Below, one piece after another: positions 1-64,000 of a DNA stretch of 64,000 bases. The notes beneath the pieces are model-generated. The model ran no database searches and was not told the DNA's origin. It saw only the letters and a list, made by a program, of their open reading frames with translations. Source of the DNA: Synechococcus sp. PCC 6312 (GTDB lineage: Bacteria > Cyanobacteriota > Cyanobacteriia > Thermosynechococcales > Thermosynechococcaceae); contig NC_019680.1 of NCBI RefSeq assembly GCF_000316685.1, forward strand, positions 1,117,501 through 1,181,500, written 5' to 3'. A program made the translations under genes and the position numbers. Position 1 is the stretch's first letter, and every line of letters begins with the position of its first letter.

Positions 1-89
1 AAAAAACCAGGAACGGTGCGTGGATCGGCTGGTTGACTCTTTGTTGGAAGACTCCACGGTTGCCCAGGGTGATTTATTTGGGGGCAGCA

Positions 90-467
90 ATGGCTAGCCC
101 AAAAGAGCCACTGAGTTTTCGAGTGCTGAAGCTGCTTGAGGCGGGGGAGTTTCGGTCTGTAAAGTCCGCTGCTTTATTGTTGCAGTGCTCGACGGCCGAG
201 GTGGCAGAGGCGTTGCGAATGTGCCAGAAACGGGGTTGCGTTGTTCGCAGAAGGGGTGAACTCATGCGATTGGCAAAGCCCAAGCTGAGAGGCGGGGAGC
301 CATTGAGTTATCGAGTGTTGCAGTTACTGGAAGCCAACCAGTTTGGGTCTGTGAGTAAGGCGGCAAAGCGGTTGCAGTGCTCGGTGGCTGAGGTGGTGGA
401 GGCGTTGCAACTGTGTCGGATTGCAGGTTGTGTTGTACGGAGGAGAGGGAAGTGGCTGAGTCTGTGA
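90..467 (+). CDS. tandem-repeat helix-turn-helix protein of the prophage
   Basis: About 125 residues built from two near-identical copies of a 50-residue unit (roughly residues 7-58 and 70-121). Each contains a leucine-rich helix, a SV(K/S)(S/K)AA segment and a QCS(T/V)AEV(A/V)EAL helix-turn-helix-like stretch, and ends in GCVVRRRG, a basic wing. This suggests a DNA-binding protein that arose by internal duplication, probably an early or middle regulator of the phage. I chose the ATG at 90 because the upstream extension from 33 is not conserved between the two copies and a G-rich stretch precedes 90. It overlaps the next gene by 16 bases. I do not recognise a named family. Confidence 0.6.
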   Translation: MASPKEPLSFRVLKLLEAGEFRSVKSAALLLQCSTAEVAEALRMCQKRGCVVRRRGELMRLAKPKLRGGEPLSYRVLQLLEANQFGSVSKAAKRLQCSVAEVVEALQLCRIAGCVVRRRGKWLSL

Positions 468-919
468 GGCGGTCGCTACTGGCAAAAATCCACGTTGCCA
501 AGAAGCAGTTGGGGCTAAGTGAAGACCAATATCGGGCGATTGTGGCTGGCGAGGGCGGGGCTGAGTCCTGCTCGGAGCTAACCCTGGATGAGTTGGGCTT
601 GGTGCTGTCGGAGATGGAGCGACTCGGGTTTAAGGCAAAGCAAAGTGAGTCGCTGTCGCCCAGGAGCCGTGACAAAACGGTGAAAACCCAGACCGACCGA
701 TTGGTGGCGTTGTGGATTAACCTTTACCAGGCCGGGGCAGTCAAAAATCGCTCCCACCAGGCCCTGCAAGAGTTTGTGATCAAGTTCCTGGGGGCAAATG
801 TGAAAGTTATGCCGGGGGTTGACCCGCTGCAGGCTTTGAGTTGGCGGCAAAAGCAGAAAACAATTGGGGCGTTGGAGAAGTGGTTGAGGAAGGTCAGAGA
901 GGAGGCGAAGCAGGCGTGA
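452..919 (+). CDS. GemA / Mu gp16-like regulatory protein (DUF1018)
   Basis: The opening RRSLLAKIHVAKKQLGL, then a YRAI segment and the LTLDELGLVLSEMERLGF helix, are the hallmarks of the Mu GemA/gp16 family. In Mu, GemA modulates host gene expression and supercoiling during lytic growth. The C-terminal half (from about residue 75, LVALWINLYQAGAVKNRS) also matches the family layout. The GTG at 452 is preferred over an earlier ATG because AGGAGAGGGA lies directly upstream at 441-450. The stop overlaps the next start as GTGA, a sign of coupled translation. Confidence 0.85.
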   Translation: MAESVRRSLLAKIHVAKKQLGLSEDQYRAIVAGEGGAESCSELTLDELGLVLSEMERLGFKAKQSESLSPRSRDKTVKTQTDRLVALWINLYQAGAVKNRSHQALQEFVIKFLGANVKVMPGVDPLQALSWRQKQKTIGALEKWLRKVREEAKQA

Positions 920-1584
920 GTGAGCAGGAGCGGATTGCTAAGGGCCTGGCGATGATTCGGCACGAGTTGCGGCGGTTGGGACTGCGGGAGTCGTCGCCGT
1001 TGGTGCTGATTCTGTGCAACCAATACAAGGCTGCGAATTTGCAGGGGTTGGATATTGATGGACTGTTGGCGGTTTATGGGGTGTTGAAACGCTCTAATGC
1101 TGAACCCGATTTCTCGGGACAGCGTGATTTGAGTCCTGAGTTGGATTCGGTTTTGTTCCGATTAAAGGAGTTGGATTTGAGTCCGCGTGAATTTGTGATC
1201 ACGGCCTGGTGTCAGGCACACGGCTATCAGGGTTTTGATGATCTGGATGCGGAGGGTTTGAATCTGCTGGCGGCTGTTCTTGAAAGATCAAGGTTGCGGC
1301 GGTTAACAGGCTCGTCTTTGCAAGAGTTTGTGCGCCTTGAGTGGTGGTTGAGGCTAACGATTGCGGCTCTGAATGGGCTGGCTGGCGTGGGCGAATTTGA
1401 GGCTGCGTTGCAGATTCTAAATGCCAAGATTGCCGCCAACGACGCAGTAGATGAGCGGATCGAGCAGCGGATGATCCTTGAGCTAACGAAAAATTGCTCC
1501 CCAGAAGATTTGGCCCGGGAAGTGTCCGAAGTTAGGCGTTTGGCGCGGGTGTGGCAGCCGTGGAGACGGGAGGAGGCGCGGTGA
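916..1584 (+). CDS. hypothetical prophage protein between GemA and Mor
   Basis: A mostly helical soluble protein of about 222 residues, read from the GTG at 916 that overlaps the GemA stop. Sequence shows repeated leucine-rich amphipathic helices and two conserved-looking blocks (ELDLSPREFVITAWCQAHG; LQEFVRLEWWLRL), but I recognise no domain. It is sandwiched between two regulatory genes with GTGA overlaps on both sides, so it is certainly expressed with them and may belong to the middle regulatory operon. No signal peptide or membrane segment is visible. Confidence 0.6.
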   Translation: MSEQERIAKGLAMIRHELRRLGLRESSPLVLILCNQYKAANLQGLDIDGLLAVYGVLKRSNAEPDFSGQRDLSPELDSVLFRLKELDLSPREFVITAWCQAHGYQGFDDLDAEGLNLLAAVLERSRLRRLTGSSLQEFVRLEWWLRLTIAALNGLAGVGEFEAALQILNAKIAANDAVDERIEQRMILELTKNCSPEDLAREVSEVRRLARVWQPWRREEAR

Positions 1585-1901
1585 TTATCGAGGATTTGCG
1601 GCGGGTGCTGGAGGATAAGGCAGATGCCTTTTTTGCGGCGTTTGGGGGGCAGGAGCTTTATATCCCCAAATGCCCGACCGCTGATCACTCGATTAGTTTG
1701 GAGATTGGCGTTGAGGCGGCAACCCGTTTGGGAGCCTATTTTGGCGGGACAACAATCTACGTTCCTTGGTCTGAGACGCGAGCCTCTCGCAACCGGGAGA
1801 TTGCCGCAGATTTGGCGGCTGGTACCTGTAGCTTGCAGGAGTTGTCACGGCGTTACGGGTTGTCACGCCGGCATTTGCGGCGGCTGAAGGGCAGTTCTTA
1901 G
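1581..1901 (+). CDS. mor: Mor-family transcription activator
   Basis: A 106-residue protein of the Mor/C family of phage activators, which bind dyad operators to switch on middle or late phage transcription. Visible are the family's ELYIPKC strand near residue 28, the middle segment ending in YVPW, and a C-terminal helix-turn-helix (LQELSRRYGLSRRHLRRLKG, about 84-103). The GTG start at 1581 overlaps the preceding stop and has GGAGGAG upstream. The stop codon lies inside the first copy of the repeated motif TTAGAC-TTTTGTCC-TGTTGTT, so the activator may act on an operator right behind its own gene. Confidence 0.8.
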   Translation: MIIEDLRRVLEDKADAFFAAFGGQELYIPKCPTADHSISLEIGVEAATRLGAYFGGTTIYVPWSETRASRNREIAADLAAGTCSLQELSRRYGLSRRHLRRLKGSS

Positions 1902-1918
1902 ACTTTTGTCCTGTTGTT
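1898..1918 (+). promoter_or_regulatory. repeated phage operator/promoter motif, copy 1
   Basis: Copy 1 of a 21-bp motif beginning TTA and continuing GACTTTTGTCCTGTTGTT. The core GAC-TTTT-GTC is a dyad of the kind bound by Mor/C activators. It begins inside the stop codon of the Mor-like gene and ends 51 bases before the lysis block. Identical to copy 2 and one base different from copy 3. Function as an activator site is inference. Confidence 0.6.
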
Positions 1919-1969
1919 TGGCGGGGGCGGCTCGAACAAGATGGGGGCAAGCCTGAGAGGACAAGCTGC

Positions 1970-2335
1970 GTGAAAGAGTTTTTATTGCCACTGGTATTTG
2001 GGATTGGGTTGGGAGCCGGGGTGTTGCTCGGTGGCTACGGCATTTTTCGGGTGGGACTGCGTTTGGAGCCGGAAGAAGCCTTGAGACGGGCGGTGGCTCT
2101 GGGGGTTAAGTTTTGGCAGATTTATAGTTTCCGGGCGGCGGCTCCGATTGGGTCTAAGGCGGCAACGGGTAGCCAACTCTACGAAGCTGGGTTAGTCCTG
2201 AAAAGCCTGATCGTAAGCGAATTGCAAGACCCTGGGATAGCCCCGGAGCTAAAAAAAGCTCACCCGGAATTGTTGGCAGTTGACCCGATGGCGTTGGCTG
2301 AACGGGTGGCCCAACGGGTGCAGGGGGCCGTGTAA
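1970..2335 (+). CDS. small membrane protein, first gene of the lysis block (holin candidate)
   Basis: A 121-residue protein with one clear N-terminal membrane segment (LLPLVFGIGLGAGVLLGGYG, about residues 5-24) followed by a soluble helical tail. It is the first gene after the repeated operator motif and directly precedes the endolysin, whose ATG follows its TAA without a gap. Position suggests a holin or pinholin partner, but a single N-terminal anchor with a long tail is not diagnostic, so it could also be an inner-membrane accessory factor. Starts at GTG. Confidence 0.6.
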   Translation: MKEFLLPLVFGIGLGAGVLLGGYGIFRVGLRLEPEEALRRAVALGVKFWQIYSFRAAAPIGSKAATGSQLYEAGLVLKSLIVSELQDPGIAPELKKAHPELLAVDPMALAERVAQRVQGAV

Positions 2336-3342
2336 TGAACGTAATTGAAGCCATTCTGAAGCCGACTGACCGTTGGCAAGACACCATCCGGGGGCGGTTA
2401 CGGGTTTTTGCTTTGGATTTGGTCAATAACGGTAAGCGGGTGGATCAAGTTCCGGTGTTTTCCGGCGCACCTCGGGCGCAAGAGTTGGTTGACCCTCGCC
2501 AGGATTATTCGGGGAGCCTGAGACCGATTCCTGAGGGTATTTATAAGATTGGGCAACCAGAAGAGCACCCGCAAGGGGATTGGGGGCCTGGGATTGGTCG
2601 GCTTTGGATCCCCCTAGAAGTCCTGCCAGAGTATCGGGTGAATAACCGGGGTGATTTTGGGATTCATTTGGACTCAAACTTTGCGACCTCCCCAGGGAGT
2701 GCGGGTTGTCCGGTGGCCCAAAAAATGCCCACGCTCCAAACTATTCTGGGTTGGTTATTTGCCAAGGCCCGGCCGAAGTGGCTAGTCGTAGATCATGGAC
2801 AAGGGTTACTCAAGGCTAGGGGCTATCAATACCTGAACTTTGCTCGTAATCCTGCGGGAGTTGCGGGTAAGCCGTGGTTGCGGTATCCGATAAACAATAC
2901 TCGCCGGGCCTGGCTCGATTTGATTGCGTGGGCAGAAGGAACGGGCAAGCACCCCGGAGAAGAGCAGTATCGGGTGATGTTTACTCACAAGCTATTTAGT
3001 GGGTACGCTGACCATCCCCGGCAAATCCAAGGCAGTGGTCGGTTGCGGTCAGATGCGGCGGGACGGTATCAGTTCCTCTCCACAACTTGGGACGAGGCGA
3101 AACGAGCCTTGGGATTGCCTAGCTTTTCCCCAGAGTGTCAAGACCAGGCGGCATTGTGGCTGATCGACAAAAAACGGGGAGCCTTGAACCTTATTGACTC
3201 CGGCATCCAGATTGAGTCGGCCTTGAATCGGCTCAGTTGGGAGTGGGCGAGTTTGCCGCCTGGACGCTACGGGCAGCCAGTCCGAACCTATGCCGAGTGT
3301 GTGCAGTTTATTCGTTCTTGGCAATTTGGCGTTCTTGATTGA
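2335..3342 (+). CDS. two-domain endolysin: DUF2778/L,D-transpeptidase-like plus lambda R-type transglycosylase
   Basis: The C-terminal domain (about residues 190-330) matches lambda R lysozyme (GH104 lytic transglycosylase) block by block: AWAEGT with the likely catalytic Glu201, KLFSGYADHP, AAGRYQFLSTTWD, FSPECQDQAALWLI, and WASLPPGRYGQ. The N-terminal domain (about 40-150) carries IPEGIYKI, GDFGIHLDSN with His111, and SAGC with Cys125, the His/Ser-x-Gly-Cys pattern of L,D-transpeptidase-fold enzymes such as DUF2778. The protein would thus attack glycan strands and possibly peptide crosslinks at host lysis. No signal peptide is visible, so export would depend on a holin. Confidence 0.85.
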   Translation: MNVIEAILKPTDRWQDTIRGRLRVFALDLVNNGKRVDQVPVFSGAPRAQELVDPRQDYSGSLRPIPEGIYKIGQPEEHPQGDWGPGIGRLWIPLEVLPEYRVNNRGDFGIHLDSNFATSPGSAGCPVAQKMPTLQTILGWLFAKARPKWLVVDHGQGLLKARGYQYLNFARNPAGVAGKPWLRYPINNTRRAWLDLIAWAEGTGKHPGEEQYRVMFTHKLFSGYADHPRQIQGSGRLRSDAAGRYQFLSTTWDEAKRALGLPSFSPECQDQAALWLIDKKRGALNLIDSGIQIESALNRLSWEWASLPPGRYGQPVRTYAECVQFIRSWQFGVLD

Positions 3343-3353
3343 GGTAACTAAAG

Positions 3354-3638
3354 ATGGGTGGTATTTACAATTTTTCCGAGGCTTTGGAACTCCTGAAAGA
3401 AGGATATCGGCTAGCTCGTGAAGGCTGGAATGGCAAGGGGATGTTTGTGTGCTTGCAGGCGGGCTATCCAGAGGGGGTTGCAATTAACCAAAACACCGCT
3501 GATGCCACTGGCCTGCCCGTGGGAACAGTCTGCGTGTTTAGACCCTATTTGATGATGTTCACGGCGGATCGTCAGTTTGTGCCGTGGGTTGCATCGCAGT
3601 CTGATTTGCTGGCCGAGGATTGGGTGCTCGCAGAATGA
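3354..3638 (+). CDS. tad2: Tad2-family (DUF2829) anti-Thoeris protein
   Basis: A 94-residue protein with the DUF2829 signature throughout: FSEALELLKEGYRLAREGWNG at the start, KGMFVCLQAG, FRPYLMMFTAD in the middle, and the terminal WVASQSDLLAEDWV. Members of this family (Tad2) are established inhibitors of Thoeris defence that bind and sequester cyclic ADP-ribose-type signal molecules. Placement in the lysis block of a prophage agrees with an accessory anti-defence gene. The next gene's ATG overlaps its stop. Family call is firm; activity against a specific cyanobacterial Thoeris system is inference. Confidence 0.85.
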   Translation: MGGIYNFSEALELLKEGYRLAREGWNGKGMFVCLQAGYPEGVAINQNTADATGLPVGTVCVFRPYLMMFTADRQFVPWVASQSDLLAEDWVLAE

Positions 3639-3994
3639 AGTCCACAATTCTGGTTGCTGCGGTTGTGCCTCCATCCCAGGCGGTTGTACCTCCTGCTCAG
3701 TTGATGGGGTTTGAGGTGGCAGTGGTGGGGATTGCTGTCTCTCTGGTGAGTGCTTTAGCGGCGGGGGCGGTGAGCTGGGCCTTTGCTCGGTCGGTGCGGT
3801 CAGTGGATCACCGGATTGACAAGTTGGATTTGTCCGTTTCGTCCCTGGACTTGAAGCACCGGGAACTGGAATTGCATATTGCCAACCACTACCTGAAAAT
3901 TGACGATTTTATCCGCAATACCAACGCTGTGGACGCAAAGCTCGAAGGGTTGCACCGCAAGATTGACCTGTTGATGGAGCGCAAAAATGGCTAA
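3635..3994 (+). CDS. membrane-anchored coiled-coil protein (DUF2730/gp25-like candidate)
   Basis: About 119 residues: an N-terminal membrane segment (about 23-48, VAVVGIAVSLVSALAAGAVS), then a charged helical region with heptad-like spacing (VDHRIDKLDLSVSSLDLKHRELEL) and a basic tail. This layout matches Mu gp25-type DUF2730 proteins and also spanin-like proteins, and both occur at this position after an endolysin. The ATG at 3635 is preferred because it overlaps the Tad2 stop; an upstream start at 3620 would lengthen it by five residues. Confidence 0.65.
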   Translation: MKSTILVAAVVPPSQAVVPPAQLMGFEVAVVGIAVSLVSALAAGAVSWAFARSVRSVDHRIDKLDLSVSSLDLKHRELELHIANHYLKIDDFIRNTNAVDAKLEGLHRKIDLLMERKNG

Positions 3995-4301
3995 TAGTTA
4001 CCAGGCCCTGCAAAATGCCCATACGGAGGATGTTCGCTGGCGGCTGTTGTCCATCCTCAACATTGTCCCGTCTCGGCCCCGGGCAGAGTCCACGCTTAGT
4101 TTTGACCTGATTGCCGCTGGGTTGCCGGTGACGGATACCGAATTGCGGTCAGAACTGGATTATTTGGAGGAGTTGGGGCTAGTCCGCTACGAGGCTGACC
4201 AGTTAGACCGTCGCCAGTATTCGATTCGGGCCTATGGCCGGGATGTGGCTGAATATCGAGTAGCTTGCCCGCCTGGGATTCGCCGCCCCGCTGTGTTGTA
4301 G
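3987..4301 (+). CDS. winged-helix protein of the Mu gp26 / VpaChn25_0724 family
   Basis: A 104-residue protein with the layout of the small winged-helix proteins found before gp27 in Mu-like phages: EDVRWRLLSIL, a recognition-helix region (VTDTELRSELDYLEELGLVRYE), a wing ending in RAYGRDVAEYRV, and a C-terminal PPGIRRP tail typical of the family. The role in the phage is not established. It overlaps the preceding gene by eight bases and is followed nine bases later by the small terminase. Confidence 0.75.
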   Translation: MANSYQALQNAHTEDVRWRLLSILNIVPSRPRAESTLSFDLIAAGLPVTDTELRSELDYLEELGLVRYEADQLDRRQYSIRAYGRDVAEYRVACPPGIRRPAVL

Positions 4302-4310
4302 GGATTCGCC

Positions 4311-4832
4311 ATGCAGCGTTCTTGGTTTGACCAACTTCCTGAGACTCACCGTTCTGCCATTCGCAATCTATTCCCGGATTTGCGCCATCGCCCGGTTGAG
4401 GATTGGCACCAGGCCGTGTGTGATTATTTCCTTGCTAATTCCCTCAGTCCGTTTCCGTCCCAAACGGCGGTGTGGCGGCAATTTCGCAGTTTTGAACGCC
4501 TGGAGCGACAACGGGAGGCTTATCAGATTGCGGGGGAGGTCTGTGCGGCGGGGGAAACGGAGGGGCTGCTGGAGGCAAGTGAGCGAATCTTGCTGGCCGA
4601 GTTGCTCTTTGCCGCTGAGGAGTTCCGCTCGGAAGATTTGAGTCCGAAGGATAGAACGCGGGCCTTGCGAGATTTGGCAGCAGCAAAGAACGGTCTCAGT
4701 AATTCTCGGAAAACGGATTTGGAGCTAAAGCATAAGGTTGAGGCGAAGTTGACAGACCTGGAGAAAACCCGCCAAAAGCTTGACCCGGAAACCCTGCGAG
4801 TGGTGATGGAGGAACTGATTGGAATCCTCTAG
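4311..4832 (+). CDS. small terminase subunit (DUF3486, Mu gp27-like)
   Basis: A 173-residue helical protein at the gp27 position. It begins with LPETHRSAIRNLFPD, then VCDYFLANSLSPFPSQTAVWR and a long alanine/glutamate-rich helical region, as in DUF3486 proteins that act as small terminase subunits and recognise phage DNA for packaging. It overlaps the large terminase gene by 14 bases. Identification rests on the family pattern and the neighbour. Confidence 0.8.
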   Translation: MQRSWFDQLPETHRSAIRNLFPDLRHRPVEDWHQAVCDYFLANSLSPFPSQTAVWRQFRSFERLERQREAYQIAGEVCAAGETEGLLEASERILLAELLFAAEEFRSEDLSPKDRTRALRDLAAAKNGLSNSRKTDLELKHKVEAKLTDLEKTRQKLDPETLRVVMEELIGIL

Positions 4833-6165
4833 CCTGATTGAGCTTTACCCCTATCAGAAGCGATGGTTGACCGATGCCAGCCGCTTCAAGATTGGGATGT
4901 TTTCTCGTCAGACTGGCAAAACGTTTACCACCTGCCTGGAGATTGTGCTGGACTGCCTGAAAACGGAAGCAGAAGGGGGGCGGGCCCGATGGGTGATCCT
5001 TAGCCGGGGAGAACGCCAGGCCAAGGAAGCGATGGATGAGGGCGTGAAGCGGTTTTTGAAGCTCCTCAATGTCCTATTTGAGGCCCACGATTACGACTGG
5101 GAGGGCAGTTTTAAGGCTCTGGAGGTTGAGCTTCCCGGTGGCTCAAAAATTACGGCTCTCCCGGCTAACCCAGACACGGCCCGTGGGTTTTCCGCTAACT
5201 GTTTCTTAGATGAATTTGCTTTCCATAAAGACAGTCGGGCAATTTGGCAGGCCCTGTTTCCGGTGATTTCCAAGCCAGGCCTGAAGCTCAGAATCACCAG
5301 TACCCCCAACGGCAAGGGCAATAAGTTCTACGAGCTAGTTACCGCTGCCGAGGAAAGACGGGATGAAACGCCTTGGAGCTTGCACCGAGTTGATATTTAT
5401 CAAGCCGTGGCCGATGGGTTGCCCCGTGATATTGAGCAACTCCGCAAAGCCTTGAATGACCCGGATTCCTGGAGCCAGGAGTTTGAACTGGAGTGGCTAG
5501 ATGAGGCGAGTGCGTGGCTGACCTATGAGCTAATCAATGCCGTTGAGCATTCGGATGCTGGCAAGCCTGACCTCTACACCCATCAGCCGGTTTATCTGGG
5601 GTTAGACCTAGCGGTGCGCCGGGATTTGTGGGTGGCCACGGTGCTGGAGCCAGTTGGGGATGTCCTGTGGTCTCGGGAAATTGTCGCCAAGCGGCGGCCC
5701 AGTTATGCCGAGCGGGAGGCGATTGTTGTAGGGCTGTTTGAGCGGTATCGGGTGGGGCGGTTGTGTATTGACCAGACGGGGCTGGGTGAGGATATTACTG
5801 TCCGATATCAGAAGCTGTTTGGCGAGTTTCGGGTCGAGGGGATTTTGTTTACTACGCCCAATAAGCTGGTGCTGGCTAATGGGATTAAGGAAGCCTTTGA
5901 AGACCGCAAAATCCGCATCCCCATTGACCCGCAACTGCGGGAAGACTTGCACAAAATCAAGAAAATTGTCACCCCAACAGGAGCGATGCGGTTTGATGCC
6001 GATTCAGATAGCCAGGGCCACGCTGACCGCTTTTGGTCGTTGGCCTTGGCAATTCAGGCAGCCAGTTCCCCGGCGGCTCCGATTGAGTTTCACGCTTTAG
6101 AGCCAGATGCCCCGGATTTGACCGGCTGGGCTGATGAATTGTCGCTGATCGGAGGGGGTTGGTAA
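4819..6165 (+). CDS. large terminase subunit (Mu gp28-like)
   Basis: A 448-residue packaging motor. The ATPase half shows a Walker A-like SRQTGKTF at about 29-36 and Walker B FLDEF at about 129-133, followed by the coupling motif STPNGKGN. The C-terminal nuclease half has the acidic positions of the RNase H fold: LGLDLAVRRD, RLCIDQTG and DSQGHADRFWSLALA. It would cut and pump phage and flanking host DNA into the prohead. The start is TTG inside the preceding gene. The portal ATG overlaps the stop. Confidence 0.9.
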   Translation: MESSSLIELYPYQKRWLTDASRFKIGMFSRQTGKTFTTCLEIVLDCLKTEAEGGRARWVILSRGERQAKEAMDEGVKRFLKLLNVLFEAHDYDWEGSFKALEVELPGGSKITALPANPDTARGFSANCFLDEFAFHKDSRAIWQALFPVISKPGLKLRITSTPNGKGNKFYELVTAAEERRDETPWSLHRVDIYQAVADGLPRDIEQLRKALNDPDSWSQEFELEWLDEASAWLTYELINAVEHSDAGKPDLYTHQPVYLGLDLAVRRDLWVATVLEPVGDVLWSREIVAKRRPSYAEREAIVVGLFERYRVGRLCIDQTGLGEDITVRYQKLFGEFRVEGILFTTPNKLVLANGIKEAFEDRKIRIPIDPQLREDLHKIKKIVTPTGAMRFDADSDSQGHADRFWSLALAIQAASSPAAPIEFHALEPDAPDLTGWADELSLIGGGW

Positions 6166-8867
6166 TGTTTCCTCACGTCCAGGTCAAGGCCCCTAGTTTC
6201 TCTGAAATTGCCACCGTTGACGGCGAGCGGGACATTACCCGGAGTTGGCTGGGGGAATTGCTCGACTCTCAAGACCCGATTGTGCGGTTGCGGGGGCACG
6301 GGCGGCTGGAGATTTACGACAAGGTTTTAGAGGATTGGCAGGTTCACAGCACGTTCCAGCAACGGCGGCGGGCGGTGACTCGCTATCGTTGGGAAGTTTC
6401 TCCCGGTTCCAGGCCCAATCAAGAACCCGGCCGGGCCGAGAAAATGGCGGCGGACTTTATCCGGGCAGTTTTGGACTCGATCAACTGGGATGACATCACC
6501 GATAAGAAACTCTACGGCGTGTTTTACGGCCATTCTGTAGCTGAGTGCATGTTTGCTCGGGATGGCAAGCAAATCATCCTGGACGATACGAAAGACGGGA
6601 TTCGAGTCCGTGACCGGAAGCGGTTTGTTTGGGATAAGAATTTTGGCTTGCGGCTGCTCACCCGTGAAAAGAGCCTCTACGGTGAACCGCTGCCCCCCTG
6701 CAAGTTTTGGGTGTTCAATACCGGCGGCGACCACAGTGACGACCCCAATGGGCGTGGTTTAGGCAGTTGGCTCTATTGGCCTGTGCTGTTTAAGCGGGAG
6801 CAAGTCAGGCTGGAACTGCGGTATTTAGATAAGTTTGCCGGGGGCAGTTTAATCGGCAAATATCCACCGGGGGCAACGCTGGCCCAGGTAAAAACCCTGA
6901 AGGAAGCGATGCAGCAACTCCGGTCTGGGGGCGGGGCGGCAATCCCTGAGGGGATGATGGTCGAGGTCTTGCAAGCCTCGGCCGCAGCCAGTTCCTACAG
7001 TGATTTTCAAGACCGGATGGATGAGTCCATCGCCAAGGTGGTACTGGGACAGGTGGGAACCTCGGAGGGCGTGGCAGGCCAGCATCGGGGTGAGATGCAG
7101 CATGATGTCCGGCAGGACTTGGTGATTTCCGATAGCGATTTAGTCTGTGGCTCGTTTAACAGGCAAGTGGTGAAGTGGCTCACCCATTGGAACTTTCCCG
7201 GTGCTGTGCCCCCCCAGGTCTATCGCAAAATCGAGAACGACCCCGACCCAAATACCCAGGCCGACCGGGATACCAAAATCATTGGGCTTGGCTTTGCTCC
7301 GACTCTGGATTATGTCAAAGACCAGTATGGCGAGGGCTTTATTGGGGCGGGTGAGAAGGGTGATGGGGCGGGCGTGCCAGCGACGTTGCTCCCCAGCCTG
7401 GTGCAGGTGATTACGGCGGTGGCTGGAGGACAGATTACAGCTACGGCGGGGCGGCAAATCCTGGTCAATACGATCCCTGGAATTACGCCGGAGATGGCTG
7501 AAGCAATGGTCGAGGAGCCACCCCAAGAGCAAAGCTTGGATTCTCAGCTTCAGGGGGCGTTAGGGGGTGATGGCGCTGCCCCGAAAGATACTCAGCAACC
7601 TCAAGACCCACAGCAGGGGGATGCAGCGTTCAGTGCCTTGATTGACCAGATTCAGGGGTTGGTTGAGCAGCCGGAGTTTGCCCAGAAGAAGTGCAGTAAG
7701 GGCTATCCCTGTAAAAATGCTTGTATTTCAACGACCAAAAAGTGTAAGTCTCCTTTGCCAGGCCAGGCTTCGGATTTTGCGGGTTGGGTGTTGACGCAAA
7801 CACTTACAGGGGGGACTCTCAGTGCTGCCCAAAATCAAGCAGCCCAGGGCATAACTGTTGCACAAGGGCTTGGACTCGCTTCGACCCCCACAACTCCCCC
7901 ACCCCCGAGTGCATGGCAGAATTTACCCTCTACTTTGACCTTGCCCGCTCCACCTGCCCCTGCTCCAACTCCACCGCCGAAGAAGCCGAGAGCCAAGAAA
8001 GTCAAGGCTGCAACAAATGCGCCAACCCCGCCGTCTATTCCGGTAACAGGGACAGACCGACTGGCTGAGGCGATTAAAAACAACGATTTTGCGACAGTGG
8101 TGGCCGAGTCTGAGGCGATTTATCGAGATGCCAAGGCCTGGGCTAAGACCTATGTTGACGTAGCACGTGGAGATGTGGGTATTGATTTTAGAGCCGGAAC
8201 AACTCCGGGTAACTTTAATAAGCCCGACCCGATTCTCTCGGTTTTAATGCAGACCCGAACGGGTTTTGGCGACTTGCCAGAGGTGATATCCAGGCAGGAA
8301 ATGGAGCGAGAACTGGCTACAGGTAAGGACGTTCTTTATCGAGGATTCTCAAGTGAACGTGCCAGCTTCGATGCTCGATTTACTCAGTTAAAGACTGGCG
8401 AAGCCTTGGGTATGCACGGGATTTATGGGCATGGACTCTACACGGCCATTGCCAAAGGGGATGATAGCCTTGACCGTCAAAACGCCCACTCAACGGCTGT
8501 TGGCTATGATGGCCACGGGGTTGTCAAGATGATGCCCAAGGATGGCTTTGCAACCGTCAAGGACAGCCTCTTGAAAACTGAAACCAAGCGGACTCAGTTG
8601 GCGTTTGGGAAGTGGGCAACTAAAGAACGCAATAAGCTCTCTGACCAAGCCCAAGCTGATTTTGATCAGAAAGTGAAATGGGCGGAGCGGGTGATGTGGG
8701 GCGATGAAGGCAGTGCCGGCATTTCCGGCCGGTTTGCAGTTCTTAAAGGCTACGACATGGTTGATATTTCCGGCGTTTCCTATGATTCGAGCTACCGACT
8801 GTTGCTTAATCGCGCCAAGGTAAAAATTCAAGATGAGCGGGTTTCTCCCCGTGGAAAAACGATTTAA
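6165..8867 (+). CDS. portal protein (DUF935) with Cys-motif domain and ADP-ribosyltransferase-like C-terminus
   Basis: Residues 1 to about 450 are a DUF935/gp29-type portal (ITRSWLGELLDSQDPI, LYGVFYGHSVAE, FAGGSLIGKYPPGA, GTSEGVAGQHRGEMQHDV). At E504-F505-A506 the portal character ends and C510-x5-C-x3-C-x6-C begins, then a Pro/Thr-rich linker, then about 250 residues with LYRGFSSE (Arg726) and MHGIYGHGLYTA (750-761), resembling the NAD-binding signatures of ADP-ribosyltransferases. The usual C-terminal helical end of DUF935 is missing here and appears in the gene at 9281. At 900 residues it is far longer than the about 510 of Mu gp29. ATG at 6165 follows GGAGGGGG. The ART call is tentative. 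Confidence 0.85.
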   Translation: MFPHVQVKAPSFSEIATVDGERDITRSWLGELLDSQDPIVRLRGHGRLEIYDKVLEDWQVHSTFQQRRRAVTRYRWEVSPGSRPNQEPGRAEKMAADFIRAVLDSINWDDITDKKLYGVFYGHSVAECMFARDGKQIILDDTKDGIRVRDRKRFVWDKNFGLRLLTREKSLYGEPLPPCKFWVFNTGGDHSDDPNGRGLGSWLYWPVLFKREQVRLELRYLDKFAGGSLIGKYPPGATLAQVKTLKEAMQQLRSGGGAAIPEGMMVEVLQASAAASSYSDFQDRMDESIAKVVLGQVGTSEGVAGQHRGEMQHDVRQDLVISDSDLVCGSFNRQVVKWLTHWNFPGAVPPQVYRKIENDPDPNTQADRDTKIIGLGFAPTLDYVKDQYGEGFIGAGEKGDGAGVPATLLPSLVQVITAVAGGQITATAGRQILVNTIPGITPEMAEAMVEEPPQEQSLDSQLQGALGGDGAAPKDTQQPQDPQQGDAAFSALIDQIQGLVEQPEFAQKKCSKGYPCKNACISTTKKCKSPLPGQASDFAGWVLTQTLTGGTLSAAQNQAAQGITVAQGLGLASTPTTPPPPSAWQNLPSTLTLPAPPAPAPTPPPKKPRAKKVKAATNAPTPPSIPVTGTDRLAEAIKNNDFATVVAESEAIYRDAKAWAKTYVDVARGDVGIDFRAGTTPGNFNKPDPILSVLMQTRTGFGDLPEVISRQEMERELATGKDVLYRGFSSERASFDARFTQLKTGEALGMHGIYGHGLYTAIAKGDDSLDRQNAHSTAVGYDGHGVVKMMPKDGFATVKDSLLKTETKRTQLAFGKWATKERNKLSDQAQADFDQKVKWAERVMWGDEGSAGISGRFAVLKGYDMVDISGVSYDSSYRLLLNRAKVKIQDERVSPRGKTI

Positions 8868-8877
8868 GGAGATATGA

Positions 8878-9291
8878 ATGGACGCAAATCTAAAAAAGTT
8901 TTTTGCTGAAAACGGATTGGTTAATCAGCGGGGCGAGACTGTTGCCCCCCCGGATGATGATGTTGAGGGCTGGAAGCGGAATTATCGAGCCTTGATCCAG
9001 TGCTGGAACTTTATGCTGGATGAACAAGAGGCGGCTGTTGAAAATCGCCGGGCCAGCAAGTATTTGATGGGACTAAATTCTATCGGTTACGACTTTATGG
9101 ATGTGGAGGCAATGCTGAAACGCCACGGGCTAAATCCCAAGCAAGTGGAGCAAGAGATTTGTCAGAAGTTAGGTTGCCCGACCCTTGATAAGCGTAATGC
9201 CCAAAACAGGGAGTTTATGAAACGAATGGCTGCCCGCGATGGTGAGGAGCCTGGTTTTGTTGATGATTGGGAGGACGAGGATGAAGATTAA
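8878..9291 (+). CDS. small acidic protein after the ART-like domain (possible inhibitor or cargo)
   Basis: A 137-residue soluble protein with a strongly acidic tail (DDWEDEDED). AAGGAG lies six bases before the ATG at 8878. No family recognised. It sits between the ART-like end of the portal gene and the gene holding the displaced portal C-terminus, overlapping the latter by 11 bases. An immunity protein for the ART-like domain is a reasonable guess from position, size and charge, but nothing in the sequence proves it. Confidence 0.6.
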   Translation: MDANLKKFFAENGLVNQRGETVAPPDDDVEGWKRNYRALIQCWNFMLDEQEAAVENRRASKYLMGLNSIGYDFMDVEAMLKRHGLNPKQVEQEICQKLGCPTLDKRNAQNREFMKRMAARDGEEPGFVDDWEDEDED

Positions 9292-9802
9292 ACTACCTGA
9301 ATCGGTCACGCCCCAACAGTTCCAACAGATTGCCCCGGTGCTGATTCGAGCAATTTTGGCAGAGGGTTTTGGCGGTTGGGGCGGTAAAACCGATGGCCTG
9401 ACGTTTGCCGTTGCCAATGGTGAAATTACCGGCCAGTTTCGGGATGGACGGGGGCTTTACACCTATCGGCTGTGGCAAGAAAAGGGGCAGTGGCAGCGGG
9501 AGTTTGGCCCGATTGCTGGGGTGGAAGATATTAACTCACCCGAATTTGCGGCCCCTGACGCTCCTGAGCCTACCACTGCTGACCAGTTTGTAGCCCAGTT
9601 GCGGGACTCGGCCGGTGAGGTGATTGGGGGTTGGACTGACCAGATTAAGGAACTGCTAGAAGACACCACCGACCTGCCGGAATTTGCCGCCAAACTTTAT
9701 GACCTCTACCCGGATTTGCAGGGGGAGGAATTGACAGCGGTCATGGGTGAGGCGATGCTGGCAGCGAGTTGGGCCGGGGCGTTTGAGGCACAGGATGCCT
9801 GA
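9281..9802 (+). CDS. displaced portal C-terminal domain preceded by a cassette-end domain
   Basis: 173 residues in two parts. Residues 1-87 are homologous to residues 1-85 of the gene at 15608 (shared LPE-x-TP-x-Q, IxPxLxxxIL, GxF-xG, KGxW/EW, GV and the end EFAA). From E88-F89-A90-A91 the rest (AGEVIGGWTDQIKELL to LYPDLQGEELTAVMGEAMLAASWAGAFEA) looks like the helical C-terminus that normally closes DUF935 portals. I infer that this gene is the downstream half of an interrupted portal gene. ATG at 9281 follows GAGGACGAGG. Confidence 0.7.
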   Translation: MKIKLPESVTPQQFQQIAPVLIRAILAEGFGGWGGKTDGLTFAVANGEITGQFRDGRGLYTYRLWQEKGQWQREFGPIAGVEDINSPEFAAPDAPEPTTADQFVAQLRDSAGEVIGGWTDQIKELLEDTTDLPEFAAKLYDLYPDLQGEELTAVMGEAMLAASWAGAFEAQDA

Positions 9803-10937
9803 GGTTAATTACGCCCGTCTCCCCTTTGCCGATGCCATTGAGTTTTTTCGAGGCAAGGTCAACGCCGATACGGATCGCTGGGATGACATTTGGCAGGAGC
9901 AGCATGACACTCAGTTTGTGGTGGCCGGGGCCAAGGGAGCGATTCTCCAGGATTTTCGAGAGGCGGTGGAGAAAGCCATTGCTGAGGGCATGAGTCGGGC
10001 GGATTTTTTGCAACAGTTTGACCAGATTGTGGCGACCAGGGGCTGGGACTATAAAGGCGGTCGGGATTGGCGAGCCAACCTGATTTACGGGACGAACCTG
10101 AGAACGGCTTATGCGGCGGGGCGACATCAGCAGCAAACGGAGCCAAGCCAGTTAAAACGCCGTCCCTACTGGGGGTGGCAGCACGGCGATACTCGCAACC
10201 CAAGGCCCTTGCACCTGGCGTTAGACGGTAAAGTTTTTCGGGCTGACGACCCGTTTTGGCAGACTATGTACCCTCCCGCGGACTGGGGCTGTCAGTGCCA
10301 GGTGGTGAGTTTGTCAGAGCGGGATTTGCGGCGGTTGGGTAAGGACGAGCCGGATATTCCGCCGATTGTCGGGGGGATTATGTCAGCCTTTGACCCGAAA
10401 ACGGGAACGATGTTGGCGGCAAGGGTAGAGGCGGGAGCGGGCTGGGATTATGTGCCTGGCCAGTCCAATATCCAGCAACGGCGGCAACAGGTTCTGAAGC
10501 GGTTAGACCCGGCGTTGCAAGGGCAGATAATGGCAGAAGTCCAAGGGCCAAGTAATTTATCTGGTACAAATCAGGGACAGATTCGGGCTGGAAATACGAT
10601 GGCTGGTAGAACTCCTCCTCCTGGAATTGTGAGAAATTCGAGGTTTGTAAGCCGTCATTTACCTCAAGGCAGAGATGCTCAAAAACTTTTGCAACAAGGG
10701 AAGGCGGCCCATGTTTTCTTGGATGAAGCCACAATGAGTCGGGTTGAGTCTGACCTGCTTGCTCGTGGAGAATTTGCTGGTACTGTGCGGGGGCATGACC
10801 GCTATGGACTTGGCTACCCAGAGCCTATTGGGTATAGAATTGCCCCAGATGGGGAGAGGCAATCGCTATATTATGCCGAACTGAAAGTTAAAGATGGAGA
10901 ATACCATGCCGTCCCTCGAAACAAGCCTGCCACCTGA
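9795..10937 (+). CDS. MuF / SPP1 gp7-type head protein with toxin-like C-terminal domain
   Basis: Residues 1 to about 250 are a MuF head-morphogenesis domain: YGTNLRTAYAAGRH at 98-111, RPYWGW, HLALDGKVFRADDPFW and the PPADWGCQCQV cysteine pair at 160-170. After a linker, residues about 275-380 form a separate domain (SRFVSRHL, AAHVFLDEATM, GTVRGHDRYGLGYPEPIGYRI, LYYAELKVKDGEYH) resembling toxin ends of MuF polymorphic toxins known from temperate phages. MuF proteins ride in the capsid, so the tail domain could be delivered with DNA. A small gene overlaps its end. The catalytic activity is unknown. Confidence 0.85.
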   Translation: MPEVNYARLPFADAIEFFRGKVNADTDRWDDIWQEQHDTQFVVAGAKGAILQDFREAVEKAIAEGMSRADFLQQFDQIVATRGWDYKGGRDWRANLIYGTNLRTAYAAGRHQQQTEPSQLKRRPYWGWQHGDTRNPRPLHLALDGKVFRADDPFWQTMYPPADWGCQCQVVSLSERDLRRLGKDEPDIPPIVGGIMSAFDPKTGTMLAARVEAGAGWDYVPGQSNIQQRRQQVLKRLDPALQGQIMAEVQGPSNLSGTNQGQIRAGNTMAGRTPPPGIVRNSRFVSRHLPQGRDAQKLLQQGKAAHVFLDEATMSRVESDLLARGEFAGTVRGHDRYGLGYPEPIGYRIAPDGERQSLYYAELKVKDGEYHAVPRNKPAT

Positions 10938-11172
10938 TTGGGTCTTTATTGAAACTTGGGTCGATGCCACATCTCGCATTCCCTATGTTTTGATGGTTGT
11001 GGCAGATCAAAAAGGCAACTATAAAATTTACGACCCCAAGGAAAACTATAAGTCCATCCTTGAAAGCAATCGTTACGAGGATGTTGAGGAGTTTTTGCTT
11101 GAGGATGAGTATGACCTGGTGGGCAAACGCTTTAGCGATCAGGTTTTAACGCCCCCGCAACTGGCAGCGTAA
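10906..11172 (+). CDS. candidate immunity protein for the MuF toxin-like domain
   Basis: An 88-residue acidic protein (92 if the ATG at 10894 is used). The ATG at 10906 has GGAG six bases upstream. The sequence has FIETWVDATSRIPYVLMVV, a beta-rich centre and the acidic helix YEDVEEFLLEDEYDLV. It overlaps the end of the MuF gene by 32 bases, which is the usual toxin-immunity layout. No family recognised, and the immunity role is inferred from position and size only. Confidence 0.55.
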   Translation: MPSLETSLPPDWVFIETWVDATSRIPYVLMVVADQKGNYKIYDPKENYKSILESNRYEDVEEFLLEDEYDLVGKRFSDQVLTPPQLAA

Positions 11173-11618
11173 TGACCACCATCCGAGTCACCTTTGAAGA
11201 TTCTGGGGTTCAGAACGCCCTGAATCAACAGGCCAACCGCTTAGGGAACCCCAGAGAAATGCTTGCCGATATTGGGGCCCACATGGACATGAAAACCCGG
11301 ACTCGGATTCGACAACTCGGACAACCCCAGGATGCGGTGACAACACTGGATGGGCAGGCCTGGGCCCCACTGGCAGAGGCGACCATCAAGCACAAGCAAC
11401 GTAAACGCAAGAAGGAGCGGAAGTTGCAGCAGGATGGGGAATTACTGGGGACGATTACCTATCAAGCCAATTCGCAGCAGGTAGAAATTGGCTCTGGGGC
11501 GAAGCATTCGGTGTATCAGCAATTTGGAACCAAAAATATCCCAGCCCGGCCGTTTTTGTTTGTGACAGCCGAGGACGAGGCAGAGATCGGCGAGATTGTC
11601 CGGGACTTTTTGTCTTAG
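11172..11618 (+). CDS. virion morphogenesis protein (Mu gpG / tail completion family)
   Basis: A 148-residue protein of the Phage_tail_S / Mu gpG family. It shows an N-terminal strand IRVTFEDSG, the helix MLADIGAHMDMKTRTRI, the characteristic WAPLAEATIKHK, a basic loop, and the closing IGSGAKHSVYQQFGTKNIPARPFL. These proteins finish head or tail assembly. It overlaps the immunity candidate by one base, and its TAG stop is embedded in copy 2 of the operator motif. Confidence 0.85.
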   Translation: MTTIRVTFEDSGVQNALNQQANRLGNPREMLADIGAHMDMKTRTRIRQLGQPQDAVTTLDGQAWAPLAEATIKHKQRKRKKERKLQQDGELLGTITYQANSQQVEIGSGAKHSVYQQFGTKNIPARPFLFVTAEDEAEIGEIVRDFLS

Positions 11619-11635
11619 ACTTTTGTCCTGTTGTT
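11615..11635 (+). promoter_or_regulatory. repeated phage operator/promoter motif, copy 2
   Basis: Identical over 21 bases to the copy at 1898 (TTA then GACTTTTGTCCTGTTGTT). It starts within the stop codon of the gpG-like gene and ends 47 bases before the next start, so it probably drives the tail-fibre-like genes 11683-13265. Confidence 0.6.
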
Positions 11636-11682
11636 GGGCAGAGGATTAGGGAGTTGACTGGGGGAACAGTCTGGAGAAGGGT

Positions 11683-12036
11683 ATGACATTACTTGAGGGA
11701 GTTACACCAGAGGGAACAACTAAGGCAATCCGCGTTAATTCCGAGGGTCGAAGCCTAAATCCGGTTGTTTCGTTGATTTCCACAGGCCCCACTCAAACCG
11801 CCAGCCTTGGAACAGATTGGACGGCTCTCGCCGCTGGGGCCTGTAGCCAAATTACCCTGCAAAATGTGACGGGGGCGACAATTAGTTACCGCCTGGGGGA
11901 GGCAGCCACCGAGTTTGATTTGCCGACCAATTCTTCCGTTTTACTGCCCTGTTTAGCGAACTCAAGTGAGTGGCAAATCCGGCGCAAGGATACCAGTAAC
12001 ACTCGGGTCACGGTTCAGTTTTTGAGGGTGGGATAG
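11683..12036 (+). CDS. beta-rich virion protein, unknown
   Basis: A 117-residue protein, threonine/serine/valine-rich and predicted beta. It opens with a segment (IRVNSEGRS) similar to small virion or collar proteins and contains ITLQNVTGATISYRLGE. No enzyme motif. It is the first gene after operator copy 2 and is followed directly by another structural-looking gene, so a role as an accessory virion or fibre protein is likely. Exact function unknown. Confidence 0.55.
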   Translation: MTLLEGVTPEGTTKAIRVNSEGRSLNPVVSLISTGPTQTASLGTDWTALAAGACSQITLQNVTGATISYRLGEAATEFDLPTNSSVLLPCLANSSEWQIRRKDTSNTRVTVQFLRVG

Positions 12037-12867
12037 ATGCAGGGCTTTGGTATCCCGATTGTTGCGTCCCCGGTTCTTTCTCTTTTGGAGGCAGACCGAA
12101 TCACGATTTCCAATAATTCCAGCGACACTGCCAACGATCTTGACTTTTCGGCAGGCCGGTCGGTCTTGCAAAATGCCGCAGGGGATCGCCGAGTCGTCGT
12201 TTTTCCTGCGCCAATTACCAAGCAGATTGACGCAAGCTGGGCCTTGGGAACAAATCAAGGCGGATTGGATGCTGGCTCGGTTGCCGATGGCACTTACCAT
12301 GCGTTTGTGATATTCAACTCGGTTTCTGGCTTGACCAATGCAATTTTCAGCAACTCCTTGACTCCGACTTTGCCCGTTGGGTTTGGCTGGTGGCGACGGG
12401 TGGGCAGTTTCACTCGGGTGTCCAGCGTAAACAGATCCTTTGCTCAGTTTGGGCGCTATTTCCAGTTTGCTACGAGGATTCGCGCCCTCGACAACTATGC
12501 GGTCAGCACAAGCGGCGAGTTGATTGTGCTGCCTGTTCCCACAGGTCTTTCTGTGCGGGCGCACGGTACACTCAGCTTGGGCGGCGGGCCTGCGGATTCA
12601 TCAAATTTACTGGTGCTGGTACTGGGCGGTAATCTGACAGGGACTATCCCTGATGCCCGGCCAACCCTGGGCACATTTGGCGCCACCGTTGGCCATCGCC
12701 GGGATGCTTCGTACTCGGGGATTGCGACGGGTGGGGGGACTGTTTCGGAGATTGTCCGCACGACAAACACGAGTGGGCAACTGTATTTTCGCCGGAGTGG
12801 CACTTATCAATCCGGCAGTGCCCAAACCACTTTTCAAATCCACGGTTACGAGGACGTTTTGTTGTGA
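12037..12867 (+). CDS. tail-fibre-like virion protein
   Basis: A 276-residue beta-rich protein. The central stretch (GSVADGTYHAFVIFN, NAIFSNSLTPTLPVGF, WWRRVGSF) is a pattern often seen in phage fibre and appendage proteins, where a conditioned value is reported as text-like repeated strands. Glycine/serine/threonine-rich elsewhere. Together with 11683 and 12864 it forms a short block under operator copy 2 inside the head genes, an unusual place for fibre genes. Call based on pattern, not on a named domain. Confidence 0.55.
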   Translation: MQGFGIPIVASPVLSLLEADRITISNNSSDTANDLDFSAGRSVLQNAAGDRRVVVFPAPITKQIDASWALGTNQGGLDAGSVADGTYHAFVIFNSVSGLTNAIFSNSLTPTLPVGFGWWRRVGSFTRVSSVNRSFAQFGRYFQFATRIRALDNYAVSTSGELIVLPVPTGLSVRAHGTLSLGGGPADSSNLLVLVLGGNLTGTIPDARPTLGTFGATVGHRRDASYSGIATGGGTVSEIVRTTNTSGQLYFRRSGTYQSGSAQTTFQIHGYEDVLL

Positions 12868-13265
12868 TTTTTTATGACCCCGAAAACCCAGAAAGAGGTG
12901 CGGTCGCCGTTCCTCAAGGCGATTTTCAAACACCAATAGCCGAAGAAGATTTTGAAACTTTAGTGGCAGGATTGGAGCCTGAAACCGCACCGCCAAATTG
13001 GGATGGGTTCAACGGGGCAATTTTGTCTGATGTGCGGCTGAATCAGGTTCAAGGGGCGGCGTTATCGGTGGCTCCAGCGGCAGCAATTGCACTTCCGGCG
13101 GCTCTGTCTCAGGTGAGTACCAATGGTGTGACAGCGTTTGGCTTGGTGTTTGGTGCGGTTTGTGGGGCGGGCGGGGCAACGACTGAGGATCGCCAGGCCT
13201 GGGCTGATTTGGCCGAGTCTTGCAATTTGCCTGCCGAGTTTGTGGCAGTTGTGCGGGGCGAATAG
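12864..13265 (+). CDS. hypothetical prophage protein
   Basis: A 133-residue protein starting at GTG and overlapping the fibre-like gene stop. An N-terminal acidic region (YDPENPERG, IAEEDFETL) is followed by an alanine-rich hydrophobic middle (APAAAIALPAAL, FGLVFGAVCGAGG) and a short helical end. No domain recognised. It may accompany the fibre-like protein, as tail-fibre assembly genes often do, but there is no direct sign of that. Confidence 0.5.
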   Translation: MIFYDPENPERGAVAVPQGDFQTPIAEEDFETLVAGLEPETAPPNWDGFNGAILSDVRLNQVQGAALSVAPAAAIALPAALSQVSTNGVTAFGLVFGAVCGAGGATTEDRQAWADLAESCNLPAEFVAVVRGE

Positions 13266-13318
13266 CAAAAACTCCCCAGATTGCTCCAGGGAGAAGTATT
13301 TGCGGTGAATTGTTGGAA

Positions 13319-13732
13319 TTAGGCAGCTAACCCCCAACCCCCAAGGGGGAAAGTTACGGCAAGAGCGGCGATTAACTGGTCTTTGGTAAGGCGGCCATAG
13401 CGGGGGATTTTGTGGCTACTGGCTAAGGCTTTTAACTGGCGAATCGTGAGATTGCTTAGGTCGTCGTGGGGAAAAAGAACCAGATTGTCAGGATTTGGGG
13501 TGGAATCGGGGACTGGGGCGGTTGTATCGGTTTGGGCGGGGGTTGTAGTGTCTAAATCGTTGACGGCGGTTATGGGGGCTTCTGGTGGGGTATCTCCCAA
13601 GGGGGCGGTTTCAAGGGTGGCAATTTCGGCTTTTTCGGCTGCGATTTTGAGTAAGAGCCGCTTGTACTGGCGCAGTTTTTTCAGGGCTTCTTTGGCGGCT
13701 AAGATTTCGTTGTCGAGTTGTTGAATGTCCAT
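13319..13732 (-). CDS. coiled-coil protein with C-terminal Rho-N/SAP-like domain, copy 1
   Basis: About 137 residues on the opposite strand. An N-terminal coiled coil (LDNEILAAKEALKKLRQYKRLLLKIAAEKAEIATLE) is followed by a Pro/Thr/Asp-rich linker and a 35-residue end domain, LTIRQLKALASSHKIPRYGRLTKDQLIAAL with an intervening basic loop, which matches Rho N-terminal/SAP-like nucleic-acid-binding helices. The ATG at 13732 has AAGGA upstream. The end domain is a clear paralogue of that in the next gene. Opposite orientation within late phage genes marks it as a moron-type cargo gene. Confidence 0.65.
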   Translation of the reverse strand: MDIQQLDNEILAAKEALKKLRQYKRLLLKIAAEKAEIATLETAPLGDTPPEAPITAVNDLDTTTPAQTDTTAPVPDSTPNPDNLVLFPHDDLSNLTIRQLKALASSHKIPRYGRLTKDQLIAALAVTFPLGGWGLAA

Positions 13733-13805
13733 TGTGAAAATCCTTTTGGGTAGTGGTGTGTAGGGAAGGGGCCGAGAGGTGATCAGGCTCCCAGCCGGTG
13801 GGAGA

Positions 13806-14375
13806 TTAGGCGGTGAGAGCAGCAACTAACTGGTCTTTGGTCATCCGAGAGTAGCCTTTGACCTTGGCGGCTTTGGCGGCGGCTTTTAATTCCCGAATGT
13901 TCATGGCGGCGTATTGGGCGTTGAGATTGGCTTCTTGGGTAGCGACTAATTGGGCAGTGGTGGCGACTAACTCGCAGAAGTTGTGATGCTCGGCAGCTAA
14001 TAAGGCTTTGAGAGCGTCAGTTCTGGGAGTGGGACGAACCACTTCGCAATCTACGGCCACGGCTTCTTCTTCGTAGGCAGGAAGATACCCAGCGATGGCT
14101 ACGGGAGCTAAGGCGTAGGAATTGGGAAAGACGGTAATGGCTACGGTATCAATAGCGGAACGAGCGACGGTGATGGCGGTGCAGCCGTGGGCGTTGGCTT
14201 CGAGAGTGTCAACCCAATTGTCGAAAACGACTCGAGCGTCCCGACCGGCTTGGATGGTGGCTTGACCGGCCTCGTGAATAACAACGGCAGCGGCAATGGC
14301 GAAACGAGCGGTGGAGCAAGCAATATCAACAATGCCGAAGGCGACATCAATACCTGCGTAGAGTAAATCAAACAT
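13806..14375 (-). CDS. protein with C-terminal Rho-N/SAP-like domain, copy 2
   Basis: 189 residues: an alanine/valine-rich N-terminal part (about 1-130, possibly partly membrane-associated but without a clear helix break), a helical middle, and the C-terminal MNIRELKAAAKAAKVKGYSRMTKDQLVAAL region, homologous to the end of the gene at 13319. Both genes share the leader GATTTTCAC just before their ATG, suggesting duplication of a whole unit. Rho itself is absent from most cyanobacteria, so this domain here is more likely a DNA/RNA-binding module than part of Rho termination. Function unknown. Confidence 0.6.
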   Translation of the reverse strand: MFDLLYAGIDVAFGIVDIACSTARFAIAAAVVIHEAGQATIQAGRDARVVFDNWVDTLEANAHGCTAITVARSAIDTVAITVFPNSYALAPVAIAGYLPAYEEEAVAVDCEVVRPTPRTDALKALLAAEHHNFCELVATTAQLVATQEANLNAQYAAMNIRELKAAAKAAKVKGYSRMTKDQLVAALTA

Positions 14376-14711
14376 GGTGAAAATCTCAAAAACTGTAGAG
14401 GCAGTCGTTTGTTTTGTGGAGCGGGTGACTGGAACCCTTGGAAAATACTTGGCCCCGGTTTTACAAGCGGACTGGCTACCGGCTTTGGTTGGGTGGGAGA
14501 TTTTCTTGCCCCTCTCCCTAGGACACCCTGGCTATCAGGGTCACGGTCTGAGCCGTGGAAGCCGTTTCCGGCGTCGGGGTGTGTCCCCTTGCATATCTAA
14601 ACGTTAAACCCGCAAACCCAGAACCGTCAAGGGGTTAAAGATCAGGGTTGCTTATGGAAGGGTGTGCTTTGGGCATTTTCCGTTGATGTATTGTATGCAA
14701 AACCCCGATCC
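14376..14711. other. non-coding stretch with adjacent small hairpins
   Basis: No convincing gene. Two short stem-loops follow one another: ACCCTG-gctat-CAGGGT at 14523-14539 and CACGG-tctgag-CCGTG at about 14542-14557, then GGAA-gccg-TTTCC. They lie between the divergent minus-strand gene and operator copy 3. They could be transcription-stop or structured leader elements, but no poly-T follows. Short open frames in this stretch look accidental. Confidence 0.35.
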
Positions 14712-14732
14712 TTAGACATTTGTCCTGTTGTT
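14712..14732 (+). promoter_or_regulatory. repeated phage operator/promoter motif, copy 3
   Basis: TTA followed by GACATTTGTCCTGTTGTT: 20 of 21 bases match copies 1 and 2, and the GAC-N4-GTC dyad is intact. Ends 30 bases before the protease ATG, so it likely drives the protease, scaffold and capsid block. Confidence 0.6.
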
Positions 14733-14762
14733 GAAACGGGGACGGGGCGGGATTTTAGGGGT

Positions 14763-15608
14763 ATGAAGCCGATTAAATTACCGTTTCTCGTCAAAGGCAC
14801 CCATCCGGCCACTAACGGCCGCTCCTATACGTTTGGCGATTCTGAAATTGAGGGTATTCGGGAATACGACCCCACCCTGCGCCGGGCCCCGATTGTGATT
14901 TCCCACGACCTGAAGGGCCTGGATGAGGCTGAAATCCTAAAAAACAAGAAATTGTCCGATGAATTGGCGTTTGGGTTGATTGAAGGTGTGGTACTGGAAA
15001 ACGGCGTTCTCAAGGCGAAGTCCAACCGTTATGTCCCCAAGATTTTGGATTGGTTCAAAGAGGGCCGGATTGCGCAGATTTCAGCCAAGTTTTTCTCGCC
15101 AACCGACCCGCAAAATCCCAAGCCGGGGAAATATTACCTCCGGCACGTTGCCCTGTTGGGGGTGAGTCCCCAGGCGATGGAGAATTTGCCAGGCCCTGAG
15201 TTTGCCCAATTTAATCCTGAAGGAGAAGCGTCTGTGGAGATTGAATTTGCCGTGAAAGGTGCTGGTGCTGGCAAGAAGAAGAAGTGTCAAAAGGGCTGGA
15301 GTTGCGGGGCGGGGTGTATTTCCCGGACGAAGCGGTGTCCGAGTGCCTTGGGGAGTGAAGCAAAAAGTTACGCCGGGTATTTAAGGCGGCAGCTTTCTCG
15401 AATCGGAGTCAAAAACAAAGACGAGAGGCAGGAGTCCAGAACCGAAGCTGCGGCATTTGAAGACTTAATTGCAGGGCCTGGCAAGAAAAATAGCAAGGCG
15501 AATCAGAAGTCCCGCACGGCAGCGATCAAGCAAGCAAATAGCTCAGAGGTTAAACGTGCAGCCGCCGAATACCGTCGTGCTGAACGCCGCTTAGGGAGGA
15601 ATCAGTAA
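14763..15608 (+). CDS. head maturation protease (Mu gpI-like), C-terminally replaced by Cys-motif cassette
   Basis: Residues 1 to about 160 match the Mu gpI protease: RSYTFGDSEIEGI, DPTLRRAPIVISHD, ELAFGLIEGV, ISAKFF and YYLRHVALLGVSPQAM. At E161-F162-A163 the family match ends. A glycine/lysine linker and C175-x5-C-x3-C-x6-C follow, with the same cysteine spacing as in the portal gene, then about 100 basic, alanine-rich residues. The scaffold half normally fused behind the protease is encoded by the next gene. ATG at 14763 lies 30 bases after operator copy 3. The stop overlaps the next ATG. Confidence 0.8.
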   Translation: MKPIKLPFLVKGTHPATNGRSYTFGDSEIEGIREYDPTLRRAPIVISHDLKGLDEAEILKNKKLSDELAFGLIEGVVLENGVLKAKSNRYVPKILDWFKEGRIAQISAKFFSPTDPQNPKPGKYYLRHVALLGVSPQAMENLPGPEFAQFNPEGEASVEIEFAVKGAGAGKKKKCQKGWSCGAGCISRTKRCPSALGSEAKSYAGYLRRQLSRIGVKNKDERQESRTEAAAFEDLIAGPGKKNSKANQKSRTAAIKQANSSEVKRAAAEYRRAERRLGRNQ

Positions 15609-16363
15609 TGGTTAATCTGCCCGAAAACCCCACGCCAGAGCAACTCAACAAGATTATCCCCATCCTGGTCAAAGAAATCTTGAGGAGTGGCGAGCGGAAT
15701 TACAGAGACGCAATCGAGAACATTACCTGGCAGCGCAAAGGCGAAGGCATCGAAGGCACGTTCGAGACGGGTAAAGACGTTTTCGGTTATTCCCTGATGC
15801 CCAAGGGTGAGGAATGGTACCGGGATATGTGGGTGATTTCGGGCGTGGACGATGAGGGCGCAGAATTTGCGGCCGCCGACGGCGATGAGGATTTGGACTT
15901 TGAGATTACGGGAGAGGGTATGGACGCAAACGACCGGGCGGTGATTGAAAGTATGGCCCTGCAAGAACGGGAGCAGGCCCTGGCAGAGAAGGAATTGGCG
16001 TTTGCGTTGCGGCAGGAGTCGTTGGCGGTGATTCAGCCGTTGGTGGGTAAGAAGATTCCCCCGGCCTGGGAGGATGACCTGGTGCAATTTAGAGCGGCGA
16101 TTGGGGCGGCAGCGGGGCCTGGGGATTTGGAATTTAGCCAAGGCAGTTACAGCCCGGTCGCGTTTTTCGATCGGTTTCTGGAATCGTTGCCGGAGCAAAT
16201 CGAATTCTCGGAAATTGCGGGTGGCGATGGGGCTGTGGTGGGAGCCGACGACGCTCAAGCCATTGCCAATGCGGCCATCGAATTCCAGCAAGAACAGCGG
16301 TCTAAGGGCATTGAAATTTCGACTGTTACGGCCGTTGCTCACGTTATTGGGAAGGACAAGTAA
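15608..16363 (+). CDS. scaffold half of gpI, preceded by a cassette-end domain
   Basis: 251 residues. Residues 1-85 are homologous to the N-terminus of the gene at 9281 and end at the same EFAA (86-89). The remainder is scaffold-like: a long charged helix (ALQEREQALAEKELAFALRQESL), a helical bundle and the closing ISTVTAVAHVIG seen at the end of Mu-type protease/scaffold proteins. Protease residues 1-163 plus this remainder give about 325 residues, close to Mu gpI (361), which supports a split gene. GGGAGG precedes the start. Confidence 0.7.
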   Translation: MVNLPENPTPEQLNKIIPILVKEILRSGERNYRDAIENITWQRKGEGIEGTFETGKDVFGYSLMPKGEEWYRDMWVISGVDDEGAEFAAADGDEDLDFEITGEGMDANDRAVIESMALQEREQALAEKELAFALRQESLAVIQPLVGKKIPPAWEDDLVQFRAAIGAAAGPGDLEFSQGSYSPVAFFDRFLESLPEQIEFSEIAGGDGAVVGADDAQAIANAAIEFQQEQRSKGIEISTVTAVAHVIGKDK

Positions 16364-16365
16364 AC

Positions 16366-17124
16366 ATGAAAACCCCAGGCCTGATTAAAAATTTCGACTC
16401 AGCCAGTCCCGTCGCCCCCCGGCGAATAATGGCAATGGGCGCATCTGACGGCTATGCGGAGCAAGCTAGTTCCCCATCGCAGCGGTTGATTGGGGTGTCT
16501 CAGTGGGGCAGAAGTCAAGCCGGACGAACCGATGTCGTACTTTCCTGGATTGAAGAAGTTGACTATGGCGGGACGATTACCCGTGGGCAGCTTTTAACAA
16601 CTGACGCTGACGGCAAAGCGGTAACGGCTGGGGATGGCGACTACTCGGTGGGAATGGCCTTCGTGTCTGGCGTGGCCGGCGATATTGGCTATGTGCTGAT
16701 CAACCCGAGCCGGGTGGATGTGGGGTCTAACCTGACGGCTTCCCCTGCTGAAATCAACGTCCTGGACAATGCCCCGGCGAATTGCGTGTTCACGATTGGG
16801 TCGGAGTCCAGCAATATCATCAACGTCTCGGTGCAACTGCGAAATGCCGACAACACCAACTTGGCAACCCGGCGAGCGGTGCAGTGCTATCTGTCTGGAG
16901 CTAACACGGGTGCAACTCTGGCAACGGCCCCCAGTGGTGGGGTGGCGATTGGCACCAATGGCCTGCTGATTGAACCTGTGGCTGACCGATTTTTCACGGC
17001 AGTGACCAATGCCTCTGGGGTGTTTGACATCAACATCACCGATACGGGAACCCCCACGGTTTACCTGGTTGTGGTCTTCCCCAACGGGTCGATCCAAGTT
17101 AGTAACGCAATTACCTTCGCCTAG
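16366..17124 (+). CDS. capsid decoration-like protein with Ig-like C-terminal domain
   Basis: 252 residues. The first about 110 (LIGVSQWGRSQAGR, GTITRGQLLTTDADGKAVTAGDG, VGMAFVSGVAGDIGYVLI) resemble small head-decoration proteins of the DUF2190 type. Residues about 120-250 read as an Ig-like beta sandwich (VTNASGVFDINITDTG, YLVVVFPNGSIQV). It directly precedes the major capsid gene, the usual place for a decoration protein. Ig-like domains on capsids are common and often aid surface adhesion. Confidence 0.65.
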   Translation: MKTPGLIKNFDSASPVAPRRIMAMGASDGYAEQASSPSQRLIGVSQWGRSQAGRTDVVLSWIEEVDYGGTITRGQLLTTDADGKAVTAGDGDYSVGMAFVSGVAGDIGYVLINPSRVDVGSNLTASPAEINVLDNAPANCVFTIGSESSNIINVSVQLRNADNTNLATRRAVQCYLSGANTGATLATAPSGGVAIGTNGLLIEPVADRFFTAVTNASGVFDINITDTGTPTVYLVVVFPNGSIQVSNAITFA

Positions 17125-17133
17125 GAGTAACCA

Positions 17134-18057
17134 ATGGCAGACTACCCTTTTGTTGAACAACCCCAATACACGGCGATTGCCCTGGCTTATACCAACCAGG
17201 CCATGATTGCTGACATTATTAGCCCCCGGATTCCAGTTACCGAGGAATCTTTTAAGTGGCAAAAACACAAACTGGAAGACGGTATGACGATAGTCGACAC
17301 CCGTGTCGGTCGCACGTCTCGCCCAAATCAGGTTGAGTTCGCAACCACAGAAGAAACGTCTTCCTGTGAAGATTACGGGCTAGATGACCCTATCCCCCAA
17401 AAGGATATTGAGAACGCCCCTAAGGGCTACGACCCGCAATCCTATTCAACCGAGATGCTGACCGAGTTAATTCAGATCGACCGCGAAAAACGCGTGGCGG
17501 ATCTGGTCTTTAATCTCAATACCTACCCCAGCGCCCAGCGACAGACCCTAGCTGGTTCCAGTCAATTTTCCCACCCCGACTCCAAGCCGATTGATGTGAT
17601 GCTGAATGCCCTCGACGAAATGGTCATGAGGGCCAATACAGCGGTGTTTGGGCAAAATACCTGGACTAAGTTTCGCCGCAATCCTGCTGTGGTTAGCGCG
17701 ATTAATGGCAAAAACAGCAGTGAATCCGTCACTCGTCAGCAAGTTGCAGAATTTCTGGAAGTGGATCGGGTGATAGTTGGCGCAAGCTGGCTGAACTCTG
17801 CGAAAAGGGGACAGTCCGCATCAATGACCCGCCTCTGGGGCAAGCATATTGCTCTGCTGTATCTCAAGCCGTTGGCGGCTTACACCAGGGGGATTACGTT
17901 TACGTTTACCGCCCAACACGGACAACGGGTTGCCGGGACGATTCAAGACCCCCATATCGGACTGAAAGGTGGCGTGATTCAGCGGGTCGGCGAATCGGTT
18001 AAAGAAGTGATCGCAGCTCCTGATTGTGGCTATTTCTTCCAGGATGCGGTGGCCTAA
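17134..18057 (+). CDS. major capsid protein
   Basis: 307 residues with the layout of Mu-type and P22-like major head proteins: YTNQAMIADIISPRIPV, a long acidic loop, IDREKRVADLVFN on the spine helix, and the P-domain segment DRVIVGASWLNSAKRG followed by LWGKHIALLYL. It comes after protease, scaffold and decoration genes, as expected. AGGAG precedes the ATG. Family assignment rests on position and general pattern; the exact fold class cannot be told by eye. Confidence 0.8.
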   Translation: MADYPFVEQPQYTAIALAYTNQAMIADIISPRIPVTEESFKWQKHKLEDGMTIVDTRVGRTSRPNQVEFATTEETSSCEDYGLDDPIPQKDIENAPKGYDPQSYSTEMLTELIQIDREKRVADLVFNLNTYPSAQRQTLAGSSQFSHPDSKPIDVMLNALDEMVMRANTAVFGQNTWTKFRRNPAVVSAINGKNSSESVTRQQVAEFLEVDRVIVGASWLNSAKRGQSASMTRLWGKHIALLYLKPLAAYTRGITFTFTAQHGQRVAGTIQDPHIGLKGGVIQRVGESVKEVIAAPDCGYFFQDAVA

Positions 18058-18058
18058 G

Positions 18059-18349
18059 ATGGCAAATTCCAAAGTCCTGAGCCAACTGCACCACAACGGC
18101 ACGCTTTACGCCCCTGGCGTGGAAGTGGAGCTACCCCGAGAAATCCAGGCCAGGTTAGCGGAATTGGGGGTGATTGAAATTCTCCCAGAAGCTAATCAGA
18201 CCCTTGGGACTGATTCTGCAAGCGAAGAAAAAGAAACCCCTGAACAACCCGAGGTCGAAATGGCAGTCGAAGCCCCGCCCAAAAAACAGCCCACCCCCCG
18301 GAAACGGCCAGCCCCCAAACCAACAGCCCAAGGAGAAAGCGGTGAATAA
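18059..18349 (+). CDS. DUF7210-like small head-region protein
   Basis: A 96-residue protein. The start (LHHNGTLYAPGVEVELPREIQARLAELGVIE, split here as one domain of about 35 residues) matches small Mu-like proteins with the pattern LHxxGxxYxPGxExxL. The rest is Pro/Glu/Lys-rich and probably disordered. Its ATG overlaps the capsid stop region and the HU-like gene begins before its stop. Likely a minor head-tail joining or assembly factor. Confidence 0.6.
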   Translation: MANSKVLSQLHHNGTLYAPGVEVELPREIQARLAELGVIEILPEANQTLGTDSASEEKETPEQPEVEMAVEAPPKKQPTPRKRPAPKPTAQGESGE

Positions 18350-18620
18350 GTCCAAACTAATCGAAGTGGCGGCCGAGGCTGCTGAGTTTACGAAAAAAGA
18401 CATGGAAATTGCCCTCAATGCCGTCTTGGATGCCATCCAAAATGCCGTGGCCGCTGGCTCTGAGGTGAAATTGGTCGGATTTGGTACGTTCAAGCCGATT
18501 TTTGCCCAGGCCCGTGAGGGTCGCAATCCCCAGACGGGTGAAAGTATCAAGATATCGGCTACTCACAAGCCTGTGTTTCGGGCGGGTCAAGGGTTCAAGG
18601 ATAAGGTGGCTCGGCGATGA
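18342..18620 (+). CDS. HU-family DNA-binding protein
   Basis: A 92-residue HU/IHF-type protein: NKSKLIEVAAEAAEFTKKD at the N-terminal helices, LVGFGTF, the beta-arm segment REGRNPQTGESIKI and the end KPVFRAGQGFKD. Such proteins bend DNA, and in Mu transposition host HU and IHF assist the transpososome, so a phage copy could serve packaging or transposition. The GTG at 18342 is used because AAGGAGAAAGC lies just upstream; it overlaps the previous gene by eight bases. Confidence 0.9.
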   Translation: MNKSKLIEVAAEAAEFTKKDMEIALNAVLDAIQNAVAAGSEVKLVGFGTFKPIFAQAREGRNPQTGESIKISATHKPVFRAGQGFKDKVARR

Positions 18621-19057
18621 ACTACTGCACGGCTGAGGACTTAATCGCTCGGTTTGGTGAGCCTGAGTTGATCCGGCTGACAAATACCGGACTGCCAGGG
18701 GCAACCGAAATTAACTCGGAACGCCTGGAATCTGCGATTGAGCGACAAAGCCGGGTGATGGATGCGTTTATTGCCGTCAAAAACCAGTTGCCCTTGCCGG
18801 AAGTGCCCCCAGTCTTGGTGAGTTTCTGTTGCGACCTGGTGCGCTCGGATTTAGACAATAAACGGGAACGGGAAGAGGTCAAGCAACGGCGGGAAGAAGC
18901 GATGACGTTTCTGAAGCAACTAGCCAAGGGTGAGGCCACGCTGGGAATTGCTGCGGATGCTGAAGAAAAACCGGCCACGGCCGAGCCAATCCTTGTTTAC
19001 GGGACGGCTGAATCTTTGGACGAAGAACCCTTAGACCAAGCCCTGAGGTGGTTTTAG
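18617..19057 (+). CDS. DUF1320 head-tail connector (Mu gp36-like)
   Basis: 146 residues opening with YCTAEDLIARFGEPELIRLT, the standard DUF1320 start, followed by helices (SAIERQSRVMDAFI), an LPEVPPVLVSFCCDLVRSDL core and a helical tail ending in acidic residues. Mu gp36 proteins form part of the neck between portal and tail. ATG overlaps the HU stop; the gp37-like gene follows without a gap. Confidence 0.85.
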   Translation: MNYCTAEDLIARFGEPELIRLTNTGLPGATEINSERLESAIERQSRVMDAFIAVKNQLPLPEVPPVLVSFCCDLVRSDLDNKREREEVKQRREEAMTFLKQLAKGEATLGIAADAEEKPATAEPILVYGTAESLDEEPLDQALRWF

Positions 19058-19507
19058 ATGGGGCTGCGAACCGCGATTGAGCAGGATATTGTGGCGGCCT
19101 TGGCTCCCTTGCAGGAGTTGGGCGTGTTTGTGGTGGATTGCCCAGAGGAAAGCCGCAAGTCGGGCGAAGTGTTTGACGTGGGCCAGGTTTCTGTCGGGTT
19201 TACTGGCGAAACAGCCGAGGCCCCGCTGTCACTGCCTGTTCACGGCACACCCCTGATTCAGCCTTTTTCTATGAGCTTTGAGGTTCACTTAGAGCTTCAG
19301 GACGACAACCACCGCAAAGCCGCCAACCTGATTGACCAGGTGGAAGAGTTGGTGAACGGGCTAATCCCCACAGGGCAAGACAAGCCGCTGTATTTTATCC
19401 GGTCTGGTTTTTTGCAGTTGGATAGTGAGTCGATTTGGCATTATGCCGTGATTTTTGGGTTTCAAGTGGTTAAAAAATCTCATCTCAAGGAGGCGGTAAA
19501 TGCTTAG
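19058..19507 (+). CDS. tail terminator-like protein (DUF1834, Mu gp37-like)
   Basis: 149 residues at the gp37 position, with a helical opening (LRTAIEQDIVAALAPL), a beta core (GQVSVGFTGETAE, FSMSFEVHLELQDDNHRKA) and the closing strand IWHYAVIFGFQVV. The layout fits minor tail or tail terminator proteins that join head and tail. Assignment relies on position and the general pattern. Confidence 0.7.
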   Translation: MGLRTAIEQDIVAALAPLQELGVFVVDCPEESRKSGEVFDVGQVSVGFTGETAEAPLSLPVHGTPLIQPFSMSFEVHLELQDDNHRKAANLIDQVEELVNGLIPTGQDKPLYFIRSGFLQLDSESIWHYAVIFGFQVVKKSHLKEAVNA

Positions 19508-20270
19508 TGGAGTCGGTCGGTTAGCCCTAATTACCCGCAGTTTGTCTGCGACTGCGATTGCTCAGGAGTTGATGATTCCGGGCAAGTTTAGTCAATTTAA
19601 CTTGAATGTGGAGACGGAAAACAAAAAGGCCGAGGCCTGGATTGACGGGGTGAAAGAAAACGTTTCCAGCGCAATCGGCAAGCGGACAACAACCTTGCAG
19701 CTTGCGTTCCAGTATCTCGACTGGTTCCACCTCCAATTAGCCCAAGATGAACTGGCGACCAATGTCAACGTCACTTTGCCGATTTACAAGACCGTGACAG
19801 TGCCGGCCACCCCGTTCAAGATTACGGATGCTGACATTTCTTCGGCTGGGATTGCCAGTTCAGTCAAGGCCTATGTGACGGATCGGGGGAGTTGGGGCGA
19901 GGCGGGTTATTTGGTCGCGGAAAGCGGGACACTGGCGGCACGGGAGTTTGAGGCTGACCACACTGACACTTCGATTACCTTTCACTCTGGCCTGGCGGGC
20001 GCAAGTGTTACCTATGTGGTGGATAAGGCGTTTACCAGTATCCCCAGTATTGGCAAAGCCCCGGATGCAATCAAGATTGGCGAAGTCTCGTTTATTGGCA
20101 AGGGCTACGGGCCGGAATTTCCCAACGGGGTGTTTATCCACATTCCTAGCCTGACCCGCTCTGGCTCCCCCAGTTTGCAAACCGACGACGTTCCTACCTT
20201 TGAAATTCCCTTTGATTGCAACGTGGCCAGTGGCTACCGTACCCCAGTGCAGTATTACCGCTTGCCCTAG
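19500..20270 (+). CDS. tail tube protein candidate
   Basis: 256 residues, mainly beta, in the slot between the tail terminator and the tape-measure chaperone. ELMIPGKFSQFNLNVETENKKAEAWIDG resembles the opening of siphovirus tube proteins. An inserted domain (about 100-170, SVKAYVTDRGSWGEAG, TSITFHSGLAGASVTYVV) may be an Ig-like decoration. No sheath gene is nearby, which supports a non-contractile tail. Confidence 0.6.
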   Translation: MLSGVGRLALITRSLSATAIAQELMIPGKFSQFNLNVETENKKAEAWIDGVKENVSSAIGKRTTTLQLAFQYLDWFHLQLAQDELATNVNVTLPIYKTVTVPATPFKITDADISSAGIASSVKAYVTDRGSWGEAGYLVAESGTLAAREFEADHTDTSITFHSGLAGASVTYVVDKAFTSIPSIGKAPDAIKIGEVSFIGKGYGPEFPNGVFIHIPSLTRSGSPSLQTDDVPTFEIPFDCNVASGYRTPVQYYRLP

Positions 20271-20293
20271 TTTTCTCCTCGATTGAGGTCTTG

Positions 20294-20878
20294 ATGTTTG
20301 CCACCTTCCCCCGCCTGGAATTTGAAGACCGCTGTGGCGTGATTCGTGGCCTGGCGGGGTGTTCGCTGATTGGGCGGCAGGAGTTTTTTGAGCGGTTGCA
20401 GCAGGTTCAACAGCGACTTCAGGAATTACCGGAGCTTTCCACTGTGGCCGAGCTTTACGATACCGATACTCGCTTTCGGCACTACTGCGACCGTTGCCTG
20501 ATTCTTAACGGACTAGACCCAGATTGGCTGACCATGTCCATGTTGGAGGAAATGCTTTTTGTCAGGGTTGTGGAAGGAGAGACCCGGCCTGGCTTGCTGA
20601 CTGAGCTAAACCAGCCACCCAAGTCGTCAAAACCCACCGATGAACCCGCCACGCTCCACGAAATCCTGGCATCTCTGGCTACCCACGAAAAAAGCCTGGG
20701 TGATGCCCTCAAGCTGGCTTCTGACCTGAATTTACCCGCCAACGATTTGCTGGAAATCCTCACGGCTCGCTCTGAGTTGGAGAAATCCGCAGACCCCGAA
20801 TACCGCAAGAAAAAACAACAGAAGGCCTGGCAGGAAAAAGCCTTGGCAGATTTGACCGGAGGGATGCCCAATGGCTGA
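20294..20878 (+). CDS. tail assembly chaperone candidate
   Basis: A 194-residue helical protein between the tube and tape-measure genes, the standard place of tail assembly chaperones. It has EFFERLQQVQQRLQEL, YCDRCLILNGLDPDWLTMSMLEEMLF and a basic C-terminal helix (EYRKKKQQKAWQEKAL). I see no slippery heptamer near its end, so no frameshifted longer product is claimed. ATG at 20294 is preferred over an upstream start at 20216 that lies inside the tube gene. Confidence 0.55.
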   Translation: MFATFPRLEFEDRCGVIRGLAGCSLIGRQEFFERLQQVQQRLQELPELSTVAELYDTDTRFRHYCDRCLILNGLDPDWLTMSMLEEMLFVRVVEGETRPGLLTELNQPPKSSKPTDEPATLHEILASLATHEKSLGDALKLASDLNLPANDLLEILTARSELEKSADPEYRKKKQQKAWQEKALADLTGGMPNG

Positions 20879-23800
20879 CCTGAAAACCAGGCTGATCTTT
20901 TCCGCAGAGGGCACAGGCCGGACTGTGGGCGAAATCCGGCAACTCCAGAACGAACTGAAGCGAACCGGGCAGGAAGGAGCGCAATCGATCCAACAGTTGG
21001 ACACAGTGAATACTCGTCTGGTGGGAAGTGTTCAGGAGTTGGCTGCCAAATATTACCTGGTGATTAGCGCACTCCAGGGGATTGTCGCTGCTGCCAGGCC
21101 TGCCTACGACCTTCTGATTGGGCAAAACGAACGCCTGCAACAGCAAATCTTAGGCACAGCCGCCAGCGTTTCGGCAACCAACCGAGTGTTTCAGGACGGG
21201 TTTCAGATTGCCGACCCGACCGAGGCGATTACCGCCGTTACCCCTTTGATTGAGCAATCCCTAGCCAAAATCCGTAAAGGCTCCCTGGAGTTGGTGGGTG
21301 TCACCTCTGGGCAGTTAGTAGACAGCTACCAGATTATTGCTGGGCAGACGGGGGAACTGGACATCAACCTAGACCAAGCCGCAGACCTCACCCTAGACTT
21401 TGCTGCCGCCCTCGGAACCCTCGGAATTCCGCTCTTCCAGGCCCGCCAAGAGATTACCTCAATTGCCCAAGGGACGATTGACCAAAACTCCATCCTGGCC
21501 AAGACCCTAGGGTTGACCAACGATCAGGTGAAAACCCTGAAAGAGCAAGGGCGGCTCTACGATGTTTTGCGGGAGAAATTAGCCGCCTTCCGGGCCGGGA
21601 ATGCACTTGCCGCAAACAGTATTGACGGGATCACCAGCAACATTCAAGAGCTTGTGGAGTTACTGGGCCTGGAGCTGGGTGCACCACTGCGAGAGCAAAT
21701 CCTGGGGCCATTAGCCGATATTTTTGAGTTCCTCAACAGCAAGTCCGAGCAAATCACTGAGTTCCTCCGGGAAGTGATTAACCTGTTTGACGATATTGGG
21801 GCCTCAATTCGCGACAGCCTGGGGAACAGTTTTTCTCAGTTAGAAGCAGCCCTAGCCCCCATCCAAGAACGATTGGTTGCGCTGTGGGCAGATGGCACGA
21901 TTCAGAACGGTTTGCGTGACCTGGGGGCGGCGATTGGGCAAATTATCGAACTATTTTTTGAGTGGCAAGCCCTGCTGACTCAACTGATTGGGCCGCAAAT
22001 CCAAACCCTCCTGACCCTATTGCCCTTTGTCCTGAAAGGGGCGGCGGCATTGCTCTCCGGCATTTCGTTGACCTTACAGGCCATTGTTCGAGGGATTGCG
22101 ATTCTGGTGGATGCGGTGCTTTCGTTCCCAAGGCTCATTGCTGACATTGGCCGGTCAATCACCAGCACCTTTGGGCTTGGCAAGGAATCAGTTGATCGGT
22201 TCTTTAGAGCCTTGGTTAACGGTATCTCAGACCCCAGAATTAGGTTGTTGCTCAAGTTATTGGGAGTCTCTATCGCTGAGTTGGGCGATAACTTTGACCC
22301 CATAGTGGAAAAGGCAAGGGATGCCACTGATGCGATTGTCAGGGAGACCGAACGCTTGCAGAGTGAGCTGGCCAGTGGTGCAGCCGGAGCCTCAGGTAAG
22401 ATTGGTGAGCAGATTAAAAAGATTGACGCTCAAATTGAGTCCCTACGCCGTTCCACTGTTGAGGGCAGAGCCAACCGAGAGGAAGTGCAGCGGCAAATCA
22501 CCGTCCTAGAGGAACTCAGACGGGCCTTGGCTGGGGCAGCGACCGGAACTGAGGTGCTGGTGTCGTTTCAAAAAGAGCAAGAGCGCACCCTTAAGGAAAT
22601 TGAACGGCTGACCAAGAAATTCTCCACCACCCTTGAGCTTGAGGAGCAAGAGCGACAAAACCGGATCACTGAGATAGCCAATGCAGGACTGGAGAGTAGT
22701 AACGAGATTGAACGCCAGAAACTGGAATCTAAACGGCAGCGAATTGAACAGGAACTTGCCTTTGAACGGGAAAACCTGGCTAAGATTGAGGCTCTCCAGG
22801 GCGACCCTGATGAGCGGGAATCAGCGATTCGAGATGCCAAGCTCAAGACCGCCAAACTGGCCGGGCAATTATTGGAAAACGAAGCCCAACAACAAAAACA
22901 GGGGATTGCCGAAATCGAACAGGTCACTAAAGAATCCCTGCAACGGTTGCAACTAGCAGAACAGGAGCGACAAAACCAAATCCAGGAACTCCTGAACCAG
23001 GGCTTAATTCGCCAAGACCAGGCCGAGCGTAAACGGTTGCAATCCACCCGTGAGCGCACTGAGGCAGAATTTAAGGCCGAACAGGAGAAACTGGACAAAC
23101 TGGAAGCCGCCGAGGGAAACAACGCTGAAGCTATTGCCGCCCAGAAACAAAAGCTGGCAGAGATTACGGGACGGTTACTCGAAAACGAATTCCAGCAACA
23201 GCAAAAGCTTCGTGACCTGATTATCAAGAAAATCACCGAAGCCGAACAGTTGCAAGCTAGGTCTGCGGATCTGCAAGCCAAACGCCTCGAACGACTGATT
23301 ACCCTGGCTGGGCAGCAGGAGCGAGTATTTCAATCCCAGGTATCGCTGCAACAGGCCCTAGACCGTCTGACTAAGAGCCGATTTGATCTGGCCACGGCTA
23401 CGGCTGAGACTGAACTGGAGGCCTTGAAAAAGGCGGGGGCTTCTCAGGATCAGATTGAGCGCAAAGAGAAGCAGATCCAAGACCTGAAGCTCCAAGCCAT
23501 TCAAGCCAGCCAATTGGCGGCTCAGCGGGAGCTTGAGTTCCAGATTCAGGCCGAGATTCGGGCGAATAAACGTTTAGAAATTGAAGCCAAAATTGCCGCA
23601 CTCAAGGCTAAGTCCGAAGTGGTCTCCCAGCAAGCCGCCCTGGAAAAACTGAAGCTCAATCCGGAAGCCACCCCAGAGCAAATTAAACAGGCTCAAGAAC
23701 TCCTAGACCTGACCCGACAACAAGCGGCCGAAGCTGAAAACCTGGTCACTCTCGCCCAGCAAGAGGGAACGCAAATTCAGCAAACGGCCCAGATTCGGCG

Positions 23801-24191
23801 GGAGGCTCTCCAAAATGACCAAACCCGAGAGCGGTTGCCGTTCCAGCGTCCTGGGCTTCAGGGTTCACCTTTGGGTGCTTTAGGAGCCTCCCCTGTAAGT
23901 GCTGGCGTTGCTCCCTTGCCTCGCTCACCAGTAACCCCAGCGATTGCCCCCTTGCAGCCGTTGGTGGGGGTTGAAGGTGTGCCGCCGTTGCCGTCTGTGT
24001 CCCAGGTGCGGCCGGTGATTGCGATTCCACAAACCGAAGTCGTCAACCAGCTTAAAAGCCTGGAAGAGATTGTCAAAACGATTTCCGGTCAAGTCGGTGC
24101 GGTGTCCACCAGACCCAATGTCAATGTGACCAATAACAACCCGCCGCCCCAGTTACCCCGTGGGAATCAGTTGGGAGTGTTAGCCCTATGA
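20871..24191 (+). CDS. tail tape measure protein
   Basis: 1106 residues, the longest gene of the phage, as expected for a tape measure. Residues about 20-160 are helical with alternating hydrophobics. About 350-430 contains several hydrophobic stretches (LTLLPFVLKGAAALLSGIS, GIAILVDAVLSFP). About 500-960 is an extended charged coiled coil with internal repetition (two copies of EQERQNxIxE...L near 580 and 700). The end is Pro-rich. Length sets the tail at very roughly 160 nm by the usual 1.5 angstrom per residue rule. Confidence 0.85.
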   Translation: MADLKTRLIFSAEGTGRTVGEIRQLQNELKRTGQEGAQSIQQLDTVNTRLVGSVQELAAKYYLVISALQGIVAAARPAYDLLIGQNERLQQQILGTAASVSATNRVFQDGFQIADPTEAITAVTPLIEQSLAKIRKGSLELVGVTSGQLVDSYQIIAGQTGELDINLDQAADLTLDFAAALGTLGIPLFQARQEITSIAQGTIDQNSILAKTLGLTNDQVKTLKEQGRLYDVLREKLAAFRAGNALAANSIDGITSNIQELVELLGLELGAPLREQILGPLADIFEFLNSKSEQITEFLREVINLFDDIGASIRDSLGNSFSQLEAALAPIQERLVALWADGTIQNGLRDLGAAIGQIIELFFEWQALLTQLIGPQIQTLLTLLPFVLKGAAALLSGISLTLQAIVRGIAILVDAVLSFPRLIADIGRSITSTFGLGKESVDRFFRALVNGISDPRIRLLLKLLGVSIAELGDNFDPIVEKARDATDAIVRETERLQSELASGAAGASGKIGEQIKKIDAQIESLRRSTVEGRANREEVQRQITVLEELRRALAGAATGTEVLVSFQKEQERTLKEIERLTKKFSTTLELEEQERQNRITEIANAGLESSNEIERQKLESKRQRIEQELAFERENLAKIEALQGDPDERESAIRDAKLKTAKLAGQLLENEAQQQKQGIAEIEQVTKESLQRLQLAEQERQNQIQELLNQGLIRQDQAERKRLQSTRERTEAEFKAEQEKLDKLEAAEGNNAEAIAAQKQKLAEITGRLLENEFQQQQKLRDLIIKKITEAEQLQARSADLQAKRLERLITLAGQQERVFQSQVSLQQALDRLTKSRFDLATATAETELEALKKAGASQDQIERKEKQIQDLKLQAIQASQLAAQRELEFQIQAEIRANKRLEIEAKIAALKAKSEVVSQQAALEKLKLNPEATPEQIKQAQELLDLTRQQAAEAENLVTLAQQEGTQIQQTAQIRREALQNDQTRERLPFQRPGLQGSPLGALGASPVSAGVAPLPRSPVTPAIAPLQPLVGVEGVPPLPSVSQVRPVIAIPQTEVVNQLKSLEEIVKTISGQVGAVSTRPNVNVTNNNPPPQLPRGNQLGVLAL

Positions 24192-24733
24192 CGAGCGTTA
24201 ATTACCCCTTTGGCACGACTCAGGTATTTAGCTACGGTGAGGATGAGGATGCTTTGACCGTGACATTGGATGCCGCCAATTTTGAGTTTGCGGCTGGGCA
24301 AGGCGACGGTTACTTAGACTTTCTCGGTTATGACAGGCAAGACGACCCGGAGTATCTCGCAAAAACCAAGCTAAACAGTTCTGGAGCGGCGGTTTGGGAA
24401 GGCCCAGCGTTTGTGATTCCCCAGTTGTTTGCTTGGCGGTTACAACTCCTGACTCAAGAAAAATACGAGACCCTGTGGGCGATGTACCGCCGTCAGCAGT
24501 CCGAAAAGGAGCCGATTATTCTAGAGGACTATCGCCTGGTCATGAGCGAACCGTCCCCCAAAACCAGAACAGAAGTGGGTGAAGTCATGAATGCACCGGA
24601 CATTGCCGGCATGGACTATTTCTGTGCTGTCTTCGCAATTCGGCTAGAAATGGGAACGCGCTATCAGATTTTTTGGGATGGTAATGCACGGCTCTATGAG
24701 CTTGAGATGACGGCGCGGGAGATTCTGGCATGA
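24188..24733 (+). CDS. tail tip protein after the tape measure (distal tail-like)
   Basis: 181 residues, mixed alpha/beta, immediately after the tape measure and overlapping it by four bases. Sequence includes NYPFGTTQVFSYG, AWRLQLLTQEKYETLWAMYRRQ and the strand AIRLEMGTRYQIFWDGNARLYELEMTA. The position matches distal tail or gp-minor-tail proteins, but I recognise no family signature. ATGA overlap with the next gene shows coupling. Confidence 0.5.
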   Translation: MTSVNYPFGTTQVFSYGEDEDALTVTLDAANFEFAAGQGDGYLDFLGYDRQDDPEYLAKTKLNSSGAAVWEGPAFVIPQLFAWRLQLLTQEKYETLWAMYRRQQSEKEPIILEDYRLVMSEPSPKTRTEVGEVMNAPDIAGMDYFCAVFAIRLEMGTRYQIFWDGNARLYELEMTAREILA

Positions 24734-25929
24734 GCCTGGATTCGATGTTGCTGTCCCTGGCCCAAACCCGCCAAAAGACACGGGACACCGTAGCAACGAC
24801 TGAAATTGTCCGGCGAATGCGGCAACTAGACCCGTGGCTAAGAAACACCAGTTCAGTAGATAGTGGGCCATTTGATGGGCGGGAATATCGGCGGGTCAAG
24901 GTTGAGGAGCAGAACCGAGACAAGGAGCTTAGTGTTGGATTTATCAAGGTAGTTCAAACAATTCCGGGAGGCACAAAATATGCCCGCACATACTACTGTT
25001 CAATAGACAATGGCAAATTTATTGAATTAGTGACTCTTGAAAGTCTTGACACGAGTGCTGGTTCAAGCCAGGGAATACGAAATTTTTATGAACCACAAGG
25101 TTATTGGGCCGGAAGCGAGTTTTGGGTCTATATCTTTAACGAAGAATGTATCTCAGTAGGAACTCAGGCCCCAACTGGTGCACGAAATGGGATTTTCAGG
25201 TTCATTTGCAGGGCTTATGTAAACGGCAATTTACGATGGACTTATGTTTATAACTACCCACCTAGAGCCAATACAGGAATAGGCGGAGACCCATCTCCAG
25301 GTGATATTTACACAGTGGGCGATAGATGGACGCACACTTTTATAGGATGCGGAAAGGATGAGATTTATTTCAAAAGGGTCGAAAGTATTCAGTTAACCCG
25401 TTCTTACCCTGAGATTAATTTTAATTTCCCTGTTGTGTTTTCTACCGTAAGCTTAAAAGGTGGAACTGCCACGATATCAACGGCGGCCACGATTGATATT
25501 ACATCCCTTGATGGTCAAGAAATTCTAGGATATTTTTCAAGGCGTGATAGCGAAGTCTTTGCGGCTCGGATATATTATGACAGCCTGCTAGATTCAAGGC
25601 ATGGTGGGGCAGATCGGATTTATTTGGGGCCAAAAGTAGTCCTTTACAAGAGAGATCTTAGTAAAATTTACTGGACTCAGGATGCGGAGTCAAAGGAATC
25701 CGCCTTTTCTGATAATGATTTGCTTTTCGTTAGGAGAGTTTTTAGCTATAGGAGGCCCTTGTATTCTTACTGGGATTCTAATGCTCGTCAATTGTATTCC
25801 GAAAAATTTGATGGCAGTAGCAAAAATAAACGCACTTCAAGGGTCTCTCCTTTCAAGATTATCGAGAAAGATAGAGAAAATAGCGATTTCGAGAGCATTG
25901 AGTATGGACTGTTTTTGGGAGATAGCTAA
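24730..25929 (+). CDS. tail protein with AT-rich variable region
   Basis: 399 residues. The first about 50 (LDSMLLSLAQTRQKTRDTVATTEIVRRMRQLDPWL) are in phage-typical GC-rich DNA. From about 24880 to 25920 the DNA becomes clearly AT-rich and the protein turns into a beta-rich, aromatic-rich domain (TYYCSIDNGKFIEL, FICRAYVNGNLRWTYVYNYPP, YSYWDSNARQLYSEKF). This looks like a receptor-binding or surface domain gained by exchange. No family recognised. Linked by overlap to genes on both sides. Confidence 0.55.
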   Translation: MSLDSMLLSLAQTRQKTRDTVATTEIVRRMRQLDPWLRNTSSVDSGPFDGREYRRVKVEEQNRDKELSVGFIKVVQTIPGGTKYARTYYCSIDNGKFIELVTLESLDTSAGSSQGIRNFYEPQGYWAGSEFWVYIFNEECISVGTQAPTGARNGIFRFICRAYVNGNLRWTYVYNYPPRANTGIGGDPSPGDIYTVGDRWTHTFIGCGKDEIYFKRVESIQLTRSYPEINFNFPVVFSTVSLKGGTATISTAATIDITSLDGQEILGYFSRRDSEVFAARIYYDSLLDSRHGGADRIYLGPKVVLYKRDLSKIYWTQDAESKESAFSDNDLLFVRRVFSYRRPLYSYWDSNARQLYSEKFDGSSKNKRTSRVSPFKIIEKDRENSDFESIEYGLFLGDS

Positions 25930-26186
25930 TGGATCCCTCACCCCTCCTCTCCCAACTGCGAAACCAGGCCCGGTCAACCCAGATCGCAGAAACCCTTGTC
26001 CAACAGGGGCGATTTATCTATAAAGGAACCGTCACTAAACTGGAGGGCGATAAGGTTTGGGTCAGCATTCAAGGACAGCCGCCAATCCGTTGCCAAAGCC
26101 TGGGCGGTTCATTTGGGCTAGGGGAATTTGTCACCGTCAGAATCACGGCCGGTAAAGGCTTTGTGAAAAAACTGGAGGCCCGCTGA
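25929..26186 (+). CDS. small OB-like tail protein
   Basis: 85 residues: an N-terminal helix (LLSQLRNQARSTQIAETLVQQG) followed by a compact beta barrel-like part (YKGTVTKLEGDKVWVSIQG, GEFVTVRITAGKGFVKKLEAR) with the spacing of an OB or phage spike base domain. Starts and ends by one-base overlap with its neighbours, so it is certainly cotranslated with the tail tip genes. Exact role unknown. Confidence 0.5.
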   Translation: MDPSPLLSQLRNQARSTQIAETLVQQGRFIYKGTVTKLEGDKVWVSIQGQPPIRCQSLGGSFGLGEFVTVRITAGKGFVKKLEAR

Positions 26187-28078
26187 TGCTGAATACCGCC
26201 TCCCGTAAGTTCAAAGTGATTTTATATAAGGGTGATTCCGGTAGCCCTTGGGACGTGAGCAATTTAGTTAGCCCTGAGGGGATTGAGATTACCCGTGACC
26301 AAATCCAACTGGAGGAGCCGCCGATTGTCAACGGAACCCTAACCCTCCGGGGAACTGGCGGGGAAAGCCTTAACCCACGGGTGAATTTTGGGCGATTTGC
26401 ACCGGGAAACCTGGTATGGATTCAAGTTCAAGACAGCACAGGAACCTGGCGGGATTTACCCTTTGGCGCAAGGCTGAGGATTAACGAATTTGATTTTGAT
26501 GATGGCCTGGGCCGTCCGGGGGAGGGTCGCAAACCGCCGCAGATTACGCTGATGCTGACGGATAAGCTCGGCTTTGCCCGTGAGATCGATCCACCTACGG
26601 ATGCCAGTGATATTGAAATTGGTGAATCAACCCCCTTGGCAGACGTGGTGCAGAGATACCTGGAATTTAAGGATTTAACTCTTTCCACCGTTGAAGGCGA
26701 CCCTGTTCCGTCCGCTGCGTTGATTGCCCCACTGACCTTTGACGGGAAAGGGAATGTCATCGCCCATGCCCATAAATTGCTGTGGTGCAACCCCAATCAA
26801 GACCGGGAAGCCTATGCCGTATCTGTGGACAAACTGGAGCGGGTGCGGTTAAGCCGGATTAACTTAGCCCCAGAAACCGCCTTGTTCGAGGTGTTGCCGG
26901 AAGCCCTGGTGTTATATCGGGATATTCGGGAGGAAAAAGAAAAGCTCCCCGGTAAGGTCAAGGTGACAGGGGTGGGCAAAATCCTCAAACCCACGGAAGA
27001 CCCGCCGCCACAAACGGTTTTGTTATTTGATGCTGATGGGGCCTTGGTGGGATCAACAACAACCTTCTACAGCAGTGATGACAGCGACCTTCAAACCTTT
27101 CGGAAGCTAACCACCAAGACCACCCGAACCCAAGCCAAGCGGGTCTTCCCAGATTTAGATGTGGGGAATCAGTTGATCGTCAGTGAACGGGCGGACTCGG
27201 TGATCGCCTATCGCAAATCCGATAAAGCCAAAGTTGAGGAACGAGAAACCACCTGGATTCCGGCGGGCTTGATTGACCCGGAGGCGTTTAATATCTATCA
27301 GCCTCGGCGGGCTAGGTTGTCGGTTAAGACGGTTAACTACGAACTAGACAAAACGATTAAAGGCAGTAACACAGGGCGCAAAGCCGCCAGGGGATTGAAT
27401 AACCGGCCTGAGGATGTGGATAACGAGGAGGGAACGCCCTATGATTTGCTGTTTGATGGGTCTGAGGCGGAATCTTACGTCAAAATCAACGCCGAACAAT
27501 ACGCCAAATCGGTTGTTTCGACTGACCCGGACGGGCAAAAACAGTCCCAAAGTTTTGCTAATGCTGAGGCCTTACCCCCGGCAGCTGACCTAATGCCCGA
27601 CCCGAACACGATTGAGGAATCGGAATTGATGGCCGAGGAGGAGATTGTTTATCCGGATCAGGAGCCGGGGATTAATAAGCGCACGAAAACGATTGACCTG
27701 GGGGATTATGTCCTCAATCAAGAGTCTTGCCGCCGGATGGGACTGCTCTATGCCCGCTTTACCTTGGGTAATTGGCTGGCTAAGGAGATTGTCTTTCCCA
27801 TTTCCGACACTTTACTCAATAGTGATTGGACTCCAGGCAAGGCGATTTTTGTAGCCAGAGGCGATGGAACCAGCGATGTTTATCTTTGCTCGGGGGAGGC
27901 GATTACGCTGGATTTGCGGTCTTTTTATGCCGGGGTGACGGGAATCTGGCTGGGGACACGGGAGACAGGGGCGTTAGATGTGCCGCCCAACGACCCGATT
28001 GGGACGGTTAAACGGTACTTAGCCCTGGAATCTGGGGGCAGAATTTTGCAAGAAAACAATGGAGGTATTTTGCTGTGA
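26186..28078 (+). CDS. tail hub / baseplate-like protein
   Basis: 630 residues at the tail tip. The first about 200 (KVILYKGDSGSPWDVSNLVSPEG, INGTLTLRG-like strands, GNLVWIQVQDSTGTWRDL, RLRINEFDFDDG) are beta-barrel-like, as in hub proteins of the gp27/gp44 type. A long middle region contains AQRVQG-free beta/alpha segments, and the end (YLALESGGRILQENNGGILL) is a repeat-like strand often found before fibre attachment. It probably carries the spike encoded next. No enzymatic motif seen. Confidence 0.6.
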   Translation: MLNTASRKFKVILYKGDSGSPWDVSNLVSPEGIEITRDQIQLEEPPIVNGTLTLRGTGGESLNPRVNFGRFAPGNLVWIQVQDSTGTWRDLPFGARLRINEFDFDDGLGRPGEGRKPPQITLMLTDKLGFAREIDPPTDASDIEIGESTPLADVVQRYLEFKDLTLSTVEGDPVPSAALIAPLTFDGKGNVIAHAHKLLWCNPNQDREAYAVSVDKLERVRLSRINLAPETALFEVLPEALVLYRDIREEKEKLPGKVKVTGVGKILKPTEDPPPQTVLLFDADGALVGSTTTFYSSDDSDLQTFRKLTTKTTRTQAKRVFPDLDVGNQLIVSERADSVIAYRKSDKAKVEERETTWIPAGLIDPEAFNIYQPRRARLSVKTVNYELDKTIKGSNTGRKAARGLNNRPEDVDNEEGTPYDLLFDGSEAESYVKINAEQYAKSVVSTDPDGQKQSQSFANAEALPPAADLMPDPNTIEESELMAEEEIVYPDQEPGINKRTKTIDLGDYVLNQESCRRMGLLYARFTLGNWLAKEIVFPISDTLLNSDWTPGKAIFVARGDGTSDVYLCSGEAITLDLRSFYAGVTGIWLGTRETGALDVPPNDPIGTVKRYLALESGGRILQENNGGILL

Positions 28079-29688
28079 GTGAGTTAGATCTGCCTATCTC
28101 AGGTATTGCTAGGGCCACAGTGTCAAACCTAAAGGCACTTGTGCCCGTCGCTTACCCTGTCGGGGAAGACGAATACGACAATAAAACCCTTGAAATCGAA
28201 CAGATATTGGCAGGGGTTGTTCAAAATGTGATCGGGCGGATTGCTTGGAGTCCTGAGGGGGAGTGGGATAATTCAACCCCGTATCAAGTGGACGATATTG
28301 TTTATGTGCCGGGAGTGGGGTCGTTTATTTGCGTCCAGAACCATACGAATCAACAACCACCTAATCCGACCTATTGGCAACGGCTCACTTCAGAGGGGGC
28401 AAAACTCCTGACGGGTAATGGGGTTCCAAGCTCTGGCCTGGGCCGGGATGGTGACTTATATATAGATGTCGAAAACTCGGATTTGTATGGCCCGAAAACA
28501 AGCGGGGCCTGGGGCAGTGGGACTAGCCTGATTGGGGCAGCGGGGGTTATAGGCTCTCAAATCTATGCCGGAACTGGCGCGCCTTCTGACTTGGAAAATG
28601 ATGTCGATTTATATATAGACGACTCTACGGGTGATCTATACAAGCAAATTGACGGTGAATGGGAGTTGCTGCTCAGTCTGAAGGGTGAGGATGGTGCTAC
28701 GGGTACGGTTTCGGCGGCTTCTGGTGTGACGCTGGAGCATATTGCAACACCCTCTGCCCCAAGTGCCGGGAACACGATTCTTTACGCAAAATCTGACAAT
28801 AAACTTTACTTCCGGCCTGCGAGTGGATCTGAAACTGAGGTGGGTGCGGGTTCTGGCGGTGCTTCTGCCTTTGCCGATCTAACCGATGTTGATTTTGACC
28901 CGGTTCCTGCGGTTGGTGATACGTTTGTTTGGAACGGATTAATTATGGTTCCGGCGTATCGGCGTGACGTTCTGACCAGTGATCGTGACTATTATTTCCG
29001 AACGGATGGCAACGACTCAAATACAGGAGCCACCAACGACGCAATGGGCGCGTTTTTAACCCCACAGAAGGCGATTGATGTGGTTGCCGGACTAGATATT
29101 TCAATTCAAAATGTTTTGATTCAAGGAGGAGACGGAGATTATACCGGAGCTGGAGACCTTGTCATCAAAGCCCCCCTAGGTTCAGGAAATGTGACGTTAC
29201 AGGGAAACACTTCCGATAGGTCTCTAGTGCAATTAGGAAGTACCACATTCACTCGCTCGCCCTACTTAGGATTTTCGATCAAAGACCTTTATCTAAACCT
29301 TGCTACAAATGTGACAGCACTGGCGGCTAATGCGGCTTATTTGACTGTGAATAACTGCCGTGTTCGTAATGCGAGTGCCTCTGGATTTAGTGCAAAAATA
29401 AGGGCCGACAACGGAGGCACAATCATTATCACCAACGGCATACACCTAGAAGGGAATACGGCTGGAGCTAGTGGTTATTGCTTTTTCGCCTTTGGACAAG
29501 GACTGATCAGTGCGCTGAACCAGACTTTTACAATGATCAGTTCACCTAGTTTTGGAAACGTGTATTACTGCGGGGGACTTTCATTTATTGAATTGGGCGG
29601 GAGTACCATATCCGGAACTTACACCGGAACCCTTTACACGAAAGAGGGCGGCGGCACTATCCGAGGCCCCGCTTTTACTTATGTTTAG
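28075..29688 (+). CDS. tail spike / fibre with CBM-like and beta-helix domains
   Basis: 537 residues, last phage gene. Residues about 55-105 (WDNSTPYQVDDIVYVPG, FICVQNHTNQQPPNPTYWQRL) match the carbohydrate-binding CBM5/12-like pattern. Two copies of the GDLYID-containing segment (about 125-175) follow, then a linker, then a beta-helix from about 300 to the end (YYFRTDGNDSNTG, PQKAIDV, repeated strands with NGIHLEGNTAG). This is the design of spikes that bind or cleave surface polysaccharide. GTG start overlaps the hub gene. Confidence 0.75.
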   Translation: MSELDLPISGIARATVSNLKALVPVAYPVGEDEYDNKTLEIEQILAGVVQNVIGRIAWSPEGEWDNSTPYQVDDIVYVPGVGSFICVQNHTNQQPPNPTYWQRLTSEGAKLLTGNGVPSSGLGRDGDLYIDVENSDLYGPKTSGAWGSGTSLIGAAGVIGSQIYAGTGAPSDLENDVDLYIDDSTGDLYKQIDGEWELLLSLKGEDGATGTVSAASGVTLEHIATPSAPSAGNTILYAKSDNKLYFRPASGSETEVGAGSGGASAFADLTDVDFDPVPAVGDTFVWNGLIMVPAYRRDVLTSDRDYYFRTDGNDSNTGATNDAMGAFLTPQKAIDVVAGLDISIQNVLIQGGDGDYTGAGDLVIKAPLGSGNVTLQGNTSDRSLVQLGSTTFTRSPYLGFSIKDLYLNLATNVTALAANAAYLTVNNCRVRNASASGFSAKIRADNGGTIIITNGIHLEGNTAGASGYCFFAFGQGLISALNQTFTMISSPSFGNVYYCGGLSFIELGGSTISGTYTGTLYTKEGGGTIRGPAFTYV

Positions 29689-29748
29689 AAAGCGGCGTTC
29701 CACTACAACCCGTCCTGATTAATAATTTTTGCTTATATGTGATCATTT

Positions 29749-29811
29749 AATTCTGGATCAAATCTGTCAGAGAGAATGATCCAAAAATCAGTGATTTCTT
29801 GATCCAGAATT
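29749..29811. repeat. 13-bp inverted repeat near the prophage right end
   Basis: AATTCTGGATCAA at 29749-29761 and its perfect reverse complement TTGATCCAGAATT at 29799-29811, with a third related ATGATCCAAAAAT between them (29777-29789). Repeated short sites like these at a Mu-type end could be transposase-binding sites. They could equally be a regulatory element left of the CRISPR array. The exact TG/CA end of the phage cannot be set from this side alone. Confidence 0.45.
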
Positions 29812-29864
29812 ACGTGACTCGTTACAAACTATGTATTTGGCTATAGCAGCAACCGTAATTGCAT

Positions 29865-32701
29865 GTGCTCAACGCCTTACGGCATCTAAGGTAGAGGAAC
29901 ACCCTGCCGTATCTTTAACTTCAAATATGTATTTAGTGTGCTCAACGCCTTACGGCATCTAAGGTAGAGGAACTTTCCTTTTAATTTTACTTCGGTAAAA
30001 CAAGAAAGTGCTCAACGCCTTACGGCATCTAAGGTAGAGGAACTCCATTAACGAATTAGAAGCCGAACGCACAAAACTGTGCTCAACGCCTTACGGCATC
30101 TAAGGTAGAGGAACTACCGCATCAGTTAACAGCATTTGCTTTGTAACTCTGTGCTCAACGCCTTACGGCATCTAAGGTAGAGGAACTTGGGCTTGACATT
30201 ACCTTGGCGGCCCAACAGATGGGAGTGCTCAACGCCTTACGGCATCTAAGGTAGAGGAACGGAGTGAGACAAGTGAACAACCTAATAGATTGGAATGTGC
30301 TCAACGCCTTACGGCATCTAAGGTAGAGGAACATTTTTCAATCTAATAGAGCTTTCTTTAACTTTTAGTGCTCAACGCCTTACGGCATCTAAGGTAGAGG
30401 AACGTTCGATTATTTCTCCGTTAACTTCTTCTATCTGGTGCTCAACGCCTTACGGCATCTAAGGTAGAGGAACGATCTATCCGTTGCCGTGAAATTAAGA
30501 ACAGATTTTGTGCTCAACGCCTTACGGCATCTAAGGTAGAGGAACTGGGTTTGGAGACAACAAGAGTCACGGGCAAAAAAAGGTGCTCAACGCCTTACGG
30601 CATCTAAGGTAGAGGAACCCAAAGTAAAAATTAGGTCATTGGAAAGCATTGAAGGTGCTCAACGCCTTACGGCATCTAAGGTAGAGGAACGTCAAAGTTG
30701 GCACTGATCGTCTCGCATCATTGGCGTGCTCAACGCCTTACGGCATCTAAGGTAGAGGAACTCGAGATAGCTTGCAAGTTTTGGGTATCGTTTTCGAGTG
30801 CTCAACGCCTTACGGCATCTAAGGTAGAGGAACCAACTCATGTCTCCGTACCCAGGCGATTTACAGCAGTGCTCAACGCCTTACGGCATCTAAGGTAGAG
30901 GAACGCCCCAATCGCCGCAGTTCACCTTGTTCCGAATCGGTGCTCAACGCCTTACGGCATCTAAGGTAGAGGAACTATATCTAAATTGTTTCTAATCTCG
31001 TTAATATCCTGTGCTCAACGCCTTACGGCATCTAAGGTAGAGGAACTAAAGAAAGCTCTATTAGATTGAAAAATCTTTAAGGTGCTCAACGCCTTACGGC
31101 ATCTAAGGTAGAGGAACAGGGAATTTACTTTTAGTATATACAATTAACGAAGTAGTGCTCAACGCCTTACGGCATCTAAGGTAGAGGAACCCCTAGCCTG
31201 ATTACTGTGTGGCCTTGAGTATCTTGAGTGTGCTCAACGCCTTACGGCATCTAAGGTAGAGGAACCCGGGGGCCACGGCGAACTGGAAAGTTTTTAAGAC
31301 GTGCTCAACGCCTTACGGCATCTAAGGTAGAGGAACTTGAGTCTAAGTGGAAGTCTGAGTCTTGATTACGTGCTCAACGCCTTACGGCATCTAAGGTAGA
31401 GGAACTTGAGTCTAAGTGGAAGTCTGAGTCTTGATTACGTGCTCAACGCCTTACGGCATCTAAGGTAGAGGAACCGAGTATTCCGTGAACAGCCAGACGG
31501 ATCGGTTGTGGTGCTCAACGCCTTACGGCATCTAAGGTAGAGGAACTGGTCGGTGGTACTAATGTCCTGAAACCCGCGATGTGCTCAACGCCTTACGGCA
31601 TCTAAGGTAGAGGAACCACTGATGGCGGGTGCGGGTATAGCAGGTGGAAGTGGTGCTCAACGCCTTACGGCATCTAAGGTAGAGGAACCTTCTCACCGTC
31701 AAACATAATCCTGATGTTTGTTCGTGCTCAACGCCTTACGGCATCTAAGGTAGAGGAACTTTAGACGAAATTTACGAACTCGGACAATCTCGCACGTGCT
31801 CAACGCCTTACGGCATCTAAGGTAGAGGAACCCGAATTAGTATGAGGGCAAATAACGGTATGCCCGTGCTCAACGCCTTACGGCATCTAAGGTAGAGGAA
31901 CTTGCTGTACCGTTCTAGGCCCATTAGGAGCCATGTGCTCAACGCCTTACGGCATCTAAGGTAGAGGAACTACAGCTTTCTGCCGCTCCAACCAGTATTG
32001 CCACTGTGCTCAACGCCTTACGGCATCTAAGGTAGAGGAACTTGTATAGCCTGTACCACAACTTAACGGATGCCAAGTGCTCAACGCCTTACGGCATCTA
32101 AGGTAGAGGAACCAAGTAGGCTTTACGCAGTTGTAAATCAAGCGTCTGTGCTCAACGCCTTACGGCATCTAAGGTAGAGGAACCCAGATAGCTTTGCCCC
32201 CCAACCCATAGAAAATCAAGGTGCTCAACGCCTTACGGCATCTAAGGTAGAGGAACTAGAACTGAACCGGCCTTAACCCTGACCCAATACAAAAGTGCTC
32301 AACGCCTTACGGCATCTAAGGTAGAGGAACGTTATAGCGTTCCTCTCCCAATAGATTCTTAAGAGGTGCTCAACGCCTTACGGCATCTAAGGTAGAGGAA
32401 CTATCTACTTTAGGTTTGTACTCTTGTGATTTCCCGGGTGCTCAACGCCTTACGGCATCTAAGGTAGAGGAACTAGAGACGAATCAGAAAGAAGAGTTGC
32501 TTATTTTGTGCTCAACGCCTTACGGCATCTAAGGTAGAGGAACTCTACAAAACAAGTTAGATTGCTTAACCAAGAGACGTGCTCAACGCCTTACGGCATC
32601 TAAGGTAGAGGAACGGCACCTGCTGAAACGCTCTCCAGGCCAGGCCTGGATTGAAGTCTTGCAAGGTGCTCAATACTATACGGCATCTGAGGCAATAAAT
32701 A
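29865..32701 (-). CRISPR. CRISPR array: 39 perfect 36-bp repeats plus one degenerate repeat, 39 spacers
   Basis: On the plus strand each repeat begins GTGCTCAACGCCTTACGGC and ends TCTAAGGTAGAGGAAC. All 39 repeats from 29865 to 32614 are identical by eye; the 40th at 32666 keeps the first eight bases and TACGGCATCT but differs elsewhere. Spacers are mostly 33-39 bases; the last is 51. I favour minus-strand transcription, toward the left and away from cas2, because that strand folds as AUGCC-GUAA-GGCGU with a GNRA tetraloop and leaves the eight-base handle UUGAGCAC expected after Cas6 cleavage. The degenerate terminal repeat next to cas2 argues the other way, so orientation is not settled. Confidence 0.97.
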
Positions 32702-32866
32702 ACCTATAGTCTATCTAAATTATAGCATGAAACGCTTTCTGGATAAGGGTTGTAGGTCATGCAAGTACCCTAGAAACTAACAACACACTCAAAACCGAGG
32801 ACTCCAGAGGTTTTACGCCGCATTAGGGATTGCTCAAGCGTAAACAAGCTCTAATCCTTGCATGGG
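32702..32866 (-). promoter_or_regulatory. AT-rich stretch between array and cas2, candidate leader
   Basis: 165 bases, AT-rich near the array. On the minus strand a TATAAT (32719-32724) points into the array, but no good -35 box sits 17 bases upstream. As the only gap between cas2 and the repeats it is the natural leader position if the array is read leftwards. If the leader is on the other side, this is the trailer. Confidence 0.4.
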
Positions 32867-33160
32867 CTAAAAGATTTGATGGGCATCGCTAGGTTCAATC
32901 CAGGCCCCAGGCCGGTTACAACTACAAAGCCGTTCCCGACAGCGTTCACATAGGCCGACCAACAAAAGAGCATCTTCAGGTTCGAGTATCTGTTCGAGTT
33001 CCCAGCGAAGTTTCTCACAATTTCGTTGAGTTAATAAGCACCGAAAAATGGAAAACTGCAAGCTTTCACCGTAACCCTTGAGGAGTTTATAGGCTTTGCG
33101 CCAGCGTTTTGGGTCGCGAATGTCATAGCAAATGAGATACCAGCTTTGTTTTTCTGCCAT
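32867..33160 (-). CDS. cas2: Cas2
   Basis: 97 residues with the Cas2 ferredoxin-like pattern: WYLICYDIRDPKRWRKAYKLLKGYG with the conserved Asp after ICY, then LQFSIFRCLL and the central helix EKLRWELEQIL. Cas2 bridges two Cas1 dimers to form the spacer integrase. The extended tail has four cysteines (CERCRERLCSC), which is common in cyanobacterial Cas2. It is the last gene of the cas operon, one base after the cas4-cas1 stop, and its DNA carries the host-typical word CCAGGCC. Confidence 0.95.
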   Translation of the reverse strand: MAEKQSWYLICYDIRDPKRWRKAYKLLKGYGESLQFSIFRCLLTQRNCEKLRWELEQILEPEDALLLVGLCERCRERLCSCNRPGAWIEPSDAHQIF

Positions 33161-33161
33161 G

Positions 33162-34871
33162 TCAGCGCACCACTAGTTTGGCAAATAAACCCGGCTCACC
33201 CATCCATTCTTTTTCCAACAGACGCACTTCTAATTCCAATAAACGGCGATAGGTGAGGGAGTAATTCGTGACGGGATGTTTCCACTTTTCTTGCTTGCGT
33301 CGTTCATAGGCATCAATAAATTTCCGGCGGCCACTCTCACTCAGCCAAACTTGAGCACCCCGACATTCAAAATCTGTACTGATGTCCCATTGCTGGCGAT
33401 TAATTGAAGCCACGACAACCATATCCACCAAGGGTACTCGGAAAATTTCCATCAAATCTAGGGCTAAGGGGGCAGCTTGAGAGCGGGGTTGATGGTAAAA
33501 GCCCAGAGCCGGCTCCAGGCCAACGGTGAGAATTCCATTCATGACATCTTTGAGCAGCAGGGCATAGCCAAAACTGAGCAGCGCATTAAATGGGTCTTTC
33601 GGGGGGCGGCGACTGCGGCCGGAAAATTGCAATTCTGCTGGAATGCGCTCGGTTAATAGGGCGGGCAAGGCTGAAAAATAGAGAGAGGCAAGGTTCCCTT
33701 CCAGGCCCAGAAGTGATTCCAAAGAGTTGACTGGCTCGATTTGTTTCAGCACGGCCTGCATTTGTTCAATAATCGGGGTGACGGTTGTCAGAACATCAGA
33801 TTTGCCCCGTTGGCCCCGCATGAGAAATTTGCGCTGGCTTTGGCCTCGACAGGTGACGAGTAATTTGGCTAAATGTAGACAGACTTGCGGATCACTGAGG
33901 GCTTGATATTGGCGAATCCGGCGTTGAATACTGCCTTGGCGAGAATCAAAACTGCCGATATAGCGACCGCCCCCGGTAATAAAATGCACCCCAATATCGC
34001 GACTGGCACAAAAGTGCAGGGCCTGGGTCGAAATTTGCGAAAAGCTGTGGAGAACGACTTGACTCACCCGTTGGGCCGGTAATTTTTCCTCAGGCTGGTC
34101 TCGATGGCTGATCTTGATCTGCTCCCCGGATTTACCAACTTTCGAGCCTGGGGTGAGGACATGAATTATCTCCCGGTCATCATCTCGGGGAAAAAGTCTG
34201 AAGGTGGCACGGTCGGGGTCTTGGGTTAAACGGGCTTCTTCCGGTAGACAGACAGGGGCAAGGGAACAACTGGCACAGAGTTTTTCATTGGTTGCTACAG
34301 GTGGGCGTTGGAGAGATTGGCGCAGGGCCTGGGCCTGTTGGATGGCGGTCAGGACTTTTTGGCGGCCGGCAGTTGTGAGGGGAACTCTTACCATGACGTT
34401 ATCGGCATGATAGCGAATTCGACCTTCCTGGATCGGAATATTTAACGCCTCTTCAATCAGATAGGCATAGGCTAAGATTTGGAGTTCGTCACTGGCCCAG
34501 GCCTGGGGTTGTTTATTCTGATCTCGGTAGCAGCGTCCCCGCTTGTGTTCGTAGGGAATGACCTGACCATTGCGAGTTCGCAGGGCATCCACCCGGCCCC
34601 GTATCCCCAAGGTTTCGCTTTCCAGATTGAGTTCTTCCCAATCTTCATCTTCTTGTTTTTGCAATTCCACATGAAGTCGTCGGCCGGCAAACACGGCGGC
34701 ATCTTGGGTATAAAGTTCTTCGACTTCTTCTAGGTAAAACAATCGCGGGCAGTAGGCCAGGGCATGGAGGGCAGAGACTCGGATCGTTGGGGTAGTTGGC
34801 GGGGCCTGGGTGGGGAGTGCAAGCATGATCTGAGGAGGAATGGCAACACGCTTAAGGTAGCTTGCGTTCAC
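33162..34871 (-). CDS. cas4-cas1: Cas4-Cas1 fusion
   Basis: 569 residues if started at the GTG at 34871 (the ATG at 34826, residue 16, is an equally good start). Cas4 part, about 30-215: Cys41 in LAYCPRLFY, RVDAL (Asp95), YEHKRG (Glu108, Lys110), and the cluster Cys199/202/208, which with Cys41 should bind an iron-sulfur cluster. Cas1 part, about 230-569: Glu391 in LEGNLASLYF, His460 in FYHQPRS and Asp472/Glu475 in LDLMEIF. Cas4 selects and trims prespacers by PAM, and Cas1 integrates them. Fusions of this type are typical of the Dev/MYXAN group. All key residues are present. Confidence 0.95.
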   Translation of the reverse strand: MNASYLKRVAIPPQIMLALPTQAPPTTPTIRVSALHALAYCPRLFYLEEVEELYTQDAAVFAGRRLHVELQKQEDEDWEELNLESETLGIRGRVDALRTRNGQVIPYEHKRGRCYRDQNKQPQAWASDELQILAYAYLIEEALNIPIQEGRIRYHADNVMVRVPLTTAGRQKVLTAIQQAQALRQSLQRPPVATNEKLCASCSLAPVCLPEEARLTQDPDRATFRLFPRDDDREIIHVLTPGSKVGKSGEQIKISHRDQPEEKLPAQRVSQVVLHSFSQISTQALHFCASRDIGVHFITGGGRYIGSFDSRQGSIQRRIRQYQALSDPQVCLHLAKLLVTCRGQSQRKFLMRGQRGKSDVLTTVTPIIEQMQAVLKQIEPVNSLESLLGLEGNLASLYFSALPALLTERIPAELQFSGRSRRPPKDPFNALLSFGYALLLKDVMNGILTVGLEPALGFYHQPRSQAAPLALDLMEIFRVPLVDMVVVASINRQQWDISTDFECRGAQVWLSESGRRKFIDAYERRKQEKWKHPVTNYSLTYRRLLELEVRLLEKEWMGEPGLFAKLVVR

Positions 34872-34948
34872 AGATAAATCATGGATCTTGTGCGACTGAC
34901 GAATAAAGCCAAGTCATATGCTTGTCGATCCCTCCTAATTGAACTTAC

Positions 34949-35463
<515 letters not shown>

Positions 35464-35572
35464 TTATACAGATCGAATAATAATTAACTAATGTTTAGCG
35501 TGGGTGATTAGGGTGAGTGAGGTGTCCATGTACAAGTGCTAATCGGTAGAAATATCGATGATTGGGCGATCA

Positions 35573-36217
35573 CTATCTAGGATCGATAATCTCAATAAAC
35601 TTCTCTATTGATGGATTACTATCGATTAACGAAGGTAATACTTCAAAATCAAATCTTTGCCATCTTGTATGATACGAACCCACATGATCGACCCAAATTG
35701 GTAATTCAATCTGTCCCGTATTACTGGGATTTAGCCAATGCCATTTCCCTTGAATACTTTTTATCAAAGACACATCATCTACCGTATCATCACTCAAGCC
35801 AAGACAAACTAAGCCTGTGCGAGTAATCAGTTCAGGTGATTGAATCACTTCAATTAGACGTTGTTCAAGCGATCGCCCTGTTTGCTTTTTTTCGCCGCTG
35901 CTATCCACCCAACAAATAAACTCAATGTTACAGAGAGTTTCAATATAGTCAGGAGCATTACCAACCTTAGACTGCTTACTGGCGACACCATACTTATAGC
36001 GGCTCAACTTGCGTAGTGTTGTAGCAATTCTAGGCTGTTGTTTGTAAGCAAAGGCCAACTTAACACCAGTATGACAAGCCCTGAAGTATTCACCCACATG
36101 GGAAAGCAACATTCCATAGACAGTAGCAGGCGGTGGGAATGGGTATGTTTCGGCAAATGAACGTGCATAGGACTTGCGAAAACTTGCATAGGGAACTTCA
36201 ATATGAAGAGCAATCAA
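35573..36217 (-). CDS. cas5: Cas5 (DevS/Cmx5-type)
   Basis: 214 residues. The opening LHIEVPYASFRKSYARSFAETYPFPPPATVYGMLLSHVGE (given here as one landmark of the first 45 residues) is the Cas5 RAMP signature with its ETYPFPPPATVYGML glycine-loop region. Cas5 caps the crRNA 5' handle in Cascade. The start is TTG, overlapping the cas7 stop (TTGA), and no later start fits the family. The gene has a HIP1 octamer at 35869-35876. Confidence 0.9.
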   Translation of the reverse strand: MIALHIEVPYASFRKSYARSFAETYPFPPPATVYGMLLSHVGEYFRACHTGVKLAFAYKQQPRIATTLRKLSRYKYGVASKQSKVGNAPDYIETLCNIEFICWVDSSGEKKQTGRSLEQRLIEVIQSPELITRTGLVCLGLSDDTVDDVSLIKSIQGKWHWLNPSNTGQIELPIWVDHVGSYHTRWQRFDFEVLPSLIDSNPSIEKFIEIIDPR

Positions 36218-37209
36218 GCGACACCTCCCGTTGTATCAGGAGCGATCTCTGAGTACTCCTGACCAAAAGTAGCAATACGTTTACGTGCCTCATTTGCCGC
36301 CGCAATCACACCAGAAAGTACAGTCACCTTCAACTCTTTGAGCTTTTCACCCTCATCAGTGTTGGCAACCTCACCACCAATAATTATTTCGGATGCGGGA
36401 ATATCCCCAGATTCAATGCGATTAATGAGGCGGGCGATTGTGTAAGTGCGTTCTTCTTCGTTATGTTCAAAACAGTTTTGAATTTTAGAAGAATGGGCAT
36501 TAGTAACGCGCAATACAATCGAAGCAGGCGAAAAATCATAAGCAAATCGGCTGTGATTACCAGCAACTTGTGGTGGGTCAATAATTGCCTCAATCAGACT
36601 AGCAATATGCTTCTTCTTCACCACATCACCGAGATTTAGCCCAAAAGAGTATTGATACTCAGTTGTGTGCATTTCTGCACTGTAAAGCGATAGTTGCCCT
36701 TTTGATTTTTCCCCAGAAACACAGTTAAAAGAAAGCTCTGCACGATAGGGACGTAAACTGACAGCACGACCGATTGCCAGAGGGCTTTGACGTTTTGTAG
36801 TTTTTCCCTTTGGCTTTTCCTTTTTCCGCTTTGCTTTTGGCTCATCAGATTCTTCTTCAGTTTCCACTTCTTCTTCTTTCTCCTTCGCTGCTGCTTCAGC
36901 ATCCATGAAACCCATCAAATCATCATCAATAAATACATCACCTTGCGGATTCCATTGTGTACGTTTTTCATCCTGATATTCCAACTTACCCGTTGATGAA
37001 TCATAGCTACGATTGACGGGGGCAGTAGCTTCTAGTTGAAAGCGATAGCGAAGGGCAAAGCGGATTGCTTCTGCTGAAACGCTGGTGTGTACGTCGTCTT
37101 GGTGAAATACTTTCTGAAGTGTTGTAGTGTTACCAATATTATCACCCCGATTATTCGCCGCAACAGCTTCACTGGTCAAGATTGTTCCGTAAAGATAATG
37201 TGTAGGCAT
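36214..37209 (-). CDS. cas7: Cas7 (DevR/Cst2-type)
   Basis: 331 residues of the DevR family of Cas7 backbone subunits. It opens with HYLYGTILTSEAVAANNRGDN, then VSAEAIRFALRYRFQ, a lysine/glutamate-rich insertion at about 105-145 (likely a disordered loop), and the block SPLAIGRAVSLRPYRAELSFNCVSG. Towards the end ASIVLRVTNAHSS and SEIIIGGEVAN occur. Several copies of Cas7 coat the crRNA spacer. The gene follows cas8 by 35 bases and is coupled to cas5. Confidence 0.92.
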   Translation of the reverse strand: MPTHYLYGTILTSEAVAANNRGDNIGNTTTLQKVFHQDDVHTSVSAEAIRFALRYRFQLEATAPVNRSYDSSTGKLEYQDEKRTQWNPQGDVFIDDDLMGFMDAEAAAKEKEEEVETEEESDEPKAKRKKEKPKGKTTKRQSPLAIGRAVSLRPYRAELSFNCVSGEKSKGQLSLYSAEMHTTEYQYSFGLNLGDVVKKKHIASLIEAIIDPPQVAGNHSRFAYDFSPASIVLRVTNAHSSKIQNCFEHNEEERTYTIARLINRIESGDIPASEIIIGGEVANTDEGEKLKELKVTVLSGVIAAANEARKRIATFGQEYSEIAPDTTGGVA

Positions 37210-37244
37210 TTTAGTTTGCTCCGTTGATCTTAGTTGTTGTTAGC

Positions 37245-38783
37245 TTAATTGTTGCTTTTGTCAGACTCGTAACTCACAAGTGCAAAGAGCAAGAGATTTT
37301 GCAGGCGATCGAAGTTTCTACGATTGAAAATGAAGTCTCGAATGAGTTCGGCATCTTCTCGAATGGGAGCAAGAGAACCACCCTTAGTCGCATCCGCACA
37401 AAATTTTAGAAACCAATTTGCCACTGCATCAGAAGTTTTAAGTCTAAGAATTTCGTTACGAATTTTCTCCTGACGAACTTCGACTAATCGACCAAAATCG
37501 AGATTATTATCTCTAGCGCGTTTGCCCATTTGTGCCATTGTCATCTCCCAAGCCTTGTGAAAAGCTCGAATAATGGCAATGTCCTCTTTGCTTTTGATTG
37601 CTTGCGACACTTTATGTAGCCCTCCTTTTTTAAAAAGTAAATTATGAAAATCCTCTTTCTTTGCCAACAATTCTTTGAAGTGACCGCACCAATGTCGGTT
37701 AGCTGCAAGATTGGCTGCAATAAGTTCAGGAATGGCAGTATCAGGTACAGAAAAACTTTTCCCGTCCCTCAGCTTGATAAACTTACTTTTGCCAAGATAT
37801 TGCTTGGCAGCACGAAATACTCCTAACTCTTCATAGTCACCTCCTACTTTGACACTAATACTTCGGTTGATCTGGTTCTTATCCCAAGCGACTTTACCCA
37901 TTGCGATTGCCTGACATCCTTTGATGCTTTTCTCACGTTCAATCTTATGAGTAGTCATATCTAACAAAAAAGAGAAAGCTGCCTCTTCTGCACCACCAAC
38001 AACACGCCCAAGATAGGTATGAGTAAATCTCTCAAAGTTTTGACTTCTGCTAGAAATACGTTTTATTGCGCCAGTAAATCCAACTAAATCAATAATGTCT
38101 GGAATAACAATGCAAGCTTGGGCTTTCTCCTTATAAGTGCGCGGACGCAAGAGAAAAGTAACACAGCCAACCATCAAAAAGTGAAGCAAGATAACTTCCT
38201 TTACTGGGGCTTGTAGAGACTTTCTGCCTGTCATTGCTCCTGGAATCATGGACTGTGGGATTGAAGCAAATTGAGGCAATCTTCCACTATCTTTATTTTT
38301 GGGAGAATCACCTAACAGACCTGTTCCCTGAGCTTTTTGGTGAGCAAAGCTATTGATAGCCTTATAAGTGATAAGTTGATTTTCATCACTATCTGCCAAT
38401 TTCAAAGGAAACTTGTACGGTTCTTTTTCTCCTGGACGCATTTTGTTGTGCTGAAGAAAGGTTAAGCATAATCCCTCATGAATTGAGATTCGTAAATCGA
38501 TAGCATCCTCTCTAATAAACTGACCAGGTAGATCAATTAATTTATCCTCAGTTAGCTTAAAGGAAGCATCAAGAATAAGTTTAAAAGCCTCTTGATCAGT
38601 TAAATCTCCTGTCTTTTCAATGATTACAAAATCATGATCTAACTTTGGGGTAATGCCCTGTGGAGGAGACTTATCCCAAGCTTCAATGGTTGCAGCTAAA
38701 CCACCCAAAGCCGCCCGATGATAGATCGTATAATTCGGATCGCTCAAGCAATAAGTTAACGGGAAAATAGATGCTATTTCCAT
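37245..38783 (-). CDS. cas8: Cas8 (Cmx8/DevT-like large subunit)
   Basis: 512 residues in the large-subunit position between cas3 and cas7, as in Dev/MYXAN operons. It begins PLTYCLSDPNYTIYHRAALGGLA and contains LPQFASIPQSMIPGAMTGRK, AFSFLLDMTTHKIEREKS and a helical C-terminal region typical of Cas8 large-subunit ends. Cas8 recognises the PAM and recruits Cas3. The subtype label is ambiguous (older literature uses MYXAN or I-C variant, newer places such loci near I-B), so I avoid a firm one. It overlaps the cas3 stop by 10 bases. Confidence 0.85.
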   Translation of the reverse strand: MEIASIFPLTYCLSDPNYTIYHRAALGGLAATIEAWDKSPPQGITPKLDHDFVIIEKTGDLTDQEAFKLILDASFKLTEDKLIDLPGQFIREDAIDLRISIHEGLCLTFLQHNKMRPGEKEPYKFPLKLADSDENQLITYKAINSFAHQKAQGTGLLGDSPKNKDSGRLPQFASIPQSMIPGAMTGRKSLQAPVKEVILLHFLMVGCVTFLLRPRTYKEKAQACIVIPDIIDLVGFTGAIKRISSRSQNFERFTHTYLGRVVGGAEEAAFSFLLDMTTHKIEREKSIKGCQAIAMGKVAWDKNQINRSISVKVGGDYEELGVFRAAKQYLGKSKFIKLRDGKSFSVPDTAIPELIAANLAANRHWCGHFKELLAKKEDFHNLLFKKGGLHKVSQAIKSKEDIAIIRAFHKAWEMTMAQMGKRARDNNLDFGRLVEVRQEKIRNEILRLKTSDAVANWFLKFCADATKGGSLAPIREDAELIRDFIFNRRNFDRLQNLLLFALVSYESDKSNN

Positions 38784-41212
38784 GATGCTCCTGTACCCTC
38801 TTTTGTAGTTTCGTTATAGTCATAAGCAACAAACTCCTTTGGTGCAATGCGAACACCAGCAATCCTTTCCCATTTCAGAACTTCTGGCCTCATAGGAATA
38901 GCCACTTCGTGCTTGCGTATCCAATTTGGTGAAGGTTGACCATACTTAAAGTCATTACACTTTTTAAAATCTTCCTCCAATACAATTGAAATGGTATAGC
39001 CTTCGCCACGAGTTATTCCTGGTCGAGTTCGCCATACACCCGAAAAGAAGCAAGCTCTTTTTTCAGCTTTTTCATAGTCATATTCTTTCGGATCGCTGAC
39101 TTCTAAAAATTTATCTGCCAAGTCTCGCTGACATAGAGATTTATTTAAGTCCAGCAATTTCTGAATCCAGATTAGAGAAGTATCAATGTCCGATTTTTCG
39201 TAAGGCTTATAAGCATCTCCTTTAATATTTGGTAATGGACAAATGAGAGCAGATTTAGGATTGCCAGGATTATCAAGAGTCGCACGGCGGTTTAGTCTTC
39301 CCATTCTTTGTATTAGCGCAGGAACAGGAGCAATATCAGTCACTAATAAATCTGCTGATAAATCCAAACTCATCTCTGCAACTTGGGTAGAAACAAGAAG
39401 TGCTGCTTTACCTTCTTCCTTAAAAGTGTCAATAACCCGACGATGACGCTCGCTGCGGTCTTTGTAACGTAATCGAGAATGATAGATATTAACCGCAATA
39501 TCAGGAAAATCATCTTGGGCCTTTTGATAAATTTGGTTAGCCCAATCAACTCGATTTCTAACCCAGAGAACTTTGCCCTTATTCTCTAGACATTTTTGAA
39601 CTTCACGCCATACTATTTCTTCATTAACTTGTTCAACCGTATAGGGAAGATCGTATCTAGGCAAAATTTCAAATTCTTCGAGTCCAGGAACTCGGTTCAA
39701 ATCAGGTCGGATTCCTTCAATTGCTCTCAATCTTTCCTCTGATAATGAAGCAGTCATCAGCAATACTGGCAGCTTTGGGAAATTTTTCAAAAAGACCAGC
39801 AAGTGACCAAACATTTGATCATCAAAAGCATGAATTTCATCAAAAACAATCGCAGATTGCATAATCGCAGGAAGACTATAGATCGAGCGTCTAGCATTGA
39901 CCATCAACCCTAGAACAGTATCGGCAGTGGTAACAGTTAGTGGCGTACTCCATAAAGCCAGAGATTCAATTTTGTCTTGTTCGGCTCTAAGGGTTTCTTG
40001 TGCTGCTTTTGCAGTATCAGAACTTTCCGCATCCTCTTGAGGAGACGTTTGAGCCATTGTTTGTAAATCAATTGAGGATCGAGAATGAGCAAGAGCTATA
40101 AGTGATTCAGGAATACCTGACTCCAGCGCATAATCTTTAAAATGCTCAGTTGTTGTTCCTGTAGTTGGTAAACAAAAGAAAAGGCGAAAGTTTCGATCTG
40201 TCAGTTTTTCACACCAATCTCTCGCCCACAGATAAGCTGCCAGACTTTTACCAGAGCCACAACCCGCTACTGCTAGAGTCAAATAAGACTTAGAAGCAGC
40301 TACGTTTTCTTGAAAATCTCTAAGGGTAAAACCGGGAGGATATTGGCTTAAGTCTGGTTTATCTTTGAATTGACTATTACGCCACGCCCAAGAATGAATT
40401 AATTGGGTTAAATCTTTGGGACTTAGCTTAATCGATAAATCATTATTGACAAAATCAGAAAGAGAATAAGGCTGATTGTCTTCACCTTCTTTTTTGGCAA
40501 CGGCACTAGCCGCTACATCAGCAGCAATACCATAACCTTTGACTAAGGCAACAAATCGGCGTGATTGCTCATTGGCAAATTCTTTCTTCTCATACTTTTC
40601 AAATTGATCCATCAGATCATTCAAAGACTCAAGCGCAGGAATATCGCACTCATCATCTAAGTCATAACCAATAACAAGATTTCGCTCAAATTGTGGGGGA
40701 TTTCCCAAACCCAAATCTAATGACATTTCCTCCAAAATTGCATTAAAGTCTAGGTTATCCGATTGAGAAATATGTAAAATGAGTCGTTGTACCTGATTAG
40801 GCTCTGTCCTCTCATCAAATTTGCGATGATGTCCCATTGCTCCCCAAATAGCAACTATTCTGTACTTGCCAAGAGGTTCTAGCCATGATTGAAACTGAGG
40901 CTCTAAGCAAGCGAGTAAGCCAGAAATAGTTTCATGACGAATTAGTTGTAGTCCATCATTATTTGTAAGCATCTCTAGAAAGTGGCTGCTGGCCTTGCCT
41001 AAATCCTCTAGCCATCCAGTGGCTCTAAGAATTCTCTCAAAGTCAACCAACTCGCTTTCAATCTCAGCATTTCTTAGGGCAATACTTCCTGAAATTTGTG
41101 CAAGTGACTTGCAAGCAGAAGCCACATCACGACTATGTTGAGTTAGCAGAGAATAAGGTGGAGGTTCGTTATACTTTTTGTGATCATAGGATTTTGCTAG
41201 TAATCTTTTCAT
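38774..41212 (-). CDS. cas3: Cas3 HD-helicase
   Basis: 812 residues. N-terminal HD nuclease region: His26 in LTQHSRD, the WLEDLGKASSHF block, His93 in IRHE and His128-His129. The helicase follows with Walker A GCGSGKS at 317-323, DEIH box at 458-461, LMTASLS, and motif VI MGRLNRRA. Cas3 shreds target DNA after Cascade binding. At the usual His-Asp core the sequence is Glu69-Asp70, so the first histidine of the HD dyad is missing. The ATG overlaps the stop of the upstream PIN toxin, coupling the two. Confidence 0.93.
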   Translation of the reverse strand: MKRLLAKSYDHKKYNEPPPYSLLTQHSRDVASACKSLAQISGSIALRNAEIESELVDFERILRATGWLEDLGKASSHFLEMLTNNDGLQLIRHETISGLLACLEPQFQSWLEPLGKYRIVAIWGAMGHHRKFDERTEPNQVQRLILHISQSDNLDFNAILEEMSLDLGLGNPPQFERNLVIGYDLDDECDIPALESLNDLMDQFEKYEKKEFANEQSRRFVALVKGYGIAADVAASAVAKKEGEDNQPYSLSDFVNNDLSIKLSPKDLTQLIHSWAWRNSQFKDKPDLSQYPPGFTLRDFQENVAASKSYLTLAVAGCGSGKSLAAYLWARDWCEKLTDRNFRLFFCLPTTGTTTEHFKDYALESGIPESLIALAHSRSSIDLQTMAQTSPQEDAESSDTAKAAQETLRAEQDKIESLALWSTPLTVTTADTVLGLMVNARRSIYSLPAIMQSAIVFDEIHAFDDQMFGHLLVFLKNFPKLPVLLMTASLSEERLRAIEGIRPDLNRVPGLEEFEILPRYDLPYTVEQVNEEIVWREVQKCLENKGKVLWVRNRVDWANQIYQKAQDDFPDIAVNIYHSRLRYKDRSERHRRVIDTFKEEGKAALLVSTQVAEMSLDLSADLLVTDIAPVPALIQRMGRLNRRATLDNPGNPKSALICPLPNIKGDAYKPYEKSDIDTSLIWIQKLLDLNKSLCQRDLADKFLEVSDPKEYDYEKAEKRACFFSGVWRTRPGITRGEGYTISIVLEEDFKKCNDFKYGQPSPNWIRKHEVAIPMRPEVLKWERIAGVRIAPKEFVAYDYNETTKEGTGASWK

Positions 41213-41628
41213 GTTGCAACCTCGATAGCTTCAATTAGCTTTTGTGGGGTATAAATGGGAACAGTTTGGTCTGTAAAATCTTCTGGATTACGGGTCACGA
41301 TTCCATCTAACTGAGATGCGGCCGCCGCCGTATATTGAATTGCATCTTCAAAATCCTTGAAATCACCAGTAAGAGCCTGACGAATTACTGCATCATCAAC
41401 AGTGACAATTTGACAAAAAGAAACAATATGCCTCAAGAAATCAAGAGCTAAAGATTTTCCCTTACTCTTGCGAAGAATGTAGAAAAGATCGCTAAAGCTA
41501 GACGCTGAAACATAACCGATTAGCGTTTTCTGTTCAGAAAGTGTCAAAATGCGATCGCTATCCCTAAAAAATGGCTCTCTTTCTAATGCGACATCAAGTA
41601 AAACATTGGCATCAATCAAGATTTTCAC
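41209..41628 (-). CDS. PIN-domain toxin inside the cas operon
   Basis: About 139 residues from GTG at 41628, which overlaps the antitoxin stop. VKILIDANVLLDVALEREPF carries the first PIN aspartate, then Glu/Asp-bearing helices (DFLRHIVSFC, DFKDFEDAIQYTAAA) and the closing ASQLDGIVTRNPEDF with the last acidic residue. VapC-like PIN toxins are Mg-dependent RNases. The stop overlaps cas3's ATG by four bases, so it is translationally coupled to both its antitoxin and cas3. A HIP1 octamer lies at 41551. Confidence 0.88.
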   Translation of the reverse strand: MKILIDANVLLDVALEREPFFRDSDRILTLSEQKTLIGYVSASSFSDLFYILRKSKGKSLALDFLRHIVSFCQIVTVDDAVIRQALTGDFKDFEDAIQYTAAAASQLDGIVTRNPEDFTDQTVPIYTPQKLIEAIEVAT

Positions 41629-41888
41629 AGATCGTATTTCTCCTTGAGCGCATCCCATCTTGCTTCATCCACATCAAAATCTTCAGGTGTAGGCTCCGTT
41701 TGCTCAAACCATCCTTCTAGAGCCTTGACCGAGGATTTAACCCTCCTTTTTGTTGAGGACACAGGTGAGATTGATGGCGGAATTGGCCAGACCACTAACT
41801 CCACTTCACCCACGGGTAAAGCGATCGCATCTCGAAGATGCAACTGCCCATCAACATCAACCCACCCCTTTAATTTCAGTGCTTCCAT
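41625..41888 (-). CDS. antitoxin of the PIN pair
   Basis: 87 residues from the ATG at 41888, chosen because AAGGAGC lies just upstream and residues before it are not antitoxin-like. MEALKLKGWVDVDGQLHLRD and ALPVGEVELVVWP form an AbrB/SpoVT-like N-terminal DNA-binding part, and the acidic C-terminus (TPEDFDVDEARWDALKEKYDL) is the toxin-binding tail. It begins 20 bases after the cas6 stop. A HIP1 octamer lies at 41821-41828. Confidence 0.8.
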   Translation of the reverse strand: MEALKLKGWVDVDGQLHLRDAIALPVGEVELVVWPIPPSISPVSSTKRRVKSSVKALEGWFEQTEPTPEDFDVDEARWDALKEKYDL

Positions 41889-41908
41889 AAGTCTGCTCCT
41901 TAAACTAT

Positions 41909-42559
41909 CTAAAATACTCTCATTGGCACAAATATACCGCAACCCATACGATGCTTACCCCCCAGGCCTAAAATTTGTAACCTAATCGAATCCTCTGCAC
42001 TCAAGCCCGAAACTTCTAATCCAAAACCCACTACAGAATAAGTCTTAATCTTGATTGTTTTACGGTCTGGCTTACCCTGAGCATCCAAAGGCACAATCGC
42101 CTCTCCGACAATACCCAATGCGGCTAACTGCAATCGTGCTGCCTCCAAAAAACTCTCAGGTTCTTGATGATTTTTAATCGTCACAATTCTTGCGTGTAAA
42201 CGATCCGCAGGACTCACCATAAAAATCTGAGGAATGCCTAACCTGATTGCATGGGAGCCAATACTTAGCTGTTTCCCGGCCAGGTGATAAACCATCGGTA
42301 GAGAGTCATAGGGCAATCGAATTCGTAAATGCGATCGCGCTGTTAAAAAAATCTTGCCCTGTCGATCTGGTATGCCTGCAATTGTGAGAATACTCAGCCC
42401 CTTTCGCTCATGAATTTCAGGGCAACGATGGACAATGGCACTATATAAACCATAGCCATGATCTGCTGGCAGTGTTTGTCCCACAACAGCAAAACAGAGT
42501 TCTACATACGAGCCAACCGATAACTCTACAGAAGCCGGAATATTCGCAGTCGCTAACAT
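41909..42559 (-). CDS. cas6: Cas6 crRNA endonuclease (Cmx6-type)
   Basis: 216 residues with the Cas6 RAMP fold. It opens with VELSVGSYVELCFAVVG, contains YGLYSAIVHRCPEIHERKG (a candidate catalytic histidine), and ends in the glycine-rich loop LGLGGKHRMGCGIFVP that marks Cas6. It cuts the repeat hairpin to release crRNAs. It is the first gene of the operon, with AGGAGAAG before the ATG. The gene has a HIP1 octamer at 42331, and one host word CCAGGCC near its end. Confidence 0.93.
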   Translation of the reverse strand: MLATANIPASVELSVGSYVELCFAVVGQTLPADHGYGLYSAIVHRCPEIHERKGLSILTIAGIPDRQGKIFLTARSHLRIRLPYDSLPMVYHLAGKQLSIGSHAIRLGIPQIFMVSPADRLHARIVTIKNHQEPESFLEAARLQLAALGIVGEAIVPLDAQGKPDRKTIKIKTYSVVGFGLEVSGLSAEDSIRLQILGLGGKHRMGCGIFVPMRVF

Positions 42560-42779
42560 TTTAAACTTCTCCTAATGTAATTGTGAGTTTTGAGATGCTA
42601 AGTACATTGGATGTTCAGCAAAAACAAGACTGAGATAGGGTTGGGATTGCCCAAAAAAGTCAAACGCCTGGTGGTATCAAATATTTTCTAATCAGGAGAT
42701 CAAGAGATAATAAATTCGCTGCTCGGTCAGCAACTAGCTTTGAAAATCCTGAATTGATAGGATATCGCCCGAACTGACA

Positions 42780-42959
42780 TCAGACATCAAAATAGGCTAA
42801 TTGCTTGAGTTGAGAGACCTCATTCTCCGCTGACAAAATCCAGTCCTGCTGGCTCTTAATAGAAGCCACTTGCTCCCGAAGATTCAAAACCTCACTAGTT
42901 AAAGTTGTTAGCTTGTCCCTGATGTCACTGAGGAGTAGGGAAAATTCAAAGGCTTCCAT
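42780..42959 (-). CDS. short coiled-coil ORF upstream of cas6
   Basis: A 59-residue frame (MEAFEFSLLLSDIRDKL... ending in LAYFDV) that reads as a single amphipathic coiled coil with leucines in heptad positions. It lies about 220 bases upstream of cas6 in otherwise non-coding DNA and is preceded by AAAGAG. No family recognised. It may be a small transposition- or plasmid-derived gene or a chance frame. Confidence 0.4.
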   Translation of the reverse strand: MEAFEFSLLLSDIRDKLTTLTSEVLNLREQVASIKSQQDWILSAENEVSQLKQLAYFDV

Positions 42960-43155
42960 GGATTGACTCTTTAAATCGAGACATTCATATCTTACTCACT
43001 TAATTTGTCAAAAGTCAACCCCTGACCCCAACTACATTCAAATAGTTACAACAGATAGTGCGAATCTAAATATAGGCCTCTGTTGTTACTCCGGCCTAAG
43101 GAGGGGTTAATTTACCCAAAGAGATTAAATTCTATCATCTAAGGTGAATTTTTCT

Positions 43156-43191
43156 GAAACACAACGCCTTACGGCATCAGAGGTATTTTAA
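43156..43191 (-). repeat. decayed CRISPR repeat 1 beyond cas6
   Basis: CAACGCCTTACGGCATC, 17 consecutive bases of the array repeat, plus AGAGGTA against the array's TAAGGTA; the outer ends are degraded. It lies about 11 kb from the array and outside cas6. Confidence 0.8.
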
Positions 43192-43220
43192 GGTTAGCCC
43201 AATATGCACTCAAACAGTTA

Positions 43221-43254
43221 GTGCTCAACGCCAACGGCATCAAAGAGGGCTTTC
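43221..43254 (-). repeat. decayed CRISPR repeat 2 beyond cas6
   Basis: GTGCTCAACGCC is intact, then AACGGCATC with two bases lost against TTACGGCATC, and a degraded end. It is separated from decayed repeat 1 by 29 bases, about one short spacer. Together they look like the last unit of a former second array. Confidence 0.8.
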
Positions 43255-43278
43255 TGAGTATATCGAATCGAGAAATGC

Positions 43279-43452
43279 CTAGTTGTTTAACCAAAATTTG
43301 CCTTCAGACGCTTGCAATCGTCCCAAAAGTTGCTCATCAGGCATTTGATTAGTCTCATCGTCAACGGCTGTTAACACATCCACACCCTTACGGCGTAATT
43401 GATCCGTAATGGCCTGGGGGATATGGACATCCATATACAGAGCAATTGCCAT
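43279..43452 (-). pseudogene. truncated DUF5615 PIN-like toxin
   Basis: 57 residues starting MAIALYMDVHIPQAITDQLRRKGVDVLTA-like, which matches the first half of DUF5615 PIN-like proteins (about 110-120 residues), including the first aspartate. The sequence stops at a TAG shortly before the decayed CRISPR repeats, and the second half with the remaining acidic residues is absent. The ATG directly follows the stop of the DUF433 gene, the usual partner order. It is probably inactive. Confidence 0.75.
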
Positions 43453-43770
43453 CTACAAAACTCCCTGTGCTTTCATCCGCAGATAAAAAGGGGATCGAAT
43501 TGCTTGTGATTGCTCTGCCTGTACCTGCTGCCACTCAGCCCGAATTTCCTGATCAATTTCAGACTGATGATCAAAGTAGTAGCCCATTGCTGCATGAGCC
43601 TCTGCCAAGGTGAGATAAGGATGTTGGCGGCACATTTCTTCTACAGACCAGCCATGAGCCAGATAGTCCATGACAAGGTGAGCTACACGGATGCGTGGGT
43701 GGCTTAATAGGTAGGCAGATTGCCCGTCAGGCTTATGAATATGGGGATAAAGTGCTGGAGGTGGAGACAT
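43453..43770 (-). CDS. DUF433 antitoxin
   Basis: 105 residues. HPRIRVAHLVMDYLAHGWSVEEMCRQHPYLTLAEAHAAMGYYFDH (landmark region about 25-70) is the DUF433 winged-helix signature. DUF433 proteins are antitoxins paired with DUF5615 PIN-like toxins, and here the partner follows directly but is truncated. The remaining antitoxin may simply be a leftover of a broken module. Confidence 0.85.
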   Translation of the reverse strand: MSPPPALYPHIHKPDGQSAYLLSHPRIRVAHLVMDYLAHGWSVEEMCRQHPYLTLAEAHAAMGYYFDHQSEIDQEIRAEWQQVQAEQSQAIRSPFYLRMKAQGVL

Positions 43771-43838
43771 GAGTGTGTAGGTGTAAGAAAAATAGTTGTT
43801 AGTTTGCCCATCAGGTAAATCTAGTGTGGCTGAGCCGC

Positions 43839-44117
43839 CTAAGTCTTAGAAGTAGAAATATAAGCCCTACATGCAGGTGCGCCTCGCAGCATTCCTTCTA
43901 TGCTCAGATCTTCATCTAATTCCTCCCAGTGAATCCCATGCCCGCCCCCACATATCTCCCAGGCCTCTCTTTGTTGAAATGTTCCATTCAAGAGCCTCGG
44001 ATACCAACCTAACGGAACAGTAATTGTTCTACCATCCATTAACTCCACGCTGATTGTTTCAGATGTAAAATAAACTTGCTTTACTCTTTCATCAGATTGA
44101 ATTACAAAAGTTGCCAT
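43839..44117 (-). CDS. DUF2442-type protein
   Basis: 92 residues. The segment YFTSETISVELMDGRTITVPLGWYPRLLNGT, followed by REAWEICGGGHGIHWEELDEDLSIEGML, is the DUF2442 pattern. These proteins usually accompany a DUF4160 partner and behave like antitoxin-type DNA-binding proteins. No DUF4160 gene is visible next to it, so it appears orphaned in this border region of TA genes. Confidence 0.8.
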   Translation of the reverse strand: MATFVIQSDERVKQVYFTSETISVELMDGRTITVPLGWYPRLLNGTFQQREAWEICGGGHGIHWEELDEDLSIEGMLRGAPACRAYISTSKT

Positions 44118-44159
44118 ATCAAGACTCCAATAACAAAGATGGTTCGCTAGGTTACTGTT

Positions 44160-45146
44160 TCAGTGGCAAGCATTTGTTTCTCCTTTGTATAAAGTATTCA
44201 TTATGGCAACCTCACTTTGAATCATCTGCACTAACTCTGGTGGACGTTTGACGATGGCTCCTTTGCCGTAGAACAGAACCCACCGCTTTAGGTCATTCAG
44301 GCCCCGCACGACCATATTTAACGTCAAAGAACCATCGGGATGTTCCTCAATCTCTTGGGTCGGATGCCAGCGTCGTTCCCGGATATAGGGGGCAGTGGCG
44401 GGATCAAACCAAATCGCAATCGGTTGAGGGAGTCCGCCCGCCTCATGTTGGAAAATCATCTCCAGATGGTCTTTAGCATCAAAGGTGGGGTCTGGAATAA
44501 ACGAGGTTTCCAAAAGTTCTAAGGCTTGAATCCGGTCAACTCGAAACCAGCGAACTTCCTGCCGATTGTGGCAATAGCCGATCACATAGGGATTCGTGCC
44601 TCGATAAATGTGTAAGAGATAAGGATCCAACTTACGTTCTGAGAGACTATTGCGACTGGCGGTGAAGTAGGTCATCTGGACTTGCCGATGGGTTTGACAG
44701 GCCTCCTCTAAAGAATGCCAAATGTCAGGATTGAGATTAATCTCTGCCCCAGAGCGAAAAATAATCCGTTCATCGGCAATGGTTTGTAAATCTAGCCATG
44801 CTTGCTCAGGCAATCGTTCACTCAGTCGAGCAATCGCAGACCGTAACTCCTGGGCATGCACAAAGCCAGGATAGGACTCCAAAATCCTTGCTCCAACGAT
44901 CAAGGCAAAGAGTTCACCTTTACTGAGGGAAACACTCGGCAATCGCCAGGTATCGTCCGTGTAGTGAAATCCCTTAACCCGACTAAACTTCAACGGCGCA
45001 TGAAACCGATCTCGTAAGAAGGCCAGATCATTCCGAATCGTCCGCTCACTCACTTCCAGAGATAGAGCCAAATTGCCAATCGTCTGCCGCTGCTCCGACC
45101 GAATCAGAGAATCCAGTTGCAGCAGCCGTTCCAGGTGGCGAGACAT
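44160..45146 (-). CDS. HTH/WYL-domain transcription regulator
   Basis: 328 residues. N-terminal winged helix (about 1-60: LLQLDSLIRSEQRQTIGNLALSLEVSERTIRNDLAFLRD region), a linker, then a WYL domain around 160-240 (VQMTYFTASRN, LDPYLLHIYRGTNPYVIGYCHNRQEVRWFRVDRI) and a WCX-like end. WYL proteins often sense nucleotides or nucleic acid and regulate defence loci; one represses a CRISPR locus in Synechocystis. Closeness to the cas genes suggests, but does not prove, the same here. The host word CCAGGCC-type composition suggests it is resident. Confidence 0.85.
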   Translation of the reverse strand: MSRHLERLLQLDSLIRSEQRQTIGNLALSLEVSERTIRNDLAFLRDRFHAPLKFSRVKGFHYTDDTWRLPSVSLSKGELFALIVGARILESYPGFVHAQELRSAIARLSERLPEQAWLDLQTIADERIIFRSGAEINLNPDIWHSLEEACQTHRQVQMTYFTASRNSLSERKLDPYLLHIYRGTNPYVIGYCHNRQEVRWFRVDRIQALELLETSFIPDPTFDAKDHLEMIFQHEAGGLPQPIAIWFDPATAPYIRERRWHPTQEIEEHPDGSLTLNMVVRGLNDLKRWVLFYGKGAIVKRPPELVQMIQSEVAIMNTLYKGETNACH

Positions 45147-45346
45147 AAAATCCTGTCAGCAAGTTGAAACTACTCTAGCAAGACAACCCGGCAAAAACGT
45201 TGCCACCTTAAAGTTGTTTTAATCTTAATTCTGATAGAGATACCCAAATACTACAGACAGCCACTGCTAGATAAGTTTTGTTTGAATCAAATAGAAGTTC
45301 AAGGTTAAAAAATTGCGTCAATTGGGGTGATAAGGGATTGGGTTCC

Positions 45347-46774
45347 TCAAACGCCCAAACTCAGGGGTGATTTTAAGGGGGGTGGCGGTAACTGTTCCGG
45401 GGGTAAGCCATAGATGGAGTTGTAGAGGGCGTTATATTCTAGGGCAGATTTTTCCCAACCAAAGTCTTGAGCCATGCCCCGTTGCTGTAATTCTTGCCAC
45501 TTATCCTTATAGCGATACCCCTCCCAGGCCCGGACGAGACAGGTATATAGATCTAGGGGTTCATAGCGATCAAAACAGTAACCCGTTCCTGTGCCTGCCA
45601 TTGGCTCATGATGGAAGACCGTATCTACTAGGCCCCCTGTCCGCCGCACAATTGGCACACACCCATAACGCAGGGCAATCATTTGGGCAATTCCACAGGG
45701 TTCAAACCGACTCGGCATTAAAAACGCATCGGATCCGGCATAGATGCGCCGCGACAGAACATCACTATAAAGAAGTTGCACACTACAGCGGCCGGGAAAC
45801 CGGGAGGCGAGTTGCCACATTTGGGTTTCGTAATAGCGCTCTCCCGTCCCCAAGAGGACAAATTGAGCATCGCTATAGGATAAAAACCGATCCATAACCT
45901 GCAAAATCAAATCCAGGCCCTTTTGCTCGACCAGGCGCGTCACCATCCCAATCAACATCGAACCCGCATTCACCTCCAGGCCAATCTCTTCCTGTAGGGC
46001 GACCTTATTGAGTTTCCGTTTGTCAAGGGTATCGGATGTGAACCGGTGGGGGATGGCGGTATCGGTGGCGGGATTGAACATATTCATGTCAATACCATTC
46101 AGTATCCCGGACAACTTGCCACTAATAAATGAGAGCAGGCCCTCCAGTTTTTCCCCATACTCGGCGGTTTTAATTTGCTCGGCATAGGTGGGAGAAACCG
46201 TATTCACCCGATCCGCAAACTGAACGGCAGCGGCCATGGTGTTGTGACCTTGCATATACCAGGGGCACCAAGTCATTTGTTCTAACCGCCACCGCCAAGG
46301 GCCCTGGTAAGCCAAGTTGTGAATCGTAAACACCGAAGTAATATCCGGGGATTGATTCAACCAAACCGGGATCATTCCCGTATGCCAATCATGACAGTGG
46401 GCAATATCCGGTTTCCAGTAATTCCACATGAATTCGGCGGCCCCATTGGCAAACAGGGTAAACCGCCAATCTTCGTCTTCCCCGTAATAGACTCGCCGGG
46501 GTTGAAAGCTGGAATGCCCAAACAAATAGAGAGGGACATCCGTTCCAGGCAAAATAGTTTCATGTACCTGGAAAGACTGAAACATGGCGTACCCATCCCA
46601 AACGTGGCGGGGTAGAGTCGTCAGCTTATCCGGCAGGAATCCGTAGTAGGGCATGAAAATCCGCACATCATGGCCCAACTTCCGCAAGACGGCGGGTAAG
46701 GCTCCGACAACATCTCCCATGCCTCCAACCTTAGCTAAGGGGGCTGCTTCGGCGGCAATAAACAAGATTTTCAT
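45347..46774 (-). CDS. glgA: glycogen synthase
   Basis: 475 residues of GT5 glycogen/starch synthase. The N-terminal ADP-glucose-binding loop KVGGMGDVV (about 16-24), [21 protein letters not shown], and the C-terminal SRFEPCGI with the catalytic Glu and [10 protein letters not shown] are all present. It transfers glucose from ADP-glucose to growing alpha-1,4 glucan for the cyanobacterial carbon store. Length matches the family. Monocistronic in this view, with 131 bases to the sigma-factor gene. Confidence 0.97.
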
Positions 46775-46905
46775 CGGGATTTTCCGGCTCCTTTCTGGGT
46801 CAGATGAGAGGGATTTCCACTAGCCTCTCCTCGCTTTAGATTAGGGCAATGGGGGGCCGGTGGATCACTCCTTCAGGATGGATTAATCTGAATTTCTCCC
46901 TGGGC

Positions 46906-47862
46906 TTAGCTGGCTAAGTACTCGTGGATGTCACCCCGGCGTTTGCGGAGTTTACCCAAGGCTTCCCGCTCAATTTGCCGCACTCGCTCCCGACTGATAT
47001 TGAGTAAGTCACCGACTTTGGCCAGGGTTAGGGGTTGCCCATCTTCCAGGCCAAAGCGGAGGGCAATCACCTGTCGTTGCTGGGGGGTGAGATCGGCCAT
47101 CAGACGATCTAGGTCTGCTCTGAGGGCGGATTGGGAGGTAAATTCTTCCGGTGATAGGGAGGGATCCTCTAATAATTCCCCTAGTTCTGTGTCTTGGTTA
47201 TCGCCAACCCGAACATCAAGGGAGAGAGGTTGCCTGGCTCGCTCCAAATATTCCCGGACTTGGGCTGGAGTCAGTTCCAGTTCGACGGCCAGTTCATTGA
47301 TGGTGGCAGCCCGGCCTAAGCTTTGGGAGAGTTGACGTTGGGCTTTCTTAATTTTGTTCAGCTTTTCGGTGATATGGATCGGTAAACGAATCGTCCGTCC
47401 TTTTTCGGCAATGGCCCGGGTGATGGCCTGGCGAATCCACCAATAGGCATAGGTTGAAAAGCGATACCCTTTGGTCGGATCAAATTTCTCAACCCCGCGT
47501 TGCATCCCGATTGTACCTTCCTGGATTAGATCCAACAAATCCACATTCCGCTTGATATATTTCTTGGCAACGGAAACAACTAGGCGTAAATTAGCCTCGA
47601 CCATTTTCCGTTTGGCCCGCTCCCCACCCTGAATAATTTCGTTTAATTCCCCTGGGGATAGGTTTGCTTGGCTGGCCCATTCTTCTAAGCTGGGTTCCCG
47701 GCCTAAGGCGGTCTCCAGGCCAGTACGCGTCTCATTAAGGCTGGCCAACATCTGCACTTGCTTGCCATAAAGGATTTCCTGCTCATGGGTCAACAACGGA
47801 ACGCGCCCAATTTCACGGAGGTAAGTGCGAACCAAATCCTTAGAGGTATCAATAGTATCCAT
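46906..47862 (-). CDS. group 2 RNA polymerase sigma factor (RpoD-like)
   Basis: 318 residues. Region 1.2 ([21 protein letters not shown]), region 2 with [25 protein letters not shown] and [18 protein letters not shown], region 3, and region 4.2 ([17 protein letters not shown]) are complete. Absence of the long N-terminal 1.1 region and the size mark it as a group 2 factor (SigB/C/D/E class). These adjust transcription to light and stress. Which one it is cannot be fixed by eye; the motif spacing fits the SigB/SigD group. Confidence 0.93.
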
Positions 47863-48171
47863 AGGTTGTTACTACCGGCTGGGTGAATGCAGTCATCAGA
47901 GCGGTGGCAAGGGATTCGGGCAGAATGGCGGTTGGGAGTATAAAGTTCAAGCCTGGCCAACAAATATGACTAATATATTAAGAATCTTAACATTTCTAAA
48001 TCTGTCACTCGGAATACTGAACGAAGTTTTCCTGCCCTTTTAAGGTTTTATTTATATTTCATTGCATTTTATTTCTGATCTCCCTGAAAGATACTCTATT
48101 TGAAGATAAATTTACCGTACTCCCGCATCCTTGGACTAGATTAGAGGTAGCGCGCTTCACTAGGAATTGTT
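47863..48171. promoter_or_regulatory. divergent intergenic region between sigma factor and phhB-like gene
   Basis: 309 bases without a gene, AT-rich in the middle. It holds the promoters of both flanking genes by position. TATATTAAGAATCTTAAC at about 47973 includes an imperfect inverted repeat (TTAAGAATCTTAA at 47977-47989, perfect dyad AAGATTCTT-like) that could be an operator. TAGATT at about 48136 is a -10 candidate for the plus-strand gene. No other structure seen. Confidence 0.4.
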
Positions 48172-48450
48172 ATGGCCACTCCTCTTAGTCCGACTCAAAT
48201 TCAAGAGCAACTTGCCCAACTCCCGGCCTGGACATTAAAGAATAATCGCATTGAGCGGATTTTTACCTTCAATGATTTTCTCGGTTCCATTGCCTTTGTG
48301 AATCAGCTAGTTGGGCCTGCGGAAGCTGCGGGTCACCACCCCGACCTCTGTATTTCCTGGAATAAAGTCACGGTTAGCTTAACGACCCATGATGCTGGGG
48401 GACTAACCCAACTGGATTTTGACCTAGCTCGGCAACTCTCTAACTTATAG
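48172..48450 (+). CDS. phhB: pterin-4a-carbinolamine dehydratase family protein
   Basis: 92 residues. IQEQLAQLPAWTLKNNRIERIFTFNDFLGSIAFV leads to the catalytic block AEAAGHHPDLCISWNKVTVSLTTHDAGGLT (seen as the HHPD motif at about 55-58), as in all pterin dehydratases. The enzyme recycles carbinolamine pterins. In cyanobacteria it may serve tetrahydropterin cofactors or have a Rubisco-chaperone-like relative, but this short form is the dehydratase type. Confidence 0.93.
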   Translation: MATPLSPTQIQEQLAQLPAWTLKNNRIERIFTFNDFLGSIAFVNQLVGPAEAAGHHPDLCISWNKVTVSLTTHDAGGLTQLDFDLARQLSNL

Positions 48451-48573
48451 AACTAATGTCAGGCACAGGTTTGCTAAATGTTCAGGAGCCTGGGTTGTTT
48501 TTATCCGCTAGGAATTGACCTAAGCAGTACCCCTGTCGGGCATCTGGGTGGGATACTTGCCCATCTCCTCACT

Positions 48574-49224
48574 ATGATTTTTCAAGATCGTCAAGATGCT
48601 GGTTTGCAACTGGCAGCCTGTTTGCGCCATCTTCCTTTAGTCAATCCGGTTGTTTTGGGAATTCCGCGCGGCGGTATTATGGTTGGCCTGGAGGTGGCTT
48701 GCCAGTTTCAGGTTCCTTTGGGGGTTGTCCTAACGCGGCGGCTAACCTCTCAAAAGTTTCCTGAGGTCAGTTTTGGGGCGATTGGGGAGGAGGGGGTAAA
48801 GGTTTTAGATCAAGCGACAATCGGCCTGATGGCTATTTCCGATCCTGAAATAATTAGGGCAGAACGGGAGGCTCAGACAGAACTTCAACGGCGAATTCGC
48901 GACTTTCGGCATGGGGAATCATTACCCAGTTTGGCTGGAAAAACGGTCATTGTGGTGGATGATGGCCTGGCCACCGGACTGACGGCCTGGGCTGCAATTA
49001 AGGTTGTTCGTCAGCACCACCCTACCCAAGTAATTGTCGCCGTCCCCGTCGCCAGTCCTACCAGTGTCCGTAAAATTCAGCAATGGGCCGATGCTGTGGT
49101 CACCGTTGCGACTCCACCCAATTTTCGCAGCGTGGGTGAATGGTACGGTGATTTTAATCCAAACCTTTCAGAAACCGAGGTCTTAGCTGCTCTAACCCAG
49201 GCCAATGCCCCCCTCAACCCTTGA
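48574..49224 (+). CDS. phosphoribosyltransferase family protein
   Basis: About 216 residues from ATG 48574 (an upstream ATG at 48478 would add 32 residues without family support). FQDRQDAGLQLAACL, VVLGIPRGGIMVG, LTRRLTSQKFPEVSFGAIGEEG and the PRPP loop VIVVDDGLATGLTA are the hallmark of the predicted phosphoribosyltransferases often found in stress clusters. The natural substrate is unknown. Confidence 0.88.
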   Translation: MIFQDRQDAGLQLAACLRHLPLVNPVVLGIPRGGIMVGLEVACQFQVPLGVVLTRRLTSQKFPEVSFGAIGEEGVKVLDQATIGLMAISDPEIIRAEREAQTELQRRIRDFRHGESLPSLAGKTVIVVDDGLATGLTAWAAIKVVRQHHPTQVIVAVPVASPTSVRKIQQWADAVVTVATPPNFRSVGEWYGDFNPNLSETEVLAALTQANAPLNP

Positions 49225-49523
49225 CCATCATTCCCTATTCAAATTAATCCTCTGACCCTATTTCCCATCAGCGTCATCCCGACCGTGTGGAGGATAGTGG
49301 AGGATAAGAGCCAAAATGTTACCGAAGTTATCAATATTCTGACTTTTATAAAGATTGACGACAACGCCACACTAAATTACGGAATCGGTCTTAAGGTCAG
49401 TTTAGGGCAATGATGGATTTTTATTGGGGTAGTAAGTGATCTTACCTAGTCATCATCCCTAAGGCTCCTAAAGCTGAAATTTTTCCTGACTGTTTCGACC
49501 GTATTAGCAAATGAGGGTAGATT

Positions 49524-50381
49524 GTGAAACTGGCAGTATATGGCAAAGGTGGTATCGGTAAATCCACCACAAGCTGTAACATTTCTGTGGCCCTAGCCCG
49601 CCGGGGCAAAAAAGTCCTCCAAATTGGCTGCGATCCCAAACACGACAGCACCTTTACCCTAACTGGTTTTTTAATTCCCACCATCATTGACACCCTGCAA
49701 GAGAAGGACTATCACTACGAAGATGTTTGGCCGGAAGATGTCATTTATAAAGGCTATGGTGGCGTGGATTGTGTCGAAGCGGGTGGCCCTCCGGCAGGGG
49801 CGGGTTGTGGTGGCTATGTGGTCGGCGAAACGGTCAAGCTCCTCAAAGAACTCAATGCCTTTGATGAGTATGATGTAATTCTCTTTGATGTGCTGGGGGA
49901 TGTGGTCTGTGGTGGTTTCGCAGCTCCTTTAAACTATGCCGATTACTGCATGATTGTCACGGATAATGGCTTTGATGCCCTGTTTGCGGCCAACCGAATT
50001 GCGGCTTCAGTGCGGGAAAAAGCTCGGACTCACCCCCTACGACTGGCGGGTTTAATCGGAAATCGCACCTCGAAGCGGGATTTGATTGATAAATATGTAG
50101 ATTCTGTCCCCATGCCCGTTTTAGAAGTCCTGCCCTTGATTGAGGATATTCGGGTCTCACGGGTGAAGGGCAAAACCCTGTTTGAAATGGCAGAAACGGA
50201 TCCTTCCCTGAACTATGTCTGTGACTACTACCTGAACATTGCCGATCAAGTTTTGGCGGCCCCAGAAGGTGTGGTTCCCAATGATGCACCGGATCGGGAA
50301 TTGTTTACCTTGCTGTCCGACTTCTACCTCAATCCGGCCCCGGTTCAGGCCAAAAATGAGTTGGAATTAATGATGGTATAG
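49524..50381 (+). CDS. chlL: light-independent protochlorophyllide reductase, iron-sulfur ATP-binding protein
   Basis: 285 residues, NifH-like. P-loop GKGGIGKST at 8-16, switch region and the cluster ligands in [15 protein letters not shown] and [11 protein letters not shown] are intact. ChlL dimers pass electrons to ChlN-ChlB for chlorophyll synthesis in the dark. Starts at GTG. It lies upstream of DUF5331 and chlN, and the chlB partner is elsewhere. Confidence 0.98.
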
Positions 50382-50477
50382 GGGAATACCTAAACAGGCC
50401 AAGCGGCACAAACAACTTCATGGTGAGGATCATAGCCCCTTAAAATGCTAAGGCTTTCTCCATGATGGACAAAGGTT

Positions 50478-50876
50478 ATGAATCCAGAACAACTCCGACA
50501 AACTATAAAAACCAAGTGGTTGGCTTACTACGAAAACAACCGCCATTGGATTTCCCGTTTAGCAGTGTGGGTCAACTATCAAGGTAAGCGGCGGCCCTCA
50601 GCCGGGTTTATTCTCGGCACGTTGAGTGTGCTAGAACCCCAGTTGACCTATGTGTTACCTGTGATTGTGGACTTAAGCAATGATCCAGATCGGTTAATTT
50701 TGGCCCTAGGCTTGAATTTCAACCCTGACGAAGAGTTAGCAAAGTTGGATGACCCAGCCCTGGAGAGTAAAGAAGTCCGCTACTTACCCCCGAAATCCTT
50801 TGTCAGTAACCGGGCTGAGGAACATCGGGAAACTGCCACCGCCAAAAAAGAACGGGCAACGCCCCCTAACGGCTAA
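50478..50876 (+). CDS. DUF5331 protein between chlL and chlN
   Basis: 132 residues. IKTKWLAYYENNRHWISRLAVWVNYQGKRRPSAGFILGTLSVLEPQL (landmark region about 11-57) is the DUF5331 pattern, a small cyanobacterial family usually placed between chlL and chlN. The tail is charged and probably flexible. The role is not known, and the context suggests support of dark-operative protochlorophyllide reductase. Confidence 0.85.
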   Translation: MNPEQLRQTIKTKWLAYYENNRHWISRLAVWVNYQGKRRPSAGFILGTLSVLEPQLTYVLPVIVDLSNDPDRLILALGLNFNPDEELAKLDDPALESKEVRYLPPKSFVSNRAEEHRETATAKKERATPPNG

Positions 50877-50890
50877 CCCTGTTGAGTTGA

Positions 50891-52357
<1,467 letters not shown>

Positions 52358-52414
52358 ATTCAACGTCAAATTGATGCGTTAGGCAAGCTTGAACCCCTCA
52401 GCCTAAATTAAACG

Positions 52415-52465
52415 ATACCCCTTGTTGCTCTGTGGCGTAGAGAGTAAACCGCAAGGGGTATTTTC
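52415..52465 (+). terminator. rho-independent terminator after chlN
   Basis: ATACCCCTTG at 52415-52424 pairs perfectly with CAAGGGGTAT at 52452-52461, followed by TTTT. The loop is 27 bases. It ends the chlL-DUF5331-chlN transcript and may also serve psbX from the other strand. Confidence 0.75.
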
Positions 52466-52495
52466 TGCATATCTCGGGTATCCGGGCCCAAAGCC

Positions 52496-52621
52496 TTAGG
52501 ATTGGCGTTGAACCTTGTCAATTTGACTGAGGACAAATAAACCAACAGCGGCGGCACCCAAGACCACGGCTCCAGCAATTAAGCCAATAAAAAAGCCTTT
52601 CAAAGAGGGAGTAATGGTCAT
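52496..52621 (-). CDS. psbX: photosystem II protein PsbX
   Basis: 41 residues: MTITPSLKGFFIGLIAG, a membrane helix (GAVVLGAAAVGLFVL) and the closing ISQIDKVQR-type end, here LSQIDKVQRQS. This matches the 4.1 kDa PsbX subunit of photosystem II near cytochrome b559. The start at 52621 fits the known mature N-terminus; an ATG at 52663 would add 14 residues and cannot be excluded. Confidence 0.88.
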   Translation of the reverse strand: MTITPSLKGFFIGLIAGAVVLGAAAVGLFVLSQIDKVQRQS

Positions 52622-52923
52622 CAGGGGGGCAGAGTTGAGGATTAAAGCATGCAAAGCAGTCATAGGTCTTTTGGTGGGTAGGTTTACTATTGATGACAAA
52701 AGATAACAATAATCCAAATTCTACGGCCATTTGCTCCACTGGGTAGGCTGATCAGCCCTTCTTCAGCAAAGACAATTTTAGATTGTCACGAATTTTTGTA
52801 GCCCAGATTACCCCAAGCGACCCAAACAGCGGGGGCCTGTCATATCTTAAGCTAATCTTCCAAAGCTTTCGGAGGGGATCAAGCTAGGCTGGGTGTAACT
52901 TGTCCATGACCCTAAAGACCCAT

Positions 52924-54357
52924 ATGTCACAGCAGCATTTTGGCTTGATCGGTTTAGCCGTAATGGGGGAAAATCTAGCCCTCAATGTCGAACGCAATGG
53001 CTTTTCCGTCGCCGTCTTCAATCGCACTCCCACTAAAACTGAAGAATTTATGGCCAACCGGGCCGGGGGGCGGAATTTCAAGGCCACCTATAGTCTGGAA
53101 GAATTAGTGGCTTCCCTAGAACGGCCAAGACGAATTTTGGCCATGGTTAAGGCCGGACAACCCGTAGATGATCTTATCCAACAGTTAAAGCCCCTCCTTG
53201 AGCCAGGGGATATTCTGATTGACGGTGGCAACTCCCTCTACACCGATACGGAGCGGCGGGTTAAAGAAATGGAAGCAGATGGCCTCTGTTTCTTCGGCAT
53301 GGGTGTCAGTGGTGGGGAAGAAGGCGCGCTGAATGGCCCGAGTTTGATGCCGGGAGGTAGCCAAGATGCTTACAAGGCCCTCGAACCGATCCTGACCAAG
53401 ATTGCGGCCCAAGTCGATGACGGCCCCTGTGTGACTTATATTGGGCCGGGGGGAGCCGGGCATTTCGTCAAGATGGTGCACAATGGCATTGAATATGGCG
53501 ATATGCAACTGATTGCTGAGGCCTATGATCTGCTCAAAAATACCCTGGGATTGAACCATGAGCAGTTGTACGAGGTGTTTGCCCAATGGAATGAAACCCC
53601 GGAATTGAACTCCTTTTTAATTGAAATTACCCGCGACATCTTTAAGTACATTGACCCGGAAACCAATTTGCCTCTGGTGGATGTAGTTTTAGATGCGGCA
53701 GCCCAAAAAGGCACAGGTAAATGGACAGTGGAAGCCTCTCTGGAGTTGGGGGTGGCCATTCCGACAATTGTCGCTGCTGTCAATGCCCGGATTATGTCTT
53801 CCATAAAAGAGGAACGGATGGCGGCCAGTCAACAAATTACGGGGCCCACGGGCAAATATGAGGGTGATACCCAAACCTTTATCAATAAAATCCGGGATGC
53901 CCTCTACTGCTCCAAAATCTGCTCCTATGCTCAGGGAATGGCCTTGATTGGTAAAGCCTCCCGTGAGTTATTTGGCAACAGTCTGGATCTGGGCGAAACG
54001 GCCCGGATTTGGAAAGGGGGGTGTATTATTCGGGCGGGCTTTTTGAACAAGATCAAGCAGGCCTACGATCAAAACCCAAATTTAGCGAATTTACTCTTGG
54101 CCCCAGAGTTCAAGCAAACCATTTTGGATAAACAGACGGCCTGGCGGGAGGTCTTAATTGAAGCAACTCGCTTAGGAATTTCTGTTCCCGCCTTTGGCGC
54201 ATCCTTAGAGTACTTTGATAGTTATCGGCGGGCACGGCTCCCCCAAAACCTCACCCAGGCCCAGCGGGACTTCTTTGGGGCCCATACCTATGAACGCACC
54301 GATAAACCTGGCCATTTCCACACGGAATGGGTTCCTATTGAAGAAGCAAAAGGGTAA
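52924..54357 (+). CDS. gnd: 6-phosphogluconate dehydrogenase (decarboxylating)
   Basis: 477 residues from the ATG at 52924, which gives the family's standard opening FGLIGLAVMGENLALNVERNGF. NADP-binding GLAVMG, the substrate motif SGGEEGALNGPSLMPGG, GGAGHFVKMVHNGIEYGDMQ with the catalytic Lys, and the end GxxxFGAHTYER are all present. It makes ribulose 5-phosphate and NADPH in the oxidative pentose phosphate pathway, the main night-time route in cyanobacteria. Other possible starts are TTG 52900 and ATG 52906. Confidence 0.97.
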   Translation: MSQQHFGLIGLAVMGENLALNVERNGFSVAVFNRTPTKTEEFMANRAGGRNFKATYSLEELVASLERPRRILAMVKAGQPVDDLIQQLKPLLEPGDILIDGGNSLYTDTERRVKEMEADGLCFFGMGVSGGEEGALNGPSLMPGGSQDAYKALEPILTKIAAQVDDGPCVTYIGPGGAGHFVKMVHNGIEYGDMQLIAEAYDLLKNTLGLNHEQLYEVFAQWNETPELNSFLIEITRDIFKYIDPETNLPLVDVVLDAAAQKGTGKWTVEASLELGVAIPTIVAAVNARIMSSIKEERMAASQQITGPTGKYEGDTQTFINKIRDALYCSKICSYAQGMALIGKASRELFGNSLDLGETARIWKGGCIIRAGFLNKIKQAYDQNPNLANLLLAPEFKQTILDKQTAWREVLIEATRLGISVPAFGASLEYFDSYRRARLPQNLTQAQRDFFGAHTYERTDKPGHFHTEWVPIEEAKG

Positions 54358-54530
54358 ATCGTGGTGGTGGCTCAGGTGGGATGCTCTTTGGGTGTTCTGC
54401 CTGGGTCTTATCGTCATTTCTGCCAAAACTAAGACAGTCAAAACGACTACTCATTAGGGTTTCAAGTAACTTTGTGTTTGACTCCTAAGGGAAACGACTA
54501 TACTCTGAGATTCGTAAAAATAGGGGGTAT

Positions 54531-55211
54531 CTAACTCCGAAACAGGCGACTGTAAAGGGTTTCATGGCCCATCACTGCCAGGGAAAGGCCCCAACTACAA
54601 TTATCCAGTTGCTCATCTTTAAGTCTAAGAATCTCTGCACAGGCCTGGGTGATGGGTTGATGTAAAGCAAGTAAGAGCCGCTGACCTTGAGTTTGCCCAA
54701 GGGGGATCAGTTTTACGCCAGCATTGATTAAGTTACTCGTCCAACTCTGGAGAAAGCCTAAGATTGCTGGCCCTAACTCAATCTGCCAGGCCCCGGCCAC
54801 CCGCCCAAAGGCAACCGCAAAGTGATGAAACTCTTGGGGATTAAAATTTTGCGTCTCCGGTTCTAAATCACAAAAAAGTTGCCAGAGAGAGCGGCCCATT
54901 TGCAGGCTTTGTTGGCGTAAGGCTTCCCCATCTCGGGCCGCCGTTAACCAGTGATTCCAGGATTCAATTGAGGTAGAATCTCCCCTGACTTGGGCCTGAT
55001 AGGCACGGATCACAATGGCGGCATCAACCCGAATTGCCCCAATCCTTAATTCAGCCGTGATCCAATTCTTTAACGCGTCTGCGGTGGTGATTTGTTCAGT
55101 TTGAATCAAAAACTCCAGACCCTCGGAATAGGCATAGGCTCCTACGGGTAAAGCGGGACTCGCTAATTGCAATAGTCGTAACAGTGCTTGAGAATCCACA
55201 GGCCGGAGCAA
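54531..55211 (-). CDS. ureF: urease accessory protein UreF
   Basis: 226 residues, all-helical UreF. LLRLLQLASPALPVGAYAYSEGLEFLIQ is the family opening (PVGAxxxSxGLE), and HFAVAFGRVAGA plus a C-terminal helical pair follow. UreF with UreD/G guides nickel insertion into urease. Starts at TTG (or GTG 55199). It follows the fructosamine kinase gene by three bases, and no other urease gene is in the window. Confidence 0.95.
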   Translation of the reverse strand: MLRPVDSQALLRLLQLASPALPVGAYAYSEGLEFLIQTEQITTADALKNWITAELRIGAIRVDAAIVIRAYQAQVRGDSTSIESWNHWLTAARDGEALRQQSLQMGRSLWQLFCDLEPETQNFNPQEFHHFAVAFGRVAGAWQIELGPAILGFLQSWTSNLINAGVKLIPLGQTQGQRLLLALHQPITQACAEILRLKDEQLDNCSWGLSLAVMGHETLYSRLFRS

Positions 55212-55214
55212 ACC

Positions 55215-56087
55215 CTATTCCAGTGATGTAAGTAGGGCGTTGATCATCCCTTGGGCTTGATGCCAATAGCTGCCCCCAAACAAGTTGCCATGATTAAGGA
55301 CGTGATAGAGGTTGTAAAGAGTTTTACGGGTTTGATACCCAACGGACAGACGCTGAACAGATTCATAGCCCTGGTAAAATTCTGCCGGAAAGCCACCAAA
55401 TAGCTCCGTCATCCCTAAATCTACTTCCCAATCACCATAGTAAGGGGCCGGGTCAAAAATTACCGGTTCCCCATCCTCAGTAAAGGCAGCATTCCCACTC
55501 CAGAGATCGCCGTGAACAAGGGTGGGTTGAGGCGGGTGATTGGCTAAAAGACGGGGAATATTCCGCAGCAAGTCATCGGCATGATCTAAATGTATGCCGC
55601 GTTTGCGGGCCAACTGGAGTTGATAGCCAATTCGAGCATCTCGCCAAAAACCGGGCCAATCATCAGTCCAGGGATTAATCTGAGGGGTACTGCCGATGGT
55701 GTTGTCTTGCGCCCAACCAAACCTCTGACCACGGCCCTGACGGTGTAACTCCGCAAGATTTTGACCTAGCCGTTTCCAGGCCTGGGCCGATCCCCTACAT
55801 AAGGATAGATACTCTAAAACAATAAAACTATGCCGCTCTGTTAAGCCCGTACAAATAACCTGGGGGACGCGAATCGCTTTAATCTGATGTAGGGCTTGGA
55901 GTCCGAGGGCTTCTTGGCGGAACATTAATTCCCGCTGCGGCTGATTCAGTTTGACAAAATAGCGTGACTGGCCATCCGTGAGGACATAGGCCTGGTTAAT
56001 ACTTCCCCCACCCACAGCCTGAGCACCAGCAGTAACAAAGGGTTGACCGATAGCACTGGCAATGGCCTGGTTAATCTCTGACCACAT
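55215..56087 (-). CDS. fructosamine/ketosamine-3-kinase family protein
   Basis: 290 residues with the FN3K layout: VGGGSINQAYVL, YFVKLNQ (lysine of the ATP site), the catalytic LVHGDLWSGNAAF and PVIFDPAPYYGDWEVDLGM. The family phosphorylates ketosamines on glycated proteins, leading to deglycation. In cyanobacteria it probably limits glycation damage. Probably cotranscribed with ureF. Confidence 0.93.
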   Translation of the reverse strand: MWSEINQAIASAIGQPFVTAGAQAVGGGSINQAYVLTDGQSRYFVKLNQPQRELMFRQEALGLQALHQIKAIRVPQVICTGLTERHSFIVLEYLSLCRGSAQAWKRLGQNLAELHRQGRGQRFGWAQDNTIGSTPQINPWTDDWPGFWRDARIGYQLQLARKRGIHLDHADDLLRNIPRLLANHPPQPTLVHGDLWSGNAAFTEDGEPVIFDPAPYYGDWEVDLGMTELFGGFPAEFYQGYESVQRLSVGYQTRKTLYNLYHVLNHGNLFGGSYWHQAQGMINALLTSLE

Positions 56088-56141
56088 GAGACTGCAATGA
56101 GTGGGGACTGGCAGACAAAAAAGAACGAGAGGAGTTGGGCT

Positions 56142-56369
56142 TTAGTCGTCGTAAATCCGGCACTCAGCAGCTTCTGGGTTGTCATCACAATATTGCTGGA
56201 AGGAGTTTTTTGGCTCCACTTTCGCTTCCCGTTGGTGTGAGGCCTCGGCTTGAATTTCTTCAAGAGCATCCCAGGCCGCGGCACATTCCCCAGAAGTAGC
56301 TCCCGCAGTATCACAGGCAGCACGGGCTTCCAAACGGGCTTTTTCGATTTCTTGATTGATATCGCTCAT
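56142..56369 (-). CDS. cp12: CP12 regulatory protein
   Basis: 75 residues, intrinsically disordered. Conserved CP12 elements are the cysteine pairs Cys19/Cys29 and Cys61/Cys70, the central AAWDALEEIQAE motif, and the C-terminal YCDDNPEAAECRIYDD. CP12 links GAPDH and phosphoribulokinase into an inactive complex in the dark under redox control. An upstream start at 56432 is not supported. Confidence 0.95.
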   Translation of the reverse strand: MSDINQEIEKARLEARAACDTAGATSGECAAAWDALEEIQAEASHQREAKVEPKNSFQQYCDDNPEAAECRIYDD

Positions 56370-56735
56370 AGCGTTTAATTGAATCACCTTTGACAGTATA
56401 GGCAGACAAAGCAAGTTCAATGCTGAATCCACGCAAAAGCTTTACATAAGCGAGAATTTAAGTCAGGTTTGTTGAACTCGTAGTCCTATCTTATCGCACC
56501 AGGCCGGGAGCCAGTTTCGGATTGCCACACCCCCAGCGGCAGCAGCCTTGGAGAACCCACCTATGCTCTGGTCAAGTGACTGAGGATACGACTGATAAAA
56601 CAGAACTTAAGCTTGCCTGTGAGAGGGTTAAAAATGCGCTCCAAGCCTATGGAAAAGGCCTCACATCACTTAATGCAAGGACAACAGACCGATTAAAGAG
56701 GAGGGCAAGCTAGTTGTTTGAGAGACTCAGTTGAC

Positions 56736-57029
56736 TTAAAACAGGCGCACCATACATCCCTGTTCAATGGGTTTTAAGGTTGGGTTGTCTGGAGCATCCC
56801 CCAATTGTTGATAGGCCTGGAAGCTCATCTTTTCCTGAATCGTTTCAATCATGCACGTGCAGAAGGTTGGCCCCCGATTGCTAAATCCCGGCGGAGCTTT
56901 AGTGGCAAATCTCTCTGTACAGTCAGTGATAAAGCTTTGTACGGCTTCGTCTGGGTAGGTTTCAGCTATGGCGGGAGATGGAATCAGAAAAGCTATCGAA
57001 AACATGGGCAGGGTCAGGACATACTTCAT
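56736..57029 (-). CDS. small secreted cysteine-containing protein downstream of dxs
   Basis: 97 residues. N-terminal signal peptide with AIA-ET cleavage site near 22/23. The mature part has four cysteines (CTERF, FCTCMI, GCMV) and is helical, resembling small periplasmic cyanobacterial proteins without assigned function. TAATG overlap couples its start to the dxs stop. Confidence 0.7.
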   Translation of the reverse strand: MKYVLTLPMFSIAFLIPSPAIAETYPDEAVQSFITDCTERFATKAPPGFSNRGPTFCTCMIETIQEKMSFQAYQQLGDAPDNPTLKPIEQGCMVRLF

Positions 57030-58930
57030 TAATGTCTGACTCCCATGGGTTGAGGCACAGCGAACTGACTCAGAATTTTTTCTGCCATTTGGGGCGGGGT
57101 TAACCCTAACTCTGCTTTCGATTGATCGGCTGTGGCGTGTTCAACCAGAAGATCAGGAACACCAAGGCGCAGGATAGGCACTAGGACTCCGGCATCTTGG
57201 CAAGCTTCCAGTATCGCTGACCCGAATCCCCCCGGCAAACAGCCCTCTTCTAAGGTGACGACCCGTTTAATTTGACTGGCTAGGGGAATAATTAACTCCG
57301 TATCCAGGGGCTTGGCAAAGCGGGCATTGACCACCGTGGCCTGGAGACTATGCTCACCGAGAATTTCGGCCACCTGCATGGCGGGATACACCATCGAACC
57401 ATAGGCTAGGAGCAAAAGATCATCCCCCTGCCGTAAAAGTTCACCTTTACCAATGGGCAGTTCTTCCCAGCCTTCTTCCATCAACGGCATTCCATAACCA
57501 TTCCCGCGAGGGTAGCGCATGGCAATCGGCCCACTGGTGTAATTGATCCCCGTAACGAGCATTTGCTGGAGTTCCGCCTCATCTTTGGGGGCCATCAAAA
57601 CCATATTGGGCAAGCAGCGGAGATAGGCAATGTCATACATCCCTTGGTGAGTTGGCCCATCGGCTCCAACAATCCCCGCCCGATCCATACAGAAAAAGAC
57701 GGGTAGGTTTTGGATACAGACATCGTGAACAATCTGATCAAAGGCCCGTTGTAAAAACGTCGAGTAAATGGTGATGACCGGGCGCATTCCACTTGCCGCT
57801 AACCCCGCCGCCATCGTCACCGCGTGTTGTTCAGCAATCCCCACATCAATATATTGATCGGGCAGGTTTTTCTGCAGAATATCCAGGCCTGTGCCCGTGG
57901 CCATGGCTGCTGTGATCCCTAAAATGCGGGGATCATTTTCGGCTAATTTGGTCAGGGTATCCCCAAAGACTTTGGAATAGCTGGGGGGCTTGGGTTTGCT
58001 AGAGGGTTTGGCTTTCCCAGTGGTCAGGTCAAAAGGGTTTTGGGCATGGTAGCCAACTTGATCCTTTTCGGCGATGGCATAGCCTTTCCCTTTCGTGGTC
58101 GCCACATGGACAAGGACGGGGCCGACAATTTGGTGGGCGCGATTAAAGGTATTGATTAATTCTTCAATGTTATGACCATCCACGGGCCCGATGTAGGTAA
58201 AGCCCAGTTCCTCAAAGACTGCTCCCACTTTTGGCACCGCAAGGCGTTTCATCCCCTCTTTAATGCTGCCGGTGAAGGAATGATCCACAAAGGGAAGTTG
58301 CTTCAGTTGATCGTTGAGGTTATCGGCAATAAATTGGACTTCCGGAGAAAGACGAATTTTGTTCAGGTAACGGGGGATCGCGCCAACATTGGGAGAAATG
58401 GACATCTCATTGTCATTGAGTACCACCATTAAGTTGGTTTGGGGTAAATGTCCAGCGTGGTTGATTGCTTCTAGGGCCATGCCCCCCGTCAAGGCTCCAT
58501 CTCCAATAATGGCCACAACTTTGTAGTTTTCCCCTTGGTGATCGCGAGCGAGGGCCATTCCCAATGCCGCTGAGATACTGGTGGAAGCATGGCCAGCCCC
58601 AAAGTGATCAAAGGAACTTTCTTTGCGATTGAGATAGCCGGCGATCCCATTTTTCTGGCGTAGGGTTGCAAAGTTGTTAAACCGGCCGGTGACCATTTTG
58701 TGGGGATAGGCCTGGTGTCCCACATCCCAGACAACCCGATCCTTCTCAAAATCTAAGGTTTGATAGAGAGCTAAGGTCAGTTCTACGACCCCCAGGCCTG
58801 GGCCGAGATGCCCCCCCGTAGCAGCAACCGTTTCTAAGTGCTTATCGCGGATTTGGCAGGCAACCTGTTTGAGTTGAGCAATAGATAAACCATGAAGTTG
58901 GTTCGGATGGGTGAGATCACTCAGTTGCAT
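57029..58930 (-). CDS. dxs: 1-deoxy-D-xylulose-5-phosphate synthase
   Basis: 633 residues from ATG 58930, the standard length. Thiamine-pyrophosphate motif [18 protein letters not shown] with [19 protein letters not shown], the catalytic-site segment [14 protein letters not shown], and [15 protein letters not shown] are present. DXS makes DXP from pyruvate and glyceraldehyde phosphate, the first step of the MEP pathway for carotenoids, chlorophyll phytol and quinones. The longer frame upstream lacks homology. Confidence 0.98.
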
Positions 58931-59266
58931 AGTGCCAAGGCCTCGAAAAGAATCAGTAAAGGGTAGAGCAATTTTAGTAGTTACCGAAACCAATGAGGAA
59001 GTTCGGGAAACGACTGCGACAATTATCACCTTATCAAAACTCCGGGGTATCGAACTTTGCTGGGCGAGTCTCTCAGTCAATCTCTAACTTTTCCCCCCTA
59101 AGCTCTTTCAACTGTCAGTGCCAGCGGAAATGAAAATAATGACAATACTGACTTAAGGCAGGAGGGTTCTAAGGAACTAGGCGGAAAAGAGGACGGCCCT
59201 TCCTTGACCTAGTTGCACTAACAGAGTGGGTATTTCGCCACTGGCCCCGATATAGGCTCTGCAAAA
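58931..59266. other. intergenic region between dxs and the carotenoid oxygenase gene
   Basis: 336 bases with no gene I can support. It must contain the dxs promoter (minus strand). No clear hairpin, repeat or conserved box stands out. Confidence 0.3.
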
Positions 59267-60763
59267 TTAGACTGAGGCATCCATAAAAGTCTGGGGAGTA
59301 AAGGTACCATGCAGGCCATAGGGGATATGGTGCTTCAGGTGTAATCGAGCTAGGGGGCCCTGACGGACGTTGGCTGCATCTAGAATCACGAGATCGGATT
59401 TTTGCCGACTGGCTTCATAGGTCAAAACCAATAACCAACCCGCGGTTTCTTGGCTGGCTGAGTCCTCAGGATTGATTCGAGTTGGGTCGGGGACAAAAAC
59501 TGGCTCGGTGACGAATCCCCGTAGGGCCGCACTCCAAAATTCTTGCGTTTGGGTTTCTAGATCAAGTCGCAAAATACCTTGGAGGGGGGCGTTACCAGTG
59601 GGATTGTCGGCGGCGGCCGTGTAGAGATAACGGTAGGGTTGACCAACATAGTTGGGGTGCAGACAGGGAAACTCACAACAGCGGGGATCAAGTTGGTTCA
59701 TGGTGACGGCTTGACTCGTTTTGTTGATCCGGATCCGCCACAGTTGTCCGGGAGGAAGGCTGGCAAAATCCACCTGGCGGTAGTCGGTGTCGCTATCCAG
59801 GCCGGGGAAACTCTCATAACAAATGGAGTCCACAACAATGTCATCCCCGAGTTCAAAGGCATTGGCATGGTGGAAGACAAAGCAGGCGGGCATGGTGAAG
59901 TGTAAAGGGGTTCCACCTGACCGAGGTAAGAGCCAAATGTGGGTGGGGTTTTGGGGGTTAAAGCTTAAGCATTCAGCGGCCCCTTTGAACCCTAATAGGT
60001 AGGGAATTGGGTTGAGTTGGACAGGGTTTTGGAAAAAGATGCCGTAGTTGGGGGTAAGGGCAAAGTCATGGATAAAGGCAAACCCAGGAAAACTGTAGTC
60101 CTGCTGCGAGACACAAGTCCCATCCAAGGCAAACTCAAACAGGCGGGCGGCGGTGGTTAGTCCTGGTTTGAGGGAGAAGTTAACGAGCCGCTGTTGCTGG
60201 GGATCAAGGCGAGGGTGGGCGGCAAAGGCATCTCCGGGTTTCAGCAGGCCATCTAAGTTAATTTCGCCCAAGGTTTCCAGGGTGGCCGGATTGAGTTGAT
60301 AGGGCCAAGCGGCTTCCCAAAGAGCTAAAAGTTTCGCGCCCCAATAGATAACCTGGGTATTGGCAATATTTTTCAGCTTCATATCAAAAAAATTGTTCAG
60401 CCAGCCACCGGGTTTAGGCGTGCCAAAGACCCCCCGATAGAGAATTTTTCCTGCCCGTTGCTCGGCCTGGTAGCCAGTGGTTTGGACATAGCGATTCCGA
60501 AAATGCACCCGCCCATCCTTAAAGGTAAAGGCACAAATCATCCCATCACCATCAAAGGGATGTTTGAGGGCTACACCGCCAATGTCCAAGAGTCCCGGCC
60601 CATTCCGAAATAATGTGCCAACCAGGCCGGCGGGAATCTCACCTGTCACCTCATCAATCCAGTAGTCATACTCATCTGGGAGTGAACGAGTTCCCCCTTG
60701 CCAATCTGTCAGGCTATAGGTCGGTATATTCGCTGGGGCCTGGGGGTTTAGAGTTGGAATCAT
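59267..60763 (-). CDS. apocarotenoid-15,15'-oxygenase (carotenoid cleavage dioxygenase family)
   Basis: 498 residues, closely following the Synechocystis apocarotenoid oxygenase: YWIDEVTGEIPAGLVGTLFRNGPGLLDIGG, KHPFDGDGMICAF, NIANTQVIYWG, the iron-ligand histidines in FAAHPRLD, FAFIHDFA, VFHHANAF and near the end HHIPYGLHG. It cleaves apocarotenals to retinal-type products. The four-histidine iron centre is complete. Intergenic space of 336 bases separates it from dxs. Confidence 0.95.
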   Translation of the reverse strand: MIPTLNPQAPANIPTYSLTDWQGGTRSLPDEYDYWIDEVTGEIPAGLVGTLFRNGPGLLDIGGVALKHPFDGDGMICAFTFKDGRVHFRNRYVQTTGYQAEQRAGKILYRGVFGTPKPGGWLNNFFDMKLKNIANTQVIYWGAKLLALWEAAWPYQLNPATLETLGEINLDGLLKPGDAFAAHPRLDPQQQRLVNFSLKPGLTTAARLFEFALDGTCVSQQDYSFPGFAFIHDFALTPNYGIFFQNPVQLNPIPYLLGFKGAAECLSFNPQNPTHIWLLPRSGGTPLHFTMPACFVFHHANAFELGDDIVVDSICYESFPGLDSDTDYRQVDFASLPPGQLWRIRINKTSQAVTMNQLDPRCCEFPCLHPNYVGQPYRYLYTAAADNPTGNAPLQGILRLDLETQTQEFWSAALRGFVTEPVFVPDPTRINPEDSASQETAGWLLVLTYEASRQKSDLVILDAANVRQGPLARLHLKHHIPYGLHGTFTPQTFMDASV

Positions 60764-61518
60764 AATGGCATTTGGGGCAGGTTGGAGGAGAGGATGGTCG
60801 CTGAATTGTTTTATTGTAACGAATTGTAACCGGACTTTAACAATCTTAGATCTAATACAGGATTTAACCCAGAGGCAGGTTAGACCAGTTAATAGGGGAG
60901 GAGTTAGTTAACGCTCAAAGTGGTCTGAGGCTTCAGGCCTGGAGGAAGGCAAGAATTTGTCGAAATTTCTTGATTTTCCCAGCTAAATCAAAGCCTAATT
61001 TCTGATCAATTTGGACCACTTACTAATGGCTTAATGTGTAGGCTCAAGCTTTTTAGGCGAGGAAAACATTAGATTTCAATTGAGATTAATTACTAATAGT
61101 CCTGTTGAGCCTTCTTGGGTCTATTAACGGTTAGTTGGACTCTAAAACGGGATTACCTACTGGCCAAGGTTTCTTGTCTGCCTCACCAACCTCTGATCAG
61201 ACCTTAAATCCCCCTGACTGAGATGCTGAACTGGAAAACCTCAACTGGCATAGGACAATTAAGGGGACATTGCAGAAAAATGTTAAGCAATCATCAAGTT
61301 TTTCCAGATTTCCTTGACGCAACCCAGCCAGGCTACTTAGAATCACCCTAGTTAGTCAGTCCTTAAAAATTTATGCAAAATTCAGTATTCATTTTTTAGT
61401 CTATGTTTACTGGATTTCGTGATTGCCTTGATGTTAAGCAGGTAATTTAAGGGTTCGGCCGGGTTTCTCTCGGCCGGTTAACGATCTTGCTTTGGTGAAT
61501 TTGTTTAGGAGTCAATCT
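60764..61518. other. long intergenic region upstream of a secreted protein gene
   Basis: 755 bases without a supported gene. AT-rich, with many short runs. Two direct copies of TCGGCCGG, 16 bases apart (about 61456 and 61472), lie just before the next gene and may form a control site. The oxygenase promoter should lie at the left end. I see no tRNA or riboswitch pattern. Confidence 0.35.
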
Positions 61519-61947
61519 ATGTTAAATCTACGTCATCATCTTTTGGCCGCCCTGGCCCTGGGCACATTAGCCCCAGCATTTTTACCCTTGACAGTAACAG
61601 CCGCCCCCAAAGCAGTCCGAGGTGTGATTACTAGTATAGATGGGGATAATTTCACCTTGAAACAGCCTTGGGGCGAAGAAATTACGGTTGTGATTGATGG
61701 CAAGCGGCGGCGCTGTGGCAGGGGGCCCTTTGAAGTGGGAACGGATGTAGCCATTATTCTTTTCCCTGATGTAACTCCTCTCACGGCTCAGCGTCTTTGC
61801 ACTCGAATTGTGCCAGCCCCTCCCTATGTCGCTGTCCAACCCATTAAAGTTCCCATGACTAGCGCGCCCCCGGCCCCAGTTTCTCGGCCAATTCCCGCGC
61901 CTGCGCCGGCCCCTGTCACTGCTCCTCCCGCGACAATTTTGTATTGA
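61519..61947 (+). CDS. secreted protein with Pro-rich C-terminus
   Basis: 142 residues from ATG 61519, with TAGGAG upstream. Signal peptide (LLAALALGTLAPAFLPLTVTAA, cleavage near 30). The mature part has an OB-like beta unit (VRGVITSIDGDNFTLKQPWGEEITVVIDGK) and two cysteines (Cys near 65 and Cys near 92). The last about 35 residues are Pro/Ala-rich. No named family recognised. It is 42 bases upstream of the L,D-transpeptidase and may act in the envelope. Confidence 0.7.
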   Translation: MLNLRHHLLAALALGTLAPAFLPLTVTAAPKAVRGVITSIDGDNFTLKQPWGEEITVVIDGKRRRCGRGPFEVGTDVAIILFPDVTPLTAQRLCTRIVPAPPYVAVQPIKVPMTSAPPAPVSRPIPAPAPAPVTAPPATILY

Positions 61948-61989
61948 TCGCCGTTAATTTCAAGGCCATCAGTTAGTGTAGGACGTGGA

Positions 61990-62574
61990 GTGGATATCGT
62001 GAAGTGGTTATGCGGTGGAATTGTTGCAGTCGCTTGGGGGATTTTATCTCTTCCGGCTAGAGCAACTCCCGTGGATTACGTTGCCAGTCAAAGGGGCCTG
62101 GGGGAAACCTCAATACCTATGACTGGCCTGGCTTTGCTCGAATTACCGCCCCTGCAGGAATCCACTCCTTTTTTACCTGATTTAGAGCGAAAAATTGTTC
62201 TAAAACTCCGAGAACGGCGGGTTTATCTCTACGTTGGTGAACAAGTCCAGGCCAGTTATCCGGTGGCGGTGGGTAAACCGGGCTGGGAAACCCCTACGGG
62301 GATGTTTAAGGTCATGCATATGGTCAAAAATCCGACCTGGAAAAATCCCTTTAATGGCACTGTTGTTCCCCCTGGTCCCGCAAATCCCCTCGGTGATCGT
62401 TTAATCGTCTTCACCCCAATTGGAAATAAGGGCTATGCTGGGTTTCATGGCACCACTAATGAGTCCTTGATTGGCCAGGCAGTCTCCCACGGCTGTGTCC
62501 GCATGAAAAATAATGATATTCGGGCCTTTTTTGAAGCTGTGGAACTAGGAACGCCCGTGATTGTCAAGCCCTAG
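61990..62574 (+). CDS. L,D-transpeptidase (YkuD family)
   Basis: 194 residues. Signal peptide up to about residue 25 (ILSLPARA). YkuD domain about 68-194: IVLKLRERRVYLYVGEQ, PTGMFKV, His153 in GFHGT and the catalytic SHGCVRM with Cys169. Such enzymes crosslink peptidoglycan 3-3 or attach proteins. GTG start; a second GTG at 61999 is possible. Likely envelope maintenance. Confidence 0.93.
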   Translation: MDIVKWLCGGIVAVAWGILSLPARATPVDYVASQRGLGETSIPMTGLALLELPPLQESTPFLPDLERKIVLKLRERRVYLYVGEQVQASYPVAVGKPGWETPTGMFKVMHMVKNPTWKNPFNGTVVPPGPANPLGDRLIVFTPIGNKGYAGFHGTTNESLIGQAVSHGCVRMKNNDIRAFFEAVELGTPVIVKP

Positions 62575-62667
62575 ATCAACTCAACTGGGGATTGTGGGCT
62601 AAAAACTAGACCATTTCTCTCAAGCTGTAGTCCATTTCAAAATACCGTTTAGGTTCTCATAACCTTT

Positions 62668-63465
62668 ATGACCTATTGCCTGGGCATCGTAACGCAGTAT
62701 GGCTTAGTAATGGCGGCTGACTCTCGAACGAACGCTGGGGTAGATTATATTTCCACTTATCAGAAGTTGTTCGATTTTACTGTTCCCGGCGAGCGGGTGA
62801 TCCTGTTGGCAACGGCGGGTAATTTGTCCATGACCCAAGAAATCTTGACGATTTTACGTCGGGATCTGCGGGCTCAGGCCGATGTAAGTTTGCACACCTT
62901 GCCCAATATGTACGAAATTGCCCGCTATGTGGGATCAAAGGTGCGCCAAGTGATTGAAACCCACCGGGCCTGGTTGCAGCAGGACAAAATTGACTATCAA
63001 TGCTCTTTTTTGCTGGGGGGGCAGATTCGGGGTGAAGAAACCTGTTTGTACTTAATTTACAGCCAAGGTAATTTTCTCCAGGCCACGCCGGAAACGCCAT
63101 TCCTCCAGATTGGGGAGACTAAATATGGTAAACCCATCCTAGACCGAACCTTAAGCTACGACACTCCCATTGAAGCAGCAGCTAAATATGCCCTGCTGTC
63201 CCTCGACTCCACGATGAAATCGAATATTTCTGTCGGCCCACCCCTGCACCTGATTAAATATGCGGCCAACAGTTTCTTGATTAAGCATCGGGTGGAGTTA
63301 GTGTTGCGGGATCCGTTCCTGATCAAAATCCGCAAATATTGGGAAGCGTCTTTACGCCACGCTTTTGAAGGAATGCCTGCGATTGAATGGCAGGAGGGAG
63401 AATTTGCTGATGTTGCGCTCTTATCCGCCCCTGCGCCAGACATTTCTACTCCTGTAGTTGAATAA
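62668..63465 (+). CDS. Anbu-type proteasome-related peptidase
   Basis: 265 residues. MTYCLGIVTQYGLVMAADSRTNAGVDYISTYQKLF (landmark for the first 35) gives the Ntn-hydrolase start with Thr2 as likely nucleophile after Met removal and Asp/Lys partners. The family (Anbu, ancestral beta subunit) forms ring- or spiral-shaped oligomers in many bacteria including cyanobacteria. The natural substrates are unknown. Confidence 0.9.
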   Translation: MTYCLGIVTQYGLVMAADSRTNAGVDYISTYQKLFDFTVPGERVILLATAGNLSMTQEILTILRRDLRAQADVSLHTLPNMYEIARYVGSKVRQVIETHRAWLQQDKIDYQCSFLLGGQIRGEETCLYLIYSQGNFLQATPETPFLQIGETKYGKPILDRTLSYDTPIEAAAKYALLSLDSTMKSNISVGPPLHLIKYAANSFLIKHRVELVLRDPFLIKIRKYWEASLRHAFEGMPAIEWQEGEFADVALLSAPAPDISTPVVE

Positions 63466-63674
63466 AATCTGCAAACATCACGGGTTCAAGGGAGGACATC
63501 CAGCCCTAGACTCAGCCCAAATGAATTAAAATCACTCCTTGACCCCAAGCTAAGACCCTTGAGCCAGGCCTGGGGGATGGGATTTGCCCGGCCTTTTCCC
63601 TTAAATTGAGATTAGAGTCGCATTGCAACTATTCGACTGGGTCACATTGCAACTAGAAGTTAGGAGAACCCCCC

Positions 63675-63998
63675 ATGAGTGCTGATGTCCAAGCCAAAAT
63701 TGACAGCCTGGTAAAATCCAACAAAATTATGGTGTTTATGAAGGGGTCAAAGTTAATGCCCCAATGTGGGTTTTCAAACACGGCGGTACAAATCCTCAAT
63801 AGCCTGGGTGCGCCCTTTGAAACCTTTGATGTGCTGGCTGATTATGAAGTTCGTCAAGGGATTAAGGACTATTCCAACTGGCCGACGATTCCCCAGATTT
63901 ATATCAATGGTGAATTTGTCGGTGGCTCGGATATCTTAATTGAGTTATACCAAAAAGGTGAACTCCAAGAGATGGTGGCTGTGGCCTTAGCCTCTTAA
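63675..63998 (+). CDS. grxD: monothiol glutaredoxin, Grx4/CGFS type
   Basis: 107 residues. [14 protein letters not shown] then CGFS at 31-34, [19 protein letters not shown] and a C-terminal helix give the classical CGFS glutaredoxin. These proteins carry 2Fe-2S clusters with glutathione, often for cluster delivery. The gene ends two bases before the window end. GGAG precedes the ATG. Confidence 0.96.
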
Positions 63999-64000
63999 GG

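Follow-up and report, generated by a model that had tools for sequence, protein, structure and literature searches.

Related cassettes divide the portal and protease-scaffold genes of a cyanobacterial prophage

Results

Two head genes of one prophage are each divided by a cassette

Two essential virus-shell genes of a cyanobacterial prophage, one coding for a Mu-like (gp29/PF06074) portal and the other for a gpI-type protease-scaffold, are each divided by a cassette in the window, by which we mean the whole 64,000-nucleotide stretch of Synechococcus sp. PCC 6312 DNA analysed here. Positions are those of the window, and all features lie on the plus strand (Table 1). Both cassettes follow the order Cys motif, variable effector, stop, (where present) a small ORF, start and 85-residue domain, and E-F-A adjoins both of their ends; a second E-F-A lies in the protease half at 15198-15206. 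A preliminary description of this DNA had the coordinates and motifs right, namely the E-F-A sites, the C-x5-C-x3-C-x6-C pattern after each, the 85-residue domains that open the 9281 and 15608 genes, and their EFAA ends; the sizes of 589 and 325 residues that it gave for the rejoined proteins follow from the coordinates.

Table 1. Features of the two divided head genes and of the neighbouring MuF locus.
Feature	Position	Strand	Evidence or remark
Portal core and linker	6159..7673	+	ORF 6159-8867, first ATG 6165; Portal_Mu E 1e-91 over residues 50-391
E-F-A site GAGTTTGCC, predicted maturation-protease site	7674..7682	+	sequence; motif statistics
Cys module C-x5-C-x3-C-x6-C, left end of portal cassette	7683..7793	+	
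Effector region of portal cassette	8052..8867	+	relatives: L082 effector (27%, E 1e-18), L022 effector (24%, E 1e-10); resembles ART in motif only
137-aa ORF, candidate immunity gene (putative role)	8878..9291	+	63% identical to ORF in L023
85-residue domain, right end of portal cassette	9281..9541	+	start overlaps stop of 137-aa ORF
EFAA, predicted protease site, after 85-residue domain	9542..9553	+	low-confidence linker of structure model
Detached portal C-terminus	9554..9802	+	phrog_113 418-517; C-terminus profile E 4.5e-32 (own sequence among seeds)
MuF protein fused to a DUF6972 tail; second cargo-like fusion, here with no Cys module	9798..10937	+	PF04233 E 2e-21, PF22319 E 1e-41
88-aa ORF, candidate immunity partner of DUF6972 tail	10906..11172	+	position
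Maturation-protease half	14763..15242	+	phrog_976
E-F-A site GAATTTGCC	15243..15251	+	sequence
Linker and Cys module, left end of protease cassette	15252..15383	+	
Short basic tail, candidate small cargo of protease cassette	15384..15608	+	sequence
85-residue domain, protease cassette	15608..15862	+	TAATG overlap with protease gene stop
EFAA, predicted protease site, before scaffold half	15863..15874	+	sequence
Scaffold half	15875..16363	+	phrog_976 261-393; 29% identity to intact L080 protease-scaffold, E 8e-14

For both proteins, profiles match over the two halves. In PHROGs, the 6159 gene corresponds to positions 45-411 of the portal profile phrog_113 and the 9281 gene to 418-517 (E 6e-7), while the 14763 gene corresponds to 34-273 of phrog_976 and the 15608 gene to 261-393 (E 4e-10). 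The split of the two profiles bears out the earlier assignment of the 9281 gene as the portal C-terminus and of the 15608 gene as the scaffold half.

Across 132 Mu-like portal loci, a redundant set, core and C-terminus occupy one ORF in 87 and separate ORFs in 4; the C-terminus was undetected in the other 41, 21 of which are among the 27 short loci, whose flanks are about 1.5 kb and where a far-off detached C-terminus may be missed. Twelve of 18 further class-level Portal_Mu places were taken in, the 6 left out being weaker (E 1e-23 to 3e-11). All four split loci are cyanobacterial, and in all four the portal ORF carries the Cys motif. Besides the window, three further prophages of cyanobacteria, L080, L021 and L082, have the split portal. 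A scan of genome contigs returned a single locus, the contig of L082, and no split phage portal was found among the papers listed in searches of open-licence PubMed Central.

The cassettes have related ends

The Cys domains of the two cassettes are 44% identical to each other and the 85-residue domains 33% identical, in keeping with the earlier proposal that related cassettes with conserved ends, a Cys motif on the left and an 85-residue domain on the right, interrupt both genes. In a leave-one-out test of the 85-residue family of five, the profile of four members always found the fifth (E 4e-14, 2e-20, 7e-9, 0.0011 and 3e-12), the best unrelated ORF standing at E 0.49. Comparison of the profiles of the two 85-residue families gave a weak probability of 19 with two rows on one side and 91 with ten rows, column-shuffled controls reaching at most 3 in the best 8 of 40.

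At the DNA level, 17 of 19 bases agree between the right ends (9542-9560 and 15863-15881; blastn E 0.037) and 81% of 21 between the left ends (7684-7704 and 15277-15297), agreement for which protein conservation may account at both ends; under prophage codon usage, the chance of the four EFAA codons agreeing is 0.026. A reading of the cassettes as a recent duplication was dropped. The GC content is 0.47-0.51 in the cargo, 0.57 in the portal core, 0.585 in the Pro-rich linker and from 0.52 in other phage genes.

The fusion of portal and effector is clear; the effector region lies within the portal ORF (6159-8867). No family was matched by this region (8052-8867) in profile or fold searches, and its structure model (pLDDT 41) was unusable; the earlier ART-like label found no confirmation. 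The portal of L022 carries an InPase domain. The head-gene frame is kept and the cargo differs between the window and L080, a relative of the same family: the split portal frame is retained at 44% identity, and the effector and small ORF of L080 are unrelated to those of the window. In L023 the counterpart of the 137-aa ORF also precedes a remnant of the 85-residue domain.

When a structure model of 9281-9799 was searched against the PDB with Foldseek, the best match had an E of 0.13. The best Z in a fold comparison was 6.3, reached with a kinase-like protein and a cystatin-type scaffold (63-66 residues, rmsd 2.7-2.9); matches of this kind fall within the range of common arrangements. The same model had one viral match (E 8e-5), to a 1393-residue protein.

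The F-A motif recurs in intact portals and scaffolds

Many intact relatives continue across the F-A site at the same place, which answers the read-through check that the preliminary description had suggested. At the junction of core and C-terminus, 59 of the 72 distinct intact portals have F-[AS]-[EDQ], a motif defined after the junctions had been inspected, against a mean of 4.2 in shuffles; 26 have the exact [DE]FA form. As a control, FAE was never drawn from portal core windows. Identical junctions or scaffold starts were counted once in the motif and 3-mer counts. The 45 scaffold halves, taken only where the LG..PPA..G landmark is present and followed by more than 120 residues, hold 159 F-[AS]-[EDQ] motifs against 21 expected, and 30 of them have three or more. 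The motif is over-represented in the protease domain too (63 against 7), at few fixed positions and with 40 occurrences in one conserved block, and Y-[AS]-[EDQ] is likewise enriched in scaffold halves (29 against 8).

In Mu itself the single LSA of the portal is at residue 429, and gpI has five past residue 160, a number reached in none of 5000 shuffles. The structure of the mature Mu portal gp29 is missing the last 124 residues, which its authors read as cleavage by protease I (PMC11915804). In 34 phages the portal linker has more 3-mers in common with the scaffold of the same phage than with those of other phages (0 of 2000 permutations), a sharing that could come from composition and relatedness; among the misfits, L083 has FAA in its linker but FAE in its scaffold, and the linkers of L084 and L056 carry none of the listed forms.

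Taken together, the motif counts and the Mu precedent support the reading of E-F-A, or E-F-[AS], as the predicted recognition motif of the gpI-type maturation protease. Intact Mu-like portals and scaffolds commonly carry F-[AS]-[EDQ], so that the earlier view of E-F-A as an insertion target or footprint is not supported; we do not read it as an insertion scar.

Cys modules and 85-residue domains occur in other cyanophages

Both the Cys module and the 85-residue domain recur in isolated cyanophages, mostly without an F-A site nearby. CL131 gp048 is one protein with Cys modules. With the L022 region that holds both domains as the query, isolated cyanophages were matched; the 85-residue domain alone had no convincing relative in IMG/VR, phages or plasmids, and the L080 gene had none in IMG/VR. 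StcE-type peptidases, with an E of 0.05 among the matches listed when plasmids were searched with the Cys module, were judged to be chance.

Of 8 Cys modules, 7 are preceded by [DE]FA at a distance of at most 22 residues, against a mean of 0.42 and a maximum of 4 for random positions. For distinct Cys modules, [DE]F[AS] was found within 30 residues upstream in 11 of 18 from cyanobacterial genomes, 3 of 18 from named phages and 0 of 8 from IMG/VR; there is no such site ahead of the Cys module in the L082 portal cassette. A short F-A motif is thus common to scaffold, portal and cargo, as in T4-type processing, with a nearby site scarce in named phages and IMG/VR.

Discussion

We consider it probable that the cassettes are exchangeable carriers of virion cargo, set into head genes at sites processed by the maturation protease, with packaging and cleavage as the steps that we infer. 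From the sequence statistics and the Mu precedent, the gpI-type protease would trim the portal tail and dissect the scaffold at E-F-[AS]. The portal and protease precursors would bring the cargo into the procapsid, where the protease would cut E-F-A and free it; the freed cargo would then leave the particle together with the DNA on ejection, and the small ORF would shield the producing cell from it. Probably the 85-residue domain acts as a leader, carrying whatever follows into the procapsid and then being removed. Portal tail and scaffold would be tolerable on separate proteins because neither remains attached in the mature particle. Given that the mature Mu portal is without its tail and that the Mu record annotates the start of Z inside I, it is unlikely that the two halves necessarily work together in the particle, as the preliminary description had supposed.

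If true, this would explain why interrupting an essential portal gene and a protease-scaffold gene does no damage, the breaks falling where the phage protease probably cuts. It would also predict F-[AS]-[EDQ] (LSA in Mu) as the motif of the maturation protease in Mu-like phages, and make the Cys module and the 85-residue domain sequence marks for candidate ejected effectors among hypothetical cyanophage proteins. We suggest more tentatively that the two domains could form a general cyanophage cargo-loading system, used by Mu-like prophages and large lytic phages, with the maturation protease as the release step and parts so interchangeable that portal tail and scaffold became passengers behind the same leader. 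This wider proposal is weakened by the lack of a nearby [DE]F[AS] at most Cys modules from named phages and at every one from IMG/VR; phages of this kind would need another site there.

Several other explanations have to be weighed. The 85-residue domain might instead bind the Cys module, as a docking pair that recalls the portal tail and scaffold in trans and lets the halves act as one. The two domains are found in the same phages, and the gene with the 85-residue domain comes after the Cys gene in the window and in L080; we nonetheless think this unlikely, as both domains lie within one chain in L022 and L021, and in S-CBWM1, which has Cys modules, the stretches examined yielded no 85-residue domain. 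Somewhat less likely again is a self-propagating domain-insertion element that targets E-F-A coding sites and yields two cooperating polypeptides. The presence in one prophage of two related cassettes with the same ends, the right ones nearly identical in DNA, would fit such an element, but the F-A motifs of intact portals are ancestral, the cassette ORFs match no recombinase or nuclease family and the similarity of the ends is short only, which leaves the self-mobility proposed earlier unproven.

Decay, with both genes broken in a dying prophage, seems very improbable: although the 137-aa ORF and 85-residue domain survive in L023 as a remnant with a stop, the frames in the window are open and their starts coupled, the same split is found in three other prophages, and gene C is 44% identical over its length to L080. 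Protein splicing, in which split-intein-like cassettes would have their flanking halves ligated, was dropped as having practically no likelihood, for in spite of complementary halves in two genes the splicing residues are absent at the junctions (inteins have Cys or Ser at the start and His-Asn before Cys/Ser/Thr at the right end, whereas here Q or V follows E-F-A and the right end is without His-Asn), and no intein family was matched at E 0.1.

The cargo cassettes that we favour have their closest parallel in phage T4, whose capsid-targeted internal proteins and Alt are processed by the prohead protease gp21 (PMC9026906). There, as we propose here on the basis of inferred processing, cargo is taken into the prohead core in precursor form, the head protease cleaves it and the scaffold at a single short motif, and ejection delivers the cargo into the host; the T4 motif is L/I-X-E, however, with a targeting sequence of about 10 residues, and the text available from that source describes no head genes split by cargo (PMC9026906). 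The ejection proteins of the giant phage SPN3US resemble the cassettes in their long propeptides, of 111-254 residues on most substrates including the portal, and in a short recurring motif, but cleavage there is after Glu, and exchangeable cassettes are not among the features described in the available text (PMC10052503). Effectors fused to the portal are also known from the phage polyvalent proteins, which have effector domains on portal or MuF and are reported to be scarce in cyanobacteria; splitting of the portal and a Cys module do not figure in what that source offers on them (PMC5512222).

The window also has a MuF protein of its own. The MuF domain is absent from the cassette proteins, where the Cys module comes after a portal or protease part, and sits on the separate 9798 gene; the 88-aa ORF behind it (10906..11172) had no family match. 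MuF polymorphic toxins likewise bear a variable tail on a head protein, represented in the window by the DUF6972 of this MuF protein, but differ from the cassettes, which are on the portal and protease genes and have the remainder of the head gene downstream (PMC5576092).

Two head genes of a Mu-like prophage are split by cassettes

Within the 3.72 Mb genome, the ORF list and the family and PHROG profile matches reveal a Mu-like prophage in the window. Two of its head genes are divided: the portal profile phrog_113 is matched at positions 45-411 by the first portal gene and at 418-517 by the gene at 9281; the profile phrog_976 is likewise split between the genes at 14763 and 15608. The preliminary description had placed each break at a Glu-Phe-Ala site followed by a C-x5-C-x3-C-x6-C domain (here the Cys module), with 85-residue domains ending in EFAA opening the downstream genes; its motifs and coordinates proved right when rechecked on the sequence. 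Stop and start codons overlap at both genes carrying the 85-residue domain, an arrangement that would fit coupled production.

Features of the window
Feature	Coordinates	Strand	Remark
Terminase	4819-6165
Portal	6159-8867
MuF	9798-10937
MuF region with DUF6972 tail	9798-11172		tail with low GC3, then 88-aa ORF
Neck protein	11172-11618
ORF between neck and protease genes	13319-13825	-	opposite strand
ORF between neck and protease genes	13806-14375	-	opposite strand
Protease	14763-15608
Scaffold	15608-16363
Capsid	17134-18057		named by eye
CRISPR-Cas gene cluster	33162-42559	-	named by eye from ORF list

The two opposite-strand ORFs have similar ends (IREL/IRQLKA..K.P.Y/KGYS..TKDQL.AAL), and such ends also occur in ORFs near head genes at two homologous loci, L021 (3520-4107) and L085.

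A fixed frame carries changing candidate cargo

Each cassette has the Cys module at its left end and the 85-residue domain at its right. The latter forms a family of five, each member being recovered by a profile of the other four. [DE]FA lies no more than 22 residues upstream of seven of the eight Cys modules first collected, the exception being the L082 portal. When the window was compared with L080 (genome G468; same family, other genus), identity was 44% for the portal core, 44% for the Cys module, 44% (E 8e-44) for the gene of the 85-residue domain and portal tail, and 55% for MuF. By contrast, the effectors, small ORFs and MuF tails of the two were not significantly similar (best E 0.25, 0.26 and 0.04), and in sequence HExxH is present in the L080 effector and absent from that of the window. 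This pattern of constant frame and changing cargo is that of polymorphic toxins. The protease-scaffold gene of L080 is uninterrupted. The GC content of the effector and small ORFs (0.47-0.51) is below that of portal core, tail and MuF (0.57-0.59), a soft sign only, since the Pro-rich linker stands at 0.585 and other genes at 0.52-0.55. The DUF6972 tail and 88-aa ORF of the window, where the MuF tail differs from that of L080, are a candidate second cargo and immunity pair.

An AlphaFold2 model of the 9281 gene product (7 sequences, mean pLDDT 65) consists of a helix plus four strands, a linker of low confidence in which EFAA lies, and three helices. Fold searches with this model gave no confident match, and the ART label of the window effector stays a motif resemblance only.

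The E-F-A site as a predicted maturation-protease site

The wider motif F-[AS]-[EDQ], defined only after portal junctions had been inspected, stood in the 47-residue stretch leading up to the C-terminal domain of 59 of 72 distinct intact portals, as compared with a mean of 4.2 and a maximum of 10 in 500 shuffles. FAE alone occurred there in 49/72 (1.5 in shuffles) and never in sampled stretches of the core; the exact [DE]FA form was present in 26/72. In 45 distinct scaffold halves F-[AS]-[EDQ] was counted 159 times versus 21, with the Y version enriched (29 versus 8) and no enrichment of the L and I versions. The motif was also over-represented in the protease domain (63 versus 7), but here at fixed positions, 40 of the 63 falling in a single conserved block ahead of KK[RI]SA. 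In Mu, LSA occurs at residue 429 of the portal, its single occurrence there, and at five places beyond residue 160 of gpI. In a comparison of 34 phages, 3-mer sharing was higher between a portal linker and the scaffold of its own phage than between linkers and the scaffolds of other phages (0/2000 permutations); judged by motif, this agreement was absent at three homologous loci (L083, L084 and L056). Finally, the 2025 Mu structure lacks the final 124 portal residues, an absence that its authors read as favouring cleavage by protease I (PMC11915804). Taking these lines together, we conclude that E-F-A marks a predicted maturation-protease site.

Split portals at 4 of 132 loci

Using profiles for portal core and C-terminus, we classed a redundant set of 132 portal loci, 27 of them flanked by no more than about 1.5 kb: the two parts lay in one ORF in 87 and in separate ORFs in four, with the C-terminus undetected in 41. 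The four are the window, L080, L021 (G306) and L082 (G548; contig JAAUPA010000034 of a Leptolyngbyaceae MAG), and only these carried a Cys module on the portal ORF among loci checked for both features. For the best 80 of 145 IMG/VR loci the counts were 70 in one ORF, 0 separate and 10 undetected. The detached tail is, by sequence comparison, true portal, since the L080 copy matches the phage B3 portal (E 5e-6). Other rearrangements include a 976-aa ORF at L086 (G438), in which a second portal C-terminus is fused onto a MuF front, and an InPase domain between core and C-terminus within the single portal ORF of L022. The L086 portal gene itself retains a weaker copy of its C-terminus.

A proposed cargo route and its parallels

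The cassette as a whole probably works as follows. Cargo would be carried into the procapsid by the precursor of the portal or protease, or by an 85-residue leader in front of it. After the maturation protease had cut at F-[AS], the leader would be removed together with the portal tail and the scaffold, and the cargo would remain with the DNA and be ejected. A portal split at F-A would be costless in the mature particle if the tail is removed as in Mu. Separate protease and scaffold genes have a counterpart in Mu, where Z is annotated in the record as starting inside I.

Functionally, T4 comes closest: its leaders direct internal proteins, along with the ADP-ribosyltransferase Alt, to the core, and internal proteins, Alt and scaffold are all cut by gp21 at one short motif (PMC9026906), whereas we infer cleavage here from sequence. 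Long propeptides are seen in SPN3US (PMC10052503). Effector fusions to portal and MuF have been described (PMC5512222, PMC5576092), and protease-processed cargo is also known. The open-licence PubMed Central literature searched yielded no account in which exchangeable cassettes divide head genes at processing sites.

A wider module family and a proposed origin of the cassette

At L022 and L021, single chains have the order 85-residue domain, E-F-A, Cys module, effector. Related 85-residue domains (probability 91 in a profile comparison of the two families) precede Cys stretches in Nodularia phage 2AV2, Planktothrix PaV-LD, Nodularia kac65v151 and Aphanizomenon CL131. Cys modules occur in five of six named phage records, at 2 to 7 per record, and in 8/388 cyanobacterial genomes (E 1e-4); in S-CBWM1 they start short proteins, and the stretches examined revealed no 85-residue domain. 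A nearby [DE]F[AS] accompanies 11/18 distinct modules from cyanobacterial genomes, 3/18 from named phages and 0/8 from IMG/VR, so modules fused to head genes are strongly linked to the F-A site and other modules only weakly. At L219, a free-standing Cys-effector gene precedes a maturation protease (phrog_976, E 3e-5) whose front carries a fused 85-residue domain (weak, E 0.015).

Given these arrangements, the window cassette resembles a permuted fragment of the module, combining the effector end of one unit with the leader of the next. PaV-LD (L197) offers an example of a tandem array, with neighbouring units. We propose that joining a segment of such an array to a head gene at F-A sites would yield the window's order, and that selection for a cleavable junction would retain the F-A motif, whatever way the join arose.

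Two loci show one or both of these domains in other settings. CL131 gp048 (L180), ahead of the tape measure gene, is a 1811-residue protein that combines four Cys motifs with a single 85-residue domain. At L023 (9074-9600), a homologue of the window's 137-aa ORF precedes an 85-residue-domain remnant with a stop; this pair lies outside portal genes, close to a transposase-like ORF.

What the first reader, a model, noticed from the sequence alone, without database searches (positions are those of the whole stretch)
7692..8867. ADP-ribosyltransferase-like domain fused to a portal protein
After the cysteine motif and a Pro-rich linker, residues about 640-900 contain LYRGFSSE (Arg726) and HGIYGHGLYTA (about 751-761), reminiscent of the Arg and HG-x-G-x-Y-A signatures in ADP-ribosyltransferases and PARPs. 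T4 injects ART enzymes from its capsid, so an ART on the portal could enter the host with DNA.
Basis: inference. Interest (0 to 1): 0.6.

Follow-up and report, generated by a model that had tools for sequence, protein, structure and literature searches.

The report
Portal protein carrying ADP-ribosyltransferase-fold cargo
A virus hidden in a cyanobacterial genome has, fused to the ring protein through which its DNA passes, a domain shaped like the NAD-using enzymes of the diphtheria-toxin/PARP superfamily; relatives of the domain ride on head proteins of many other phages, so it is probably a tool the virus carries in its particle, although nobody has shown that it is an active enzyme.

Summary
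ORF 6165-8867 is a Mu-type portal (PF06074, E 1e-91) with a four-cysteine motif, a Pro-rich linker and a ~260-aa C-terminal domain that hits nothing in Pfam, PHROGs, NCBIfam, PADLOC or PDB sequences. I found relatives in Nostoc and other cyanobacteria, a planctomycete, Gordonia and Bacillus phages, Prochlorococcus phage P-SS2 and about 40 viral contigs, mostly C-terminal on portal, MuF/minor-head or neighbouring proteins. AlphaFold2 models (pLDDT 83.5 and 90) match almost only ADP-ribosyltransferase (ART) folds: diphtheria toxin, exotoxin A, PARPs, AcrIF11, and an ejection protein of cyanophage A4. Arg726, Tyr759, Asp864 and Arg883 are invariant in 38 sequences; the histidines of HGIYGHG are not, and the classical catalytic acid is absent. 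So the ART fold is well supported, catalysis is plausible but open, and NAD use, target and delivery are untested. Virion location is supported by published mass spectrometry of P-SS2 particles: gp030, which bears this domain, was among the most-detected proteins. Fusing ARTs to portal/MuF proteins is a known phage strategy; this is an unannotated, divergent ART family on a cyanobacterial prophage portal.

The parts
6165..8867 (+). whole ORF, 900 aa from ATG 6165: portal + Cys motif + Pro linker + ART-fold domain
   Evidence: same architecture in L030 and L025
6306..7331 (+). Portal_Mu (PF06074) domain
   Evidence: E 1.3e-91; PHROG portal phrog_113 E 3.5e-88
7692..7745 (+). four-cysteine motif CSKGYPCKNACISTTKKC
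   Evidence: equivalent motifs precede the cargo in L004, L017-L019, L021, L023, L025, L026, L020 and, in a longer form, L030-L032
7746..8036 (+). Ala/Pro-rich linker
   Evidence: sequence
8037..8864 (+). ART-fold domain (core from about 8214)
   Evidence: AlphaFold2 pLDDT 83.5, pTM 0.84; PDB matches almost all ART superfamily; compact homologue pLDDT 90
8340..8342 (+). codon of Arg726 (first-strand active-site position)
   Evidence: 38/38 conserved; aligns with the His of YHG in ART-PolyVal proteins
8415..8447 (+). HGIYGHGLYTA, residues 751-761, with invariant Tyr759
   Evidence: 38/38 conserved Tyr and Gly; aligns with GxGxY of ART-PolyVal proteins
8754..8813 (+). Asp864 (GYD) to Asn882-Arg883 (LNR): C-terminal strands
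   Evidence: Asp 38/38, Asn 37/38, Arg 38/38; the residue at the usual catalytic acid position is aromatic or Gly in 37 counted members
8878..9291 (+). small acidic ORF directly after the portal-ART gene; candidate immunity or accessory protein (inference)
   Evidence: small ORFs also follow the cargo gene in L017, L018, L020, L021, L030; no family hit

Best explanation
The C-terminal ~260 residues of this prophage portal protein are a virion-borne cargo domain of the ADP-ribosyltransferase fold. Shown by computation: it sits on a real Mu-type portal, it belongs to a widespread phage family found mostly on head proteins or beside the portal gene, and its predicted fold is ART, closest to the diphtheria-toxin/exotoxin A/PARP side. 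Inferred: because portals are dodecamers whose C-termini face the capsid interior, up to twelve copies would lie inside the head next to the DNA. The domain would be released from the portal, perhaps by cleavage in the Pro-rich linker, and enter the cell with the DNA. There it would bind NAD with Arg726, Tyr759 and Asp864/Arg883 around the pocket and modify a host macromolecule, or consume NAD, early in infection, in the way T4 Alt acts. The small downstream ORF may protect the lysogen.
For: Portal identity. Same portal + Cys + ART architecture in viral contig L030, portal + N-domain + Cys + DUF3626 + ART in L025, portal + ADPrib_exo_Tox + ART in L024. Independent fusions to other portals plus MuF (L022, L036, L056) and to MuF/minor-head proteins (L069, L070, L075, L086, L100). 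In Nostoc genomes the cargo is a separate gene 17-72 nt (271 nt in L017) after the portal gene. Fold. Invariant Arg, Tyr, Asp, Arg. Partner domains that are ARTs: ADPrib_exo_Tox in L024; DUF3626 in L004, L022, L025, L029 and L065, the domain of the ART effector SopF (PMC6682159; PMC10333799). Virion: P-SS2 gp030 = MuF + Zeta_toxin + this domain, listed with 96.5 peptides in the mass spectrometry of purified particles (PMC2784084). Precedents: PMC9503650, PMC5576092, PMC11699363.
Against: No sequence hit to any ART family. Fold Z-scores are middling (5-7), below the 8 at which a match stands on its own, and no Foldseek PDB hit reaches E 0.001. The classical catalytic acid is missing in 37 of 37 counted members, and Arg replaces the His of the nearest ART clade. 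Nothing shows cleavage from the portal, injection, NAD binding or a target. The P-SS2 evidence is for a MuF-borne homologue, not for a portal fusion.
Confidence: 0.6

Rival explanations
1. ART fold without catalysis: the domain binds NAD, ADP-ribose, nucleic acid or a protein partner, like catalytically dead PARPs such as PARP13, and serves head assembly, DNA ejection or sensing.
For: Classical catalytic acid replaced by Tyr/Phe or Gly in all counted members; His position is Arg; PARP13 is among the structural matches.
Against: Arg, Tyr, Asp and Arg are invariant over very diverse phages, which fits an active pocket better than a scaffold; the domain keeps company with ART, Zeta-toxin and 2'-5' RNA ligase-like domains in the same chains; mono-ARTs without the acid exist (general knowledge of PARP10/14-type enzymes).
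Confidence: 0.25
2. Polymorphic toxin of the MuF type, deployed by the lysogen's phage against non-lysogenic kin, with ORF 8878-9291 as immunity protein.
For: Carrier-plus-variable C-terminus logic of MuF toxins (PMC5576092), antibacterial ART Bxa with immunity proteins (PMC11699363), small ORF right after the cargo in several phages.
Against: The small ORFs have no family hit and I have not shown that they are related to each other; no toxicity data.
Confidence: 0.3
3. The domain acts inside the producing cell before or during assembly (anti-defence, superinfection exclusion, or modification of packaging components) and is not delivered.
For: PMC9503650 raises this alternative for ARTs beside packaging genes; a portal stays in the particle.
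Against: P-SS2 gp030 with this domain is abundant in finished virions; the cargo is often a separate gene next to the portal or on MuF, which is a head protein.
Confidence: 0.2
4. Not an ART at all; the motif resemblance is chance and the fold match a common arrangement.
For: Z below 8; Hsp90 chains with a GxFGxGFY motif surface in the profile search of PDB at E about 0.3-1, showing that the glycine-tyrosine motif alone proves nothing.
Against: For the compact homologue all 50 listed Foldseek and all 50 listed VIA rows are ART-superfamily proteins; nearly all for the window domain; profile alignment to ART-PolyVal proteins falls in register at Arg/His and GxGxY with P 0.0037 against 0.26-0.29 for reversed controls.
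Confidence: 0.05

Closest known systems
ARTs fused to MuF/portal head proteins (Alt/VIP2 and N4-like families; Iyer et al. 2022, PMC9503650)
   Same: ART-fold enzyme carried C-terminally on a head protein of a portal-terminase phage, predicted to be delivered with DNA.
   Different: This family has Arg-Tyr without the classical acid and is not recognised by any Pfam ART model; here it is on a Mu-type portal of a cyanobacterial prophage.
MuF polymorphic toxins (Jamet et al. 2017, PMC5576092) and Bxa (PMC11699363)
   Same: Variable C-terminal effector on a head-associated carrier in a prophage; some carriers of this very domain are MuF proteins.
   Different: The window carrier is the portal; the prophage's MuF is a separate gene (9747-10937) with DUF6972 at its end.
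Polyvalent proteins with ART-PolyVal (PF18760) (Iyer et al. 2017, PMC5512222)
   Same: Strand-1 motif followed by GxGxY, ART fold; multi-effector chains in L025, L024, P-SS2.
   Different: Arg instead of His, no Asp/Glu at the end, LNR instead of the FxP ending; no Pfam hit. That paper reports few polyvalent proteins in cyanobacteria.
T4 Alt
   Same: Phage ART packaged in the head and injected (cited in PMC9503650).
   Different: R-S-E clade and not attached to the portal.
Cyanophage A-4L tail protein gp27 (PDB 9k3a chain B, pre-ejectosome)
   Same: Structural match, Z 6.3-6.8, to its residues 1261-1607, which hold a YHGT...GSGTYFS ART-like signature.
   Different: Canonical His, ejection-type protein of a podovirus, no close sequence relation.

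Membership tests
ADP-ribosyltransferase superfamily (fold) | split beta-sheet ART fold | tested here: met
   Two AlphaFold2 models; matches almost exclusively ART structures. Met at moderate strength: Z 5-7.
ADP-ribosyltransferase superfamily (activity) | NAD binding and ADP-ribosyl transfer or NAD hydrolysis | not testable with these tools
   needs biochemistry
H-Y-[EDQ] ART clade | His on strand 1 | tested here: not met
   Arg in 38 of 38; aligns with the His column of ART-PolyVal
H-Y-[EDQ] ART clade | Tyr on strand 2 (GxGxY) | tested here: met
   38 of 38
H-Y-[EDQ] ART clade | acidic or Gln residue on the late strand | tested here: not met
   Tyr/Phe/Gly at that position in 37 of 37 counted; neighbouring position acidic in 8. 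L036, not counted, has Glu by eye; the window itself has Tyr by eye.
R-S-E ART clade | Arg on strand 1 plus STS and ExE motifs | tested here: not met
   Arg present, but no conserved Ser or Glu column in the 38-sequence alignment
ART-PolyVal (PF18760) | match to the Pfam model | tested here: not met
   no hit up to E 10 for any of 17 members
Mu-type portal (PF06074) | portal domain above curated cut-off | tested here: met
   307.9 bits against 23.9
MuF polymorphic toxin | MuF domain on the toxin-bearing protein | tested here: not met
   no MuF domain in the window protein, though homologues L069, L070, L075, P-SS2 have it
MuF polymorphic toxin | cognate immunity gene next to the toxin | tested here: inconclusive
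   small ORF 8878-9291 follows directly; no family, no functional data
Polyvalent protein | several unrelated effector domains in one chain | tested here: not met
   window protein has one cargo domain; L024, L025, P-SS2 meet it

The most novel reading that the evidence does not exclude
A previously undescribed ART clade with an Arg-Tyr-Asp-Asn-Arg pocket and no catalytic acid, present from cyanobacterial to planctomycete, actinobacterial and Firmicute phages, rides as twelve-copy cargo on the portal or on MuF, is freed from it, and is injected to ADP-ribosylate (or RNAylate) a host target by an acid-independent mechanism.
Probability: 0.3. Interest if true: 0.75.

Novelty: new variant of a known kind. 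Interest (0 to 1): 0.58.

Why it matters
It gives a head-borne ART family that no searched library names, ties it to a portal in a cyanobacterial prophage (a group reported to have few polyvalent effectors, PMC5512222), and links it to an isolated Prochlorococcus phage whose particles were shown to contain such a protein. That makes the question of whether cyanophages inject ADP-ribosylating enzymes directly testable in culture. It also shows that portals, not only MuF proteins, serve as cargo platforms.

Tried and rejected
Direct database naming failed: Pfam, PHROGs, NCBIfam, PADLOC and PDB sequence searches of the domain gave only noise; the weak fvmX5 hit (E 0.055) and Hsp90 hits (E 0.3-1) were judged chance. 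tblastn of the window domain against phages and plasmids found nothing convincing; relatives came only through intermediate sequences. Hits L005, L006, L007, L008 in other cyanobacterial genomes (E 7e-4 to 7e-3) are unrelated proteins by their reading frames. Foldseek of the window model against PDB had pantothenate kinase at the top with TM 0.14, rejected as helix-only matches. The idea that a frameshift or assembly error joined portal and cargo was rejected because L025, L030 and L024 show the same fusion independently. I did not have model coordinates, so the clustering of Arg726/Tyr759/Asp864/Arg883 in one pocket was not measured.

Full report
WHAT IS THERE. The frame 6138-8867 holds one uninterrupted gene. 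Counted from ATG 6165 it is 900 aa, and the numbering then matches the finding: LYRGFSSE with Arg726, HGIYGHGLYTA at 751-761. The first part matches the portal of phage Mu (PF06074, 307.9 bits, E 1e-91; phrog_113). A four-cysteine motif starts at 7692, then an Ala/Pro-rich linker, then the domain in question, about 8037-8864. The gene lies in a Mu-like head module: terminase 4819-6165 (by position and sequence), MuF 9747-10937 (PF04233), protease-like 14664-15608 (phrog_976).

NO NAME IN THE LIBRARIES. The domain has no significant match in Pfam, PHROGs, NCBIfam, PADLOC or PDB sequences.

FINDING THE FAMILY. A first search of 386 cyanobacterial genomes gave two useful relatives, L003 and L004; Nostoc-type genomes gave more (6 of 217 genomes of one family). 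With alignments as queries, genome and viral collections gave L017-L027, L030-L038 and then about 40 viral contigs. Phage records gave Gordonia phage Phendrix/GodonK, Bacillus phage SP-15 and Prochlorococcus phage P-SS2. L003 is a broken copy with the two halves in different frames.

WHERE THE DOMAIN SITS. Portal_Mu + Cys motif + domain: window, L030. Portal_Mu + N-domain + Cys motif + DUF3626 + domain: L025. Portal_Mu + ADPrib_exo_Tox + domain: L024 from a planctomycete. Other portal types plus MuF plus domain: L022, L036, L056, the last with a 2'-5' RNA ligase-like domain. MuF or minor-head protein plus domain: L053, L069, L070, L072, L075, L077, L086, L100. Phendrix gp66 lies directly after the portal gene. 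In Nostoc L018-L021 a cargo gene (N-domain + Cys motif + DUF3626 + domain) begins 17-72 nt after a Portal_Mu gene and is followed by MuF (not seen in the L021 stretch). L074 has five copies in one frame. So the fusion in the window is natural, and the family is tied to the phage head.

FOLD. The window domain (17-row alignment) gave pLDDT 83.5, pTM 0.84. Of the 50 best VIA rows nearly all are ART-superfamily chains: diphtheria toxin, cholix, exotoxin A, tankyrase, PARP13, an RES toxin, RhsP2 (Z 5.0-6.6, 106-173 residues), and a cyanophage A4 pre-ejectosome chain. A compact homologue, L072 (28-row alignment), gave pLDDT 90.0, pTM 0.85; all 50 listed Foldseek hits (best E 8.7e-3, probability 0.97) and all 50 listed VIA rows (Z 5.3-6.8) are ART-superfamily proteins as I read their titles, with AcrIF11 (6kyf, titled only 'anti-CRISPR protein') classed from general knowledge and the A4 chain from its sequence. 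Each score alone is modest; the uniformity of the lists is the argument. A profile alignment with ART-PolyVal-type sequences falls in register: Arg726 on the His of YHG, Tyr759 on the Tyr of GxGxY, P 0.0037 against 0.26-0.29 for reversed controls. The A4 chain is gp27 of Anabaena phage A-4L and itself reads YHGT...GSGTYFS.

ACTIVE SITE. In 38 sequences Pro705, Arg726, Gly752, Gly755, Gly757, Tyr759, Asp864 and Arg883 are invariant and Asn882 nearly so (which prints numbers two higher because it counts from TTG 6159). SP-15, not in that set, has Lys at the Arg position by eye. The His residues of the finding vary. The late-strand catalytic acid of H-Y-E enzymes is absent: Tyr/Phe/Gly in 37 of 37 counted; the placement of that position rests on the predicted strands and is an inference. 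The family is thus neither H-Y-[EDQ] nor R-S-E in the sense of PMC9503650 and is best called an ART-fold family with an Arg-Tyr pocket. Activity is plausible, since acid-less mono-ARTs exist, but unproven.

COMPANY. DUF3626, found beside the domain in L004, L022, L025, L029 and L065 (below Pfam's curated cut-off in L025, L029 and L065), is the domain of Salmonella SopF (PMC6682159), a proven ADP-ribosyltransferase with an I-Y-E triad (PMC10333799). L024 has a Pfam-recognised ART. P-SS2 gp030 has MuF, Zeta_toxin and this domain. The domain keeps the company of effectors.

VIRION. P-SS2 gp030 (17648-22147 in the phage) was detected in purified particles: Table 2 of PMC2784084 lists it with 96.5 in the column where ORF 025 has 33, and the text says ORF 025 averaged 33 peptides; the authors called gp030 a capsid protein. 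This shows a protein with this domain in a virion; it does not show that a portal-borne copy is there, nor injection.

MECHANISM. Most likely the domain is cargo: displayed inside the head on the portal ring, released, delivered with DNA, and acting on NAD plus a host target. Steps shown: carrier, family, fold, conserved residues, virion presence of a relative. Steps inferred: copy number, release, injection, catalysis, target. The separate-gene version in Nostoc shows that covalent linkage is not essential. The Pro-rich linker would suit cleavage by the head protease, which carries the same cysteine motif (14664-15608); this is a guess.

KNOWN OR NEW. ARTs on MuF or portal proteins and their proposed injection are described (PMC9503650, PMC5576092), and a prophage MuF-type ART has antibacterial activity (PMC11699363). 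New here, as far as the searched libraries and open papers show: an unnamed, divergent ART family, its spread, and its place on a cyanobacterial portal. Whether it equals one of the ART families drawn in Iyer et al. 2022 could not be checked, because the supplements were not readable. Verdict: new variant of a known kind.

Noticed in passing
window 14664-15608: The head protease-like protein (phrog_976) carries the same four-cysteine motif (CQKGWSCGAGCISRTKRC) as the portal-ART protein; a shared docking or processing module in cyanobacterial Mu-like heads is possible.
   Followed up: partly
window 9239-9802: The end of this ORF matches the C-terminal tail of portal proteins in Nostoc loci and L030, as if cargo insertion had split the portal tail off; its start matches the start of ORF 15608-16363 (E 5e-16).
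   Followed up: partly
window 9747-10937: The MuF protein ends in DUF6972 (PF22319, E 1.6e-41), perhaps a second effector of the same prophage.
   Followed up: no
window 8878-9291: Small acidic ORF directly after the portal-ART gene without any family match; small ORFs occupy this place in other phages too.
   Followed up: partly
L119:2446-6945 (Cyanophage P-SS2 gp030): MuF + Zeta toxin + a region reading like a second, R-S-E type ART (VYRGMSF..., by eye) + this domain, in a protein abundant in virions and annotated as capsid in 2009.
   Followed up: partly
L040:20116-25269 (Anabaena phage A-4L gp27): Ejectosome 'tail protein' with solved structure (9k3a chain B) holds an ART-PolyVal-like signature YHGT...GSGTYFS that Pfam does not detect.
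   Followed up: partly
L074:3391-10521: One 2377-aa frame with five tandem copies of the ART-fold domain plus acetyltransferase-like repeats.
   Followed up: no
L018:4325-6484: A Nostoc Mu-type portal carries an inorganic pyrophosphatase domain (PF18823, E 9e-28) after the portal domain: another portal used as cargo platform.
   Followed up: no
L024:4704-8624: A Gemmataceae prophage portal bears two ARTs in series: ADPrib_exo_Tox (E 7e-13) and this family.
   Followed up: partly
L003:1345-2003: A broken copy of the domain in a cyanobacterial chromosome, halves in different frames: a decaying prophage remnant.
   Followed up: no
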